From Pratylenchus scribneri (taxonomy: Eukaryota > Nematoda > Chromadorea > Rhabditida > Pratylenchidae): a DNA stretch of 64,000 nt. The stretch spans positions 620,001 to 684,000 of the forward strand of contig JAQSEB010000016.1 in the NCBI GenBank assembly GCA_030063045.1, in the 5' to 3' direction. Positions 1 through 64,000 of this stretch are shown here, one piece after another. Position numbers and translations under genes: made by a program. The notes beneath the pieces are model-generated. The model had not been told where the DNA came from. It did not search any database and saw only the letters and a program-made list of their open reading frames with translations. The number at the start of each line of letters is the position of its first letter. Within the stretch, counting starts at the first letter, position 1.

Positions 1-746
1 GCCAAACCCGAACCGAACAATGTCCACAGCAAAAGGCAGCAGTAGACGAACCAATGTCCAAGGCAATCCCCACGGATGATGGACGAAACTGAAAGAGAAA
101 ACCCCAAAGCCAAGAACCGAAATTGAACCCAATAAACCAAATTTGAATTAACGGCGATCAAATATTTATTGGGGCCAAAAATAGATGTTAAATGACAGCA
201 GATGGGGGGAAGGAATAAACGGAATCCAACAAAAAGAAGGGTAAGGCGAGATCATTTTATATCCCATCGAGAGGGGCGTGGGCAACGGTCGAGATTCTTA
301 ATCGGGCAATGGGCCAACAAGCAAGATCCGGAGCTAAGCCAGTGGGGAAGAGAGCCAAATTGAGGAGGAGCAAGCCAATGTGCCACATAGGAAGGGTCAA
401 TGGGCAGCAAGCAAATTCCAAGCAATTGGGGATGGGATAAGCGGCCGGCACGGATTAAGGAAATGGGCCAAGCGGACGAGAGCCCAGCCAATTCAAATTA
501 TGGGGCCAAGCCAATTCGCAATTGGTTGATCGGCCAAGTTGATTTCTGCAAATGAAGGGAGGGGAGGGAAACCCAACTCACATCAGATTTAGATTGTTTT
601 GGCCGTTTTTGCCATTTATAAACTAAAGTGGGAAAAAATGGGAAAATGGCTATTAAATTACATGATGAAAAGTATTAAAATATTTAAAATTAATTTGACT
701 AAAACTGTCGAAGACACATAGAATATTCATGGAGAAATGTGGCTCT
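1..746. other. Non-coding flank, possibly LTR-like sequence
   Basis: No convincing gene is seen here. The sequence lies beyond the point (about 747) where the BEL integrase reading stops matching its family. Read on the minus strand it has a TATA-like GATATAAAA stretch near 256-264 and an AATAAA near 169-174, as an LTR would. It does not match the BEL LTR at 25559-26238 by eye, so it may belong to another element or to a rearranged 3' end. Several GGCCAAGC-like short motifs recur between 300 and 540. Confidence 0.3.
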
Positions 747-1045
747 GGTCCAATCAACACCTCCATGTTTGAGTTTGATAACATGAATTCGCCGAATAAA
801 GTGCTCAGCCAAAGGGGAGCCCCGGGGAAGTTGGATTGGTCGTTTGAAGTTTTGAGGCTCATCGGAACGATCCATTCGGGGGTGCAACCGATATATCCCA
901 TCTGGATCCATAGCTACCCCAGGCATCGGGAACACCAAATATTTCTGCTCTTGACGAATAAGTGCCTTTTTGGCCTTCTCCATTTCGGAGGCATCAAACG
1001 GGTAAAGAGACAGGGTTTTAGCTGTGGCCAATTTTCGGGAACAAT
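747..1045 (-). pseudogene. BEL/Pao polyprotein, downstream fragment (pre-integrase zinc-binding region)
   Basis: This is the continuation of the BEL polyprotein whose upstream part lies at 20285-25181. The reading resumes exactly outside the Maverick. The right fragment ends ...HFANC and this fragment continues with CSRKLATAKTLSLYPF, so the original frame is recovered once the AACAAT duplication is counted once. It shows the usual end of the connection region (KALIRQEQKYLVF) and the H2C2-type integrase zinc-binding start (HIRR-like RRIHVIKLKHGGV). After HGGVDWT near 747 the reading no longer resembles an integrase, so the catalytic core, C-terminus and 3' LTR are missing or displaced. It is inactive as a gene. 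Confidence 0.8.
1040..1045. repeat. Maverick target-site duplication, left copy
   Basis: AACAAT directly precedes the left terminus AGTAGTATTG. The same six bases follow the right terminus at 20285-20290. A 6-bp duplication is the known Maverick/Polinton integration signature. Confidence 0.95.
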
Positions 1046-1220
1046 AGTAGTATTGTGATGCCCCATTTTTTCCAAAAAAGGCGATTTTTGGCCAACATTC
1101 GAGAGTGCTGCCCTTTTTTGAAGCGGAAAGGTATTGGAGGAGTTTGGAAATGATGGTCAATGTGTTTGGATTGGGTTGTAGGGGCAAATGGGTTTGAAGG
1201 GGCATAAAGCCGATGGATAT
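1046..1220. repeat. Maverick left terminal inverted repeat
   Basis: It starts AGTAGTATTGTGATGCCCC and matches the reverse complement of 20126-20284 almost perfectly for the outer 85 bases. A diverged patch with about 16 extra bases follows, then another matching block (GGGGCAAATGGGTTTGAAGG). Starting with AG and ending with CT is usual for the family. Confidence 0.93.
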
Positions 1221-1548
1221 TGGATGAAATGAAAATAGGCAATGCCATTTGAAGAATTGTTTTAATAAATTTTTTAATTGGAATAAAAGATAAAATGTCA
1301 TAAAAAAATAAAAATTAAAAAATATAATGGAAAATTGGGACTTTTTCAATGAATGATAACTCGTCATGAAAATCCTAAATTGAAAATCCGGGCCGACCAT
1401 TAAAAAATATGAAGCTTTAGCTCTGATTTGACATATCGGATGTATTTCTAGCATTCGTAGGGAATTTTTGCGATGTACCTAAAAAGATGAACTAAATCAT
1501 CGAAAATCCTAACTTTTTCAAAACATAAAGCCAACAAATTTTAATAAT
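1221..1548. other. AT-rich spacer between TIR and TBP-like gene
   Basis: No ORF or RNA gene is seen. It presumably holds the 3' UTR of the minus-strand TBP-like gene. Confidence 0.5.
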
Positions 1549-2255
1549 TTATCGTGGAAATTGTGAGAGTAAATGTACAAATGAATTGAAAAGTTGGTTC
1601 ATTTGAGGGATTTCGCGAATGCCAGTGAGAATGATTTTTCCCGAAACATAAACGAGACCGGTGGCTTTCCCCTCATGAAATTTACAACGAAGTGCCGGGA
1701 AAATTGTAGGATCATATTGACTTTTTTGGATCAAACGAATTCTCGGATCATTCAGCCCCTCTTGTTGATTCCATCGCAATAACTCGTGAATTCGTTCAAT
1801 TCCAATTCGATGAGGCATTTGATGCGCGGTAACAATGTTGACCACTCGCATCCCGTAGATCAATCCATCGCCTTTATCGAATGCCTCTCCTCCTCTTCTA
1901 GCTGCCAATCTCAAACTTTTTGAAACTTTTCGGGCAGCAAATTCTCCCATTTCTTAAAATTATTTTCGAAAAAATAGAAAAAGAATCAATAGTTACCGGG
2001 ATGAGGAACACCGGTCAAAACTACTTTTCCCGATTTGAAAATCAATGCTGCCACAACATTGCATTTTTGATGTTCATCATCATCACCATCTCCTGTTCTG
2101 ACCGGAAATCTCATGATGAGGGAATGAAACCGTCGAGGCGAATATTCAATATTCCATCCATTTCGTGCAATTGCCAAATATTGGCTGTGTGGAATTTTCT
2201 TTTGGGATTTGGAAGGGAAAAGTCGGAAGACAAGACTACAATTTTCAATTTTCAT
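1549..2255 (-). CDS. TATA-binding protein (TBP) homologue encoded by the Maverick
   Basis: TBP binds TATA promoter DNA as a two-repeat saddle and nucleates transcription initiation. Two exons are supported, 2255-1997 and 1952-1549, joined by a GT-AG intron in phase 1, giving about 220 residues, which is little more than the TBP core. Repeat 1 has NIEYSPRRFHSLIMR (residues 35-49) and ALIFKSGKVVLTG (70-82). These match the TBP signatures EYNPKRFAAVIMR and ALIFSSGKMVCTG. Repeat 2 starts near residue 121 and has YDPTIFPAL (166) and GLVYVSGKIILTG (185-197). FAARKVSK between the repeats matches TBP LAARKYAR. An acidic insert (GDGDDDEHQK) interrupts repeat 1. The first codon directly follows a TTTTAG acceptor, so the mRNA may be trans-spliced there. 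The gene lies inside the TIRs. Divergence from the animal consensus suggests it is not a recent copy of the host TBP. Confidence 0.88.
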
Positions 2256-2285
2256 CTAAAAGATTTATTCAATAATAGAAAATAT
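2247..2285 (-). promoter_or_regulatory. Intercistronic region: AATAAA then TTTTAG acceptor abutting the TBP start codon
   Basis: Read on the minus strand, the PAZ gene stop (2307) is followed within 52 bases by AATAAATC, TTTTAG and the ATG of the TBP gene at 2255. This is the layout of a very compact nematode operon with a spliced-leader acceptor. The assignment is inferred from order and spacing only. Confidence 0.5.
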
Positions 2286-2306
2286 TGTGAATGAATGATG
2301 AATGTC

Positions 2307-3189
2307 TCAAATGTCATCGCATTTATTCTCGGCCTTCTTTTTCAAAATCTTCGGAGCCACCAGCAAAACCTCCAATGGAAAATATGATTGGTGCCGCCCC
2401 CCTCCATATTGGATAACGCATGGGAAATACGGATGGCGAAGTTTCAAACCGTGCTTGATAAAGTAATAGGCCCGAACCTGTTTGAAGAAAGGATTTTGAT
2501 GAATTGGAAAAATGAAGAAGACCTACCGTCACATTCAAATATCCTCCCAGGGCAGGAACAACTGTTGAGGATTGAGTGGTCAAATCGCAACAACGAACGA
2601 TGAAATTGTGACTGGTCGGTCGAAGATGGCTTGTTTTGAGCATCATTTCATCCTTCAAATGTTCAATCAATTGACGGCGACTTTCCAGCCCACAGAACAA
2701 GCATTGTAATTCCTTTTGTGAGCATTGATATTTCTCACAAAGATAGTCGATCAAAGGAACCCAGTTGGAATTCTCCTCTTTACGGCATTTGCATCCTCCC
2801 TTGCCTTTTTCTGAAAATGATTTTTTTTTAAAAATGTGATTCTGAATTTTAGACCTTTCAACATGGGTTGCCTTCCAAAAATGGCTCGATTCTCCTTTTC
2901 ATCGTCCTCCTCATTTTTCGAAGCCAATTTTCCATCGCCTTCTTTTTGAGTGGTGACCGAAATAAAATCGTCCTCATCATCATATTCTTCCAGGATTTTC
3001 AAAGTCTCTTCGTCATCATCCTCATCCATTTTATTTTCGGTAGATTTCTAAAAATTTTAAAATAAATTTTGAATTTGATAATAAATTATTAACCTCAACT
3101 CCGTCAATAGCTGTTGGTGTATTTTCCTGATTTTTTTGTTGGGCATCATTGATCACTTGAAGCCAGTCGTTGGCCAGAATAAAATCCAT
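2307..3189 (-). CDS. Stand-alone Argonaute-type PAZ-domain protein encoded by the Maverick
   Basis: PAZ domains bind the 3' ends of small RNAs in Argonaute and Dicer. Four exons join without a stop: 3189-3094, 3047-2855, 2810-2527 and 2477-2307, all GT-AG, giving about 247 residues. Residues 1-100 are acidic and low-complexity (MDEDDDEETLKILEEYDDE). The C-terminal half reads as an Argonaute PAZ. It opens with IDYLCEKY, has a central FIVRCCDL strand, and ends with YYFIKHGLKLRHPYFPCV then YFPLEVLLV. These correspond to Ago YFK..Y.L.L.YP.LPC and YLPLEV. The protein stops soon after this landmark, so no MID or PIWI domain and no slicer activity are expected. It is followed by the TBP-like gene on the same strand and is divergent from the packaging ATPase. 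A role in sequestering small RNAs is inference only. Confidence 0.82.
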
Positions 3190-3282
3190 TTTTGAATGTA
3201 TTTTTTGAATATTTGAAAATTTGTTTTTTAAGAATTTTATCCTAGCCAAATTTGACCTTATTTATATATAATTGAATGGATT

Positions 3283-4035
3283 ATGAAATTGATTCAAAAA
3301 AAGATGGAATTTTCTAAAATTGATTCTAAACAATTGCTTTTTCGTCATCCTTTCACTATGATTGTTTCAGGGAGTACTGGAAGTGGGAAATCGGAATGGC
3401 TTCTTCGCCTCTTTAGAAATTTTAATCATTTAATTGGAATAAGCAATGAGAAAGATGAAAAGAACCTAGATTCAGAAACCCCAATCAAACTTATTCTCTA
3501 TTGTTATGGTGAGTTGAATCCAAATATTGTACAAATGCAAAGAGTTGGGAAAATAAGTTGTGGTGAAATACCAATTCTAACTCATCCAGGCATTCCGAAG
3601 GAAGAACTTTTACGCGAATATGCTAAACAAACAAAAGGAGGGCTGATGGTAGTGTTGGATGATTTGATGATTGGAATTGGAGCAAGTCAAGAATTTTTAG
3701 ATTCCCTTTTCACAAAGGGTTCACACAATCTTGGCATAAGTATCATTCTCGTTACACAACATTTGTTCACAAAAGAATTGAGAGTGCCCCGAAATAATGC
3801 CCATTATTTGGTGCTGATGAGAAATCCAGCAGGAGCATTACAAATTCGAAATCTTGCTGTCCAACTGTTCCCTTCGAAAACGGCATATTTCATGGAAGCC
3901 TATGGAGATGCAACAAATAAAAATTTTGGATATTTACTAATAGACATGCATCCATCCACTGTAGACTTCCTTCGCCTCCGGACAAATATATACCCAAATG
4001 AAGAAATGCCAACGATAATTTATCTTCCAAAATGA
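3283..4035 (+). CDS. ATP: Maverick genome-packaging ATPase (FtsK/HerA, A32-like)
   Basis: This is a DNA-packaging motor ATPase of the A32 type that would pump the element's DNA into capsids. It has 250 aa. The Walker A motif GSTGSGKS is at residues 30-37, after the family-typical HPFTMIVSG strand. Walker B is GGLMVVLDDL at about 117-126. LVTQHLFTKELRVPRNNAHY has the sensor-like Q and R features seen in Polinton ATPases. The start could be 3283 or the second ATG at 3304. It opens the intronless plus-strand cassette, and its TGA overlaps the next ATG as ATGA at 4032-4035. Confidence 0.95.
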   Translation: MKLIQKKMEFSKIDSKQLLFRHPFTMIVSGSTGSGKSEWLLRLFRNFNHLIGISNEKDEKNLDSETPIKLILYCYGELNPNIVQMQRVGKISCGEIPILTHPGIPKEELLREYAKQTKGGLMVVLDDLMIGIGASQEFLDSLFTKGSHNLGISIILVTQHLFTKELRVPRNNAHYLVLMRNPAGALQIRNLAVQLFPSKTAYFMEAYGDATNKNFGYLLIDMHPSTVDFLRLRTNIYPNEEMPTIIYLPK

Positions 4036-4442
4036 CTAGAAGGCATTTAAAAAATTCAAAAATCCGTTCAATAGAATTTAGTCCAATTATAAAAGAAAAT
4101 TTGAATTTTTTAAGAAAAATTCATGAAAACAAACGTTCACATCTAAAAATTAGACAAATTCTAATAGGTGCAAGAGATGAAGAATTGCTTACACTTGTCG
4201 AAATTTGTTTTAACCTATTAAAGAGTAGAATCCCTCTGAGTAAAAGACATCATAAGCTTCTCAAAAAACAGGCTATTATTGTAAGAAAACTTGCTCGTTC
4301 AAGATCAGCTAAAACCTCAAAATCATTACTCCTGAAAAGTGTTGGACAAAGAGGAGATGGTTTGCCTCTGGTTCCAGCCATATTATCCAGTGTTATTCTT
4401 CCAATATTAACGGAAACAATAATCTCAAAAATAAATAAATAG
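4032..4442 (+). CDS. Small basic Maverick protein with C-terminal hydrophobic helix
   Basis: This 136-aa protein is rich in Lys and Arg (for example KRHHKLLKKQAIIVRKLARS). It ends in a hydrophobic stretch LVPAILSSVILPILTETII. Small basic proteins with an LP-rich terminal helix recur next to the ATPase in Mavericks and adintovirus-like elements and have been compared with adenovirus core or membrane-active peptides. No enzyme motif is visible. It starts in an ATGA overlap with the ATPase stop, implying coupled translation. A virion DNA-binding or membrane-lytic role is an inference. Confidence 0.65.
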   Translation: MTRRHLKNSKIRSIEFSPIIKENLNFLRKIHENKRSHLKIRQILIGARDEELLTLVEICFNLLKSRIPLSKRHHKLLKKQAIIVRKLARSRSAKTSKSLLLKSVGQRGDGLPLVPAILSSVILPILTETIISKINK

Positions 4443-4479
4443 ATGACAATAAATTCTAGAATAAAAAAATTCTTAAGCA

Positions 4480-5358
4480 ATGAAACATACAAATCGAATG
4501 TTTTTAATTCCCGAAGAACTTTACCAACACTATTTTTCATCCCAATCTGTACAGAGTCAAGATGGAAGCCCATTGGGGCATATTCAATCAAAAATGCAAA
4601 TTTTATCTGACCCCCTTCAAGCTAATTCTCGAATGGGAAAGGAAGAAAGGGCTATTCGCTACGATCAGGAATATAGTAAGCGCTATAGCAAACTTCAGAA
4701 AGATCAAGAGGAAAAACCTTTGAATGTTCGACTTCAAAATTTAAGGGAAATTGTGGAAAATATACCAGCACCCGTTGTTCAAGAAAATAAAACAACAATA
4801 CCCATTTCAAAAAAAGCATCCAAAAAAGTATATCTTCAAAAAATGACTAAAAAGTTTTCAAAGCCCATAAAAAAGGGAAAATCGACGATTGATGATAATG
4901 AGAATGATGATGATGATGATGAAGAAGAAGAGGAGGAAATTTTTGAAGATGCCAAAACGGGAAAAGATGATTTAATAGCCGGAACAAGCGAAGCTAATAT
5001 TTTTGTCGAGAGAAAGAAAAAGGCATACGATTATGTGTCTAGAAATTTAAAGGATTTGGGAATTAATAGTCATGGTCAAATTGTTCAAACATCGAACATT
5101 GGTGCACCTATACCTATTAAAACTAGCTCAGTCGCAACCATCATTGATCATTTGGTGAATAATCAAGGAAATCGAAGGCAACCTCTTCCTACTGGATATG
5201 ATAAATTTGTGGAAAGGATAGTCCGGCATCCAGAGTTGGTAAAAATTCTGGGGTTGAAGCAAAAGAGACATCAATCCGGTTCGGGAATGGTCCTTTTTAA
5301 AAAGGCATATAAAAGAGAGAAAATTCCATTTAAATTTAAACCATCACTTTGGAAATGA
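4480..5358 (+). CDS. Conserved-type Maverick protein of unknown function, acidic centre
   Basis: The protein is 292 aa. The N-terminus (MFLIPEELYQHYF) and the following Arg/Lys/Glu-rich helix (GKEERAIRYDQEYSKRY) look like the uncharacterised protein found between ATPase and integrase in other Mavericks. The centre has a run of Asp and Glu at about residues 140-157 following a Lys-rich stretch. The C-terminal half (residues 180-292) looks folded, with a basic end (YKREKIPFKFKPSLWK). I do not recognise a domain. Its stop overlaps the integrase start by 10 bases. Confidence 0.6.
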   Translation: MKHTNRMFLIPEELYQHYFSSQSVQSQDGSPLGHIQSKMQILSDPLQANSRMGKEERAIRYDQEYSKRYSKLQKDQEEKPLNVRLQNLREIVENIPAPVVQENKTTIPISKKASKKVYLQKMTKKFSKPIKKGKSTIDDNENDDDDDEEEEEEIFEDAKTGKDDLIAGTSEANIFVERKKKAYDYVSRNLKDLGINSHGQIVQTSNIGAPIPIKTSSVATIIDHLVNNQGNRRQPLPTGYDKFVERIVRHPELVKILGLKQKRHQSGSGMVLFKKAYKREKIPFKFKPSLWK

Positions 5359-6488
5359 AATCCAAAAGCCAAATTCTCGATCATTTCTATAAAGATATTC
5401 ATTCCCCTTCGGCTTATACTTCCCTCATTCCTTTGTACAAGGAAGCAGTGAAAATACGTGGAGATATAAGCAAAAATGATGTGCAAAAATACTTAGAATC
5501 GCAACAAACTTATACTCTACACAGAAGAGCGGTTCGTCGCTATCCAACTCTTCCGACTCTCGCTCCCGGTTTACATACGGAATGGCAAGCAGATTTGGCA
5601 GTATTTGATAGGATTTCTCGAAAAAATAGAGGATACAAATATTTGCTAGTTTGTATTGATACACTTAGTCGCCAAATTTTCGTTGAACCAGTCAAAGGCA
5701 AATCCGCTCCTAATATGGTGAAAGCTTTTGATCGAATATTCACAAGGCCAGGAATCCATATTCCATGGAAAATAAAAACGGATCAGGGGAAAGAATTTTT
5801 AGCCAAAAAAGTACAGGAATATTTCAAAGGAAAGGAAGTGCAACATTATTGCATGTACAATCCTCGATTCCATGCAGGTATGGCCGAACGAGCAAATCGG
5901 ACAATCAAAGAACGGTTGTATCGCTATTTTACGGAAAGGAAAACCCAAAATTGGACTGGAGTGATCCAAGAAATTGTGGATGGAATTAACCATTCATACA
6001 ACGCCTCAATTGGAATGAGGCCAGTGGATGTGAATTTTAAAAATGCTGAAAAAATCAGAAAAACTCTTGAACAAAAAGCAATTGAAAAATTCCAAAATAA
6101 ACGTGGAAAGAAGAAGAAATTCGAAGTAGGAGATGCGGTTAGAATTGAAAAGCATAAACACATATTCCAAAAAGGGTTTTTGCCCAATTTTACTAGTGAA
6201 ATTTTCTTTATTGAACGAATTCGTGACAATGTCCCTTACCAGCCTATTTCTTATCGAATTCGGGATGGCAATGGTGAATTGATCAAGGGCTGGTTTTATT
6301 CGCATGATTTTAGCCGGTTTAGGCAGAAGAAAACTTCTATGGATTCGGAACAGCCAGTTTATGACATTGAAAAAATTATAAGGAAACGAAAGAAAGAGGG
6401 TCGAGAATATTTGTACGTTAAATGGAAAGGTTATGGAGAGGAGTATAATAGCTGGATTCCAGCAAGTACCCTTCTATGGAAAGAATAA
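5349..6488 (+). CDS. INT: Maverick integrase with C-terminal chromodomain
   Basis: This is a retroviral/Ty3-type DDE integrase (379 aa) that would insert the element's DNA. The catalytic triad is D82 (WQADLAVF), D145 (KTDQGKEF) and E180 (AGMAERANRT), giving DD35E spacing. The core is preceded by the short conserved TLHRRAVRRYPTLPT-like segment. An SH3-like region with FEVGDAVRI follows the core. A chromodomain closes the protein at about 333-376, with the aromatic cage pattern YDIEKIIRKR, YLYVKWKGY and WIPAS. Chromodomains usually bind methylated histone tails and may guide target choice. It lies in the intronless virion cassette. Confidence 0.96.
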   Translation: MEMKSKSQILDHFYKDIHSPSAYTSLIPLYKEAVKIRGDISKNDVQKYLESQQTYTLHRRAVRRYPTLPTLAPGLHTEWQADLAVFDRISRKNRGYKYLLVCIDTLSRQIFVEPVKGKSAPNMVKAFDRIFTRPGIHIPWKIKTDQGKEFLAKKVQEYFKGKEVQHYCMYNPRFHAGMAERANRTIKERLYRYFTERKTQNWTGVIQEIVDGINHSYNASIGMRPVDVNFKNAEKIRKTLEQKAIEKFQNKRGKKKKFEVGDAVRIEKHKHIFQKGFLPNFTSEIFFIERIRDNVPYQPISYRIRDGNGELIKGWFYSHDFSRFRQKKTSMDSEQPVYDIEKIIRKRKKEGREYLYVKWKGYGEEYNSWIPASTLLWKE

Positions 6489-6526
6489 ATAAAGAAAATA
6501 ACATTTGAAAATGAAATCCTATTAGA

Positions 6527-7666
6527 ATGTCTTCTTCAACCACATCCTTCTACATAATCCTCCCTTCTAATACACCTGTTGATGGGAATAAGACAAATTC
6601 ATTCCGTGTCCGTCTTCCTCGTAAACTTCAATTCAATTCGGAATGGTCTGTCGGGTTGGCTGTGCTGGTTTATCCTCACACTTGGCCATCGCTAGGTACA
6701 ACCACCCAACAATTTGTTAATGTTGTATGGAAAACGGGGGAAAATGTCCGAATTGAACTTCCCTCGAATACATTTACCAATCCCCTTGAGTTGACCAAAG
6801 CAATGACAAAAGCTTTGCAATCTGGAAGTGAAGAGCTGGCTAAGAAAGTACGAACAACACAGTTCTCATTTCTTGAAGTTGTTAAAAAGGCTGAGAAACG
6901 AGCCCGAGAAGAACATGAGAAAATTACTAAAGAAATCCATCAGAAACAATCTATGCCCACTCTAGTCAAAGATATTGAAGAGGTCTCCGATTTGGAAGGT
7001 GCCAAAACGGTTTTGGAACGGCAAGAAAGAGAAAGTTCAAAATTGGTGGAAGATGAAGAAGAACAGCAAATCTCGCCTCAAAAAATTCCAACTTTAGAAG
7101 AACTCTATAATCGCTATTTGAATGAAGAAATTGCACTATTAGACGATGAAGATCGCATGATTCTAGATCAGACAAAACAAAAAGGCCTTGAGCCATGGAT
7201 TCATGCTTATAGACATGTTAATTTCGCTTGCCGACTCCAATTCGATTCCACACATAATCGTTTCACATTTCACCTGGATGCAGGGTTCATTCAACGAGTT
7301 GAGCTTAGTGAACAACTCTCCTATATTCTTGGATTTGATCAACAAATTCTAAATGAAACCACTGTGGCTAAATTCATGCCCGATTTGAAAGGAGGGGTTT
7401 CCTCTTTTTTAGTCTATGCCCCTGATTTGATTGAGCCAATGATGTTTGGTGATGTTACTGCACCTATTCTCCGTGCCGTCACAATTCGGGGCAAACCCGA
7501 TGAAATTGTAGAAGAACAATTCTACGCAATTCAGTACCATAAATTACTGGTGAAAGAAATCAGTGAAATTTCCATTGAAATTCGTTCATCCAATGGCGCA
7601 CTAATACCTTTCATGTATGGAAACTGTACATTAACTTTGCATTTTCGAAAATCCTCATATTTTTAA
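6527..7666 (+). CDS. Maverick minor capsid protein (penton-like)
   Basis: The protein is 379 aa. The N-terminus (TSFYIILPSNTPVDGN, then FRVRLPRKLQF and EWSVGLAVLVYPHTWPSL) is the characteristic opening of the Polinton minor capsid or penton protein, predicted to be a single jelly roll occupying capsid vertices. A charged helical insert spans about residues 115-215 and is rich in Glu and Lys. The C-terminal half is again beta-rich (FTFHLDAGFIQRVELSEQLSYILGF and a final CTLTLHFRKSSYF). It sits between integrase and protease, as in other nematode Mavericks. Confidence 0.85.
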   Translation: MSSSTTSFYIILPSNTPVDGNKTNSFRVRLPRKLQFNSEWSVGLAVLVYPHTWPSLGTTTQQFVNVVWKTGENVRIELPSNTFTNPLELTKAMTKALQSGSEELAKKVRTTQFSFLEVVKKAEKRAREEHEKITKEIHQKQSMPTLVKDIEEVSDLEGAKTVLERQERESSKLVEDEEEQQISPQKIPTLEELYNRYLNEEIALLDDEDRMILDQTKQKGLEPWIHAYRHVNFACRLQFDSTHNRFTFHLDAGFIQRVELSEQLSYILGFDQQILNETTVAKFMPDLKGGVSSFLVYAPDLIEPMMFGDVTAPILRAVTIRGKPDEIVEEQFYAIQYHKLLVKEISEISIEIRSSNGALIPFMYGNCTLTLHFRKSSYF

Positions 7667-7679
7667 TCCATTTCACACA

Positions 7680-8156
7680 TTGATGAACAATTTTCAAATT
7701 GACAAAATTCTCGGAAGAAATCAATCGACTGCACCTTATTATTTGGGTTGTTTTCCATCAGATAAACTTGACAGAGTCCCTTCGAAATATTTTCCCCTTT
7801 CATTTGTGGTAAATTTCGATCCGTCTTGGGAAAAAGGTTCACATTGGGTAGCCATTTTTGCCGAATCACCTCATTCCGTAGACTATTATGATTCTCTGGG
7901 TATATGGCCTCCTCCTAATGAAAATATTTCACGATATTTGTCTAATTTCAATCAAATTGAATTCAATCCATACGCCTTCCAAGAAATTGGCTCTAGGAAT
8001 TGTGGAAAACATGCAATATTTTTTCTCTATAACCGATCCATTGGAAAAACAATGAACGAAATTCTCCAATTTTTAATTGACAGGGGAATGATTCGGAAAA
8101 CTTCTCCTGATCGAATAGTTAGTAATTTTTTAAATGAAAAAATATTTGATCAATGA
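7680..8156 (+). CDS. PRO: Adenain-like maturation cysteine protease
   Basis: This 158-aa protein resembles the adenovirus maturation protease that cleaves virion precursor proteins. The catalytic set is visible: H55 in GSHWVAIFA, D71 in YYDSLG, Q101 in AFQEIG and C108 in RNCGKHAIFFLY. Length and spacing fit the Polinton PRO family. The stop overlaps the next start as ATGA at 8153-8156. Confidence 0.95.
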   Translation: MMNNFQIDKILGRNQSTAPYYLGCFPSDKLDRVPSKYFPLSFVVNFDPSWEKGSHWVAIFAESPHSVDYYDSLGIWPPPNENISRYLSNFNQIEFNPYAFQEIGSRNCGKHAIFFLYNRSIGKTMNEILQFLIDRGMIRKTSPDRIVSNFLNEKIFDQ

Positions 8157-8773
8157 ATATAAATAAAATACAATTTCAATATCTTCACAATAAACAATTC
8201 TCAAAAATGCATGTTGATTTCGATCCTCTCAATGTTGAATGGTCTAAATTTACAATTGGTCCATCAGAAGATGACGAATTCTACCGCCAAACCGGTGGTT
8301 ATGCCATCTTTCGAGGCATGCCCTACCAACGAGGGAATGGTCTTGGTTCAATATTTTGTCGCCTATTTCGCTACCTACTTCCCATTGGGAAAGAAATTGG
8401 ATCGGCCATCGGTCGACAAGGATTGGAAACTGGTAGCAAAGTTTTGAGCAATGTGCTTGAAGGAAAAGATTTAAAGCAATCCTTGATTGATGAGGGAAAA
8501 GTCGGATTAAAATCCCTCTTGGATAAAGCTTCAAGTGGATTAGAGCGGCAACAACAAACTGGACAAGGGGTCTTTGATTTTAAAAAATATGGAAAAAATG
8601 GGAAGAAAATTGCCATACCAAAGCTAGGCAAACATATACATAAACTTGCTTCCGTAATGGGACCATCAAATTTTATCCCATCGACGAAGAATAAAAAGCG
8701 ACGACTACCATCAAAACCCAAAACAAAAAATCCTCCAAAAAGATTGCGAATTGATTCGCTCGGAACATATTAA
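8153..8773 (+). CDS. Maverick capsid-associated protein (pVI/PY-like)
   Basis: The protein is 206 aa. The centre reads YQRGNGLGSIFCRLFRYLLP, then GKEIGSAIGRQGLETGSKVLSNVLEGKDLKQSL in several segments, and LERQQQTGQGVF. This pattern (GxG-S-hydrophobic followed by amphipathic Gly/Ala helices) recurs in Mavericks directly before the major capsid gene. It has been compared to membrane-active minor virion proteins. The C-terminus is basic (KNKKRRLPSKPKTKNPPKR), a likely nuclear localisation or DNA-binding tail. Function is not established. Confidence 0.7.
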   Translation: MNINKIQFQYLHNKQFSKMHVDFDPLNVEWSKFTIGPSEDDEFYRQTGGYAIFRGMPYQRGNGLGSIFCRLFRYLLPIGKEIGSAIGRQGLETGSKVLSNVLEGKDLKQSLIDEGKVGLKSLLDKASSGLERQQQTGQGVFDFKKYGKNGKKIAIPKLGKHIHKLASVMGPSNFIPSTKNKKRRLPSKPKTKNPPKRLRIDSLGTY

Positions 8774-8783
8774 ACAAACAAAA

Positions 8784-10106
8784 ATGAGTTGTTCCAAAAA
8801 AATAAGTGCAAAAAGCCCATTGGCTGTTGACACTGGCTTAAACATTTTCACTGTTCCCCCTACAAATGTTTCAATTCTCCGTTCACATTATAGGGAAATC
8901 CTTCCATTGAGTACAATTACTCAGGATTCTCCATATCTTTTCAGAATTTTTAGTGACAATCTATGGACTGATTTGTCCCGCATTTACCTTTATCTTGAAC
9001 TTTCAATCGAGAAAAAGTCCGGAAATAATTGGGTACCGATTGTAGCTGAAGATACTTCAGTTGGGTGTATTCAGGGAATTGGCCAAAGTTTTGTTCAACA
9101 GCTTAAAGTTTCAGTAGGAAACACCGATTTATATGATAGTGGAAGCCTATATCCGTTCAAAAATTATATGACCACTGAATTATCCTACCCAGGAAATGTA
9201 AAAGCAAATTTTCTGGCCTCCGCTGGCCACTATCCAATCCTAAAACATGATACTTTAGGAGATGAGGGTTTTAAGAAAATTGTAGCTCTTTTTGCTGAAG
9301 GCAAGCGAGCACAATTTCTCTCTAGATTGGATTTTGATTTTGGTAATCAAGAATTATTCCTTCGGAACAATATGGACGTTTTATTCACAATTTTTAAAGC
9401 CAAAGACAATTTTTGTATCCATACTTTGAAAGCAGCCGATACAAATAGCTATCGCCTCTTTGTACACGATGTAAAAATCTATGCTAAAATGGTAGAGGTT
9501 CAACCCTCTCTGAATTTATCAATCTATAAACAGCTGGAAAGACAACCAGCCACATATTCCATTCGAAAAACTGAAATGAAATCATGCTTCCTTAGTGCGG
9601 GTCGAACTTCAATAGATTATAATGCTTTTAGTGGGAATATTCCGCGAAGAATAACTGTGGCATTCGTAGAGAATGCTGCATTCAATGGAGATGCTAAGAA
9701 AACCCCATTCAATTTCAAACCATTTGACATTAGAGAAATCGCAGTCCATGCTGGAGGCCAAATTTATCCCATTGTACCTTATAAAATGAAATTTGCCGAT
9801 AATGAGTTCATTCGCCCCTATGTGGACATGTATGAAGCTTTAGGAGTGGCAAATAGTGACCGTTCATTCGATATTCCCGTTGAAAAATTCAAGGAAGGAT
9901 GGACATTTTTCACCATTCCCTTAACTTCCACTTTGGATGATTCCTGTGGATTTGAGCTGTTAAGAAGTGGAACAACCAGCATTCGAGTTCTTTTCAATTC
10001 AGCAATCCCAGATGGAGGGGTTGATATGCTGGTTCTAGGTGAATTTGACCAATTGGTCATGATTGACTATAATCGTCATATAGTTTCCGATTCCACACTT
10101 GGATGA
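8784..10106 (+). CDS. MCP: Maverick major capsid protein (double jelly-roll)
   Basis: The protein is about 440 aa from the ATG at 8784. An in-frame ATG at 8751 exists but overlaps the previous gene, and MSCSKKISAKSPL is the better start. It has the family's opening (IFTVPPTNVSILRSHYREILPL), a middle with DLYDSGSLYPFKNYM, and a C-terminal jelly roll with YPIVPYKMKF and LVLGEFDQLVMIDYNRHI, typical of Polinton MCPs. It would form hexon-like trimers of an icosahedral capsid. Near 9,570-9,660 the reading SYSIRKTE-like ATYSIRKTEMKSCFL then RRITVAFVENAAFNG also fits the family. Confidence 0.93.
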   Translation: MSCSKKISAKSPLAVDTGLNIFTVPPTNVSILRSHYREILPLSTITQDSPYLFRIFSDNLWTDLSRIYLYLELSIEKKSGNNWVPIVAEDTSVGCIQGIGQSFVQQLKVSVGNTDLYDSGSLYPFKNYMTTELSYPGNVKANFLASAGHYPILKHDTLGDEGFKKIVALFAEGKRAQFLSRLDFDFGNQELFLRNNMDVLFTIFKAKDNFCIHTLKAADTNSYRLFVHDVKIYAKMVEVQPSLNLSIYKQLERQPATYSIRKTEMKSCFLSAGRTSIDYNAFSGNIPRRITVAFVENAAFNGDAKKTPFNFKPFDIREIAVHAGGQIYPIVPYKMKFADNEFIRPYVDMYEALGVANSDRSFDIPVEKFKEGWTFFTIPLTSTLDDSCGFELLRSGTTSIRVLFNSAIPDGGVDMLVLGEFDQLVMIDYNRHIVSDSTLG

Positions 10107-10160
10107 TCGGGAGAATTAATATAAATAATAATTAATTTTATGTCCATTTAGTAATAAAAA

Positions 10161-10496
10161 ATGGAAGAATCAAATTATTACAACAAACAAGCTTTGGAAA
10201 ATTTCCGCCTACTTTCCAACAACACTGAAAACAACAACAATTCATTTCCCCTTCAATCTTTTCTAACAATTGACTCTGATTATGTCAAAAGTCAAAATGG
10301 AAAATCATTTCATCATGAAGTATTCCTATTTTTTCTACAATATCTTATTGCTTTCCCTGTATTCCTTCTTTGTTGGGTTGTGATCGTAAGCTACCTGAAA
10401 AGAAGAGGACATATAACACAAAGCGACGCTGAAAGCATGATTGATGAATTAAAGGATATTAGAATTGCCAGCCCTAATTCCCTCTTCAAAAGATGA
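10161..10496 (+). CDS. Small single-pass membrane protein, unknown
   Basis: The protein is 111 aa. Residues 1-50 are polar and Asn-rich (NNTENNNN). One hydrophobic segment spans about residues 53-78 (FLFFLQYLIAFPVFLLCWVV), and a charged cytosolic-type tail follows (YLKRRGHITQSDAESMIDEL). It is the last gene of the plus-strand cassette, 54 bases after the MCP. I do not recognise a family. The position suggests a structural or egress role, which is unproven. Confidence 0.6.
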   Translation: MEESNYYNKQALENFRLLSNNTENNNNSFPLQSFLTIDSDYVKSQNGKSFHHEVFLFFLQYLIAFPVFLLCWVVIVSYLKRRGHITQSDAESMIDELKDIRIASPNSLFKR

Positions 10497-10945
10497 TCAA
10501 CAATATTTTATTCCCATTCCCTTCATCGACGACGACGAAAACAACAACAGAAATAACAGCAATCCTTTTGGACCTGTAAATTAATATTTCATGGCCACTG
10601 AGAGAGATTGGATTATATTTATCCAACATTTATCAACTCAATGGCATAAAAAATTAATTTTGAGGTCAAAGGAATTTGCCTCCCCTCCAAAAATTAAAAT
10701 AAATTCATCCATCTTTATTCATTATCAAATTTCCGATTGACATTATATAAAAAAGAGTGATGAAAAATCATAAAAAACTCACCTTTTTATTATAATGTCA
10801 TTTCGGAGATTTTGATTGGAAAATGGTTTAAACAACTTTTATTCATTAAAGAGGAAAATTCAGGTAAATTTTTAAAATTAATAAACAAACACAAATTTTT
10901 AAATAAAATGGAAAATAGTGAATAAAAATGTGAACAAAAATCCAT
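10497..10945. other. AT-rich convergent intergenic region
   Basis: It lies between the 3' ends of the plus-strand cassette and the minus-strand polymerase. No ORF is supported. It is presumably the two 3' UTRs and polyadenylation region. Confidence 0.5.
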
Positions 10946-13900
10946 TTAATTATTTTGATGTCCAAAAGGCAAAATTTGTTCTCTCATCGTTTGGACAATT
11001 CCTTTTTTGTAAACCGATTGATATTTCTTTATTGTTGGCCTCATATAAACCATTCCCCGCTTTGTTCGACAAAATGTTGAATATTTAATGGAAATGGCCT
11101 TCTTTTTCATGCTAAATTTGTTTATGTTTTTTTTAAATTTTCCCTCAATTTTTACCTAGTCATATTGAATTGTTGTTCCACTTGTTGAAGGATGGCAGCA
11201 AAAGTCAATTTTTTGGAAGCAGATTCCGTAATTTGAAAGCCACGAATTTTTCGGGTCAATTTGATATCGGTTCCATCCAAAGCCGAATGCAAATAGGCAT
11301 AATTTTTGGCCCCGGCAAAAACAATTTTTTGAATACGGCGATCCGGATTTTCTTTTGCCATTTCACCCAGAAAAGTGCCTATTGAATTTTTATATTGAAA
11401 ATTTTTATTTTTCCCCTTTTTTCCCACCTTCTTTTATTGTTTTTTGGCCAATTTTTCTTTTTATAAAAAGCGAATCGGTATCGCAATATAAAATGCAATT
11501 GTCCAATTTTACTGCCTCCATTATTCGTCGATAAAGCAATCGCCGGCCATGACTAGTCACACATGAAGCGATCAAAACATTATTTGTGCCGGGTTCCTCG
11601 ATAAATTCCTCTTTTTTTCTGAAAACCATTCGGTCTAGGTGTTCATTCAAATGCACAACATCGAGAACTTCAATGCAGGGATCGGCCACCAATTCATGGA
11701 ATTCCTTGGCCGAACGGGTTATTTGGATGGATGTTGAGTTTACCCGCTGACAGAGTTTGCCCCATAATGCATTGAGGAGCAACTTTCTTCAAAAAATAAT
11801 TCAATTGAAATTTTTTAAAAAATTTATAAACTCACATAATTTCCCGAAGGCCTTTATTGAAAACCATTTGCTCTGGGTCAATTTCAATGCCTTCCTTTTG
11901 GGCATAATCCCGAATAAACTCCTTCTTTTGCTGCTCGGTTTTCACATGTGAAGGCCATCCTGATGATTCAACCTAATAATGGGGAAAAAAGCATATTGAA
12001 TTTTCAAAATAAATAATTTCTTACTTTCATTTTAAGCAAAGTGTTGATGTATTTTCGAAAAAGGTCCTTCCTTTCACCTCCATCCGTCCATTGTCTGTCC
12101 TCCCAATGCCAAATCTTTAGGGAATATTAATTAACAAAAAAATTTTTTCCCTCTAAATACTTCATAAACATCCAAAAATGTATATCCCAACTCTAGGCCT
12201 AGTTCAATATCCTCATCCACTAGGGCATCGATCCACGACCGTTGTTCATCCGAATGCCGGCATTTTTTCAATTGTTTATCGGCACATTTGGAGCAAAGAG
12301 GAAAGACGAGGAGATGCTCTTTTGTGCGGTATGGAAGAAAAGGTGGAAGCATTTCTTTGGTCGAAAGCAGTGGCATTCTCTTTGGAGGCAATATACGAAC
12401 CAGATAAAATCCTTTGATGTGTAAGCCTTTGGGAAATTTTGCCAAAGACCAAGGAAGAGAGGGCAATTCCAATCGGTCCAAATCCTCTTTGCCATAAACA
12501 TTGGGCGAACCGAGTGGATAACGGCCATTTTTCATAACCGATGGATACATTGAAACCTTTGAAAAAAATGGGATAAATCAAAAATATTTTTACATCTTTC
12601 CATATTTGTCCCTCATTTTAAATAATTTTCCCCAATTTGTAAACTTACAATATCAAAATGCTCAATAATTGTGTCGGGTTCGGTGACGGAATCGGCATAA
12701 AGTCGGAATGGCTCAACTCTTCCTCCTCTCAAAGCATTTAGGCGAGGGTGAAGAGGAGGAGGAGGCAAATCGGCTCGATTCCACAATTTTCGAAGTTTGG
12801 AATTTTTGTTGAGCATTTGTCGAACAGCGCATTGCCAAACTTCCACTACTTTATAACCCCTACGTTCCAATTCCAATTTTCTCATTTGGCTGCGGGCAAA
12901 CAAATCTTCGGCAGTTCGATTTCCTTGCAATATTTGTTTGCGATCCCTATAGCATTTCACACATCCTTTTTGAAAAATGGAATTTTTTATGGAAAAAAAG
13001 TAAAAATTTACCGTGATATCTGCATCCGTTATATTCAATAATAATTGGAGGGCCACCATCATTTGATTCGATCAAACCATCAACCCGAAAGGTCATCCCA
13101 TCGGGGGAATATTCGCCTTTTGTGGAGTCGGCAGTTGAATTTTTTTCCCAGTAATTTTTGATAAAATGTAAAAGAATCTCCTTGCTTCGTTACTCTGGAC
13201 GTGTGACGGCCTAAGACCCGATTCTGGAAGATTTATCATCATATTTGGCCTGAGAAATTGCGCGCGCCATATTGTTACAGCAAGACCGGCAATAGTAGAG
13301 CATAGATCGAATGGGTCCACATTTGGAGAAATTTTTTGAATAATTTCTTTGAATTTCAGGCAGCCGATTCTATTTTTATATTTTTGGAATATATTTTTAA
13401 TTTTAAACATGAAAATACCTTAATAATTGAACATCATTAGAACAATATTCAATGAGGGCCGATTTTAGGTCAAAAGGTGTCCGCCAATTTGCTGAATACC
13501 ATTGTTTTAATTCCGCCAATTCCATTTGTTTCATTTGTGATGGGCAATAATATTTGATTGGAGGGAGGCGATCCAATGGTTTATTCAAATTCTCCATACG
13601 ATTCCACAGATGTGGAAAAGGAGGTTTTTTTTGGACTCCGCTTCCTTGCATTCCAAATGTGTCAAAAAGACGAGAAAGAGGGCCTTGGATAAAATTGATG
13701 GAATCCTTGAATAAAATTCGCCTTCGGTGGCTTCCTCCCAAATAAATGCGATAAATTTTAAGTCCTATTGAATAAAAATGGGTTTTAATTTCATTTTCCA
13801 AAATGATTCTATCTTACCGGTCATTGTTAATGATGGCGCAAAATTTTGACGATAAATTGCAGACAAAAGAAGATGGAGATCGAATTTTCCTCCATTGTGG

Positions 13901-16720
13901 GCCAGAACAATTGTTTTGATTTCAATACTGCCCTGTGAAATTAAAAACATGAGGAATTGGTCGCTGGGAGTCCTTCCGCCTTCGAATGTGTGGAAATGAA
14001 GAAGTCTGGGGTTGGCCGGGTCAATTTGATTCTTTTTGAAGCGGAAATTCTTTCCCCAAATTCCGCAACAACAATCCTTTGCATATTTTCGAGCATTTGG
14101 AAATTTTTTATTTCCAGTTGGAATTTGAACTTCAGGATCCATTGAGCATTTATTACAGACTATTTCACAAATAATTAAGTTTGGCACTTGACGCCGACAC
14201 TTCAAAATATTTTTGATCAAAACAATCCTATTTTCCACTTACTCGAACACCATTGATCAACATTTTCTGGTCCTGACAAGTTTCAATGTCGAAGAAAATG
14301 TAACGAATAGACTCATCTTCTTTTTCTTCTTTTTCCTCTTCATTTTCCATTTTAAAAAAAAGTGGTTGAACATAACAATGGTGCTCTTCGTTTAATGATC
14401 GAATGGCCGAACAATTTTGGCAAGGGAAAAATGTGGAGCATTCTTTGGCCCTTTCATTCGTACATACATGCTTTTTCCCTCTTTTGTAAACCTATTCAAA
14501 AAATTCTATTCCAATTCCAATATTAAAAAATACTTACAACTTTATTACATTCGGGACAGAAAAATCTTTCCATGCAGATTGAAATTCCGCCTTTTTTCCC
14601 AATTTTTGCATGATTTTGAAAACATCGTTCATTGGGAAAATAAAATCCACATTTGGAACAATGAATGGGTGGTTCCTTTCCTCTTTTGCAGGGATAATCG
14701 GCCCCATAACCGTAGCACAAATAACAGCAAGCCACACAATTTTTATTATGCGATTTTTGATATACAATTGCCTCACAATCAGGGCAGAAATTTCCACGAG
14801 TCTATAGGGGAAAAAATTCAACATTAAATCGCCTAAAATCATTTTGAAAATAAATATGGTCTTATTCTATTTTTTGGAAAATTGTGGTTCAATTAAATGC
14901 ATTCGAAGAATCATATGAAAGACTCAATTCATCTCCAAAATATTCCATTTGAATTAAAAATTAAATGAATTTTTTAATATTCGAATTTTATGCTGAGATT
15001 TTTCGAGTATTCTTCATAATTTCCATTTTATTATTTAAATTTATACCATTTGGTTATTAACTTTATTAAATGGCAAGTGTTTTCTTATCAAAAAACAAAT
15101 TTTGAAAAATTAATTCGGGCAGAAAATAATAACTAATAAAATCAAATCACAATATTAACATTTTCCAAAAAAAATTATCAATTCATTTTCTATTCCATTT
15201 AAGAATTTTAAAAAAGTCATAAATTATTTTATGATTATTCATTTTGAATATTCAAAATTTTAGAAAGAAAAGTAAATAAATTATTATAAATTTAACCTGC
15301 ATTAGTTTTTTCATATTCAAAATTAAATCAAAATGGTTCCCTTGCAGCAATATAAAAATGTTGTTTCTGGCTGTTGATTTTCCTTTATAGACAACTTTGA
15401 ATCCTTTCTCGGCATTAATACAAATAAAACGGATTAGGCCGGGATATTTAGAATTGAATAATTTTTGTATTATGGCCAGATGATTGATGTTATATGAGCG
15501 GAGATTATGTTTTATGCCAACAGTTTTAAGCAAAAATATAGACAAATCCTTCTGTTTATCCGGGTCGGCATAAAGAGAATTGAATTTGGATTGTTCCTGA
15601 AATGTAGCTGCTAAACCCATCACAATCGAGCGGAATAAGCAGAGATTGTCATCGTTGTAAATGGGCAAGATTCCCCTTTTTTTGGCCATAAAATAAAGTT
15701 GCGGAGATTTGGGAAAACAACCACCAAAAAGTCGACGCCTCCTCCTCCATTTTGCATTTTTTGATTTGATTTTTTTCACTGTAATATTATATAAATTTCC
15801 ATAATTAATTTTTGTCAAAAAACAATGAAATTATGCACAATTTTTGATCAACAAATTACTGTTTTAAAAAAGCGAAATGACCATTTTAAAGGTGAATATA
15901 ATGGATTAATTTTTGGTTTTTTTCAAAATAAATTTTGATAATTTCATATTTTTTGATTTAATTTTGGATGGTATATTTTAATCTCTATTTTTGAAATATT
16001 CCATTATAGAAAAACCTTTTTCTTTCATTCCCCACAGGCCATATAATTTGATCTGGTTCACAGTTTTAAAAATGCGAAATTTTCCTCCACTCTGCTTTGC
16101 GATGAGCATTATGGCTTCCGCCATTGATTCAGCCGAATTTTGATCCCGAGGTCTCAACGGAACGAAAAATGGATAGTCCATATAATAATTTGTCCATTGT
16201 AGGGCCAGTTTTTCCGGGAGACCTTTTTAAAAAATGAAAAAATCAATTTAAAGCGGAATTAAGCACCATTGTAATTTTCCAATCTATTGATTAACGACTG
16301 AAAAATTTCCAATAAAACTTCTTTTGGGTCCCATGCACATTTCAATTTAAAAATTTGCAAATTAATAATCTCTGTGTATGAATTGCGGCTTGAAGATCTC
16401 GAATTTTCCACATTTAATATTTTCATGAAATCCCGAATTGTTGTTCCTTGTCTTTTCTTCCTCCTCCTTTTGTTTAAAACAATATCTTCCGGTTCATCGA
16501 ACATAATTATTTTTGGAGCTGATTTGAACAAATCTGAAATAATTTAAATAGAAAATTGAGCAAATTTGATAAAATTCTTTGGATTAAAATGGAAAAATGA
16601 CCAAAATTAATATAATTTAATGGATTTTTCCAGCAAAAACTGGAATGAAAATCATTTTTGAATTTTTGCCTAAATACGGTGATCGATTTTTGGGGGCTTC
16701 CCTTTATTCAAAAGAGTCAT
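10946..16720 (-). pseudogene. POLB: Protein-primed DNA polymerase B, intron-rich, with apparent frameshift
   Basis: This polymerase replicates the element. Exons on the minus strand with GT-AG introns are 16533-16267, 16222-16016, 15778-15297, 14801-14538, 14491-14243, 14199-13818, 13764-13419, 13369-13012, 12965-12649, 12556-12161, 12114-12025, 11972-11836, 11786-11428, 11378-11156 and 11111-10946. A possible first exon is 16720-16676. The N-terminus has NDDNLCLFRSIV and a Cys/His zinc-finger region at 14538-14801. Exonuclease motifs are FFDIETC, AHNGGKFDLHLL and YCSNDVQLL. Polymerase motif A is VSMYPSVM, motif B is LNALWGK and motif C is YCDTDSLFI. The C-terminus is ILPFGH. In exon 13369-13012 the frame that fits upstream (CSTIAGLAV, then SNEARRFF) stops, and the downstream match (RVDG, IIIEYNGCRYHG) is in another frame. 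The shift lies at about 13130-13195, near an A7 run. It could be a mutation or a sequence error. Confidence 0.9.
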
Positions 16721-16770
16721 TGTGACCAAAATAAATCCAAATGAATACACATCATTTTTCTTATTTAATT
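16660..16770 (-). pseudogene. Protein-kinase fragment (subdomain IX only)
   Basis: On the minus strand a 30-codon reading bounded by stops contains KKNDVYSFGFILVTMTL followed by NKGKPPK. The DVYSFG motif followed by hydrophobics and a KP is the subdomain IX signature of tyrosine/TKL-type kinases. No HRDLK, DFG or N-lobe sequence is found nearby. It is therefore a relic, or one exon of a degraded gene. It overlaps the proposed first POLB exon. The sequence shows only the motif; kinase ancestry is inferred. Confidence 0.45.
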
Positions 16771-16849
16771 TTTAGTTTATTTTGTTCAATCAAATTAAAA
16801 TAATATTTTCCCTTTTTTCCTTCCATTAATCAAATTATTTTTATATTTT

Positions 16850-17340
16850 CTCAGAGGGTTAAAAAAGAGAGCAAAAGGTTGGGAAAAAGCGATTGGCATT
16901 GCTCGTTTGGGCCAGATTGCATTTGGAGATAAGAAGGTGGTAAATGGAGGCCAGGGAAAATGTTGGCCAAGGTGGAAATTGGCCTTGTTTTTGTGGCCCC
17001 AAGTTGTTTATGGAAGAAAGGAAAGGTTTTGGTGGAAAATGATGACTTTCCCATATTATTTTTTCAGGAATGGGAAAGTTCATCATCGGTGATGGCAATA
17101 GAGCGGTAGATGGCAATAGGGCGGTGCTTCTCAACAGCTTCATATACAAACCCCTCCCATTCATTCACATCTCCAATCAAGGTTCATTTGCCACAATAAT
17201 AAAAATGTGGTTTTTTTTTTGGAGAATTCGGGGCAAAATTCTTTCTTCCCTCCATTCCAACATCCCTTCCATTTATCCAATTTTTATTCATTTTTTCACA
17301 AATTTCTTTATTTTAATTAAAATCATTTTTCTTTTTCCAA
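16850..17340. other. Relatively GC-rich non-coding block
   Basis: This stretch contains readings in several frames but none resembles a known protein. A short tandem duplication (GATGGCAATAGxGCGGT) occurs at 17090-17125. It may be the remains of a degraded gene or the promoter area of the following cargo gene. Confidence 0.3.
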
Positions 17341-17344
17341 AAAA

Positions 17345-17995
17345 TTAAAATGGAGGCATCCTCCTTTATTCCTTAAACAAAATCAAAATAAATTTCCAAT
17401 TCCTTATATTCCACAAAAAGGCATTTTCCCTTTTTTCCATTTTTTAATAATTTAGTCACATTTAAATTAAAATATGTCTAAAACATTAAATTAGAGGCAT
17501 TATTCCCTCATTTCATTTCTGAAAAATCTAAAATATATGCCTCTTTTTCATTAGAATTTTGTCCTAATAATCCAATCTTAATCCCGTTTTACATAATCAT
17601 CCTTCAAACATTAAAATAGAGGCATCTTTCACAGTTTAATTTTTTGATAAATCTAAATTAATGCCCCCCCTTTTTCACATGGAATTTTGTTTTAATAATC
17701 CAATTATAATCCCATTTTTATCCATTTTTTCAAAATATCCTAAAAATTAAAATAGAGGCATTCTTCGCCCTTAATATTTGAAAAAATTTAAATGCTTCTT
17801 TAATTTTTTGAAAAATCCAAAATAATTGCCTATTTTTCATGTGGAATTTTGTTTAATAATCCAATCATAATCCATTTTTTAAATTTTATCCTATAAAATT
17901 AAAATAGAGGCACTTTTCCCCTTTAATCTTTGAAAAATTTAAAATAAATTCCTCATTTTCATTTGAATTTTGAATTAATAATTTATATAATTTTC
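17345..17995. repeat. Degenerate tandem repeat, about five copies of 110-150 bp
   Basis: The phrase ATTAAAATAGAGGCA (or a one- to two-base variant) recurs at about 17346, 17483, 17612, 17746 and 17896. Between the copies are variants of TTTTTCATxTGGAATTTTG and TAATAATCCAATCxTAAT. The array fills the space upstream of the CxxC cargo gene. It ends at a TTTTCAG acceptor near 17992-17998. Confidence 0.75.
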
Positions 17996-18044
17996 AGAGA
18001 GAAGCTTCAATTTGCACAACAAATCTCAAACCCTTCAACAACAA

Positions 18045-19815
18045 ATGGAATCTACCGATGATGAATGCACAAAAGGCTTTTTGCAAGGCGATGAGCTGAA
18101 GCAGCTGGGGGACGAAATGAGCTTAGCCGATGAATTCATGGGTGGGTGGAAAATTTTGAGGGAAATATTTTGATTATAAACAGGCCTCATTGGCAAAGAT
18201 GAATTGATGGGAAGTGCAGAGAAGAAGGCCAAATTGGACAAAAAGGATGCCGCCAAACCGGAGGAAAAGGCAGAGGATGAGGAAATTCAAATTTTGGGCG
18301 GCAATTCGAAGAAGCAACCGCCAAAACTGAAACAATCCAAACTCAAAATGGAACCGAAGAAGAAGGCAAAGAAGAGTGCTCGCCCAATGAAAGAAAAGCC
18401 AAAACATGAGGAAGGCAAGTTTAAAATGGCTTTTAATTTATTTAAAAATTTATATTTTCAATTCATGAATTTCAGATTCGGAGGATTCCGAGCCAGTTCC
18501 AGTCAAGAAGAAGAAGGCTGCCAAAAAAGCAAAGGCTGATGGTGATTTTTTATTAATTTTATTGTAAAATCAATTCATTTTCCAGATTCGGAATCGGAAC
18601 CACCGGCAAAGAAGAAAGTGGTCAAAAAGGCGAAGGATGATGGTAATTTTTTACAAATTTCAGTAAATTTTTAAAATTTATCTTCAATCCAGATTCTTCC
18701 GATTCTGACCGCCCTCCGGCAAAGAAGAAAGTGGCCAAAAAGACCAAGGACGATGGTAATTTTTTACAAATTATCTATAAATTTTTAAAATTTATATTCA
18801 ATCCAGATTCCTCCGATTCTGACCGCCCCCCAGCAAAGAAGAAAGTGATCAAAAAAGCCAAGGACGATGGTGATTTTTTACACATTTTACAATTAAATTT
18901 TAAAACAAAATTCCCTTTTTAGGTTCCGATGATGATTCCGGTTGGGAACCGGATTGGGAAAGTGACGATGGAAAAGAAGACGAGGAGAAAGAGGAACACA
19001 GCGATGATGGAGATGAATCGGAAGCCGGAAATGAAGAGGGCGGAAAAAAGGGTAAGCGTAAGTCTTTATTCAAAAATAATATTTTTCCGAAATAGGAAAA
19101 TTCGATTGGATTTTCAAGACCAATCGCATCATCCAAACCTTCGGTCAATGCGGCGATTGCATTGAACAACAGAAATCATTGGACCCCGTTGTGATTCAAA
19201 ACCGTCACGGTTTGTTCGTCCGATTGGTGCAATGCCGCAAATGCTTTTCCGCAAATGGACGCATCCGCCAAGTGCAGGAGGGATTTCTTGAGCGTGGAAA
19301 GTGTAAGTTTAAAATGGAAAAACAAGTGATTTATTTTGTAAAATTTAGCCTTTGAATTCTTCGAAGAGACGGATGACTACAAAACGGCCGCAACCACCTA
19401 TGTTCGAGCAATCGGCCAATGCCAGTACTGCCGCAACAAGATGGGCCGTTTGGAGGCGAGCAAAATGGTTGAGAAGGTAAAAATTTTTTGAAATAAAACA
19501 TTTCAAAATTTATTTCCATTAGCTTGGGAAGAGCCACATCTGCCTGTTGTTGGCGCAATGTACGACCTGCGTAGGGCGCAATAAACAGCTGCAGCGTATG
19601 CACTGGGACGCCTTTTCATCCCTTTTCAAGGGAAAAAAGGGCGGCGGAGCAGGTAAAAATCTCGAAAAAATGACCAAACCTTTTCATTTCAATTTTTAGG
19701 AGGAGGCACCGGTGGCGGCAAAAAGCGCAAAATCAAACGGGAGGAGGATGAGGACGAAGACGATGATGCAGAGGAATTGATGCCGAAGAAAGCTGCCAAG
19801 AAGATGAAGAAATGA
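18045..19815 (+). CDS. Maverick cargo: acidic/basic nuclear-type protein with four CxxC pairs and duplicated exons
   Basis: Eleven exons join in frame to about 428 aa: 18045-18141, 18184-18414, 18476-18541, 18586-18642, 18693-18755, 18807-18869, 18923-19051, 19096-19302, 19349-19476, 19523-19652 and 19700-19815. The intron after 18414 uses a GC donor. Exons 3 to 6 are short, phase 1 at both ends, and encode near-identical units such as DSSDSDRPPAKKKV then KKAKDDG. An acidic exon follows. The folded part (exons 8-10) has CGDC, CRKC, CQYC and CTTC, suggesting two zinc-ribbon-like modules. The C-terminus is Gly/Lys and Glu/Asp-rich with a basic end. I do not recognise the family. Alternating acidic and KKxK tracts suggest a nuclear nucleic-acid-binding protein. 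It lies inside the Maverick TIRs, and AATAAA follows at 19961. Codon use is less AT-biased than the virion cassette. Confidence 0.75.
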
Positions 19816-20125
19816 AGTGAAATTGGATGAAAATGAGGGGAAATTCCATGGAAAAATAATTAATCCCCCATCGTAGTTAGTTTTTGATTGGAAAAATTGT
19901 TGAAGGACCCTTCCAATCATTTTTTGGGTCCGGAAAAACACAATACACACATATTTGGCAAATAAAATAAAATTTTCGTAATTCAATTTTTTACAATATT
20001 CTTTCAATCATTTTATTTGTTCAATTTTATTTTGGGGATTTTCAAATTGTCAATTTTTTTGGACATTGGCATTTTTTTTTGGGCAATATTCGGCAAAAAA
20101 GGTCGGTTTTCCACAATGTCCATTC
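19816..20125. other. 3' UTR and spacer before the right TIR
   Basis: It contains the poly(A) signal AATAAA at 19961-19966 for the cargo gene. No ORF is supported. Confidence 0.6.
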
Positions 20126-20284
20126 ATATCAATCGGCTTTATGCCCCTTCAAACCCATTTGCCCCTACAAACCCCATCATTTCCAAACTAGTCAAATATC
20201 TTTCCGCTTCAAAAAAGGGCAGCACTCTCGAATGTTGGCCAAAAATCGCCTTTTTTGGAAAAAATGGGGCATCACAATACTACT
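20126..20284. repeat. Maverick right terminal inverted repeat
   Basis: It is the reverse complement of 1046-1220 with a 16-bp length difference in one diverged patch, and it ends CATCACAATACTACT. The TSD AACAAT follows at 20285-20290. Confidence 0.93.
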
Positions 20285-23200
20285 AACAATTGGCAAAATG
20301 GAGAACCCAGGCAGTTATGCGAAGCAACCGAAAGAAGGAGCTGTATTTGGCTGGGTCAATGCTTCGCTCGGCTGGTGGGAGAGTATTTCTGGTCACAAAA
20401 GTCCAGGAGGGATGGTCCAACTCGGAACTGGGCTCGTCAACTAATTCATCAATCCCAAATTGTAATTCTTGGGACCATTCGCTGGAATCCGCTTTCAACC
20501 ATGGGGGTCCATTCCACCACAACTGATTGGTTTCAAATCCTTCGGGAATTGCGCCTCTGGTGGCGATATCGGCGGGATTATCCTCGGTCCGAACGAAATG
20601 GAAGACAATCTCCTTGTGGGAGCGGATTTCCTGGACTCTTCGGTCGATGAACTGAGCTACTGGTTTTCCGGATTGGATCCATCCCAAAGCAATTCTGGAA
20701 TCAGACCAAAGGTGAATGGACGAAACAGGGCGATGCAATTGACTGGAGACGAAGGATTGAGCCCGAGCTCCTATCAGGATTCCAAGTAGTTCCAATCTTG
20801 GAATTGTCAGGGTTTTGGCATGCTTCCGGGGTTTCAAATGGCACTTGGAGAAAACCAATTGGACAGAGGTTTCAGTCTCTGATTGACTGCGGATGTAGAC
20901 GGCTGTAGCAAAAGCCTTCTCTGAAGCATCCGTGAAAACATGCAGTTCCAAGTTTCGCCACTGGGGAAGAAGGACATAACGGGAAATGCGAATGGACTTT
21001 CCTCGCCAAAGGTCCATAATTTGAAGCCATTGTTGAGCTCGTTCTGGCTCCAAAGCCACATCCCATCCATGGGACAATTCCCAAAGGTCCTGAAAGAAGA
21101 TTTTGGCTTCCAAAAGGCATGGTCCGCAAAGCCCATGGGGTTCAAAGAAGGTGGAATAGGTACTCAGGACCGTTCTTCGGGTTACAATTTCATCTGGAGG
21201 AAACTCGGGAAAGATAAAGAGGAGCTGATCAGGTTGGGTGTCCCATTTTATACCCAGAACTTTGGCGATTGGTTTGTTGAGCCGGTCCTCCTCGGGAATG
21301 GTTTTTATGACTTCTGGAGAACAGGAAACATATTCCCGGAGGTTCATCTTTGCCTCCGCAAAGATTTGTTTGGCCTCTTTGGCATTCTGGATAGCCTCCT
21401 CCACAGTTTCATTTTCCATAAGCCCATTGTCCACATAATTGTTTCTTCGTAACTGGTGGGCCAATGGAGAATTGTATTTAGCCAAATGGTTCCGAATCAC
21501 ACCGGCTAACATGAAGGGAGAAGACACGATGCCAAAGGCAACCCGGGTAAACCGGTAAGTGATAAGATTGGAAGTGGTGAGTGGTTGCTTGGGATCGCGC
21601 GCCCACAGGAATTTGCACACCTCCCGGTCCTCTGGTTCCAGTTGAATCATCAGGAAAGCTTTTTCCACGTCAGCACAGACCGGAACTTGGCAACAACGGA
21701 ACCGAAGAAGCATCCCATCAAGGGCTGGGAGCAAAACTGGGCCTCGATAGAGGCAGTCATTAAGACTGGGGGATCCTTTGGTATGGGAATTTGCTTCATG
21801 CACGATCCGGATTTTTCCGGGGGTGATCACAGCATGATGGGGAAGATAATGCTCTTTCGTTCCGGGACGAATTTCCGCTTCCTCGATGATCCCCTTTGTT
21901 AACTGGTCCTGCAGAACATTCTGGTATCGATCCAATTGTTCGGGATTATGACGGAATTTGTTCAGGATACCCACAAGGCGACGATAAGCAACTCGGAAAT
22001 TGGAGGGGAGTTCAGGATGTGCTTCCCGCCATGGCCAACGGACACTATATCGGCCATCTTCTAATTGTCGGACTGAAGCTTCGAAAATGCGCTCTGCGAC
22101 TTGGTCATCGTCTTGACCGGGATCCTCCCTGATTCCAATCGTCTCCAAATTCCAAAAATCCTCGATTTGATTGGTAGGAGGCATCTGTTCTTGGTTTGAG
22201 GGATGGACTACCATCATGGAATAGGAGGTCGGAGGAGCAGGAGCACAATGCGATTCACCTCCCAAAACAGGACCCAAAATGGTGCGGATATAATAGAAAC
22301 CGGAGCCAAGCTTAGTTCGGCTTATGAAGAAGTCCCAGAATTGACGGGTGCTAATCAGGACATCCGGCTTTGCGTGAAGGGACTCCATTTCCGGAGCATT
22401 GATTTCTTGGTCCGAAGGCGAATCATTCACAGCCCACTGGACACTAACCATTTTATGGCTGATCAAGTCCATTTCGTTCAGTTGGATAGTCTCCCAGGAT
22501 CCATCGATACACTGGAGACGGAGTTTATAAGTGGGGGAACGTCGGGTTATCTTTCCTCCTCCGAAGACTTCAACTTCCAAGTCTTCGTAACCGGTGCACT
22601 GGGGATTGAGCTTTTTCACCAGAGCAGTAGAAATGTAACTGGTTTGACTTCCGGGGTCCAGGACCACAAGAGCATCGCTTTGTAAGCGGGGATCACGGGC
22701 TGAGGCCACTTTCAACATTCTGGTCATCAGGTAGGCCCTGGGCTTCGTTCCACGAGCATTGGTGGTAAAGGTAGTGACCGATTCGACTCCAGTCGTTTCT
22801 TCCTTGGTTTCCAAATCAACAGAGGGCTCAGTGGAATTCGCCATTTTGGTGTGGGTCACAGGAGGTTTTCCTGGGGCAGGTTGACTATGTTGCGATGGAT
22901 TTTCTGCTTTTATACTGTTCCCCGGATTCTGGTTTGCATTGCAAATGAGGGAGTGATGGGTTTTGGATTTGCAATGTCGACATCCTCCTCGATTATTCTT
23001 GCACTCCTTTAAAGTATGACCGGATGAAATACACCTGAAGCAGCGCCCTTGTCGTGCCAACTGTTCGCGACGCTTTTGCGGAGTCGGGAATTTTGGGCAT
23101 TCACTCGGAAGATGCCCTTTCCCTTCGCAGAGGGAACAGGAACATTCTGGATTCCATCGCCTTCTCTGTTGATTATTCCCTTGTGTAGGGTTGGGTTGTG

Positions 23201-25181
23201 GCGGTGGGGGTTCAGACTTGTTCTCCGGTCGAACAGTACCGGTAGTGGCAAAGGTACGACTGTGCTGTGTCCCCTTCTGGAAACGGGATGGTCGTAGTTG
23301 ATTCGAATCACCGGTTTTCCGCTCCTCTTCTGGACGAAGAGTTTTCACTGCGGTCTCAGCCGCTTCTCGCATAGCCACAATCCTCGCCAATCCTTGGCGG
23401 AGTTCTTCCTCGTTCCATTCTCTTCCGGAATCCCATTCCCGTTGAATCAGTTCCAGAAGAACGGCCTGAGGGAGTTTTGACCGGATAATGGTACGCACAA
23501 AGTCTCCTTCTCCAGTCGGGCTTAACTGGCTAAGCTGGAGGCAAATTCGTTCTATGTCCTCGCTCAGGGCACGAAGCGAAGCCGTTGAGTTGCCGGCCAT
23601 AGGTCGATGGTACAGCTCAGCTCGGAGTTTTTCTCTCAGGACACTGACATTTCCGAATTTGTTCTGGAGAATCCGAAGCACAACCATGTAATTATCATTG
23701 GATGGTTGATAGGCTTCAATGGCCTTACGAGCTGGAGAGTCTCGTTCCAGGTACTGCAACAGGAGAATGTGCTTCTGGTAATCGGGAATATTCATGGAAT
23801 GGACTGACTCTTCAAAAGTCATCCAGAAAGTGGGCCATTCCCTCGGATCTCCCTTGAATTTGGGAGGCTCAATGCGGGTGTGACGAAAGATAGAATCGGG
23901 CTGAAGAGCCAAATTTGGGTTAGCCATCGGGAATGGCTGTTCAGTCTGGACCGCCCGGGGACGCTGAAACAATGAGGCGGCTTGTCTCGGATAATTCTGG
24001 AGAGGATTTTGTCTAACAGGATTGGCCTGGAAAACCTGGGCAGGATTTCGCTGAACAGGATTTGGCTGGAAAGCCAGCCCAGGATTTGGTTGAATAGGGT
24101 TTGCCTGGAAGGCATTTCTTCCCTCTGGACGAATTTGAGGGTAAGGGGAGTCAACCCTTCTGCCAATGTGAGCATTTGCCGCCATGGTTGCGATGGTGGC
24201 TATGGTCGTGGTTGTGGTGGTGGTCGTGGTTGTGATTGGGTTCATAACCACTGGAACAGGAGCTGCAGAGACCGGATTTTGAACCATGGGAATGCCGGTC
24301 ACTCGGCTCGAAGTTGTAGGCCCTTGAAACGAATTGGTCAGGATAGTAGTAGGGCGGGTGATTGGCTGGGAGCGAGACTCCATATTAGGAGTACTCGAGA
24401 AAAGAGGTGCAAAAACACTCTGGGTTGATGGGAACGGTCCCAATTGCTGATTGGTGCTCCCAAAGATTGCCGGTTCTGGATTGAAAGTAACGGCATTTCG
24501 GGGGATCGGTTTGGTGAATATAACAGAAGGGCCAGCCCGGGTGACTACGCCCGAAGGACCGGCTTGGTTGATTGGGTTGATTTGTCCGGAATGACCGGCT
24601 TGATTGAAGGAACCGGAATGTCCAACTGGAGCAAAGGAACCGGAAAGGTGGGCTCGAATCTCTGGAATTGGCGAGGGTGGAAGCTGTTCATCCATTAAGA
24701 GGTGATCCTCCCCTTGTCTGTCAGTGTGGACACTGATTTGGTTAAATTCCGCTCCATTTTGTGGATGCCGGCTGGATGCTCTGGAACTCAGGCTCTCACT
24801 TTCCAATTCAGCTTCCTGGATAGCCGACACAATGAGGCCTTGGATCCGCTCGGCCTTAGCCACCAATTCAGTCATTGTCAAGTTGCTCTCCCCTTCCCCC
24901 AAAATATCATCAGAATTAGGGGGCATTGGGTAAGAAAGCATCCGGTCCACCTCATCATTCTGTTCCTCAGGGGGGAGATTTGAAATGTACTGGTCCCATC
25001 GATTGAGATGGTTCTGGACATGCTGAGTAGCATTTTGAAGTTGCACAGACTTGGCCTTGAGCCGGATAGCATCTCGGGGTTCTAATGCTTCCTGTTGGCC
25101 CAGGAGGGGAATGGTGGCCCTGATTTGATCGACCAATTCGATCACTGCGAACCCCAATTGTTCGCGAATGATGTGGGTCAT
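20285..25181 (-). pseudogene. BEL/Pao retrotransposon polyprotein, upstream fragment (Gag-PR-RT-RNase H)
   Basis: The polyprotein of a BEL/Pao LTR retrotransposon is open for 1632 codons, up to the Maverick insertion, where TIR sequence supplies a stop. The N-terminal 600 residues are Gag-like. Zinc knuckles follow at about 675-745 (CSLCEGKGHLPSEC, CFRCISSGHTLKEC and a third CRHC...H). The protease site is VVLDPGSQTSYIS at about 835, with Pro where DSGS or DTGS is usual. RT motifs are CADVEKAFLMIQL (about 1165), FGIVSSPFMLAG and YVDNGL (about 1247). YVDN in place of YVDD is common in nematode BEL elements. RNase H starts at VFTDASEKAF (about 1415). The missing integrase part continues at 747-1045. 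The body is intact; only the Maverick insertion and 3' truncation break it. Confidence 0.92.
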
Positions 25182-25538
25182 TGTCCTGGTGTGCTAGATG
25201 AAGCTGGAAAGAACAGGACAATGGTAGAAAATTGGTTATGCTGCTGTGGGGTAGGCACAAGCACCCAGGAATATGCCAGACAGCAATTGTTTATGATTCC
25301 TGATTCAAAGGAATCCACTGGATGAGTCGAAGTCCACAGGGGAGGGCGCACACACACGGGAATGAGCCGGACAACGACTGGTTATGATGCTGCGGGGGAG
25401 GCACAACACTCAGGAGTGGGCCAAGCAGCAATTGGTTGTGAGACTGGTCACCAAAGGAAACTGGATCCGACGGGATTTCGCAACGTGAAGGCGAAGGCGG
25501 GTCCGGTTGATTAATTGGAAACAGGCAATGGCACTGTT
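25182..25538 (-). other. BEL leader with internal direct repeat
   Basis: This is the untranslated leader between primer-binding site and Gag start. Two imperfect copies of a block of about 110 bp are present, at about 25229-25345 and 25372-25485. They share TGGTTATG(A/C)TGCTG, AGGCACAA and CAGCAATTG motifs. Confidence 0.5.
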
Positions 25539-25539
25539 T

Positions 25540-25556
25540 CCCGGGTCGTGGCACCA
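25540..25556 (-). other. BEL primer-binding site
   Basis: On the minus strand TGGTGCCACGACCCGGG lies two bases inside the LTR end. It starts with TGG as expected for a tRNA 3' CCA complement. Confidence 0.75.
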
Positions 25557-25558
25557 AA

Positions 25559-26238
25559 TGTCCCCAAATTTGATGGGTGGGACAGATTATGGAATTGGAA
25601 TAAAAGTGGCCCGAAAGGAAAGGGCCCAAAAATTGTTTGGAAATTGAGGAGTTGGAGAAGCCGGAGGATGGCGGCAATGGAAGGGAAAATGCCCAAAGGC
25701 TTTGAATAAAAATTTCCCCTCCAATCAAAATTTCCCTCAATCAATCAATCAATCCGAGAAGAAGAGTTTATTTAATTGCGGTGAATTTCAAATATTGGTT
25801 GTTCAATTCGATGTGGTTATATTGGACGGAATAAGTGAATAAAAAGTGAAGGCAATAAAGGTGGACGGAGAACAAATATATGTTGGATTGGGGCGGAGTC
25901 AAAAGGCAATAAAGGCGGTTGTTTTGATGGAAAAAGTAAGGAAAAGTGAAGGAAATTTGGCCATTGGCCATGATGGAAATAATAAGTGGAATTGGATTAA
26001 TTAATTATGGATGGATTAAAATGGATTGGAGATTGGATAAAGCAATAAAGGGGGTGGATATGAGTGGGAATTGGTCATTATTGGATTGATTAAAAAATAT
26101 ATTGGATAATTAAATGAATAAAAATAATTCATCAATCAAATCATTCCCCTTCCAATTTTCCCTCGAAATTCTTCCCTCATTTCCATTTCTTATCCCAATT
26201 TCCCTTTAACATCCTTCTCGTCGACAATCTTGGCGACA
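25559..26238 (-). repeat. BEL/Pao 5' LTR (only copy in window)
   Basis: Plus-strand ends are TGTCCCC...GGCGACA, a short inverted repeat, and the primer-binding site lies two bases inside. Length is about 680 bp. No matching second LTR is found on the left side of the window. The outer boundary is set by the inverted ends only. Confidence 0.65.
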
Positions 26239-26850
26239 CACTGGGCTAGGTAATTTTTTCAAAATTTTTATTCAAATTAAGTCCATAGTGATAGAGCGCC
26301 TATTTTTAGTATTAATTATATTAACGGTTAGAAATCGAAACGGGTTTAAAATTTAAAAAATAAAAATTTTAAGGACAATGTTGGAAAAATTTGGCATTTT
26401 CGGATGGCCTTTAGTTGTCCAATTTTGAAAATCTCGGCATCTAAACTTTGTACAGTTTTGAAAATAAGGCTCATTCGACTCAGCACAGCATGGTCGATTT
26501 TAGTTTACCAAAAATTTCAATTTCATACTTCTGTTAGTTTGTCTCGAAACGTTTAACCCTTTTTAAACCTAAACCGATTTTGGCTTACTAACTTTTTCCT
26601 GTGATTTAATGCCAGTTTGAAATTGAAATTTCATTGACTAAATCGATCATTATCATTTGGAATTGAATGAGCCTATTCTTGATTCTGTATTCTGTTTCTG
26701 TAGACATCTAGACCTAGAAGTCAAAATTTCCAAAATAACTTACAATTAGCTAAATGCCTGCGCAATTCTGGAAATGACCATTCTCCAAAATTTCCCACAA
26801 CATATAAATGATTAAACGAAATTTTCTAATTTTCACATTCAATTTTTAGT
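26239..26850. other. BUD13 intron with dispersed repeat
   Basis: Sequence CTGGGCTAG then a GTAATT donor directly abuts the LTR, so a truncated BUD13 exon of nine bases may remain. The rest is intron-like. At about 26420-26510 it shares AATTTTGxAAATCTCGGC and CTCATTCGACTC with 42720-42790, a dispersed intronic repeat. Confidence 0.5.
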
Positions 26851-27026
26851 TCATCCAACCTACAAAGGCCAATTTCTCCAAAATCGTTACGGCATTCCAG
26901 CCGGCTATCGTTGGGATGGGGTGGATCGGTCCAATGGGTTTGAGTCAAAATTGGCACTGGAAAAGGACAAAAAGACAGCCCCCGAGTCCGATACATACCG
27001 GGCCATACAAGAATGTGAACAATGAT
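26851..27026 (+). CDS. bud13: BUD13 homologue, last exon (RES splicing complex)
   Basis: BUD13 belongs to the RES complex of the spliceosome. After a TTTTTAG acceptor the reading contains [20 protein letters not shown], which matches the nearly invariant BUD13 C-terminus ([21 protein letters not shown]). It is followed by [12 protein letters not shown] and a stop after QECEQ. Only this exon is in the window. The upstream exon appears to be cut by the BEL LTR at 26238/26239, and the rest of the gene would lie left of the window if the element inserted into it. The gene is convergent with GUF1. Confidence 0.8.
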
Positions 27027-27172
27027 GATGATGGATAATGAATGGATGGATAATGGGAGAAGAAATTTCCAATCAATTTTAATAGATTTCAAAAATTGGG
27101 GAAAAAAACAAACAATTTATTTCTATTAATTAAATGAATATAAAAACATTAAATATTAAAATGTGAAATTGA

Positions 27173-30100
27173 CTATTTTCGTACAATATTCAAAAAGGCT
27201 TGTCTTGGTATTTGAACATTTCCGACCATTTTCATTCGTTCTTTCCCTTCCCTTTGATCCCGCAATTTCTTTCCCAATCTGTCCGCTTTGAAATTGCCTG
27301 AAATATAAGGGAGAATATTTCACAATTAATTAGATATAATTTTAAATGTGTCAAAAAATATCAATATTTTTTTAAGGGTAATTTTGCAAGCTAAATATGA
27401 ATATGACGTTATTTGTCATTGCATATTTGGCCATTTTGGTATGGGCCAATGCCATCATTTGTCAAATATGGCCTATTCCTAATCCCAATGGTAAATGTTG
27501 TCACGGGGATTACCAATTCTGACATAAATTGCATTAGACAAAATTGATAAAATATTAATGCCTATTAAGCCCATTGGAAAATGCTTAGTACTTATTATTA
27601 TCATAATATCGGTTGTCTCCAATTGATTTTTTTGAAATTTTGATTTTATTTCCCACAGCTATGGTTATAAAACAATGGGAAAATATTTGTCTAAATTGGA
27701 TTCAAGTCAAATTAAAATCCCAATATCTAAAATCTAATTTAAATTTGGCACATTTAAAAAATTAATCAAAAAAACCTACCCTTCAAAACTCCAGAAAAGT
27801 CCTTCTTCAATGGTTTCAATTTCTGTTGTGCAATTGCCTTCTTTCCATGCCCCAAGCAAACTTTTATAATCACTTCAAATTGTTGCCTTGGGATTTCTTC
27901 TCTCAATTTTTCCACAATTCTCCTCGCTCTTTGTTGGGCCACCGAACTTGGACAAATCATTGACAGTTCTTCCACTGGTTTATCATTGATTAGTACAGAA
28001 ATTTTCTCTAACTTGCATTCTTTGTGACCTTTAAAAAATTATGATTGAATGAAATTTGTTAATTTGAATTTCAGAAATCTTTTCAGAAAATCAGAATTCT
28101 TTCCGGAATGAAAATCAGAATTCTTTCCGGAATGAAAATCAGAATCCATTCCGGAATGAAAATCAGAATCCATTCTGGAATGAAAATCAGAATTCTTTCC
28201 GGAATGAAAATCAGAATTCTTTCCGGAATGAAAATCAGAATTCTTTCCGGAATGAAAATCAGAATTCTTTCCGGAATAAAAATCAGAATTCTTTCCGGAA
28301 TGAAAATCAGAATCCATTCCGGAATGAAAATCAGAATTCTTTTCGGAATGAAAATCAGAATTCTTTCCGGAATTAAAATCAGAATTCTTTCCGGAATGAA
28401 AATCAGAATCCATTCCGGAATGAAAATCAGAATTCTTTTCGGAATGAAAATCAGAATTCTTTCCGGAATGAAAATCAGAATTCTTTCCGGAATGAAAATC
28501 AGAATTCTTTCCGGAATTAAAATCAGAATTCTTTCCGGAACGAAAATCAGAATTCTTTCCGGAATGAAAATCAGAATTCTTTCCGGAATGAAAATCAGAA
28601 TTCTTTTCGGAATGAAAATCAGAATTCTTTCCGGAATGAAAATCAGAATTCTTTCCGGAATGAAAATCAGAATTCTTTCCGGAATGAAAATCAGAATTCT
28701 TTTCGGAATGAAAATCAGAATTCTTTCCGGAATGAAAATCAGAATTCTTTCCGGAATGAAAATCAGAATTCTTTCCGGAATAAAAATCAGAATTCTTTCC
28801 GGAATGAAAATCAGAATCCATTCCGGAATGAAAATCAGAATTCTTTTCGGAATGAAAATCAGAATTCTTTCCGGAATGAAAATCAGAATCCATTCTGGAA
28901 TGAAAATCAGAATTCTTTCCGGAATGAAAATCAGAATTCTTTCCGGAATGAAAATCAGAATTCTTTCCGGAATGAAAATCAGAATTCTTTCCGGAATAAA
29001 AATCAGAATTCTTTTCGGAATGAAAATCAGAATTCTTTTCGGAATGAAAATCAGAATTCTTTCCGGAATTAAAATCAGAATTCTTTCCGGAATGAAAATC
29101 AGAATCCATTCCGGAATGAAAATCAGAATTCTTTTCGGAATGAAAATCAGAATTCTTTCCGGAATGAAAATCAGAATTCTTTCCGGAATGAAAATCAGAA
29201 TTCTTTCCGGAATTAAAATCAGAATTCTTTCCGGAATGAAAATCATCCGGAATGAAAATCAGAATTCTTTCCGGAATAAAAATCAGAATTTTTTCCGGAA
29301 TAAAAATCAGAATTCTTTCCGGAATGAAAATCAGAATTCTTTCCGGAATGAAAATCAGAATTCTTTTCGGAATGAAAATCAGAATTCTTTCCGGAATTAA
29401 AATCAGAATTCTTTCCGGAATGAAAATCAGAATTCTTTCCGGAACGAAAATCAGAATTCTTTCCGGAACGAAAATCAGAATTCTTTCCGGAATGAAAATC
29501 AGAATTCTTTCCGGAATGAAAATCAGAATTCTTTCCGGAACGAAAATCAGAATTCTTTCCGGAACGAAAATCAGAATTCTTCCGGAATGAAAATCAGAAT
29601 TCTTTCCGGAATGAAAATCAGAATTCTTTCCGGAATGAAAATCAGAATTCTTCCGGAATGAAAATCAGAATTCATTCTGGAATGAAATTCAGAATTTATT
29701 CTGGAATGAAATTCAGAATTTATTCCGCCCTCATTTTTAAATCACACATACCGTCATCCTTCAAATCGAATGAGGCATATCCGCTGCTATTTCGTTTTAG
29801 TTGATCGAAAAAATCCACAATTACTTCCAATAAAGGCAATCGCCATTTAAGCAGCATTTGTGATTGGTCAATGTAGGTGGTTTCGAGGCGTTCACCGCGA
29901 TGCTCTTCACATAGTGAATTGATTTTGTTAAAATATTCGGACGGTGTGACAATGGTGACCAGGCACATTGGTTCCCAATATCTAAGATTTATTAATGAAT
30001 TAATTTAAAGTTGTTTTTATTTAAATTCTCTCTATAAGCATATTTTTATAACACGGTTATCAGGTTGCAGATTCGAAATTTTTTTATTTTACAATTCATA

Positions 30101-33100
30101 TTTGATTGTAAAACAATGAATAAACATGATTTTAGTAGGAAAAACTAACTATCACTACCCAAAAATCCCAAACTTGCCTGCTAATGTCTGTTGGATTTTG
30201 TGGATATGCGGACGGTTTGGAAATCACAATTTGCGATTGGCCATTAAATCGGCGTTTTCTGATACTCTCATTGTCTACAATATCTGCACAAAATTTAAAG
30301 AATCATTATATTAGTCAAAAATAAATAAATTGCCTGCCAAATATTCCACAGTTGGATGTGTGAATACCGCCAATTCACCGTGTTCCTTTTCTGTAAAAAA
30401 AAATAAATGAATTTTTTCTATTATAATTCAATAGCAAAATTAGAAAAAATTAAAAATTGACTAAAAAATTATATGTTTTTTGCCACCTTAAAATATAGAA
30501 GGGTTCCGAAATAGGAGAATCCGATTTGGGTATTTTTTGTGGCTTTTGAATTCTGATCATTTCGAATGTTCCTAAAATTTGAGAACATGTATCTATGCTC
30601 ATTGCTCACTCAAATAGGTACATGTCGATTTGTATCTGTGCTAATTTTTAGAATCCACAATTTCCAAAATTATAATTTCCTATCATTTTTCAATTATATT
30701 TAGAAAATTAACATTTAAAAATGTCCTAATTTGAAGGTAGATTAACCGACAAGTACCTCTTACTTTCCCTTTTCTTAATTTTTTTGTATTTTTGCCTAAA
30801 ATTTCTGAATCAATTTTAGAGCAATGATTTTGGTAGTGATCACATTTCCAAACAACTCAATATTCGGATTCCTTAACCTCGAAAACCTCATAATAAATGC
30901 TTAAAAAAAGCAAACAAAAATCTTAAAAGGGGGCGGGGATTTATCGAAAAATAGTTTTTAGCATTTTGGCAAAAATTTAATTGGCAAATTAAATAAGAAT
31001 TTTTTTGGCGAAGTGGAGGAATCCCTTAAAAATGTACCTAATCTTTGTCCGAACACTTCCATATGTAAATTGCCAACAAATCCAACACGCCAGCCTTGGC
31101 CAAAAATGACGCTTGAATCCGGCTGCAAATCAATCGATGAATCATTCAGGCAGACGCTTTCCACGGCTTGCTTAAATTTGAATATGATATATTTATTTAG
31201 TATCTTTTCATATATCTTATGTATGGGGTGAGGTTTCTGCTCATATATGGACAAAAGGGAGGGATCAAGGATCACCCAGGCTATTGCGAATGCGAAGTGG
31301 GGGGGGGGGGGGGGGGGGGGTTCAAAAAATTTTTTTGGAACCATGTTTTTGTGCCGTGGGAGAAAATTTATGACAAAAATGCAAGAAAAAGAAACGCGAC
31401 AAAAGTAAGAAAAAGAAACGCAACAAAATGCAAGCTAGAGGAATTCAGGTGCTTTAGTAACATTTTCCTAGTGAGATAAATGTTTTCATATATATTTTGA
31501 ATGTTTTTTAAGATCAAATATTCTATTTTCTGGCAAAAATTTTAAAGCAAAAATTGTATGCATATTTTTACACGCTTTTTCGAGCAAATCCAGTAATAAA
31601 CCTATAAAATTATTTAATTCGTCGTTTAAATTTTTTATGTTAAAGAATCGCCTTTTTTAGTGTTTTGGCTATAACTTAAGTAGTAGGATTTAAAAAGGTA
31701 GCCTGTGCGAAAATTTTAGGTAAAATTTAATTATTTTTGGGTAAATTAAATATAATCATCTTTCCCCATTTTTACACATACAAAATCCATAATTTAACCA
31801 ATATTTTTGTTAATTTTCTTCTAAAGTATACAATCTTTAGGACATTAATTGATGCTTAATTTAAACTGAAAAAATTCCAGCCTCTATAGTCTATAACCCA
31901 CCTTCAATTTTTCATAGTCGGCGTTTTGGACAGGAAATAGGCCCGAATAAACATTTGGCTTCATCCGTTTCAGCTCCATGAAAGGTCGATGCTTTGCCAT
32001 TTCCGTGGGTGGTGGAGAGGATGAAGCATTTTGATGAGGATTTGATTGGCGGGAAGATGAATTATTCGCTGGTTGAAATATGGTATCACCGACTGCCACA
32101 TCCCTCGTAGATTTGATCCCACAATGAATATAGCCAACTTGGCCAACATTCAGGCACTACAAAAATATTTAATGGAGAAATTTTTAATTTTTTTGAAAGA
32201 TCTTAATGTTCAATGATTTATCCCTAAACCACAAAGCACAAACCCCTGTCATCAATCATTGACTAACTCTATCCAATAGGGTTATATGATTTGGAGATTT
32301 AAGGCAAAATATTTGATATTAAATATTTTCTATATATAAATGATATACATTAAAATTTGTTGGTTTGAAAAAAATAAATTAAAAATTTCATTTTGTAAAT
32401 ATTCTGAGAATTTTAAATTATAAAACGAATTTTAAAAGTAATCAAATTAAGAATCAAAATGAGATCAATTATTTTAAATTTAATTTTTAGATAATTTTAA
32501 TTTTTTATTAAATTTGCCATTTTTTTTTTCGATAAATATTTTTCCTTAAAGTAATTGCAAAATTTATGGCCTAGGGATTTTTTACAAATTAAAATAAAAA
32601 GTTTATTTTAATAAATCCAATGAAATTTTTTACTTGACATTGAGTCATCTCGGGATGGAGGAAGCCAATGTCCGCAACGAAATATTCTCTTTCGGGCAAA
32701 TTGTAAAATCGAATTGGCTGATCCCTTCGAAGGGTTCCTTGCCTCACAATTACCAACAAAATTGCGCCTTTGTATGTGTCGAACCTTTAAAATTTTCCAT
32801 AATTGGGTCAGATGTCAGAGCTCAGAGTCAATAGTTATATTTTATCTAAAGGTTTTTAGGCAATATTTGTTGATTAAGGCCAATCCAAATCTCCAATATC
32901 CCATTTTAAAGAGCGGAAAATGGCAAATCAAATGAGATATCGATTAATTAGATTGATATTGATAAGGATTTTTAAAAAATATAATTTAAAATTTTATTTT
33001 TTTTAAATTAAATGTTGATGTTGACTTCTTAAATTTTTTTAATGGCCATTCAATATAATTTATCCCTTTTATGCTAATTAGAATGAAATATTGAAGATAT

Positions 33101-36100
33101 GGATTAGCCAAAGGGAACTTGTTAAATCTGGTTTCGAATAGTTCGTAATTAGAAAGGGGGGGGGGGGGAGGCTTCATTCAACATTTTTGAAGAATTTTTT
33201 ACTAAAATCTTCTTTATAAATCCTAGCCTCAATTTAAGCCTTAACTTTAGGATTTAGGCTCCAAAACAAATAAGAGTCCTCCGCTCACTTTTAAATTGCG
33301 GACTTGGCCATAAAATATACGTATAAAAATTATGTCAAAAACCTTAATAGGCCTGGAGATATACTTTTTGCTTGATCAAACATTTTTCGTCTAATTCTCC
33401 ATTGCTCGCGTGTGTGTCTGCCCTCTCTCGCTTGTTTGATCAAACATTTTGGTTATGTGCATCAAACATTTTAGAGAAAAAGCGTACATTTTATCATTCT
33501 CTCTCGCTCCAGCTATTTTTCTATGTCTCATCACAGCATTTCGCCAAAATGTTTGATCAAACATTTTGCGAGAGAGGGAGACCCAACGCAAGCGAGCATT
33601 GGAGAAGTTAGACGAAAAAATGTTTGATCAAACAAAAGTATACACATGGCCTAAGATTATTAAAGCTATGAATAACAAATTTATTTGACAACATATCATA
33701 AAAACTCACCATGAATCGAAAACATGGGCCAAACAATCTCTGCTGCTGTTCTCATCCACAATTCCTCCTTTTTCATCTTCTTTTTTGATGACTTTTGGCG
33801 CAGGCATTCGATCGACAATTGCGTCCAATATTTGTGGCACATTTAGCCCAGTTTTGGCCGAAATTCGAAGCACATCCGCGGGCATGAAATCGAAAAGACT
33901 TTGAAGCTGACGTTCCACTCGGCCAATGTCCACACCGGGCATATCCACCTGTACAAAAATGGCAAAATATTTACTGAGGGCAAAAAGTCAAAATATTAAG
34001 AATTAATTTTAAGTGGAATAAAATTTGCGCACCCGATCGAATAGTATTAATTTTTCAAAATGAATTTTAAATTTATAGTGGATTCGATTGAAAATTGTAC
34101 AAAAAATTGTGAAATAAAAACGATAGAAATAGGTTAAAATCAGGCTAGTTTTCGTTTTTTTGCCATAATTTCTTGTCAATTATTGATTGATCAAATAATT
34201 TTGATATTAAATTTCTTTATAAAAAAGCTTAACCAAAGATATAATTTATTAATCGATTGATGATTAAATGATTGTAAAATATTTGCAGGCAAAAATTAAG
34301 TAGATATTTCTTGATAAGTACCAATTTGGCGCTGTTTTTAAATAACTAATCAAGAACTGAATTAATTTGGATGATTATGTTATCAAATTAAAGAGAAACT
34401 GTTGCCTATAAAATGATATAATTTAAATTGGTTCAGAAATGATGAAGTTATGACCAAAAAACCATTAAAAATTTTGCTAATCCTTAGTAAAGGATGTTTA
34501 GATGTTTTTTTTGGGCACAACTCGATCATTTCTGAACTAATCTAAATAAAATTAATTTTATTAGATAGCCAACAGTTTTCGCTTTATTTGATACGAAATT
34601 ATGAAAAATGATTCAGTCTTTTATGTGTTATTTTAAAAGGCGGATTGTGCCAAATTGGGCTGTTCCCGATATTTTTGAAATTTATTAAAATTTTCCAGAA
34701 TTTATTCTACTCAAATAAATATTAACTTTGTTGATGACAGGCAAAATGGTGAGATTTGCTTCAAATGCGGTCCAAAAATTGAAAATGGTTTGGGCCTGTA
34801 CGCCTTGATTGGCCGCAACCAACAAAATTGCCCCATCGCAGGCAACCAATGAACGTTTCACTTCAAAGCTGGAAAATCAATAAAAAAAATTAAATTTCCC
34901 CCAAAAACCTGCCTAAAGTCCACATGTCCAGGACAGTCGATCAAATTCAACATTGTGTCCCGATAGAACATTGTGCAAGTTTGGGCTTTGACCTACGAAG
35001 TAAAAAATGTTCAGTCTTCAGTGGATGAAAATTTTTCAATTCTTGGGTAGTTTTGTCAACTAAATGCGAATTTGATCTTATTTGTTATTGCATATTTGGC
35101 CATTTTGGTAAAGGGCAATGCCAACATTTGCCAAATGTTTGACCTATCCCAATTATAAATGTTGGCATTGTGCTTACCAAAAATTGGCATAAATTACATG
35201 GCCAAAATTTGAGGCCAAATTCAAGTTTAAAATAATAATTAAGCATATTTTGCCCATAGGAAAATTCTTTTCCATATTAAGTAATTTTGAAAATTTTTCG
35301 GTTGATTACAGTTGAAATTAAAGTTAATTTTCCAATTAAATAAATTTTATTAACCGTGATTCCTCGTTCCCTTTCCACTTCAAGTTTGTCCAAATACTGA
35401 GCCTCCGAGTCAGCCGGAATCACATTGGTCAATTGGAGTAGTCGATCGGAGAGTGTACTTTTGCCTGATTTTTGATTGATTTTTGTAATTTAAAAAAATT
35501 CCAATTAATTTTTTCTACCATGATCGATATGAGCAATGATTGCAAAATTGCGAATTTTGTCTGAAAACAAAAATTGTTTAAACATAAATATAAAATATTT
35601 AATTAAGTGAAAAAATATCGGAAGATCAAAATAATTCTTGTGATTGATTTAATGGTTTAAAGGCTCCTGCATTCACAAACTATATACCCAATTGGATAGA
35701 GCTGGTCAAGACGCATTAATTGATATATAATTTGGTCATAGTTTGGTCAAAATTAAATGCACTTAAACGGTTTAAGCCGATTTTGGTTTTTGATTCTAAA
35801 CTAATTAAAATCGGTTAAACGTTAAACGTATGTTAGAACATAATCAAATGATGCGTCTTGACTATATTTATCGATGGAATATAAGGTTTATGATTAACGG
35901 GCCTGGGAAAACCACCGCATTAAAAATCTTTTCACCATTTTCAGTGGTTTTTTTTCGCCAAATTAAATATTTTCTAACTATAAGTTAAAACCTGGAGTGT
36001 ATTTTGAAAGCGATTTGACTGAATGGCCAGGGATTAATTCTCGGATTTTGTTGCTGCTAAAATATCGATGTTGCAATTTGGAAAGAAAACTTTGGCGTAA

Positions 36101-36136
36101 GCAAAATGTTGAAGGCGGCGACATGATTCCGTGCAT
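27173..36136 (-). CDS. guf1: GUF1, mitochondrial elongation factor 4 (LepA) GTPase
   Basis: GUF1/EF4 is a mitochondrial ribosome-binding GTPase. Exons are 36136-35992, 35560-35519, 35464-35355, 34992-34913, 34868-34727, 33948-33710, 32784-32634, 32156-31902, 31170-31038, 30390-30334, 30283-30178, 29981-29752, 28028-27780 and 27297-27173; all phases agree. The N-terminus is Ser/Arg-rich and acid-poor, as in a mitochondrial presequence. G1 is split across AHIDHG and KSTLSDRLL. Other landmarks are [18 protein letters not shown] (Cys for the usual Thr), [42 protein letters not shown], LGFLGxLHMEVF-like [25 protein letters not shown], and the EF4-specific tail [20 protein letters not shown]. Introns after 34913, 30334 and 30178 have GC donors. 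An upstream ATG at 36184 is possible, but a TTTTTTTAG acceptor follows it. Introns hold a satellite and several MITEs. Confidence 0.93.
27375..27550. repeat. Dispersed 165-bp repeat, copy 1 (GUF1 last intron)
   Basis: It shares GCATATTTGGCCATTTTGGTA, GGGCAATGCCA-like and GGCATAAATT-like blocks with 35046-35215 in another GUF1 intron. There is no coding potential. Confidence 0.6.
28083..29715. repeat. 24-bp minisatellite array, about 68 copies, in a GUF1 intron
   Basis: The unit is GAATGAAAATCAGAATTC followed by TTTCCG, with point variants (CATTCCG, TTTTCGG, AATAAA, AATTAA). Longer higher-order blocks of 6 to 14 units recur. Because 24 is divisible by three, long stop-free readings appear in both strands, but they are repeats of eight residues and not genes. 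A 15-bp unit truncation occurs at 29243-29252. The right end (29,660-29,715) is more diverged. The array lies in the intron between GUF1 exons 29981-29752 and 28028-27780. Confidence 0.95.
31299..31320. repeat. Homopolymer G22 in a GUF1 intron
   Basis: An uninterrupted run of 22 G on the plus strand lies between GUF1 exons. Homopolymers of this length are unstable and may be miscounted in assemblies. Confidence 0.9.
33156..33168. repeat. Homopolymer G13 in a GUF1 intron
   Basis: A second long G run in the same gene, within the intron between exons 33948-33710 and 32784-32634. Confidence 0.85.
33374..33638. repeat. Foldback MITE of about 265 bp in a GUF1 intron
   Basis: The left end TTGATCAAACATTTTTCGTC and the right end GACGAAAAAATGTTTGATCA are inverted. 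The inner pairs CTAATTCTCCATTGCTCGC and GCGAGCATTGGAGAAGTTAG are also inverted. GATCAAACATTTT recurs internally at 33438 and 33556. No ORF of note is present. No clear target duplication was identified. Confidence 0.75.
35046..35215. repeat. Dispersed 165-bp repeat, copy 2 (GUF1 intron)
   Basis: Partner of 27375-27550. Same orientation, with several small indels. Confidence 0.6.
35678..35895. repeat. Imperfect-palindrome intronic repeat, family A, copy in GUF1 intron 1
   Basis: It begins with ATACCCAATTGGATAGAGC then GGTCAAGACGCAT and ends with the near-inverse ATGCGTCTTGAC then TTATCGATGGAATATAAGG. The middle carries inverted AAACGGTTTAAGCCGATTTT-like and AAAATCGGTTAAACG. Related copies occur at about 39492-39690, 40783-41000, 41905-42120, 43640-43820 and 63308-63400. 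This suggests a MITE family of about 200 bp. Confidence 0.65.
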
Positions 36137-36244
36137 ATTACAACAATAAATAGATGTAAATTGTCTAAAAAAATTCCATTTCATTCCAATAATTTTGAGA
36201 TTATTAAGGGATTATATGGGAAAAGGAGCAAATTAACATAAATC

Positions 36245-37794
36245 GGTACTTATGGAGATTGGCCCCTACAAGAGAAAGGACTGATGGAAGGGAGGGAATT
36301 GATGGAAGGGAATTGGGATAGACGACTGCCTGACACATGCCAATCAAATTCTAAATTAAAAGGAGACGGAATCGCCTCAGATTCTTTGCCAAATAATAAA
36401 TGAAATAAAATTTATTCGCAAGGATAAATTTCACAAACATGCGACCAAAAATTATAAAAAACAAGATCAGGGGAATCAAATTGCTTGCGCCAAATATATT
36501 CGGGGAAATAGGATTTATATAGAGATGAGGAGGTGCCATACATTTTCTTTTGAGTCATTTTCACTTTTTGCCATTGGGATTCAACTGATTGGGTGTGGAT
36601 AGAGGCATCGTCTGGTGATACAAAATTCAGGGAATGATTAATACGTTGATGAGTATAGAGCGGATTGGGATTGCCAGGATCACGAATGGCAGAAATGCCA
36701 GTTGGAATTCGATTGGGAGGTGGATTGGGATTTCCGTAGGCCTTCCATTCATCGCTGATCACAGTTGTCCCAGGCAACACATATTGGCGAATCAATGGCA
36801 AAAGAGTTGCAGCATCCCTTCTTTGATCTTCTTCCAATTCCAATGGTACCATGAAGCATTTCTTCCCTTGACTTCCCCTTTCGACACCGCCGAACAACCA
36901 GATTTGTTCCTTCTCAGAAATTCTTCCGCGATTGTACTTCCTGCGCACTATTAGCGTCTCGTCTACCTCGACAACTTTTCCTATCACAAAATACGATTCA
37001 ATTTCCATTTCTACTCCCTTATTTCTACCTTCACCACCGATCATAATAGGGTTTGCGACATAATGTTGGGCACAGATGTCTCGGCAAAACATGCGCCAAT
37101 CCACAATGGTATGGTCGTCAATTTTTAATTCATGTTTGATGTCCTCCTGTCTTCCATATTGATGAGCCCAATAATATGTTAGGGCAAAAATTTTTTGTGT
37201 TGTTAGATGAGAGCCAGCAAAAAAAGTCCCCTGGAGGAAACCAATTTCTAGTGTTTTGCCTTCCGGATGCTGCGCTTTATTTTGACAACGCCAAGTTCCA
37301 TATCGCTTTTCATCTTTTGGTTGTCGAAGAGTCATTGTGGCCCCACAGAATTGGCAAATTCGTCGTCGATGAAGAAGGCCAAGATCTTTAAGCCAATTAT
37401 CAAATTCAACGGGAGGTAAGGCCAATTTTGCCGAAAGTTTTTGCATTGTGAAATCACGTAATTGATCCATTTTAATGTTTATTTTTTGCGAAATGATGAT
37501 GTTGATAAAAATTTTTACGTTTTTTAAGACCCGAGGATATTCAATGCCACCAAATCAAATCTTTCTTCCCATCTTAATTAAATATAATTTTTGGTCGCAT
37601 GTTTGTGAAATTTATCCTTGCGAATAAATTTTATTTCATTTATTATTTGGCAAAGAATCTGAGGCGATTCCGTCTCCTTTTAATTTAGAATTTGATTGGC
37701 ATGTGTCAGGCAGTCGCCTATCCCAATTCCCTTCCATCAATTCCCTCCCTTCCATCAGTCCTTTCTCTTGTAGGGGCCAATCTCCATAAGTACC
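36245..37794 (-). mobile_element. Merlin DNA transposon, full length, 1550 bp
   Basis: It is bounded by TIRs of about 205 bp starting GGTACTTATGGAG (36245-36450 versus 37588-37794) and an 8-bp duplication CATAAATC at 36237-36244 and 37795-37802. It contains an intact transposase. It lies about 110 bp upstream of the GUF1 start, in the GUF1-TEX2 divergent intergenic region. The long, nearly perfect TIRs suggest recent activity. Confidence 0.93.
36412..37470 (-). CDS. Merlin transposase (ISXO2/IS1016-like DDE)
   Basis: The 352-aa protein has an N-terminal zinc finger (C39, C42, C62, H68 in ICQFCGATM and WRCQNKAQH) and a DDE catalytic core of the ISXO2-like type. The first D is in VVEVDETLIVRRKYNRGR (about 170), the second in TVISDEWKAYG (about 238), and the E in HTQSVESQWQ (about 297). 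The transposase would excise and insert the Merlin element by binding its TIRs. The C-terminus (YIWRKQF...FWSHVCEIYP) overlaps the left TIR. The ORF is uninterrupted. Matching N- and C-terminal remnants occur in the deletion derivative at 59949-60653. Confidence 0.93.
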   Translation of the reverse strand: MDQLRDFTMQKLSAKLALPPVEFDNWLKDLGLLHRRRICQFCGATMTLRQPKDEKRYGTWRCQNKAQHPEGKTLEIGFLQGTFFAGSHLTTQKIFALTYYWAHQYGRQEDIKHELKIDDHTIVDWRMFCRDICAQHYVANPIMIGGEGRNKGVEMEIESYFVIGKVVEVDETLIVRRKYNRGRISEKEQIWLFGGVERGSQGKKCFMVPLELEEDQRRDAATLLPLIRQYVLPGTTVISDEWKAYGNPNPPPNRIPTGISAIRDPGNPNPLYTHQRINHSLNFVSPDDASIHTQSVESQWQKVKMTQKKMYGTSSSLYKSYFPEYIWRKQFDSPDLVFYNFWSHVCEIYPCE

Positions 37795-37802
37795 CATAAA
37801 TC

Positions 37803-38412
37803 GATTAGTAAGTAGTTAAAAAATAAATGTAACCAACTCAAAATCCCTAAATCCAAAAGAGGAAAATCTGACAAGAAATTTAGTATTTTTGGAAAATCTT
37901 TTAAAGCTCTTTTCTTTTAGCCTTTAGTCCTTGTTTTTTCACTTTTTTAAAGTTTTTACTCCTATAGCTTTTAGCTTTAACATTTTTAAGCATAGATAGC
38001 CTCCATAGACAACAAGAGCCACTAAAATTTCATCTTCATTTTCTCTCTTCTCTGTGTATGTGTAGTGATTTTAGTGTAGTCATTTTGGGTACATCCCCTC
38101 TCCTCTCCACCACTTATCTTTACTTCCTTCTTTCTTTCTTCCCTTGTTGTTTGGTTTTTCTCTTTACTAGATGATTGTAGTCATAGTCATTTCTCTTTTT
38201 TTCGTCATAAAAAGCAAAGCATAAGCACCGAGACAAAGCAAGCAAGAGCAAGCCGAAGTTGTTTTTCTGCACCCATTCCCGCGGTAAAACAAAAACACCA
38301 AACCTCAAACACCACAGCGATCTTCGAGATAAATATTAATTATAAAATCGAGAGTAGAAAAGCTATTTTCCCTTTTACCATTGCCATTTATTTATCAATC
38401 CATCATTGTTGA
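37803..38412. other. Divergent intergenic region, low-complexity pyrimidine tracts
   Basis: No gene is supported. CT-rich low-complexity sequence occurs at about 38035-38155. It probably contains the promoter areas of GUF1 and the TEX2-like gene, but no specific element is identifiable. Confidence 0.5.
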
Positions 38413-38420
38413 AAAAATTC

Positions 38421-39008
38421 GGCAATCCTAAAGAATCTGGCCCCCGATGAAAAAATGTATTTTCTTGGGTAAAAAATGCTACTGAGTTCAGACATCCTTT
38501 TCGCCATATCTTGCCATCTTGGTAAGGTAATGCCGTTATCAAGAAAAAGTAAAGGGGGGGGGCCAAGAGCATTTTAGGTGAAAATTTTTATATGGCCATA
38601 TAATAGCTCAATCAATGCAGCTCGATGAGCTGAATCGAATGGTACCATTCTTATAAAATAATATGCAGTTATTGGCAAGTTATGACCTAAAAACTTTTTA
38701 AATCTTGGTAAAGTTTTTGACTTATAATTATAACTTGCTTATATTGCAATATTATCTAGTAAAAATGGTACCATTCGATTCAGCCCATCGAGCTTCGTTG
38801 ATTGAGCTATTATATGGCCATATAAAAAATTTCACTCAAAATGACCTTGGTCCTCCCTTTGCTTTTTCTTGGTAAAAGTCGGCATTACCTTACCAAGATG
38901 ACAAGATATGGCGAAAAGGATATCAGATTCGTTCTCTATACCTCCGAATACGCTTAGAAATGTAATTTTGAAAAAAAATTTTAGGGGGCCAGATTTTTTA
39001 GGATTGCC
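38421..39008. mobile_element. Foldback MITE, 588 bp, with 8-bp target duplication
   Basis: Ends are GGCAATCCTAAAGAATCTGG and CCAGATTTTTTAGGATTGCC. Long inverted arms continue inward: CGCCATATCTTGCCATCTTG / CAAGATGACAAGATATGGCG, and ATGGCCATATAATAGCTCAA with its inverse. The duplication AAAAATTC is at 38413-38420 and 39009-39016. No coding sequence is present. 8-bp duplications fit hAT or Merlin families; the termini do not match the Merlin here. Confidence 0.88.
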
Positions 39009-39064
39009 AAAAATTCAACAAACATTTATTAATCATTTTCGACAGATTTAATACAAACAAATAA

Positions 39065-42000
39065 ATGTCAATTAGTGAAAATTCATCAACAAAAGGGAAG
39101 CCAATTTCAATTCGGTACATTGTGAGCAGCAGCAGTCGGAATAATTCCACCGCAAATTCCAATTCTTCACCAACCACAAATAAATCTTTTGTCTCGGCTC
39201 GCTACAATTCAACCACAATCGGCGGCACAAATGACGGCGATTTTGATGATGATGCACATTTTTTGACCCTCCTTGAAGACAGCCGGGATGATGATGCATT
39301 TGTGGTGGATTCGGCCAATGAAGCTGACGAAAATGATAATAGCAATAGCAATCAAGGTTTAAAAGCTTAAATAAAATAAAATCCCGACGACAAAAAGTAA
39401 CTTTCTAGAATTAATTTTGGGACATTGAATATAATTTTGAGCTCATTCAGATTTTAGGATAACTTCCTAATACTCGATCTTAAAGACAATAAAACCTTAT
39501 ACCATTAACTAGATAAAGCTCATCGAGAAGCGTCGATTGATTTTTAAGGTTTGAAAAAAATTCAAGGTATTAAGCCTTTTAAACAATATTTTGGCTTTTG
39601 GTTTATAACATTTTTGGTTATGATTAAACTTAGACAATCAACAGGCTATTCGATGCGTCTTGACGAGCTCTATAGAATAGTATAAGGTTTAAAGGTTCTA
39701 TGATCAAACATCAAAAAATTATTAATATTTCTGAGTACTATTGCAGTTTAAGGGCCGGAAGTGAAAAAGGATGAGGATGATGATGAAAGGAAAAAAAGAG
39801 ATGAAATTGAGCCTGAGGATGATCTTCTTGACTATCTTCTTCATCATCATTATCTTTATCTGCTTCCTATTCATCATCATCCTCATCATTATCTTCTTCT
39901 TGTTCATCATCATCATTATCTTCTTCTTCTTCTTCATCTTACCCTGATCACTATCGTTTTCTTATTCATCATTATCTTCTTCTTATTCTTCATCATTATT
40001 ATCTTTTCTTCTTCATCATCATCCTCATTTTTCCCTACTAGCCCTTAAACTGCCGATCTTTCGGTAAAAAATGTTTTCCTATTTGAGTATTTAAGGAAAT
40101 TTGAAGGGGGTTCAGATCAGACAAAAATTTTCTTAAATTCTCAAAAGAGATTATATAACGAAAATGTTTATCACCAAAAATTACAGATGCCTCAATGTGC
40201 CATCAAAATGAAGGGCAGCCAATTTATGAGGATGAAGTAATCAAAGATGAAGAAGAGGAAATTGCCATGGAATGTCGGGTCATCAAACCGAAAGAAGCAA
40301 AAGCGGCTGGCATAGTTTTGGATGCGCCAAAACCCACTTCAGACACGGTAATATTTTTGACTTAAATTTGAAAAAAAATTGCCAAATTTTTAGGCAGCAT
40401 TTTCAGTGAATTGCTGCCAAGAAAAATTCCACTTGACCTTCAAATCCATGTTCTTCCGCTTATCTCAACTCTTCCAACGACACCATTCACTTCCATTTAT
40501 ACGAATTCGATTGATTTTCGCTGCTTTTCTTTTTGCCGCTTCCTTTATTTTGCCATGTAAATTTTTTTCTGCAATTATCATAATCTCAAGGTTTTTTTGG
40601 TTTTAAATTTTGAATATAGTGGTCAATCAAAATCTTTGTCATTTTAAAGAGCATGAAAAAAGCGAATCAAATGATTTCTGATTGACCAATATTGAAAAGC
40701 ATTAAAAAACAATAAGTAATTAAAATATTTAATTAGGCGAAAAAGCACTGAAATATCATATTTTAACAATTCGGTGGTTTATCCTAGATCCACAACCATA
40801 AAAACTTTAATCAATCGATAAATCTCGTCAAGATACATAGTTTGATAATTATTTAGCATAAGTTTAACTAATTTTAACTCGGTTTTGTTCCAAAAAAATC
40901 GGTTTAAACAATTTAATACTCTTTAATTTTGACCAATACCATTCCATGCGTGACCTCTGCTGCTCTATCAATTGGGATTTGTAAAGGTTTCGGGGTCTAG
41001 GACAACCACAAGCCATTGAACTGATATAATCTTTTCGCCATGTTCAGCGATTTTTGACCATACAGACTTTTTTTAATTAGATTTTGACTTGTTTATTAGC
41101 AATTTTTTATAATGCTTATCAAATATCAATTAAACCAATCAATTATATCATTTGATTCGCCATTTTTTTGCTCTTTAAAATGTCATTTTTTGCTCTTTAA
41201 AATTACATATTGATGAGATAGATTGGCCAAAAATCCAGAAAAGTTATTTATAATCAAAAACCTTGAGATTAAACATTAAACAAAGCATTTAAAACATAAA
41301 ATATTTAAACATTTTTCAGCATTTTTGACCGGTCTTGCAACGGGTATTTACATTTCTCTGGTCATCTTCCTTTTCCTCTGTGTCTCTGATCCAATTCCAC
41401 CGCCAACAGATGTGCAATCAAATGAAAATGTGAATAAAATTGTGAGCAAAAAATTGGCCGAAAAGAGTGAAGATGAACAACATGAGGAAAAAATATTCAA
41501 AGGTTTCGTTTTTTTTACAATTAAAATGGGTTGGTATTTAATTTGATAAACAAAATTGAAAATGACGAACATATTTTACTGGTGGTTCCTTCCTGTTATT
41601 GGGGGGGGGGGGGGAAGTCCAATAAGAAGAATGGAAAGTTGATGCGGATAATGAATTAGAATTAGATGATGAAGAAAAAGAAGACGATGAAGGTGAAGGT
41701 GGTGATGAAAATGATAATGAAGACGATGATAGGAGAGATGAATCACCTCTTCATCATCATTATCTTCTCCGTCTTCTTGGACTGCCCTTCTCCCAGTAAT
41801 CACTCGACTTCCCCCCCCCCCCCCCAAAAAAAAATAGGAAAATACCACAATAATGATTAATGGGTTTGGGTTTTTTCATATATTCATAAACCAAATCATT
41901 TACCATAATCCCATCCCAATTGGATAGAGCTGGTCAAGACACATTGAATGATATATATTATATAATTTGTCATGGTTTGGTCAAAATTAAAGGGTCTAAA

Positions 42001-45000
42001 CGGTTTAAACAAATTTTGGTTTAATGATTCAAAACTAGGTTTGAATAGATTAAACCTATCATTATCAATCGATATGTTTGATGAGATTTATCAATTGGGT
42101 ATATGGTTTGGGGTTAGGATAAACTACTGAACTAAGAACTACCATTTTCGGGTTTCGGCATTAAATATTACCCATTAAAAATATAATAAATTTTACATTA
42201 ATTTCTAGGCTGGATGAACATTCTGAATGAACATTATCGACCCCACACTTTCCATGTGAACACAATTCAAACTGTTTTGGTCCGTTTGGATGGGAATTTG
42301 CTGCGAATTTCAAGGCCAGAAAGGGTTATGCTCAAACATTGCTTTCACATTGATCCAACGCTGAGCGAGGCCGAACCGAGGATGACCGCACAGAATATTT
42401 ACGATTTAACCGGAGCAAAGGTTTCTTTTTAGATTGTCGTAAAATCAAAGCTTTTGGGTCTCAAGTATAGCAGACTAATTTTTAGATCTTCAGTATTTTA
42501 TTTAAAGAGCAGAAAATGAAGAATCAAATTCTCTATTAAATTGATTAACCAAATTGATAAAATTTACAAAAAAATATAAATAAAAATGATAAAAATATAA
42601 TTTAAAAAATTTTAAGTTTTTTATAGAATTTTTTTTATCAATTCAATTAATCAATATGTATTAGAGCTAATTTTAGAAAGCGATTAATTCCGGAATTAGT
42701 TAGATACTCTTACTCTGCTAGCTAATTTTGGAAATCTCGGCTTATAGAAAACCTAGAAACTTGAGAATAGACTCATTCGACTCGGGACTCGACATGGACA
42801 TGGTTGAGTATCGAGTTAGTAGTCTATGAAATTTAAAATTTTAGTATTAAGGCGTAAACAGAAGTTAATAAACAAAAACCCGTTTTGATTTAACTAACGG
42901 GCCTGATTTTCAAAACAAGATTCTATCGGTTTGAAATATATCGATCATAGCAATATGAGGCATGAGCCTAGTTTCGGAATTTGTATAATGTAGCAGGCCG
43001 TGATTTCCAAAATTTATTAGTCCAGAATCTATTAACCAATTCCAGAATTTACTAATTTTCTACAACAATTATATCATTTGATCTAACATTTTCTGCTCTT
43101 TAAAATGAGTCAAAATCACAAAATGATGATTTAAATAGGCCTTATTCAAAAATTATGACCCAAAAACCTTTAGATTGATCATTGATTATACGATTTGAAT
43201 CGATATTCCTCTTACTTATATAAACTTTTTAAAGGTCAAACTTCGTCCACGCAGATTGGCTCGCCGCCGTTGGTTCAGCCGAAAATATCCAATTTGCATT
43301 AAATTGGCAAAAATAATCGAAGGCGATCGAAGCGAAATAAATTCAAATGGAAATGAAATCAAAAAAGGCAAAACAAAGAAGAAAATGGAAAAACAACAAA
43401 ATGGAAGTGAAGAAAATGGATCGAAGGATAGTTCGCCATCATTAGGCAGTAGAAATAATGAAATGGAATGGATAAATGAAGTAGGAGCGGACGACGAAGA
43501 TTCGGCCACGGATTTAAGCGAAGATGGTCAGTGAGATTTTGAGAGCTTAAATATTAACAAAAAATGAAAATTATTTTGGGGAATATTTAGGCAAAAAAAA
43601 CACTAAAAATTTGGAAAACGGTTCAATGGTTTAACATATATCTTCAAACCATATACCCAATCGGTAGATCGGATCAAGAAGTTTTTAATTATGGTTTTGG
43701 TTTGGTTTAGTTTTAAAATCAATCTAACTTATTAGGTTTTGATTTTTGAAACAAAGGCAAAATTAGTTTAAACCGTTTAATACCAACCAAATTATATACA
43801 ATTCAATGCATTCTTTACTAGCTCTATTAAAATAGGGGTACTTATAAAGTTTGTATCCCCTTTTTGGGTCAACTTGGAAAAAGTGAGGAAAAAATGAAGG
43901 GTCCCCCCTTTGGGTGTTAGGGTTTGGGTTTAGGATACATTTGAGATGATTTTTACATCATCCTAATCCAATCCCTAACATATCCCTGAATGACCCCAAC
44001 CCTAAACCTGATGACCCATAGGGGGGACCAAGCACTTTTCAAAAAGGGGATACAAACTATATAAGTACCAAAATAGGTAGTATATGGATTTAGGACAAAC
44101 CCTTTAATTTTTTTTTTGGCATTTTCAATATTTTTTTTCGTTTTTTTCCCTAGTTTTTTGCCAAATTAAAATTAAAGAACTCATTTCAGACTTGCCAATT
44201 CGTCATTCCATTTCTGATTTTTCATTGGCTGCCCGAATTCAGCAAAGAATTTCGAACAAAAAATATCCAAGTGGAAGCGGTCGTTATATTTTCCTGTTTG
44301 CTCGTTCAACTCGCGAAAAGGAACGTTGGTTTCACAAGTAAGCAAACCCAAAAGTCCAGCTCCTAATCAATTCCTTCCTATTCGAAATTACAGTCCAAAA
44401 TCACTTAAACTAAAATCCTATACAGAGAAATTTTTAAAAATATTTCACATCACGTTTTTCCTATGGCTATAGGCTATAGCTCTAGATTTTCCGCACTCAT
44501 CAGAAAATCGAAATATTGCCCTGCAAAATTAAAATTTTCTTTAAAAAATGCAGAATTTTAGGAAAATTCAAAAAAAAATGCCCGAATCTGCAATAATCGG
44601 TTTCGGTTCTCGGCATAACCCTAACCCTATACGGCGCCTATCATTGCGTTTTTATTAAATCTTTTGTAAATTTTAGGTTAGAAATATTTACGATTAACTC
44701 ATAGAGCAAAAGTTGATTCAAGTACACAAGTTTCAACAACACAACAAATTTACATTATAAATAAACAAAATATAATATTTACAGATTGCGAATGGCATGT
44801 ACCAAATATAAACCGGACAATTCCATTCCGGCTGAACCGAATGATGAGCATCCAAAACGACGGGTTTCCTTTGAATCATTGGAGAATTTGACGGTCAAAA
44901 TGTCCCGGGATTTTTTGCTCTATTCATTGCAGGAATTTCAATTTACAAAGTAAATAGTAAAGATATAAATTCGAATATTTTCGCACCCCAATTTTATGCA

Positions 45001-48000
45001 CTTTGGCCAATATTTAACAAAAAAAAAACTATAAAATTAATTATCTAACACCAGTTTAAATCTCCCTATATTTTCCCAAAATTAGTCGTAAAATTCTAAC
45101 TTCAAATAATAGTATTTTTCCTATAAATAATTTTACATATAAAAAATGGAAAATAAAATCAATTGATTAAAAACATAATTGGTCAGAAAATTATGTACAA
45201 AAACTAAGAAAATTGTCTAATTTTGGACTATTTTTCCGTACTTTTTTGGTAATATTTTTTCTATAAGCTCACTGACTTTTATTTCTTAGTCTCTAGGATA
45301 TAGACTTTTATTATAGAATCGGCTTCAATTATGGAAAGTAGTTGGCTTATAATAGAAAAATAGGATAATCCCAACCAAGAATCAACTATAAATTTTTATT
45401 GTTATCAATTAACTGATGGGGGAATAATTAGGGTGCATAAATTTCGTTCCATAAATTAAAAATATTTTCAACCAAAAAATGCATTAAATTTGTCATCATT
45501 ATTTCTACAGGCAATTGGAACATTTGTTGGATCAAATGCCAGTCACCCCATTCACACCAGAAACCACCTCTGGCACTGTTGCAATGGACCTTGGATTGAA
45601 CAAATGGCAAAAGCCGACGGACACCGAAGAAATTCCACCTCAATTTGTTGTCCTAGTCAATTTGGTGGCTACTCGCCTTTTTTACGATTTTTGCCGGGAC
45701 AAATATTGGTGTGAGGCGGTTCGGAATAAAATTCAAACAAAATTGGCCACAATTCATGTAAATTTCTTTTTAATTATTGGATACTATTTAATTTGACTAA
45801 AAAGATTAAACAAAGCCGAAATAATTAAGATGGTTTAAGCTTTAAGGGTAAAAATAGTTCGGTTGGTACCCTTACCCTCCCCCTTTTTTTTGCAAAAAAT
45901 TTGAAGCTTTAAAATGCATGTTTTATAGTAGAGGTTTTGCGAGGAAAGGGAATCGAAATTTGATGAATTCGGATCAATCCGAATTGTTCGAAAATTGGTT
46001 TTAAAAAATTAATGGTTTTTTCCATTGAAAAAAAAGCATACCAATTACCAAGTTCGGTATTCGGATTTCCTGACATCGAAAATCGCGAAAGATTTTAAGG
46101 CAAAAACAAAAATAAATAAAAAAAATCAATTAATTCCTTTTTAATTTAATTTCGCTAAATTCAAATTTTTCAGTTACCTTATTTCATTGAAACGCTGGAA
46201 TTGTCAACATTTGATTTGGGGACAAATATGCCAAAAATAATGAAAGTTTACAAGCCAACCGTGGACGAATGGGGAATTTGGTGTGATTTTGAGGCAAGTT
46301 TTTTGGGTTATTAAATCAATTTTTTCGAATTAGATTTAAATTTGGCAAATTGGGATGAATTAATTGGGAAAATTTAGTAATTTTGATTAGAAATTACACA
46401 AAATTTTTGACCAAAAAGCGGAAAAATAGGTCAAAATCAGCAGATAGTCGTTTGCATCTGGCCAATTTAAGTTTTGATCTGATCATTTTGATATCAAAAT
46501 GTTCTAAGAAATATTTTAAATCACATTTTTTGGAAAAAAACTTTTTGATGCTTAATTATAGACAGTAGATATAGTAAAGAATAGGATGGCCAGTCCTATC
46601 TTTTGGTTTGGGGCTGATGGAAGAATGGGGAAGAGGAATTGGGTATGGGAATGGGTGATGGATGAATTGGGAATTGGAGGAATTGGAAAGGGCTTTGGCG
46701 CGTCCGCCTCGGCCAAATCGTGGATGACGACGACGAAGAGTTTCCCCAAATTATTGTCCCTCCCGCCCTTCCCCTCCCCATTGACGAGTTGATATTGAAT
46801 ATTATTAAAGTTTTATTTTGTTCCCTCCGACCTTCCCCCGTGGATCAGCCACGGACATTATATATAAAAATGTGAAAAGGGGCGGTACATTGTTGTGAGA
46901 AAAGAAAGAGAATGAATGGGCGGAAATGAGCTTAATGAGGTTTAGTTTCCGAACCGAAATTGATTGGGCCTCCTTACACCACCCACCCTCAAAAAGACCG
47001 GTCCCTCGGTCACAAATTTAATTTTTTGGAATTAATTTGCCTATTTATCGGTGACAGAATTCTTTTTGGGCACCTTTTGGTTGCCCTGAGTCTTTTCCTT
47101 TGGGCATCACCGATTAGTTCCCATTGGAATTTAGAAAATGGATTGCTAATCTCCCAACACAAGAAAAGTCCAGGGCACTTAAAATTGAAAATGAAGGTCC
47201 CTAAAAGGATTCTGTCAAAACTTAATCAACTTTAATTCCGAAAAAGTACCTTTGTGATGAGAGGCCATTCTTTTTAGAGGAAGGAAATGTTTTGGCCCTT
47301 TTATTTTGGAAATTGTAAACTTTTAGTCCAAAAATTAATTTTGATTTTCCTTTTTCGCATTTGAAAAAGAAAAATTGTTTTTGTTTTTGAAATCCTACCG
47401 CCCGAAGAAATGAAAATCAAATTGTGAGAGTGAAAAACAGAAATTGAATAAAATGAATGAATTGGGGAAAATTGTGGAAATGACGAAAAAAAAAAACAGA
47501 AATAATGAAATCAATCATAAATGGAAATGTGCATTTTTCATTTTTTGGGCCGTGCATTGAATTCAAGCCGTGGACGAACTTCGAACAGTGATGGTGGAGG
47601 TGCATTTGAGGGCATTGAGGAGGTTGAGGGCATTCCAGCCTGTACTGCTTGCTGCTGTTGAGCCATTTGCCGGATCATGTTTTGTTGTTGTTGCCGCCAA
47701 AGGATGAATTGCGGATCCATTTGCCATTGAGGATGTGCCATTGGTTGGGCATGCATTTGTTGGGGAGGCACATTGAACTGTGGCACACTGAACATTTGTT
47801 GTTGTTGGGCCACATTGTGTTGGGGCAAATTGAACTGAGGCTGCTGTTGAGCCAAGGGCATGGATGGGGCCATTGGGAACCGAACCTGAGGGAAATTTTG
47901 GGAGGGAAAATGGGGATAATTAACGGAAGCGATGAATGGGGCAGCCATTTGAGGTGCTTGTTTGGCCATTTGCATTTGTTGACATGGAACCTGTTGCTGG

Positions 48001-51000
48001 AATTGTTGAGGCTCTTCTGAAAATGTTAGATGGCGCAAGCGTTCCCCTATTGGGCCCCCTATTTCCTCAATTGTTGGCTTCTTTTTCTCCCTTTCCCGAT
48101 CCGCATGAGCAAGAAGCATTTGCACATAGGTTTCCCCTACCACTTCGGTATGGAGCAGCGCGTGATCCAAGAATTTGGACCAGATTTTCCCTTGCCTTAA
48201 AATGTCTAAATCGCCAATTACTATAAGACCATGTTTGGCGCGACTTAGTGCAACCACAGAGCGTTCAGGGTTGCAAACAAAACTAACTGCTGGCGCATGC
48301 TCGGTGTCGATGTCTTTTGAGCGGGTGGTGACTACAATGGTGATGTCGCTTTGTTGGGCTTGGAAACTGTCGATTGTGTATACTTGGAATTTTGTCCGCA
48401 TTTTTATTTTCGCCGCTTGGTGGGCATAAACGCAAATTACTATGATGGATAAATTTGGGGCGCAGAGTTGGGCCAGCGCGTCAAGTGTGTCCACTGTTAA
48501 TTGCGTGTGCAGCGAATTTTGGCGGGAAAAGGAAAACTGGTCGCGTAAATCCTCACCTTTTGCTTGGATGATTAGAATTGGAACTTTTTTGTTGGGTAGA
48601 GGAATGGAATTACAGAATTCCTGTCTTTCCCCCTCAGAGAGCCCAGCTTGGAGGTCTTCCCCATAAACGGCCTGTTTGAGGCACTCTACTATAAATGGAT
48701 GTGATCTGTATGTAGTCTTAAGCTTGACAAGGTCTACCCCTTTTTGTTTGGAGAGGTATTCCAGACTCGAGTTAAACCCAAAGTTGCCTTTGCTTAATGG
48801 GGCAGGAGTGTCCCCCGCGAAAACTCCCAATTGGTGTTTGTCCCCCGCGATTATGAGTTTTTTGAGATTGGGTAAATTCGCGGCTAATGGAATGATGGAA
48901 TTTATGGGACATTGACCAGCTTCATCAACTATTAAGGTGGTGACCTTGGTGAAAACCCCTTGCATTTCCTCCGCCATTGCTGTTGTTGCGTAATATACCT
49001 TGAAATCCATTTTATTGTTGAGTATTGGGGCAATTGTCCTATCGTCTGCGACTCTTGGTCTCTTTTCCATGTTACCTTTGTAAGCCTTTACCAATCTTTT
49101 TGCCTTACCTTTCAATTCTTCGCACAGTTCACTTTCATGGGCGATAAGAAGGAACTTGGAAAACCTTTCGGTGAGGCTTTTGAACTCTTCGCGAGCCGTT
49201 CCGGATTGAACCAACATTTGTTTGGTTTCACTTTTTACCAAGGGTGACAAATCTTCGACCAATTTTAGGAGGGATATATTTGAATTTGTCACGCACAAAA
49301 TGACTTCCCCGTCCTCCAATAATTCATTTGCCATTACCCCAAGGGAATAGGTTTTTCCAGTCCCCGGAGGGGCCAACATAATTGTTACTGTGCCATTTTT
49401 GTGAATGAGGATGTAAAGTACCTTGTTTTGTTCTTTGTTTAGTTTGGAATGGATTGGTGGAGCTTCCCAAGTATTCGGATCATTTGTTCCCAGCCCCAGC
49501 AGAATTTTAAGGATTTTGGCCTGTTCGGTGTCATTCTTCAATGCGGACTCAATTGACCCCCAGAGGAATTTTTCCGCTCGTAATTCCAACTTTTTGGGGC
49601 TTAGCGGGACCTCCAGCAAGTATTCCCTTCCGTCATTCAAATCGATGGACTCCCTGCCTTCCGTGGGCTTAGCGCTAATCGTGATTTTGAGATTTGGGCC
49701 ATCTAAATGTTCCGTTTTCCTGACAACCCCAACGGCACAAGCCTTCTCCCGATATTCCTCCCTTATTACCACCGTGCAATCTTTCTGCCATATTTGTTTG
49801 AACGCGACCAGATGGAATAAATCTTGGGGAAAGAATGTGAGGGTGTAAATGTTTTCTTCAATCTCCGTCAGGCTAGCCCATAGGGAATGTTGGGAACCCA
49901 AATTTTTGATATTTTCCGCGCATGCGCGTATCGCAAGTCCAATGCACGTGCACGCTAATTCGACGTCACTTTCATTCAAGCATGGAAATTTGTGAGAGTA
50001 CACTAGAGGTTCTACCCTCTGTACTAATTCTGTTCCCGTAGAGGAGCGCGGAAATTTGAAGCCGGCTTGGAAGTTTTGTGGGAGTATAAAGTCGGGACCC
50101 AACTGGATACCGCTTGGAAGTTTAACCACATCGCAATCCACGATGTCCCACTGTTTTACCGGGAAATTTATCTCTCGCCAATTTCCTTGCTTGTTTCCCG
50201 GGGTGAGGACTAAAACGGAATCATCATTTTTGTTACAGATGATACCCATGGATGGTTGGGTTTTTACTTCTCCCAGAATTTGCATTTCTTCGGCTGCAAA
50301 TTCAGTGTGCAAGGTATCGTGAATGAACGCGGTGCAAGGTTTTACTTTTGAGACCAAAAGTTTTTGGGATAAGTTGATTTTTGTGCTGATTGGTACTCTT
50401 AGAAATGGGTGTGCTAGAGGAAAGTGCAGTGGGTTAGAGACCAACGCGATAATTCGGCACTCATCCGTTTGTTTGAAGCAGACGGACATGTATTTTGGTT
50501 GTTCGCGTTTTGTGCTGGTGCGAGGGTTTTTTGTGTCTGTGTCCAACTCATCCTCATAATTGTCCGATGCCTCCTCATCCCCAGAACCAGAATTGTCCAT
50601 TTCCATTTCCTCATCCTCTGCGTTCTCGGTCAGCTGTTCTGGCTCGTTATTCCGTCGTTTTCGGCTCTGCATCTAAAATTATATTAGGGGAACTGAGATT
50701 TTAAGATTGAGAAAATTAAATTTAATGAGATTTTTAAATTTAATTTTGTTTTAATATCGGTTTGAAATTTTATATTTTGGGAGTGCGCATTTGCGGATTA
50801 AGCACGCGTTAGCATCAAAAAGTAGGAGGGGGCAAAATTCTTGCTCTCGGGGTCATGTTTTGGGTGCATATCGAAAATGATGTCGACTGCGGTCTCCTCA
50901 ACAATGTGCGCATCGCGCCAGCCAAAATTAAAAATGTCCCTAATTTTGAAGGAATTTCTTTCGGGAATGTAAATGCAGTAATAGTCAAACTGTACAGGCC

Positions 51001-54000
51001 GCAGGGACTTCCTTATTGCATAGAACTTTTTCCCGCGTTCGCTCCCCAATTCATCAATTCTTTGGCCATAGGAATTTGCAATGTTGGTTACCACATTTTC
51101 ATCATGTCCTTGGGGAAAATGTTGGTTCCTTAACCCTCTTTTAATTTCCAGTTTCCGATGAATGCACTCTTTCCGCTCGTGGTAACTGAATCCGCAAAAC
51201 TCGCATTTGACAATGTTTTGATTCGGATTGCGTTGCAAATTCGGAGGGGTTGGGAAGGTTTGCGACTCAGTTAGGTTTGGATTAGGTTGAGGGTTTGGTT
51301 GCGCATCATCTACATGATTTTCGAAGCTCAAAAGGGTTAGCACAAAAAGGAAACCGCCTAAAATGCCGAAAATGAGCTCAAAGATTATGTATTGGAGGGA
51401 GAGTTGTTCATCTGAGGCTAATGTGGGGCTAATCAAAGTGGCAAAAATGGCTAGAAAGGTTACTGCGCGAAGTTTGGGGGCTCTGTTTCGCAAATTATAG
51501 CGCTGAGTTGGCTTTTCCGCTTCTGGTTCGTCATTGCTTGGTTGTTGGAAATCAGATTTGGCATTTTCGTCCATTTCGGGAACTTGGTGGCTGTGCCCAG
51601 GATAATCAAGCAATTCTTCTGCCTCAATTTCGGCTAGTGCAATTCTTTCCTCCTCGGAAAGCTTTTCAGAGGTTATTGCTGGCACGCATGGTTCGTGGAA
51701 CTTTTTGACCTGATTGATGTGAACTCTGAAAGGGTTGGATTGTGGACTCGCACAACTGACAATTGTCAAATGTTGATTGTCTTTTTCAATCACCCTAAAG
51801 GCGCCTCGCCAGGGGGATCGCCATTTTTTGGCTGAGCCAGGAACGGTGATGAAATTTTTGAGGAGAACTTTGTCACCGGGGGAAATGTCAATTGAGCGTA
51901 CGTTTTTGTCGTATTGCAGCTTCATTCGCTCTTGCGCGCTTTTAATGGCTTCTGCTGCCGCTTTCCATGCCTTCCTGAGGCAAATGACCAACTTTCCTTT
52001 AAATTCCATGTCTGGGTAGGATAATGGGATTTTCATTCTTGGGTCAAGAATATGCTCAATGTTGAAAATGGGGTCGCGTCCGAACATTAAAAAGTATGGG
52101 GATTCTTGTGTGGATTCATGCATGGAAATGTTATAGGCGAAATTTGCGCAGTCAAGCATGTCTTCAAAATCATGTTCCCTGGGATCGAGATATTTGGAGA
52201 GGATTGAGTGAAAGGTGCGGAATGTTCGCTCAGTTATGCCATTACCGCGCGAATAATGGGGAGTTGCGAATGATTTGTTGACATAGAGGAGTTTACAGAA
52301 GGTGCGGAAGAAGTCTGAGGTGAAAGTGGACGCATTGTCTGAAATGAGATGAGTGCATCCGCCAAATTTTAAGTAAACATTGTGCAAAAGTGCACGGGCG
52401 ATTGTGAGCGATTTAGTGTCCGAAACGGGGACGCTAATCACGTATTTTGAGAACCAGCAAATTATGTTGAGGATGTATTTATTGCCTTTTTGGCTAACTG
52501 GGAATGGACCGGTTAAATCTAAACCTAATTTGGCGAAGATTGTGTTGACGGGAACTGACATCATTTCAGAGCGATAAGCTGGCGTTGGACTTTGCCTGAG
52601 CTGGCAGGTTACGCATTGCCTTGTCCATGTTTGGATATCGCAGTGCATTTTTGGCCAATAAAATTTCCGCATTTTGCTGAAAGTTTTCTTCAGAGACATG
52701 TGTCCACCAGCTAATGGGGAAGTGTGCATTGCTTCAAAGACCAAAAGCCTGAGGGATATTGGAATGTAAATTTTGGGAACGTGATTGGGGGGTTGGAAGT
52801 AAAGAATTCCAGCATCGGCTTTTAAATTCAGGGTTTTTGCCATAAAAATTTCCAGGTCTTGCTCTGATAAATCGGGGATTGTACCGTTTTGCAAATATTC
52901 TAGAAATGATTTTGCTTCCGGGTCTTCTTGTAATTCTTTTTGAATGTTGGCTGAAAAAGGCTTCCCATCTGCCCCCCTAATTGTGATAGCATTAATGAAT
53001 GGATCCTGGACGATTCTGGAATCAAGGTTGATTGCCAAACAAATGGGAAATTCGGCAATGTCTTCCAATTCTGAAAGGTTTTTGACTTCCTTTTCAGGCA
53101 GGTCTTCCGCAGCTCGGGAGAGAGCATCTGCGAGGCTATTTTCATTCCCTTTGATGTGTACTATCTTGATGTTGTAATTTTGGAGTTCAATGAGCCATCG
53201 TCCGAGGTTGGGGGCAGAGTCTGCTTTTTTCATTAAATAAGTGAGTGGCTTATGATCAGTATGGAGAATGACTTCGGATTGATAGATGAAAGCGCGAAAT
53301 TCGCGTAGTGCAAAGACTATTGCCGAGAGTTCGACCTGTACAGCAGGCCACTTCCGCTCGCTGGCAGAGAGTGTTCGGCTGCAGTAGCAAATAGCCCTAA
53401 ATAAATTGTTTTCGCCTTTTTGCATGAGTGCGCCGCCTTGCCCGACCAGACTTGCATCGGTGAAAATGTGAAAGGGTTTGGTATAGTCGGGGAAAGCTAA
53501 AACTGGTTCAGTGGATAGGATTTCTTTGACTTTGTCCAATGCTTTTTGCTGTTCGTCACCCCAATTGAATGATGTTTCTTTTTTGGTTAGGCGAGTCAAG
53601 GGTTCAACAATGGATGAGAAGTTTGGGACGTGACGACGAAAGAAGCTTGCCATGCCAACGGCACGACGCACTTGTTTTAATGTTTTGGGAGGGGGTAAGG
53701 CTGCGATGACTTCGATTTTGGATAGGCTTGGTGAATAACCGTCTTTACTGATTTTGAAGCCTAGGAATTGCATTTGTCTGGTGGCAAATACGCATTTTTT
53801 GGGGTTTAATTTTAGATTGTAGGTTCGAAATCGGGTGAAGACTTTTTCTAATGATTCTAAATGGGAGTCGAAATTTGGTTCTTTGGTATATACAAGGCTG
53901 TCATCCACGAAATAAACGATTGTGTCTTCCAATCCGAACATTACTACTGCCATCATTCTCGCAAATGCGCTTGTTGCGTTTTTGAGTCCGAAAGGCATTC

Positions 54001-57000
54001 GGATGGCTTGATAAACTTTGTCTTCCGTTATTACTCCGCATTTTCTGGACGCATCCTCGGTTAGCTTGATTTGGAAGTAACCAGAAGAAAGGTCAAGCGA
54101 AGAGTAATAATGGGAATGCGCAATCTTTTCCAAAATGGTTTCAAATCTTGGGAGAGGATAGTGATCGGGAACAGTGATTTCGTTGAGTTTGATGAAGTCA
54201 ATGCACGGGCGCATTCCTCCATCTTTTTTCGATACGAGGACGAAATTTGAGACCCAGGGAGTGTCTGATTCGACAAAAATTTTGGCTTCGACCAGATTTT
54301 GCATGTGCTTATCGAGTTCCTGTTTGTATTTGAATGGGGTTCTGCGCGGGCGGTTATAGATTGGGTTTTCAGTTGTGGTTTCAATGTGATGTTCAGCAAC
54401 AGAGCAGCAGCCAAGATCATATTGAGACTTGCTAAAGACGTCATCGTACTTTTCGCATAACGCTTTGAGCTTTTCAAGTTCTGTGCCTTGAACATCGCAT
54501 TTGCTAAAGTCAATTATATATGCGGGATCAATATTGGGGGCATTTTGCTGCACTTGGTCTAGCTGAATGGCTGCAATATTTGGAGTTGGTTCACGGTAGA
54601 TGCCCGACTCATTTTCGAACTCGACTTTGTAAGCAAAGGCTAAAGTTCTGTTTTTGTGGATGAGTTTGGGATCATTGCATGGGTTTGATAAGGGGAGGAG
54701 AAAATGGTTTTCATTTTTGCTTAAAATGCCTGGAATGATGTCAATGTTCATTTCTGCCAAAAGCAAGCTTTGTTGTTCTATTAAAAGGGGAATTGTCGGA
54801 TTGTTAATTTTCGCTTTTGCTTTGACAAAATTAATTGAGTTTGGCATGAGGGTTGTGCTTTCGATTGCCTGAATTTTGAACGGAAAATTTGGGAGGAACG
54901 AATTGATCATGGGGAAGAAAATTTTGCCGATTTTAATGTTTTCATTTGCGAAGTCGAATGTGACTGGTGGCATTTCAGCCATGATATCACATCCGATAAT
55001 GACTTGATAGTCGCAACTTTTGCTAAAATGTTCATCCAAAATGAGTTCAATGTTCAATTTGAACTTTTCTTTACCAATGGGGATTTCAATTTGGGATTGC
55101 CCTACAATTTTCATCCAATGGCCAGAAGCGCTGCACGCTGAGCTTTCTTTTTCTTCGATGGGCCAGCCAAAGTGTTTAGCTGTCGCGATTGATGTGGCTG
55201 AGAGCGAAGCGCCGGTGTCTAAAAGGCATTTAAGTTCTGCATTGTTAATGTTCAACCAAATTGCCGCTGATGGGGTCATTGCCGCGATGGTGGGGTGGGT
55301 TTTCCCTGAAAGCCACATTTCAGTAATGTGATCACTTCCGAAAGACATTGTTCCATTCCTAAAGTCAAAAGTGATAGGCGGGAGATTTTTCAGGACATCA
55401 CTTCCAATTATTGCGCTGTGATTTACGCCAGGCATGAAATCCTCCACAAAATAAATATTTTGGGTGACTTCTAGACCCGCTATTTCAATTCGAGCCACCG
55501 AATAGTTCGTCATTTGCAGTTCGCATCCGCAGGTTGCTACAATAACATTGGTGGCGGGCAAAACGCGAAAACCTTGATCAACAAATTCGCAAACGAATCT
55601 GCCATCTATTATTGTGTTTGTGGAACCGGTGTCTATTAACGTTAGGAACTCAATGCCATTGAATTTGACAAATGTGCTCGCTCTATTCATTCTTGGGGAA
55701 CCCCATTCGTCTGGAGCTTCGATTGCGCAGATTACTGGAGTTTGAACAATTTTTCCATTGGGTTGAACGGGGAATGATACTGATGGGGGCCAGGCCCTGG
55801 GGTTTCCTTTGATGAAGGTGATTGGTTCTTCATAGTCCTCTTCTTTGGGCTGGTTTGCGAATTTTATGGATGGTTTGCGATTGAGATTGATGGTTATTTC
55901 TTTGGATTTGTGAATGCGCTTTTGGATAGATATGTAGATTCGGAGTGATAGATCTATTGAGAGCAGTACGCAAATAATGGTGATGATGATTCGCCACAAG
56001 TCCATTAGGTCAAAGCCGAAAATTTCTTTCAAAATTTCGCTTTTGGCTTGCTCCCATTCTTGTGAAAGTGAACTTGTGACATGCATGTCATCCCCAAAAC
56101 TTTCTATTTTATAGGAAATTTCCGAAAATTTTGATTGACTGGCTATTAATGAATGGGTGATGATGTCAGTGAAATTGGAGAGTGCGATTGCGTGAAATGC
56201 ATGCGGTTTGAGCTCATCTAGATTCAGGGGATTTATTGGGTTAATTTTCATCAAACTTGGTTTGATTGGAGTGATTTTACCCGTTAATTGATCGACTTCA
56301 ATTAAAGAGTTGTTTATTTCAATGGCAGTTTTGCAGAAAGGGGACTTTTTTGAACTTGGAGAAACCATCATGGTCAGGGGATCAATAAAAGCGAATTGAG
56401 GACCGGATGACGTTTGTATTTGAATGGGTAAGTATTCAAAGCATTCACCTTGGGTTGCTTTCCAATGGTAGTGTTTCGATTCAAGCTTTGCGCAGGGCCA
56501 TATTTGGATTGTGTCAGATGTTACTTGTTTCGCTGTTAGAATTGGGTTTTGAAAGATGGCTCGCGCTAGCATGGTTGGTTTTGACATTATTGAAACCATT
56601 GCATAATGCTTGGTTTCATCAAATGCGCGACAAATGGATGAGAGAGCATGTGTGAGTGTGGAGGAGATAGACTTTTTGAGTGTGTGGTCTAAATATGTGA
56701 GGCGGGCGACCAGTTCGGATTCAAAAACTACTGTGTCTTGGAATGAATTTTTGGCTTTTTGAACACCTCTTTTTGCCCTTCTGCGCTGGGTTTCATTATA
56801 TGTGACATATTCGATGGCAAATTCCTGCTCTGTGAGCAAAAGTGTGTGGTTGCAATCATTTATGGTTTGGGAAGCTTTTGGCAGGGAGAGAGCTATTTCG
56901 TTTTCATTGCTAATCCAAGCTGATTGGATTTGGTGCCCTTGGAATTTGCCTATACTTTTATATTTGCACAATTCATTTCTGTTTTGTTTCCAAACTAGGG

Positions 57001-60000
57001 TTGTTTTGTCAGGAAGCTTGCAGAATTTTTGGTTGTATTTGCAGCGAGCTGTGTCTCCGGCCGGGGAAACAAAGGTGAGATCTTCGTGGTTTATTATGAT
57101 CGTGGTTTTGAACAGAAAGCAATTTTCCACGGACCATGTTTTCCAGGTCCAACCTACGATTGGTAACCGCTTTGCTGGGATGAGCTGCTTATTTGTATGC
57201 CACAGTTCATTTTCTTGAACTAGCGAGTCGATTCTGCACCGCTTTTGCGAGATCATGTGAGTGCATTCTTGTTGTGTGACATCCATTTGCTCTGGCTGAA
57301 ATCTCTCTTTGATTTGATCATCAAAGGGATTTGTGTATTCGCGGAGGCTTTGTTTGATTATGCGACAAGCCCAAGCGTCTTGTATAGCGTCAACTTGGTT
57401 TGGTTTGTATATTTTGATTGTTTGTGGAATGGGATCAGAGAGAATAGGTGTATGGATTTTGGGACATTGCATGGCACTTGGAATTTTCCAATATGTACCT
57501 TGGACATGTTGCTGACAAATGATGGGGTGAGGTGGATTGATTTGGGCGAATGCAGGGGCAAAAGAGAGAGCTAGTAGGGTGAAAAGGAACAATTGAGGAC
57601 CAATTGAGCTGGGAAGTTCCCAACTCTTGATCATTTTTGGGTCTGGAGGATTCTCGACCGGTTTATGTTCAATTTTGGCTGGTTCGGGGATTTTGACCTT
57701 TTCCTCATTTTCTGGAAGAGGCTTTGAAATGGAATTGATTTCGCCTGGTTTAGAATTCATGTCAGAGATGATCTGCTGTCGAACTAATTCGCTGATTTGT
57801 TCGATATCAAGCGCGTTGATTTGATTTTGAGGATTGTACTGTGGATTACGATTTTGGTTATTGGAATTGCGATTTTGATAGTTTCCCCCACGATTTTGGT
57901 GATTTCCTCTATTCGAATTGTTTCCTCTGTTTTGAAAGTTTGGATTTCGATTGTTTGATCTCTGATTAGAAATTGGGGTGAAATTGGGATTGTTGAGAAA
58001 TCGGCACCGGCTATTTGAGTGTCCGGAACGTTTGCAGTGCGTGCAGAAATAATTATTTTTGTTGAATTGGCCTTGGTTATTTTGGTTGCGATTGTTTTGT
58101 TGGTTTCGTGAAAACGTATTTCGATCAGTGTTGCGCTGATTGAAATTGTTTTGCGGTTGATTGTTTGGGATAAATGAATTGAATTTGCCCTGTGAATTTT
58201 GCTGGGGTTTGCTTGTGCCTGTGCCGTTCATCGCCCATAGTTGTCGGTCATTCCTTTTTAACGCTAGCATGCTTTCTACCTCCAGTGCTTTGTTGCGTGC
58301 TGACTCCAAGTCTGCATGTGCGCCTGTAAGCTTGACGAGGAAGGATATCTCCGGGTCGAGTTTGTCCAAAAGGACTTCGCATAGACGTTGGCGGCGCTCT
58401 TGAGGGGTAAGCGTGGAATAAGCCGACTCGACTAATGGTGTCAATTTCTCGATTAGTTGCGATACTGTTTCGCCAGACTCATGCTTGGAGGCGGAAAGGG
58501 TAGCTCGCGCAAGGTCACGCTTTTGGGGCGAGTCTATTGTGGCGGTTAAATGTTTGAGGGCATTTTCTAGCGTGTCTTTCTTTTCGGCCTCTAATTCCTC
58601 CAATATTTGTCTCGGATGCCCTTCGAGCATCAGTTTCAACCTTCCCAGCTTCTCCCCTTCGCTCCATTTCGTCCCTAATGCCTCAATATAATCCCGGAAC
58701 TTAGTGGCCCAGGCGGAGAATGACTGCGAACTGGAACTGGAAAAAGTGCCCAACCCTTCACTGGTTAGTGCGAGAATGAATTTTCCATTTTCGCCTGCCT
58801 CGCCATCATCATTTGCATCATCGAATACTTCATCATCTTCAAAATTTGCTGTATGGATTGGGCTGTTGTGTCTTGGAGCGCTTTTGGGAGGGGGTTTGTG
58901 GCTAAATGGAGGAGGATATGGAGGGTTTGCGAAGAAAGACTGTTGGAAATTTTGATTGAAAGAAGGCATAGCCGAATTTTGTGGTCCAAAATTGCCGGCT
59001 TGGTTTGAATTTTGAGGAAGATCGCTGAGAACGCTGTCGAATTTTGCTTTTATGGTGTCAAATCCCATATTGGTGTCGCTTGCGAGCGTTGCTATTGCTT
59101 TCGCGTTCTTAACTACTTCGCGGTGGATGTTTCTCAAGGATCTGTTGACCGCAGTTTCGAAATTTTTAAGATCAATGGGCAATATTTTTGTGGCTCCGTC
59201 ATATGACTGGAATATTTTTGTCCCCACCTCTTCGGCGGCTGAAGAAGAAGACATTTTGATGCCGCCGTCCACAAAATTTTGCCCAATGCTGATTGCTGTC
59301 CGAAACCGCTGCTGTAATTTTGAGAAACTGTTTGGGAACATGGTTTGGGCATTTTCGGTTTATCGTTTTTGTGATTGATAGTTGGGGAGGGCAACAATAT
59401 TAAGTGCCCAGGCTTTCCTTTTAATAAAGATTTCGGAAACTTTTCCCTATGGGAAGAGTTCTCAAAACCTTTTCCCTAAAAGCTTTCCCTTTGGGAAAAA
59501 ATTTTTAGAACTTTGCCCTTTGGGAAGAGCTCTTAAAGCTTTCCTTTTAGGAAAACTTTGCCTTGGTTGGGCCGTTGAGGGAGTACAGTATGTCTTTGGT
59601 AACGGGGAACCCGGATTTTGGTAAGGTTGCCATCTTGAAATTTTTCCCCATTGTTTTGGTTTATGTGCCCAAGTGAAAGGGGTTAACTACTGAAATGATT
59701 TATTGATGGGAGAAAAGGGTTGTATTGTGATGGGAGAAAAGGAAATGTGAAGTTTATTTTTGGTTTGGGGGATTTTGTATGATCCCTCTTGTCTACCTTT
59801 GCTGTGTGCCCTTCGATGAATGGAATTGGGCAATACTGCACAAGGATGAGTCCACCCAAACTTGCTTGTTCCTGCCGGGTTTGATCTGTTTTTGTTAAAT
59901 TTTTGATTTTTTGAATCTGATATTTCCCTTTTTAAAAGAGAGGGTCAAGGTACTTGTATACTTTGTATCCGCCAGAACCCTTAAAAAATTTCGATTTTTT

Positions 60001-63000
60001 TTTCGCTTTAAAATCAATTTTAAATGTTTATTAATGCATTTTTATAACAAAAAAAAACAACAAAGTGAATTAAATGGGGTATATTTGTGAAACTTGAGAC
60101 CAAAAATGGAAAAAAATATCGGGTCCTCCAAATTCTTTTCGCCACATAAATTCATGCACATAGCTTATAACTGCTGATCGGTGTGTGCCAAAGCGTTTCT
60201 TATGCCCATGTTTGAATCCAGTAATATGTAAATTCAAAAACCTGAAGTAGAAAATTATTAATTTTTGATCCCTTTTTCTCACCTGTTTGATTGATAAGTG
60301 ACTATCAGCAAAAAAAGTTCCCTCGTAAAATCCTTTTGATGGTTGTTTTCCGTTATGATTTTTCCGCCAATTGCAAATCTATAGTGGATTCCGACGATTT
60401 TTAATCCATTTGTAGCACATTGCCTTGCAACATTCGCAAACTCTTTGTGTGTGAAGTAAATTTAATTCTTTGAACCAATTTTCAAATTCCTTGTCAGAAA
60501 GGCGTAATTTGTCGAATAAATCGCGTAATTTGAACTCTTTTAATTCTTCCTTAGCTAAAAAACATAAATTAAACATTTAAAATTGATTTTAAAGCGAAAA
60601 AAAAAAATCGAAATTTTTTAAGGGTTCTGGCGGATACAAAGTATACAAGTACCGAGGGTCAATTTTATTCATCAATTTTGGGTGCCCTGAGGGTCCCCAA
60701 AAGAGATGAAGAAAAATTGAATTGAGCCAGGTGGGATAATTTCCGAAAGATTGTTTCATTTGTGGCTTATTGATGTTCCCCCATTTCTACCTCACTGTGT
60801 CCCTTTGCCAACTGAAGAGTGGGCCACAGTGCGCACCGAAAAGTCCGCGTCCAAGCCTTCTTCCTGCCTGATTGATCTGTTTATAAGTGTATTAATCTGG
60901 GATTTTCTTTTTTTTTTTTGAGGAAGGTGTGAGGACGAGCTGCTTTGGGTACCGGAATAAGGTTACCAATAATTTGAATAAGAATAGAAGAGGGAATTGG
61001 TTTGGGTCAGATAGGGTAGTTGCGAAAATTATTTGGACCTAGGGAGTGTGTGTTTGGGGTTCTTTGGCCCACATTTTCTACCTCTGAAGTGCCCTGCGTC
61101 AACTGGAAACGGGCCTCAATACCCAATCAAGAAGACTGTTGCTGCTACTGCTTGCACTTGCTGTTTATTTGAAAGAGTTTTTTGAATTTGTTAGCTGAAA
61201 TGAGTAATTTGGAATGGGTGGGGAATTTGTGAGGAAAAAGGAAGAAATTAAAAGTGATTGAGAAGTGGATATCAATGTTAAATGATAAAGCGGAGTGATG
61301 GCTTCCCACCTTTTAAATTCTATCGTTGGGTCCCAACGATGGATTTTGTTTAATATGAATGGGAAAACGGAAATATTCGCCTGCGATGGGAAAGGCCTAC
61401 AGTAAAAAGTCATTTGAAAATGAATGTGAAATGCCTTTGGCTAAAGTGGTTTGGACATTGGCCTCCTTTTTCTAATGTGGATTTGATCGCATTTTCCATA
61501 AGATCGTCCCTTTCTTATTTCCTCTTTGTTTACGCCTTTATTCTTTTTGCTTTCCCATGGCCCCCGCCGCCACCTTCCCTTAAAAGAAAGGAATAGACGG
61601 AAGGAAAAAAAATGCGATAATGGTTTTTGCGGGGGAAGGGGGCAGTGGGAATGTTGATGGAACGATGAGGAATGCTGCAGTGTTTTTCCCCTCTGGGAGG
61701 GATGCGCCGATGATTCGCTAATGGGAATTGGAAGAAGGAAGGGCGGTACAGTAGGCTTCCTACTGTCCCAAATTGTTGAAGTGAAAGGATTTTATTTTTG
61801 GGAAGATTTTGATTTGGAGAGTATGAGGGATATTGGCGAAATTGAGGCGAAACATTTTCAGAATTTTGTAAAATGAGAGATAGGATGGGCTAGAATATGC
61901 AAAATTTGCCAATGGGGTATTTAAAGTTATAAAATTGGCATTTTGGAAGTGTTTTTGATGATTGGACCCTAAATTGTTGAAAAGGAACTAAAATGACTGG
62001 ATGGATTTTTGAGTTTTGGGGTTTTGGGAAGGGAGAGGGAGATTTGTCCATCATTTGTTATCAAATCATTTGACAGTTTAATTGATTTTATTTTTGTCTG
62101 GTAGGACCATTTTATTAAAATGGTGAGGTGTTTGGGATGGATTGGGATTTTAGCAAATTTTGGATGAGGCTTTATTTAAAATTGCTGTTGGAGGCGGGGA
62201 GCCTCCCTTTTGATGCTAAAATGCCATTTGATTAGTTAAAATTTGATGTGGAACCGCAAGCCTTTTAACAAAGGGAATTGGAGGAGAAAAAAAAAATAAA
62301 TAAATATGGGGTGTGAACTTGAGGAAATTAGGCAGGTTTGCATTTAGATAGAAATGATAATGGGAAAAAGTAGGGAATTTGTGTCAAGATTTGAATCTTC
62401 AAATCAGTTGACATTTTAATTTTTTATTGTGGGCTAGAATTTAATTTTGCGCTTTTGTTTGATTTTATGATGATTAAGTTGCTGCGCTTTTATTTGAATT
62501 GGAATTATTGAATTGGCTGCGCCTTGATTTGTTATTGAAATTGCCCATTTTGATGAGTGCTGCCCTTTGATTGAATATTAGCCCCTATTTTTATTGCAAT
62601 TTTTATTTGGGCTTTTGGTATATTGGGGCAGCAAAAATAAGAATGAATTAGAGAGCGCTGTGATGATTTGGGCAAGTGAATGTTGTGCTGGGCGCAGCAA
62701 AAATGATTGGAATAAATGAAAATGTTTGGTAGGCGCTGGGCAATATGAAGGAGCAGAAGTGTGTTTTTGGAATGGACGCCATTTTGAATATATTAAACGC
62801 GCCCTTTTTTGTTGAGTGGAGGGCCGGAGGGAAATGCCGCGAGCGACACCGGCGATGGAGAGGTTGACCCAGACGGGCAACCATTCGGTGCCTACCAGTA
62901 AAGAATAGGATGGCCAGTCCTATCTTTTGGTTTGGGGCTGATGGAAGAATGGGGAAGAGGAATTGGGTATGGGAATGGGTGATGGATGAATTGGGAATTG

Positions 63001-64000
63001 GAGGAATTGGAAAGGGCTTTGGCGCGTCCGCCTCGGCCAAATCGTGGATGACGACGACGAAGAGTTTCCCCAAATTATTGTCCCTCCCGCCCTTCCCCTC
63101 CCCATTGACGAGTTGATATTGAATATTATTAAAGTTTTATTTTGTTCCCTCCGACCTTCCCCCGTGGATCAGCCACGGACATTATATATAAAAATGTGAA
63201 AAGGGGCGGTACATTGTTGTGAGAAAAGAAAGAGAATGAATGGGCGGAAATGAGCTTAATGAGGTTTAGTTTCCGAACCGAAATTGATTGGGCCTCCTTA
63301 CAATATAACCTTAAACCAAAAGCCATTCGATGAATCTAGTTAAGACAAGGCACATGAAATGTTATTATTTTGTCATGGTTTGAATAAAAATCTATATTTC
63401 GGTACATGAAACAAGTTACAAGAATATGATCCTTCGGCAAAAAATGTCTCCGTTAAATTTATTTGATTTGATAACATAGAAGATTGCTAAAATATTATCC
63501 AAATAATTCCTTCATAAAATTTCTTTGTAGATAAAATACAATGGACTAATCAAATTGGGGCTAGAAACGCGAGTGAATTTGATGAAGCTAAAATCAGTGA
63601 GCGAGTCGACAGAAGCTGAGAAAGAAGGGCCAAAGGATGATTGCACTGGGCAAACCGCCTTTTCCACATCAATTTTGAGGGCCACACCGAGCAGATATTC
63701 GGACGAGGAAATGCCGGTAAAATTTGGACGGAGGAAATATTAGGAATTTGAATTTTTGCGATTTTCGGTAATTTCGGTTATATCAAAAAAATATTGGTTT
63801 TGTCAGATAAATATGAATTTGACCATATATTATTTAGTACATAAAATTTTCTGAGGTTTTTCCGATCCCAAAGCATTTTTTTCCAACCTAAATCTGCATA
63901 AAATTTTCTTAAACTCCATAAATTTCTAAAATCGATTAAAATTACCAAAAATTTAAAGGAATCCCCTGAGACCAGTCCGGACGAAGAATTCGGCGCCAAA
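39065..64000 (+). CDS. tex2: TEX2-like SMP-domain lipid-transfer protein (partial at right edge)
   Basis: TEX2 is an ER-anchored protein with an SMP lipid-transfer domain acting at membrane contact sites. Exons are 39065-39356, 40187-40347, 40394-40556, 41320-41502, 42209-42420, 43235-43526, 44190-44337, 44785-44949, 45511-45757, 46174-46293, 63531-63716 and 63959 onward; phases agree. The N-terminus is Ser/Asn/Asp-rich. Exons 3 and 4 give two adjacent hydrophobic spans (LIFAAFLFAASFIL and YISLVIFLFLCV), an ER hairpin. GSGRYIFLFARSTREKERWFH matches TEX2 RYFFLFAxTKxxREAWF. The SMP part has LVNLVATRLFYDFCRDKYW, then LPYFIETLELSTFDLG, VDEWGIWCDFE and NGLIKLGLETRVNLMKL. The intron after 46293 has a GC donor and contains the 16.7-kb LTR element, so the mature mRNA may still form. 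Confidence 0.9.
39492..39690. repeat. Family A intronic repeat, TEX2 intron 1
   Basis: It carries AACCTTATACCATTAAC at the left and GATGCGTCTTGACGAGCTC then AGTATAAGGTTT at the right, the inverted-end pattern of family A. Confidence 0.55.
39744..40052. repeat. MITE-like insertion with (CATCATTATCTTCTT)n core in TEX2 intron 1
   Basis: Termini GCAGTTTAAGGGC and GCCCTTAAACTGC are exact inverses. Between them is a trinucleotide-rich ATC/TTC tract of about 220 bp. No clear target duplication was identified. Confidence 0.6.
40783..41000. repeat. Family A intronic repeat, TEX2 intron 3
   Basis: It contains AATCAATCGATAAATCTCGTCAAG at one end (split here as AATCAATCGATAAATC and TCGTCAAGATAC), AAATCGGTTTAAAC centrally, and GCTCTATCAATTGGGA at the other end, as in the other copies. 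Confidence 0.55.
41601..41825. repeat. Foldback sequence with G14 and C15 ends, TEX2 intron 4
   Basis: The ends are G14 AAGTC and GACTT C15. The inner arms are GATGATGAAGAAAAAG-type and CATCATCATTATCTTC-type tracts, so the whole block can fold on itself. There is no coding potential despite acidic readings on one strand. Confidence 0.7.
41905..42120. repeat. Family A intronic repeat, TEX2 intron 4
   Basis: It begins ATCCCAATTGGATAGAGC then TGGTCAAGACACATTGAATG and ends TTTATCAATTGGGTATATGG. It is the clearest partner of the GUF1 intron 1 copy. Confidence 0.65.
42640..43075. repeat. Dispersed intronic repeat, family B (TEX2 intron 5)
   Basis: The segment AATTTTGGAAATCTCGGC then ACTCATTCGACTCGG resembles 26430-26510 in the BUD13 intron. 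Internal short repeats GCTAATTTTxGAAA occur. No ORF is present. Confidence 0.5.
43640..43820. repeat. Family A intronic repeat, TEX2 intron 6
   Basis: It has AAACCATATACCCAATCGG at the left and CATTCTTTACTAGCTCTATT at the right. It is more diverged than the other copies and lies directly left of the Merlin MITE. Confidence 0.5.
43837..44069. mobile_element. Merlin-type MITE, 233 bp, in TEX2 intron 6
   Basis: Termini GGTACTTATAAAGTTTGTAT and ATACAAACTATATAAGTACC share the GGTACTT start with both Merlin elements here. The 8-bp duplication AAAATAGG is at 43829-43836 and 44070-44077. Inner arms GGGTTTGGGTTTAGG and CCCAACCCTAAACC pair. It is non-coding. Confidence 0.9.
46574..46978 (-). repeat. 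3' LTR of the giant retroelement
   Basis: Plus-strand ends are GTAAAGAATAGG...CCTCCTTACA; on the element strand it starts TGTAAGGAGG. It is a direct repeat of 62898-63302 with no difference noticed. A short 68-codon reading inside is present in both LTRs and is not considered a gene. Confidence 0.95.
46979..46992 (-). other. Polypurine tract of the giant retroelement
   Basis: On the element strand, TGAGGGTGGGTGG directly precedes the 3' LTR start TGTAAGG. It is purine-rich with two T interruptions. Confidence 0.6.
47538..50672 (-). CDS. Retroelement-encoded superfamily-1 RNA/DNA helicase (UPF1/ZNFX1-like)
   Basis: This 1044-aa ORF lies inside the LTR element, downstream of the polyprotein. 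SF1 helicase motifs are in order: Q-like LNKEQNKVL, motif I LAPPGTGKTYS (about 432-442), motif II LIVDEAGQCP (about 583), motif III IAGDKHQLG (about 611), motif IV/TYRSHPF (about 659), motif V DSFQAQQSD (about 770) and motif VI VALSRAKHGLIVIGD (about 810). The motif set is that of the UPF1-like SF1B group, which acts on RNA. The first 60 residues are acidic. Residues 70-400 are unassigned but look folded. The last 160 residues are rich in Gln, Pro and Met (prion-like). The ATG directly follows TTTTAG, so it is probably expressed from a spliced RNA. Capture from a host gene is inferred. Confidence 0.92.
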   Translation of the reverse strand: MQSRKRRNNEPEQLTENAEDEEMEMDNSGSGDEEASDNYEDELDTDTKNPRTSTKREQPKYMSVCFKQTDECRIIALVSNPLHFPLAHPFLRVPISTKINLSQKLLVSKVKPCTAFIHDTLHTEFAAEEMQILGEVKTQPSMGIICNKNDDSVLVLTPGNKQGNWREINFPVKQWDIVDCDVVKLPSGIQLGPDFILPQNFQAGFKFPRSSTGTELVQRVEPLVYSHKFPCLNESDVELACTCIGLAIRACAENIKNLGSQHSLWASLTEIEENIYTLTFFPQDLFHLVAFKQIWQKDCTVVIREEYREKACAVGVVRKTEHLDGPNLKITISAKPTEGRESIDLNDGREYLLEVPLSPKKLELRAEKFLWGSIESALKNDTEQAKILKILLGLGTNDPNTWEAPPIHSKLNKEQNKVLYILIHKNGTVTIMLAPPGTGKTYSLGVMANELLEDGEVILCVTNSNISLLKLVEDLSPLVKSETKQMLVQSGTAREEFKSLTERFSKFLLIAHESELCEELKGKAKRLVKAYKGNMEKRPRVADDRTIAPILNNKMDFKVYYATTAMAEEMQGVFTKVTTLIVDEAGQCPINSIIPLAANLPNLKKLIIAGDKHQLGVFAGDTPAPLSKGNFGFNSSLEYLSKQKGVDLVKLKTTYRSHPFIVECLKQAVYGEDLQAGLSEGERQEFCNSIPLPNKKVPILIIQAKGEDLRDQFSFSRQNSLHTQLTVDTLDALAQLCAPNLSIIVICVYAHQAAKIKMRTKFQVYTIDSFQAQQSDITIVVTTRSKDIDTEHAPAVSFVCNPERSVVALSRAKHGLIVIGDLDILRQGKIWSKFLDHALLHTEVVGETYVQMLLAHADREREKKKPTIEEIGGPIGERLRHLTFSEEPQQFQQQVPCQQMQMAKQAPQMAAPFIASVNYPHFPSQNFPQVRFPMAPSMPLAQQQPQFNLPQHNVAQQQQMFSVPQFNVPPQQMHAQPMAHPQWQMDPQFILWRQQQQNMIRQMAQQQQAVQAGMPSTSSMPSNAPPPSLFEVRPRLEFNARPKK
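50673..50797 (-). promoter_or_regulatory. Intercistronic region with splice acceptor abutting helicase ATG
   Basis: On the element strand an AT-rich 125-bp spacer ends ATATAATTTTAG immediately before the helicase start codon. This is a strong nematode-type acceptor for cis- or spliced-leader trans-splicing. Confidence 0.6.
50798..59341 (-). CDS. Gag-Env-like-PR-PR-RT-RNaseH-INT polyprotein, 2847 aa
   Basis: One uninterrupted ORF. Gag occupies about residues 1-560, with a CCHC knuckle (CTHCKRSGHSNSRC, about 430) and Asn/Gln/Arg-rich flanks. A signal-like hydrophobic run LFLFTLLALSFAPAFAQ (about 581) starts a Cys-rich ectodomain with NxS/T sites, a furin-like site RRRAKRG (about 850) and a membrane span IIITIICVLLSI (about 1120), the layout of a class-type Env. 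Two aspartic protease cores follow: LIDTGSTNTIIDG (about 1233) and LLDTGASLSATS (about 1373), each with an IIGxDxxxxxPPxTFDF partner. RT motifs are DLSSGYFQIKL and YFVDDSLV (Phe replaces the Tyr of YxDD). RNase H is IFTDASLVGQGG. Integrase has an HHCC finger and D, D, E in LGLDLTGPF, LISDNAST and NGITERTF. The tail carries two hydrophobic spans (about 2627, 2660) and CEFCGFSYHERKECIH (about 2710). Confidence 0.92.
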   Translation of the reverse strand: MFPNSFSKLQQRFRTAISIGQNFVDGGIKMSSSSAAEEVGTKIFQSYDGATKILPIDLKNFETAVNRSLRNIHREVVKNAKAIATLASDTNMGFDTIKAKFDSVLSDLPQNSNQAGNFGPQNSAMPSFNQNFQQSFFANPPYPPPFSHKPPPKSAPRHNSPIHTANFEDDEVFDDANDDGEAGENGKFILALTSEGLGTFSSSSSQSFSAWATKFRDYIEALGTKWSEGEKLGRLKLMLEGHPRQILEELEAEKKDTLENALKHLTATIDSPQKRDLARATLSASKHESGETVSQLIEKLTPLVESAYSTLTPQERRQRLCEVLLDKLDPEISFLVKLTGAHADLESARNKALEVESMLALKRNDRQLWAMNGTGTSKPQQNSQGKFNSFIPNNQPQNNFNQRNTDRNTFSRNQQNNRNQNNQGQFNKNNYFCTHCKRSGHSNSRCRFLNNPNFTPISNQRSNNRNPNFQNRGNNSNRGNHQNRGGNYQNRNSNNQNRNPQYNPQNQINALDIEQISELVRQQIISDMNSKPGEINSISKPLPENEEKVKIPEPAKIEHKPVENPPDPKMIKSWELPSSIGPQLFLFTLLALSFAPAFAQINPPHPIICQQHVQGTYWKIPSAMQCPKIHTPILSDPIPQTIKIYKPNQVDAIQDAWACRIIKQSLREYTNPFDDQIKERFQPEQMDVTQQECTHMISQKRCRIDSLVQENELWHTNKQLIPAKRLPIVGWTWKTWSVENCFLFKTTIIINHEDLTFVSPAGDTARCKYNQKFCKLPDKTTLVWKQNRNELCKYKSIGKFQGHQIQSAWISNENEIALSLPKASQTINDCNHTLLLTEQEFAIEYVTYNETQRRRAKRGVQKAKNSFQDTVVFESELVARLTYLDHTLKKSISSTLTHALSSICRAFDETKHYAMVSIMSKPTMLARAIFQNPILTAKQVTSDTIQIWPCAKLESKHYHWKATQGECFEYLPIQIQTSSGPQFAFIDPLTMMVSPSSKKSPFCKTAIEINNSLIEVDQLTGKITPIKPSLMKINPINPLNLDELKPHAFHAIALSNFTDIITHSLIASQSKFSEISYKIESFGDDMHVTSSLSQEWEQAKSEILKEIFGFDLMDLWRIIITIICVLLSIDLSLRIYISIQKRIHKSKEITINLNRKPSIKFANQPKEEDYEEPITFIKGNPRAWPPSVSFPVQPNGKIVQTPVICAIEAPDEWGSPRMNRASTFVKFNGIEFLTLIDTGSTNTIIDGRFVCEFVDQGFRVLPATNVIVATCGCELQMTNYSVARIEIAGLEVTQNIYFVEDFMPGVNHSAIIGSDVLKNLPPITFDFRNGTMSFGSDHITEMWLSGKTHPTIAAMTPSAAIWLNINNAELKCLLDTGASLSATSIATAKHFGWPIEEKESSACSASGHWMKIVGQSQIEIPIGKEKFKLNIELILDEHFSKSCDYQVIIGCDIMAEMPPVTFDFANENIKIGKIFFPMINSFLPNFPFKIQAIESTTLMPNSINFVKAKAKINNPTIPLLIEQQSLLLAEMNIDIIPGILSKNENHFLLPLSNPCNDPKLIHKNRTLAFAYKVEFENESGIYREPTPNIAAIQLDQVQQNAPNIDPAYIIDFSKCDVQGTELEKLKALCEKYDDVFSKSQYDLGCCSVAEHHIETTTENPIYNRPRRTPFKYKQELDKHMQNLVEAKIFVESDTPWVSNFVLVSKKDGGMRPCIDFIKLNEITVPDHYPLPRFETILEKIAHSHYYSSLDLSSGYFQIKLTEDASRKCGVITEDKVYQAIRMPFGLKNATSAFARMMAVVMFGLEDTIVYFVDDSLVYTKEPNFDSHLESLEKVFTRFRTYNLKLNPKKCVFATRQMQFLGFKISKDGYSPSLSKIEVIAALPPPKTLKQVRRAVGMASFFRRHVPNFSSIVEPLTRLTKKETSFNWGDEQQKALDKVKEILSTEPVLAFPDYTKPFHIFTDASLVGQGGALMQKGENNLFRAICYCSRTLSASERKWPAVQVELSAIVFALREFRAFIYQSEVILHTDHKPLTYLMKKADSAPNLGRWLIELQNYNIKIVHIKGNENSLADALSRAAEDLPEKEVKNLSELEDIAEFPICLAINLDSRIVQDPFINAITIRGADGKPFSANIQKELQEDPEAKSFLEYLQNGTIPDLSEQDLEIFMAKTLNLKADAGILYFQPPNHVPKIYIPISLRLLVFEAMHTSPLAGGHMSLKKTFSKMRKFYWPKMHCDIQTWTRQCVTCQLRQSPTPAYRSEMMSVPVNTIFAKLGLDLTGPFPVSQKGNKYILNIICWFSKYVISVPVSDTKSLTIARALLHNVYLKFGGCTHLISDNASTFTSDFFRTFCKLLYVNKSFATPHYSRGNGITERTFRTFHSILSKYLDPREHDFEDMLDCANFAYNISMHESTQESPYFLMFGRDPIFNIEHILDPRMKIPLSYPDMEFKGKLVICLRKAWKAAAEAIKSAQERMKLQYDKNVRSIDISPGDKVLLKNFITVPGSAKKWRSPWRGAFRVIEKDNQHLTIVSCASPQSNPFRVHINQVKKFHEPCVPAITSEKLSEEERIALAEIEAEELLDYPGHSHQVPEMDENAKSDFQQPSNDEPEAEKPTQRYNLRNRAPKLRAVTFLAIFATLISPTLASDEQLSLQYIIFELIFGILGGFLFVLTLLSFENHVDDAQPNPQPNPNLTESQTFPTPPNLQRNPNQNIVKCEFCGFSYHERKECIHRKLEIKRGLRNQHFPQGHDENVVTNIANSYGQRIDELGSERGKKFYAIRKSLRPVQFDYYCIYIPERNSFKIRDIFNFGWRDAHIVEETAVDIIFDMHPKHDPESKNFAPSYFLMLTRA
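59415..59575. repeat. Array of short stem-loop repeats upstream of the polyprotein start
   Basis: Five variants of TTTCCCTTTGGGAA spaced about 30 bp apart (59442, 59467, 59486, 59514, 59538) are separated by AGxxCTCAAA-like or AGCTCTTAAAGC linkers. Most copies are self-complementary (TTCCC/GGGAA). Confidence 0.7.
59779..59895. repeat. Leader repeat, copy 1
   Basis: It shares the order TCTACCT, GTGxCC, CAATGG/CAACTG-like, GGGC and CTGCCxG then TTGATCTGTTT with 60770-60895, and more weakly with 61053-61165. Confidence 0.55.
59949..60653 (-). mobile_element. Merlin deletion derivative, 705 bp, nested in the retroelement leader
   Basis: TIRs of about 78 bp start GGTACTTGTATACTTTG and are inverted at 60576-60653. 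A 9-bp duplication GAGGGTCAA flanks it at 59940-59948 and 60654-60662. Minus-strand readings inside match the two ends of the Merlin transposase: LSDKEFENWFKELNLLHTQR (compare VEFDNWLKDLGLLHRRR) and EFMWRKEFGGPDIFF (compare EYIWRKQFDSPDLVF). The DDE core is missing. It is a different Merlin subfamily from 36245-37794. Confidence 0.92.
60070..60576 (-). pseudogene. Merlin transposase remnant, N- and C-terminal parts only
   Basis: Two short readings (60379-60576 and 60070-60282) are homologous to the beginning, including the CECCKAMC zinc-finger start, and to the end of a Merlin transposase. They are in separate frames and lack the catalytic core, so the product would be inactive. Confidence 0.8.
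60770..60895. repeat. Leader repeat, copy 2
   Basis: It contains TTTCTACCTCACTGTGTCCC, then CCAACTGAAGAGTGGGCC, and ends TCCTGCCTGATTGATCTGTT. Partner of 59779-59895. Confidence 0.55.
61053..61165. repeat. Leader repeat, copy 3
   Basis: It contains TTTCTACCTCTGAAGTGCCC, then TCAACTGGAAACGGGCC, and ends CTTGCACTTGCTGTTTAT. It is more diverged at its right end. Confidence 0.5.
62880..62897 (-). other. Primer-binding site of the giant retroelement
   Basis: On the element strand TGGTAGGCACCGAATGGT starts directly at the inner LTR edge. It begins with TGG, complementary to a tRNA CCA end. The tRNA identity was not determined. Confidence 0.75.
62898..63302 (-). repeat. 5' LTR of the giant retroelement
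   Basis: Direct repeat of 46574-46978. On the element strand it has TTTATATATAATG (TATA-like, 63181-63192), a perfect 6-bp-stem hairpin CCGTGGCTGATCCACGG (63162-63178) just downstream, and an AATAAA (63136-63141). Confidence 0.95.
63308..63400. repeat. Family A intronic repeat fragment next to the LTR insertion
   Basis: ATAACCTTAAACCAAAAGCC then TAGTTAAGACAAGG and TTTTGTCATGGTTTGAAT resemble one half of family A. It directly follows the ATATA duplication, so the retroelement inserted at the edge of such a repeat. Confidence 0.45.

What the first reader, a model, noticed from the sequence alone, without database searches (positions are those of the whole stretch)
2307..3189. A Maverick carries a stand-alone PAZ-domain protein
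Seen: four exons on the minus strand, inside the TIRs, join in frame to about 247 aa. The C-terminal half has Argonaute PAZ landmarks (YYFIKHGLKLRHPYFPCV, YFPLEVLLV), and a stop follows them. Known: PAZ pockets bind 3' ends of small RNAs, and Argonautes need MID and PIWI for loading and slicing. Inference: a PAZ-only protein from a virus-like element could act as a small-RNA sink or as a modulator of nematode RNAi.
Basis: partly seen in the sequence, partly recalled or inferred. Interest (0 to 1): 0.92.

Follow-up and report, generated by a model that had tools for sequence, protein, structure and literature searches.

The report
Stand-alone PAZ gene in nematode Mavericks
A virus-like jumping element in a nematode genome carries a gene for just the part of an Argonaute protein that grips the end of small RNAs, and related genes sit in many other such elements, which suggests that the elements use it to blunt the worm's RNA-based defence.

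The parts
1046..20284 (.). Maverick/Polinton element, 19,239 bp, inserted in a BEL/Pao-type pol frame
   Evidence: TIRs, TSD, open empty site, integrase+chromodomain and A32-type ATPase, PolB
1046..1156 (+). left terminal inverted repeat
20174..20284 (-). right terminal inverted repeat
1040..1045 (.). target-site duplication AACAAT (left)
20285..20290 (.). target-site duplication AACAAT (right)
3094..3189 (-). PAZ gene exon 1 (start codon, 32 codons)
2855..3047 (-). PAZ gene exon 2, acidic leader
   Evidence: no Pfam family over its cut-off; dN/dS 0.10-0.24 in three copies, undefined (dS saturated) in three more
2527..2810 (-). PAZ gene exon 3, first two thirds of the PAZ domain
   Evidence: 52 matches in own genome; dN/dS 0.04-0.18 where defined and above zero; the same region folds as PAZ in relative P0039
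2307..2477 (-). PAZ gene exon 4, end of the PAZ domain and stop (2309-2307)
   Evidence: PF02170 E 2.6e-4, 21.4 bits (cut-off 28.8), profile 66-110 of 123
1549..2255 (-). TBP-like gene, two exons (approx. 2255-1997 and 1952-1549), 51 nt downstream of the PAZ stop on the same strand
   Evidence: PF00352 E 4.1e-8 and 5.7e-13; 39 of 43 TBP-like places lie within 3 kb of a PAZ place, all 39 on the same strand
3283..4035 (+). packaging ATPase (Pox_A32-like)
   Evidence: E 5.1e-6, over cut-off
5355..6488 (+). integrase with chromodomain
   Evidence: rve 3.3e-13, Chromo 3.2e-8
7635..8156 (+). adenain-type protease, by eye
   Evidence: no Pfam family over cut-off, no PHROGs match
8658..10106 (+). probable major capsid protein, by size and order only
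   Evidence: no Pfam or PHROGs match, no meaningful PDB match
11152..14491 (-). family B DNA polymerase, in pieces between introns
   Evidence: DNA_pol_B_2 E 2.9e-6 over cut-off for 13406-13813; under cut-off 3.7e-4 for 12131-12577 and 0.018 for 11408-11788
20291..25193 (-). interrupted BEL/Pao-type gag-pol frame into which the Maverick inserted (rest at 1039 and below)
   Evidence: family assigned by eye

Best explanation
The gene is a stand-alone PAZ domain, most likely derived from a host worm Argonaute, that Mavericks of this nematode lineage keep as a standard gene. Shown: intact gene inside the element, PAZ sequence and (in relatives) fold, largely kept 3'-end pocket, strong purifying selection, fixed synteny in many copies, no MID/PIWI found. 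Inferred: the protein grips 3' ends (2-nt overhangs of siRNA duplexes, or free guide ends) and so competes with Dicer hand-over and Argonaute loading, lowering silencing of the element; the acidic leader or tail would keep it soluble or bring a partner. The same domain at the end of BEL/Pao polyproteins would serve the same end in a second kind of element.
Against: No expression, binding or silencing data. AGO2 R277 and Y279 are mostly replaced (K/F and V/F/L/I) and F294 falls in a gap of the alignment, so the pocket is similar, not identical. A lone PAZ may bind too weakly to act as a sink unless abundant. The window protein itself was not folded; models are of database relatives. Class-A proteins, the window's class, all score under the Pfam cut-off where tested (window exon 4 21.4, L074 15.9, P0039 19.1, P0059 22.5, P0070 26.1 bits of 28.8).
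Confidence: 0.58

Rival explanations
1. The PAZ protein acts through proteins, not RNA: it mimics the Argonaute surface that meets Dicer, loading factors or other partners and is a dominant-negative decoy.
For: Related to the Argonaute PAZ; conserved stretch around the invariant P, C, P and E beside the pocket; acidic low-complexity leader in class A.
Against: The pocket histidine is kept in 60 of 60, which a pure protein decoy would not obviously need.
Confidence: 0.16
2. The element uses nucleic-acid 3' ends for its own benefit: PAZ binds RNA or DNA ends during replication, transcription control or packaging, perhaps together with the neighbouring TBP-like protein.
For: PAZ and TBP-like genes are neighbours on one strand in 39 of 43 TBP places here and appear in one Meloidogyne protein model; a TFIIB-like gene adjoins PAZ at another locus.
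Against: 12 of 48 PAZ places close to an ATPase have no TBP-like match within 3 kb, and the 43 TBP-like matches do not reach the other PAZ classes (a more distant TBP could be missed).
Confidence: 0.13
3. Passive cargo: a captured host exon that does nothing for the element.
For: Mavericks do carry host genes as cargo (meeting report PMC10680173, one passage).
Against: dN/dS 0.03-0.29 in the pairs where it is defined and above zero, as low as the ATPase; several Maverick classes and a second element type keep it. One close pair, L024/L026, has 4 replacement and 0 silent changes.
Confidence: 0.05
4. The exons belong to a host Argonaute with MID and PIWI.
For: 27 of 203 PAZ places here lie by PIWI and not by Maverick genes, so such genes exist.
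Against: Stop codon after PAZ, next gene is TBP-like and the element ends at 1046; no listed PIWI match in the window; single-ORF relatives end after PAZ. The short proteins do not count here, as its length limit bars full-length Argonautes.
Confidence: 0.02

Closest known systems
Eukaryotic Argonaute PAZ domain (human AGO1/AGO2, Drosophila Ago1/Ago2)
   Same: Fold (of relatives), motif order and 3'-end pocket histidine
   Different: No N, MID or PIWI domain found; encoded by a mobile element; acidic leader or tail
Host worm Argonautes of the same genome (clade of L006, L010, L011, L013, L017, L018, L020, L023)
   Same: Closest host PAZ in the tree (branch holding these 8 and the 33 element rows, 91/92); share a TTHL ... 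(Y/F)FPME pattern by eye in most
   Different: 6 of the 8 lie within 10 kb of PIWI matches; the PAZ stretches are single exons of larger genes (inferred)
'PAZ domain-containing protein' entries of Meloidogyne in UniRef
   Same: Same family, similar length, PAZ-TBP neighbour pair
   Different: Their position in Mavericks was not tested here and is not stated in the paper passages seen
Viral siRNA-sequestering suppressors, p19 and B2 (PMC12454879, passages)
   Same: Proposed outcome: small RNAs kept from RISC
   Different: p19 is a siRNA-binding homodimer and B2 a dsRNA binder; that their folds are unrelated to PAZ is recalled, not tested
Caenorhabditis Mavericks with cargo genes wosp and krma (PMC10680173, passage)
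   Same: Nematode Mavericks with host-derived genes
   Different: PAZ is not named in the passage seen

Membership tests
Maverick/Polinton | terminal inverted repeats and 6-bp target-site duplication | tested here: met
Maverick/Polinton | retroviral-like integrase | tested here: met
   rve 3.3e-13 with chromodomain
Maverick/Polinton | family B DNA polymerase | tested here: met
   DNA_pol_B_2 2.9e-6, 26.9 bits over 25.8
Maverick/Polinton | packaging ATPase | tested here: met
   Pox_A32 5.1e-6, 26.6 bits over 22.8
Maverick/Polinton | adenovirus-type protease and double jelly-roll capsid proteins | tested here: inconclusive
   no Pfam match over cut-off, no PHROGs match, no meaningful PDB match for the capsid candidate; assigned by eye
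PAZ domain | profile match over the curated cut-off | tested here: inconclusive
   window exon 4 alone 21.4 of 28.8 bits, exon 3 none; of single-ORF relatives tested, six of seven Maverick-type pass (L074 does not, 15.9 bits) and one of two BEL/Pao stretches
PAZ domain | PAZ fold | tested here: met
   for relatives P0026 and P0039 only
PAZ domain | 3'-end-binding pocket residues | tested here: met
   H316 equivalents H in 60 of 60, H271 H or Y in 59 of 60, Y311 aromatic or H in 58 of 60 relatives; R277 and Y279 mostly changed, F294 not aligned; which residues matter is partly recalled (for H271, R277, Y311, H316)
Argonaute | PAZ plus MID and PIWI | tested here: not met
   no PIWI listed in the window nor in the element ORFs tested
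Dicer | PAZ with helicase and RNase III | tested here: not met
   no such domain in the element ORFs tested; all 28 PDB sequences hit by the profile are Argonautes
Viral suppressor of RNA silencing | lowers RNAi in a cell | not testable with these tools
   needs expression

The most novel reading that the evidence does not exclude
A new class of anti-RNAi protein: a PAZ-only decoy carved from a host Argonaute, kept as a near-core gene by several Maverick lineages of nematodes (108 of 150 listed ATPase places here have one within 20 kb; relatives in Meloidogyne and Aphelenchoides) and also carried at the end of BEL/Pao polyproteins, some with a phlebovirus-type glycoprotein, so that two unrelated virus-like element types fight small-RNA silencing with a piece of the silencing machine itself.
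Probability: 0.5. Interest if true: 0.95.

Novelty: new variant of a known kind. Interest (0 to 1): 0.88.

Why it matters
No protein in the viral-structure library matched the PAZ model, and no title or abstract listed by the searches of the open paper library reports a PAZ gene in Mavericks (listings, with passages of a few papers; most subscription-journal papers are not in that library). If it works as proposed, it shows how virus-like transposons persist in hosts that silence them with small RNAs, explains a set of 'PAZ domain-containing proteins' in root-knot nematode annotations, and gives a small natural 3'-end binder as a research tool. It also warns that PAZ-only genes in nematode RNAi inventories may be transposon genes.

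Tried and rejected
Rejected: host Argonaute exon (stop after PAZ, element boundary at 1046, no PIWI listed). Rejected: pseudogene or chance ORF (dN/dS). Rejected: Dicer origin (only Argonaute sequences). Searched without result: IMG/VR for relatives (32 pattern hits, none confirmed); viral structures (238 matches at E up to 10, none at 1e-3); PHROGs. Results against my reading: L097's frame (C30) has no Pfam PAZ match at 0.01 and is tied to the family only by pairwise similarity; L085, L074, P0039, P0059 and P0070 are below the Pfam cut-off; the tree joins BEL/Pao and Maverick PAZ at 90/81 only, the BEL/Pao group itself has 18/0 support, and the program warns of long branches, so one or several captures cannot be told apart. 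dN/dS is undefined or zero where copies are identical or dS is saturated. 23 of 203 places are near neither Maverick markers nor PIWI: five are in or beside giant frames, four (L006, L007, L015, L023) read like host Argonaute PAZ, 14 are unexplained. Counting limits: 214 rows went into (exon-4 rows at places already listed were left out, as were all rows, so an exon-3-only place such as C101:161575 is not counted); of the 105 Piwi rows I entered one or more per cluster, not all; 150 ATPase and 148 protease rows were entered (the tool scores about 150 candidates), so linkage counts are lower bounds. One of the 48 PAZ places close to an ATPase (C19:2619797) is an Argonaute-like gene with PIWI. 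Not followed: whether that gene lies inside a Maverick.

Full report
Observation. Reading exon by exon gives a minus-strand gene with start 3189 and stop 2309-2307, exons 3189-3094, 3047-2855, 2810-2527 and 2477-2307, in phase, 247 aa. The third intron is GT..AG at one place in 29 of 30 loci (two are the window copy, others overlap). Relatives without that intron read straight on across it (L073 and L074), and annotated Meloidogyne proteins P0034 and P0039 have the same junction. The splice model of the PAZ part is therefore sound without RNA data; introns 1 and 2 rest on splice signals and phase alone.

The element. Arms of 112 nt, 96% alike, start AGTAGTATTGTGATG and are flanked by AACAAT on both sides: element 1046-20284, 19,239 bp. 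With one TSD left out, the two flanks give one open frame across the junction, so the Maverick sits in a BEL/Pao-type pol frame (type by eye) and the PAZ gene is inside the insertion, not in host DNA. Integrase with chromodomain, A32-type ATPase and PolB were found; protease and capsid are by eye only.

A gene family of Mavericks. In the window's own assembly (227 Mb, 276 contigs) PF02170 gives 138 matches, exon 3 gives 52 and exon 4 gives 125 (capped scoring in 6 and 11). Merged there are 203 places: 109 are within 20 kb of a listed Maverick ATPase, chance 2.6%, and they use 108 of the 150 ATPase places entered. With the adenain-type protease as a second marker, 150 are near Maverick genes only, 27 near PIWI only, 3 near both, 23 near neither. 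The distances to the ATPase fall into classes: under 1.3 kb (48, all on the opposite strand), 9 kb opposite (29), 8 kb same strand (15), 7 kb (8 opposite, 4 same), 5 others; one of the 48 is an Argonaute-like gene at C19. Tandem arrays repeat it: C63 has PAZ at 11,769, 31,914 and 52,058 and ATPase at 21,485, 41,629 and 61,773. Five other copies of the window's type differ by 0-1 silent change in exon 3, so the element multiplied lately; more distant ones show dN/dS 0.04-0.18 (exon 3), 0.03-0.22 (exon 4) and 0.15-0.29 (other classes); one pair, L024/L026, has 4 replacement and no silent changes, and two distant pairs are saturated. For copies of the window's class the ATPase has 0.11-0.16.

Other nematodes. 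A search of 5.8 billion proteins with 12 PAZ ORFs gives 54 relatives; those with a named species are Meloidogyne enterolobii, M. hapla, M. incognita and Aphelenchoides avenae, and many have no name (the length limit keeps full Argonautes out). With P0039 there are 21, the named ones all Meloidogyne; P0059, P0068 and P0070 carry TBP as well (PAZ in P0059 and P0070 is under the Pfam cut-off, and P0068 has none). The window's PAZ-TBP neighbour pair thus recurs in another genus. Whether the Meloidogyne genes lie in Mavericks could not be tested. A root-knot nematode Argonaute inventory combined orthology with Piwi, PAZ and AGO1 domains, and the passages seen do not mention PAZ-only proteins (PMC5934874, passages).

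A second element type. Frames of 3,606, 2,338 and 2,793 aa (C46, C234, C30) were read in pieces: Pao peptidase and RT in C46 and C234, integrase in C234, a Phlebovirus_G2 glycoprotein in C46 (1.1e-58) and C30 (8.5e-57), then a PAZ-like stretch; PAZ is over the cut-off in C46, under it in C234 and unmatched by Pfam in C30. A search with the C30 stretch gives 72 rows, 15 of them in open frames of 704-3,674 aa; the other frames were not read. In a tree of 46 PAZ stretches the Maverick and BEL/Pao copies lie together (90/81), next to a host Argonaute clade (91/92), with long-branch warnings.

Mechanism. Shown: an intact, selected, lone PAZ gene with a largely kept pocket. Established: isolated PAZ domains have been solved with RNA (entry titles); PAZ anchors the 3' hydroxyl of small RNAs and Dicer's PAZ reads dsRNA ends (PMC12454879, passages). 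Inferred: competition for small-RNA ends lowers silencing of the element. Rivals are listed with odds. Novelty searches: (listings; passages of four papers).

Noticed in passing
window 1549-2255 minus: TBP-like gene next to PAZ; 43 such places in the genome, 39 beside PAZ; also in Meloidogyne. A virus-like element with its own TATA-binding-protein-like gene.
   Followed up: partly
L080:1-306 minus and L095:547-999 minus (C130): TFIIB-like zinc ribbon (9.4e-6, under cut-off) and TFIIB repeat (1.2e-9) beside another Maverick-type PAZ gene.
   Followed up: partly
L096:271-1200 (C41) and L029:1980-3035 minus (C155): Innexin gene beside PAZ genes of one Maverick class (3.1e-81 for L096; L029 by eye).
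   Followed up: partly
L022:667-1257 minus (C1): ADP-ribosyl cyclase-like ORF (5.9e-6, just over cut-off) beside PAZ; similar ORFs by eye in L024-L026.
   Followed up: no
G000 C46:511-520 kb, C30, C234: BEL/Pao-type giant frames, two with a phlebovirus-type glycoprotein, ending in a PAZ-like stretch.
   Followed up: partly
G000 C19:2618784-2623936: A PAZ match of a PAZ+PIWI (Argonaute-like, multi-exon) gene lies 0.4 kb from a Maverick ATPase; inside or beside the element is open.
   Followed up: partly
G000 C139:561641-584779: Maverick markers lie between PIWI exon matches, as if a Maverick had inserted into a host Argonaute gene.
   Followed up: no
P0033 (Aphelenchoides avenae): By eye two PAZ-like halves in one 238-aa protein; Pfam sees the second, under the cut-off.
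   Followed up: no
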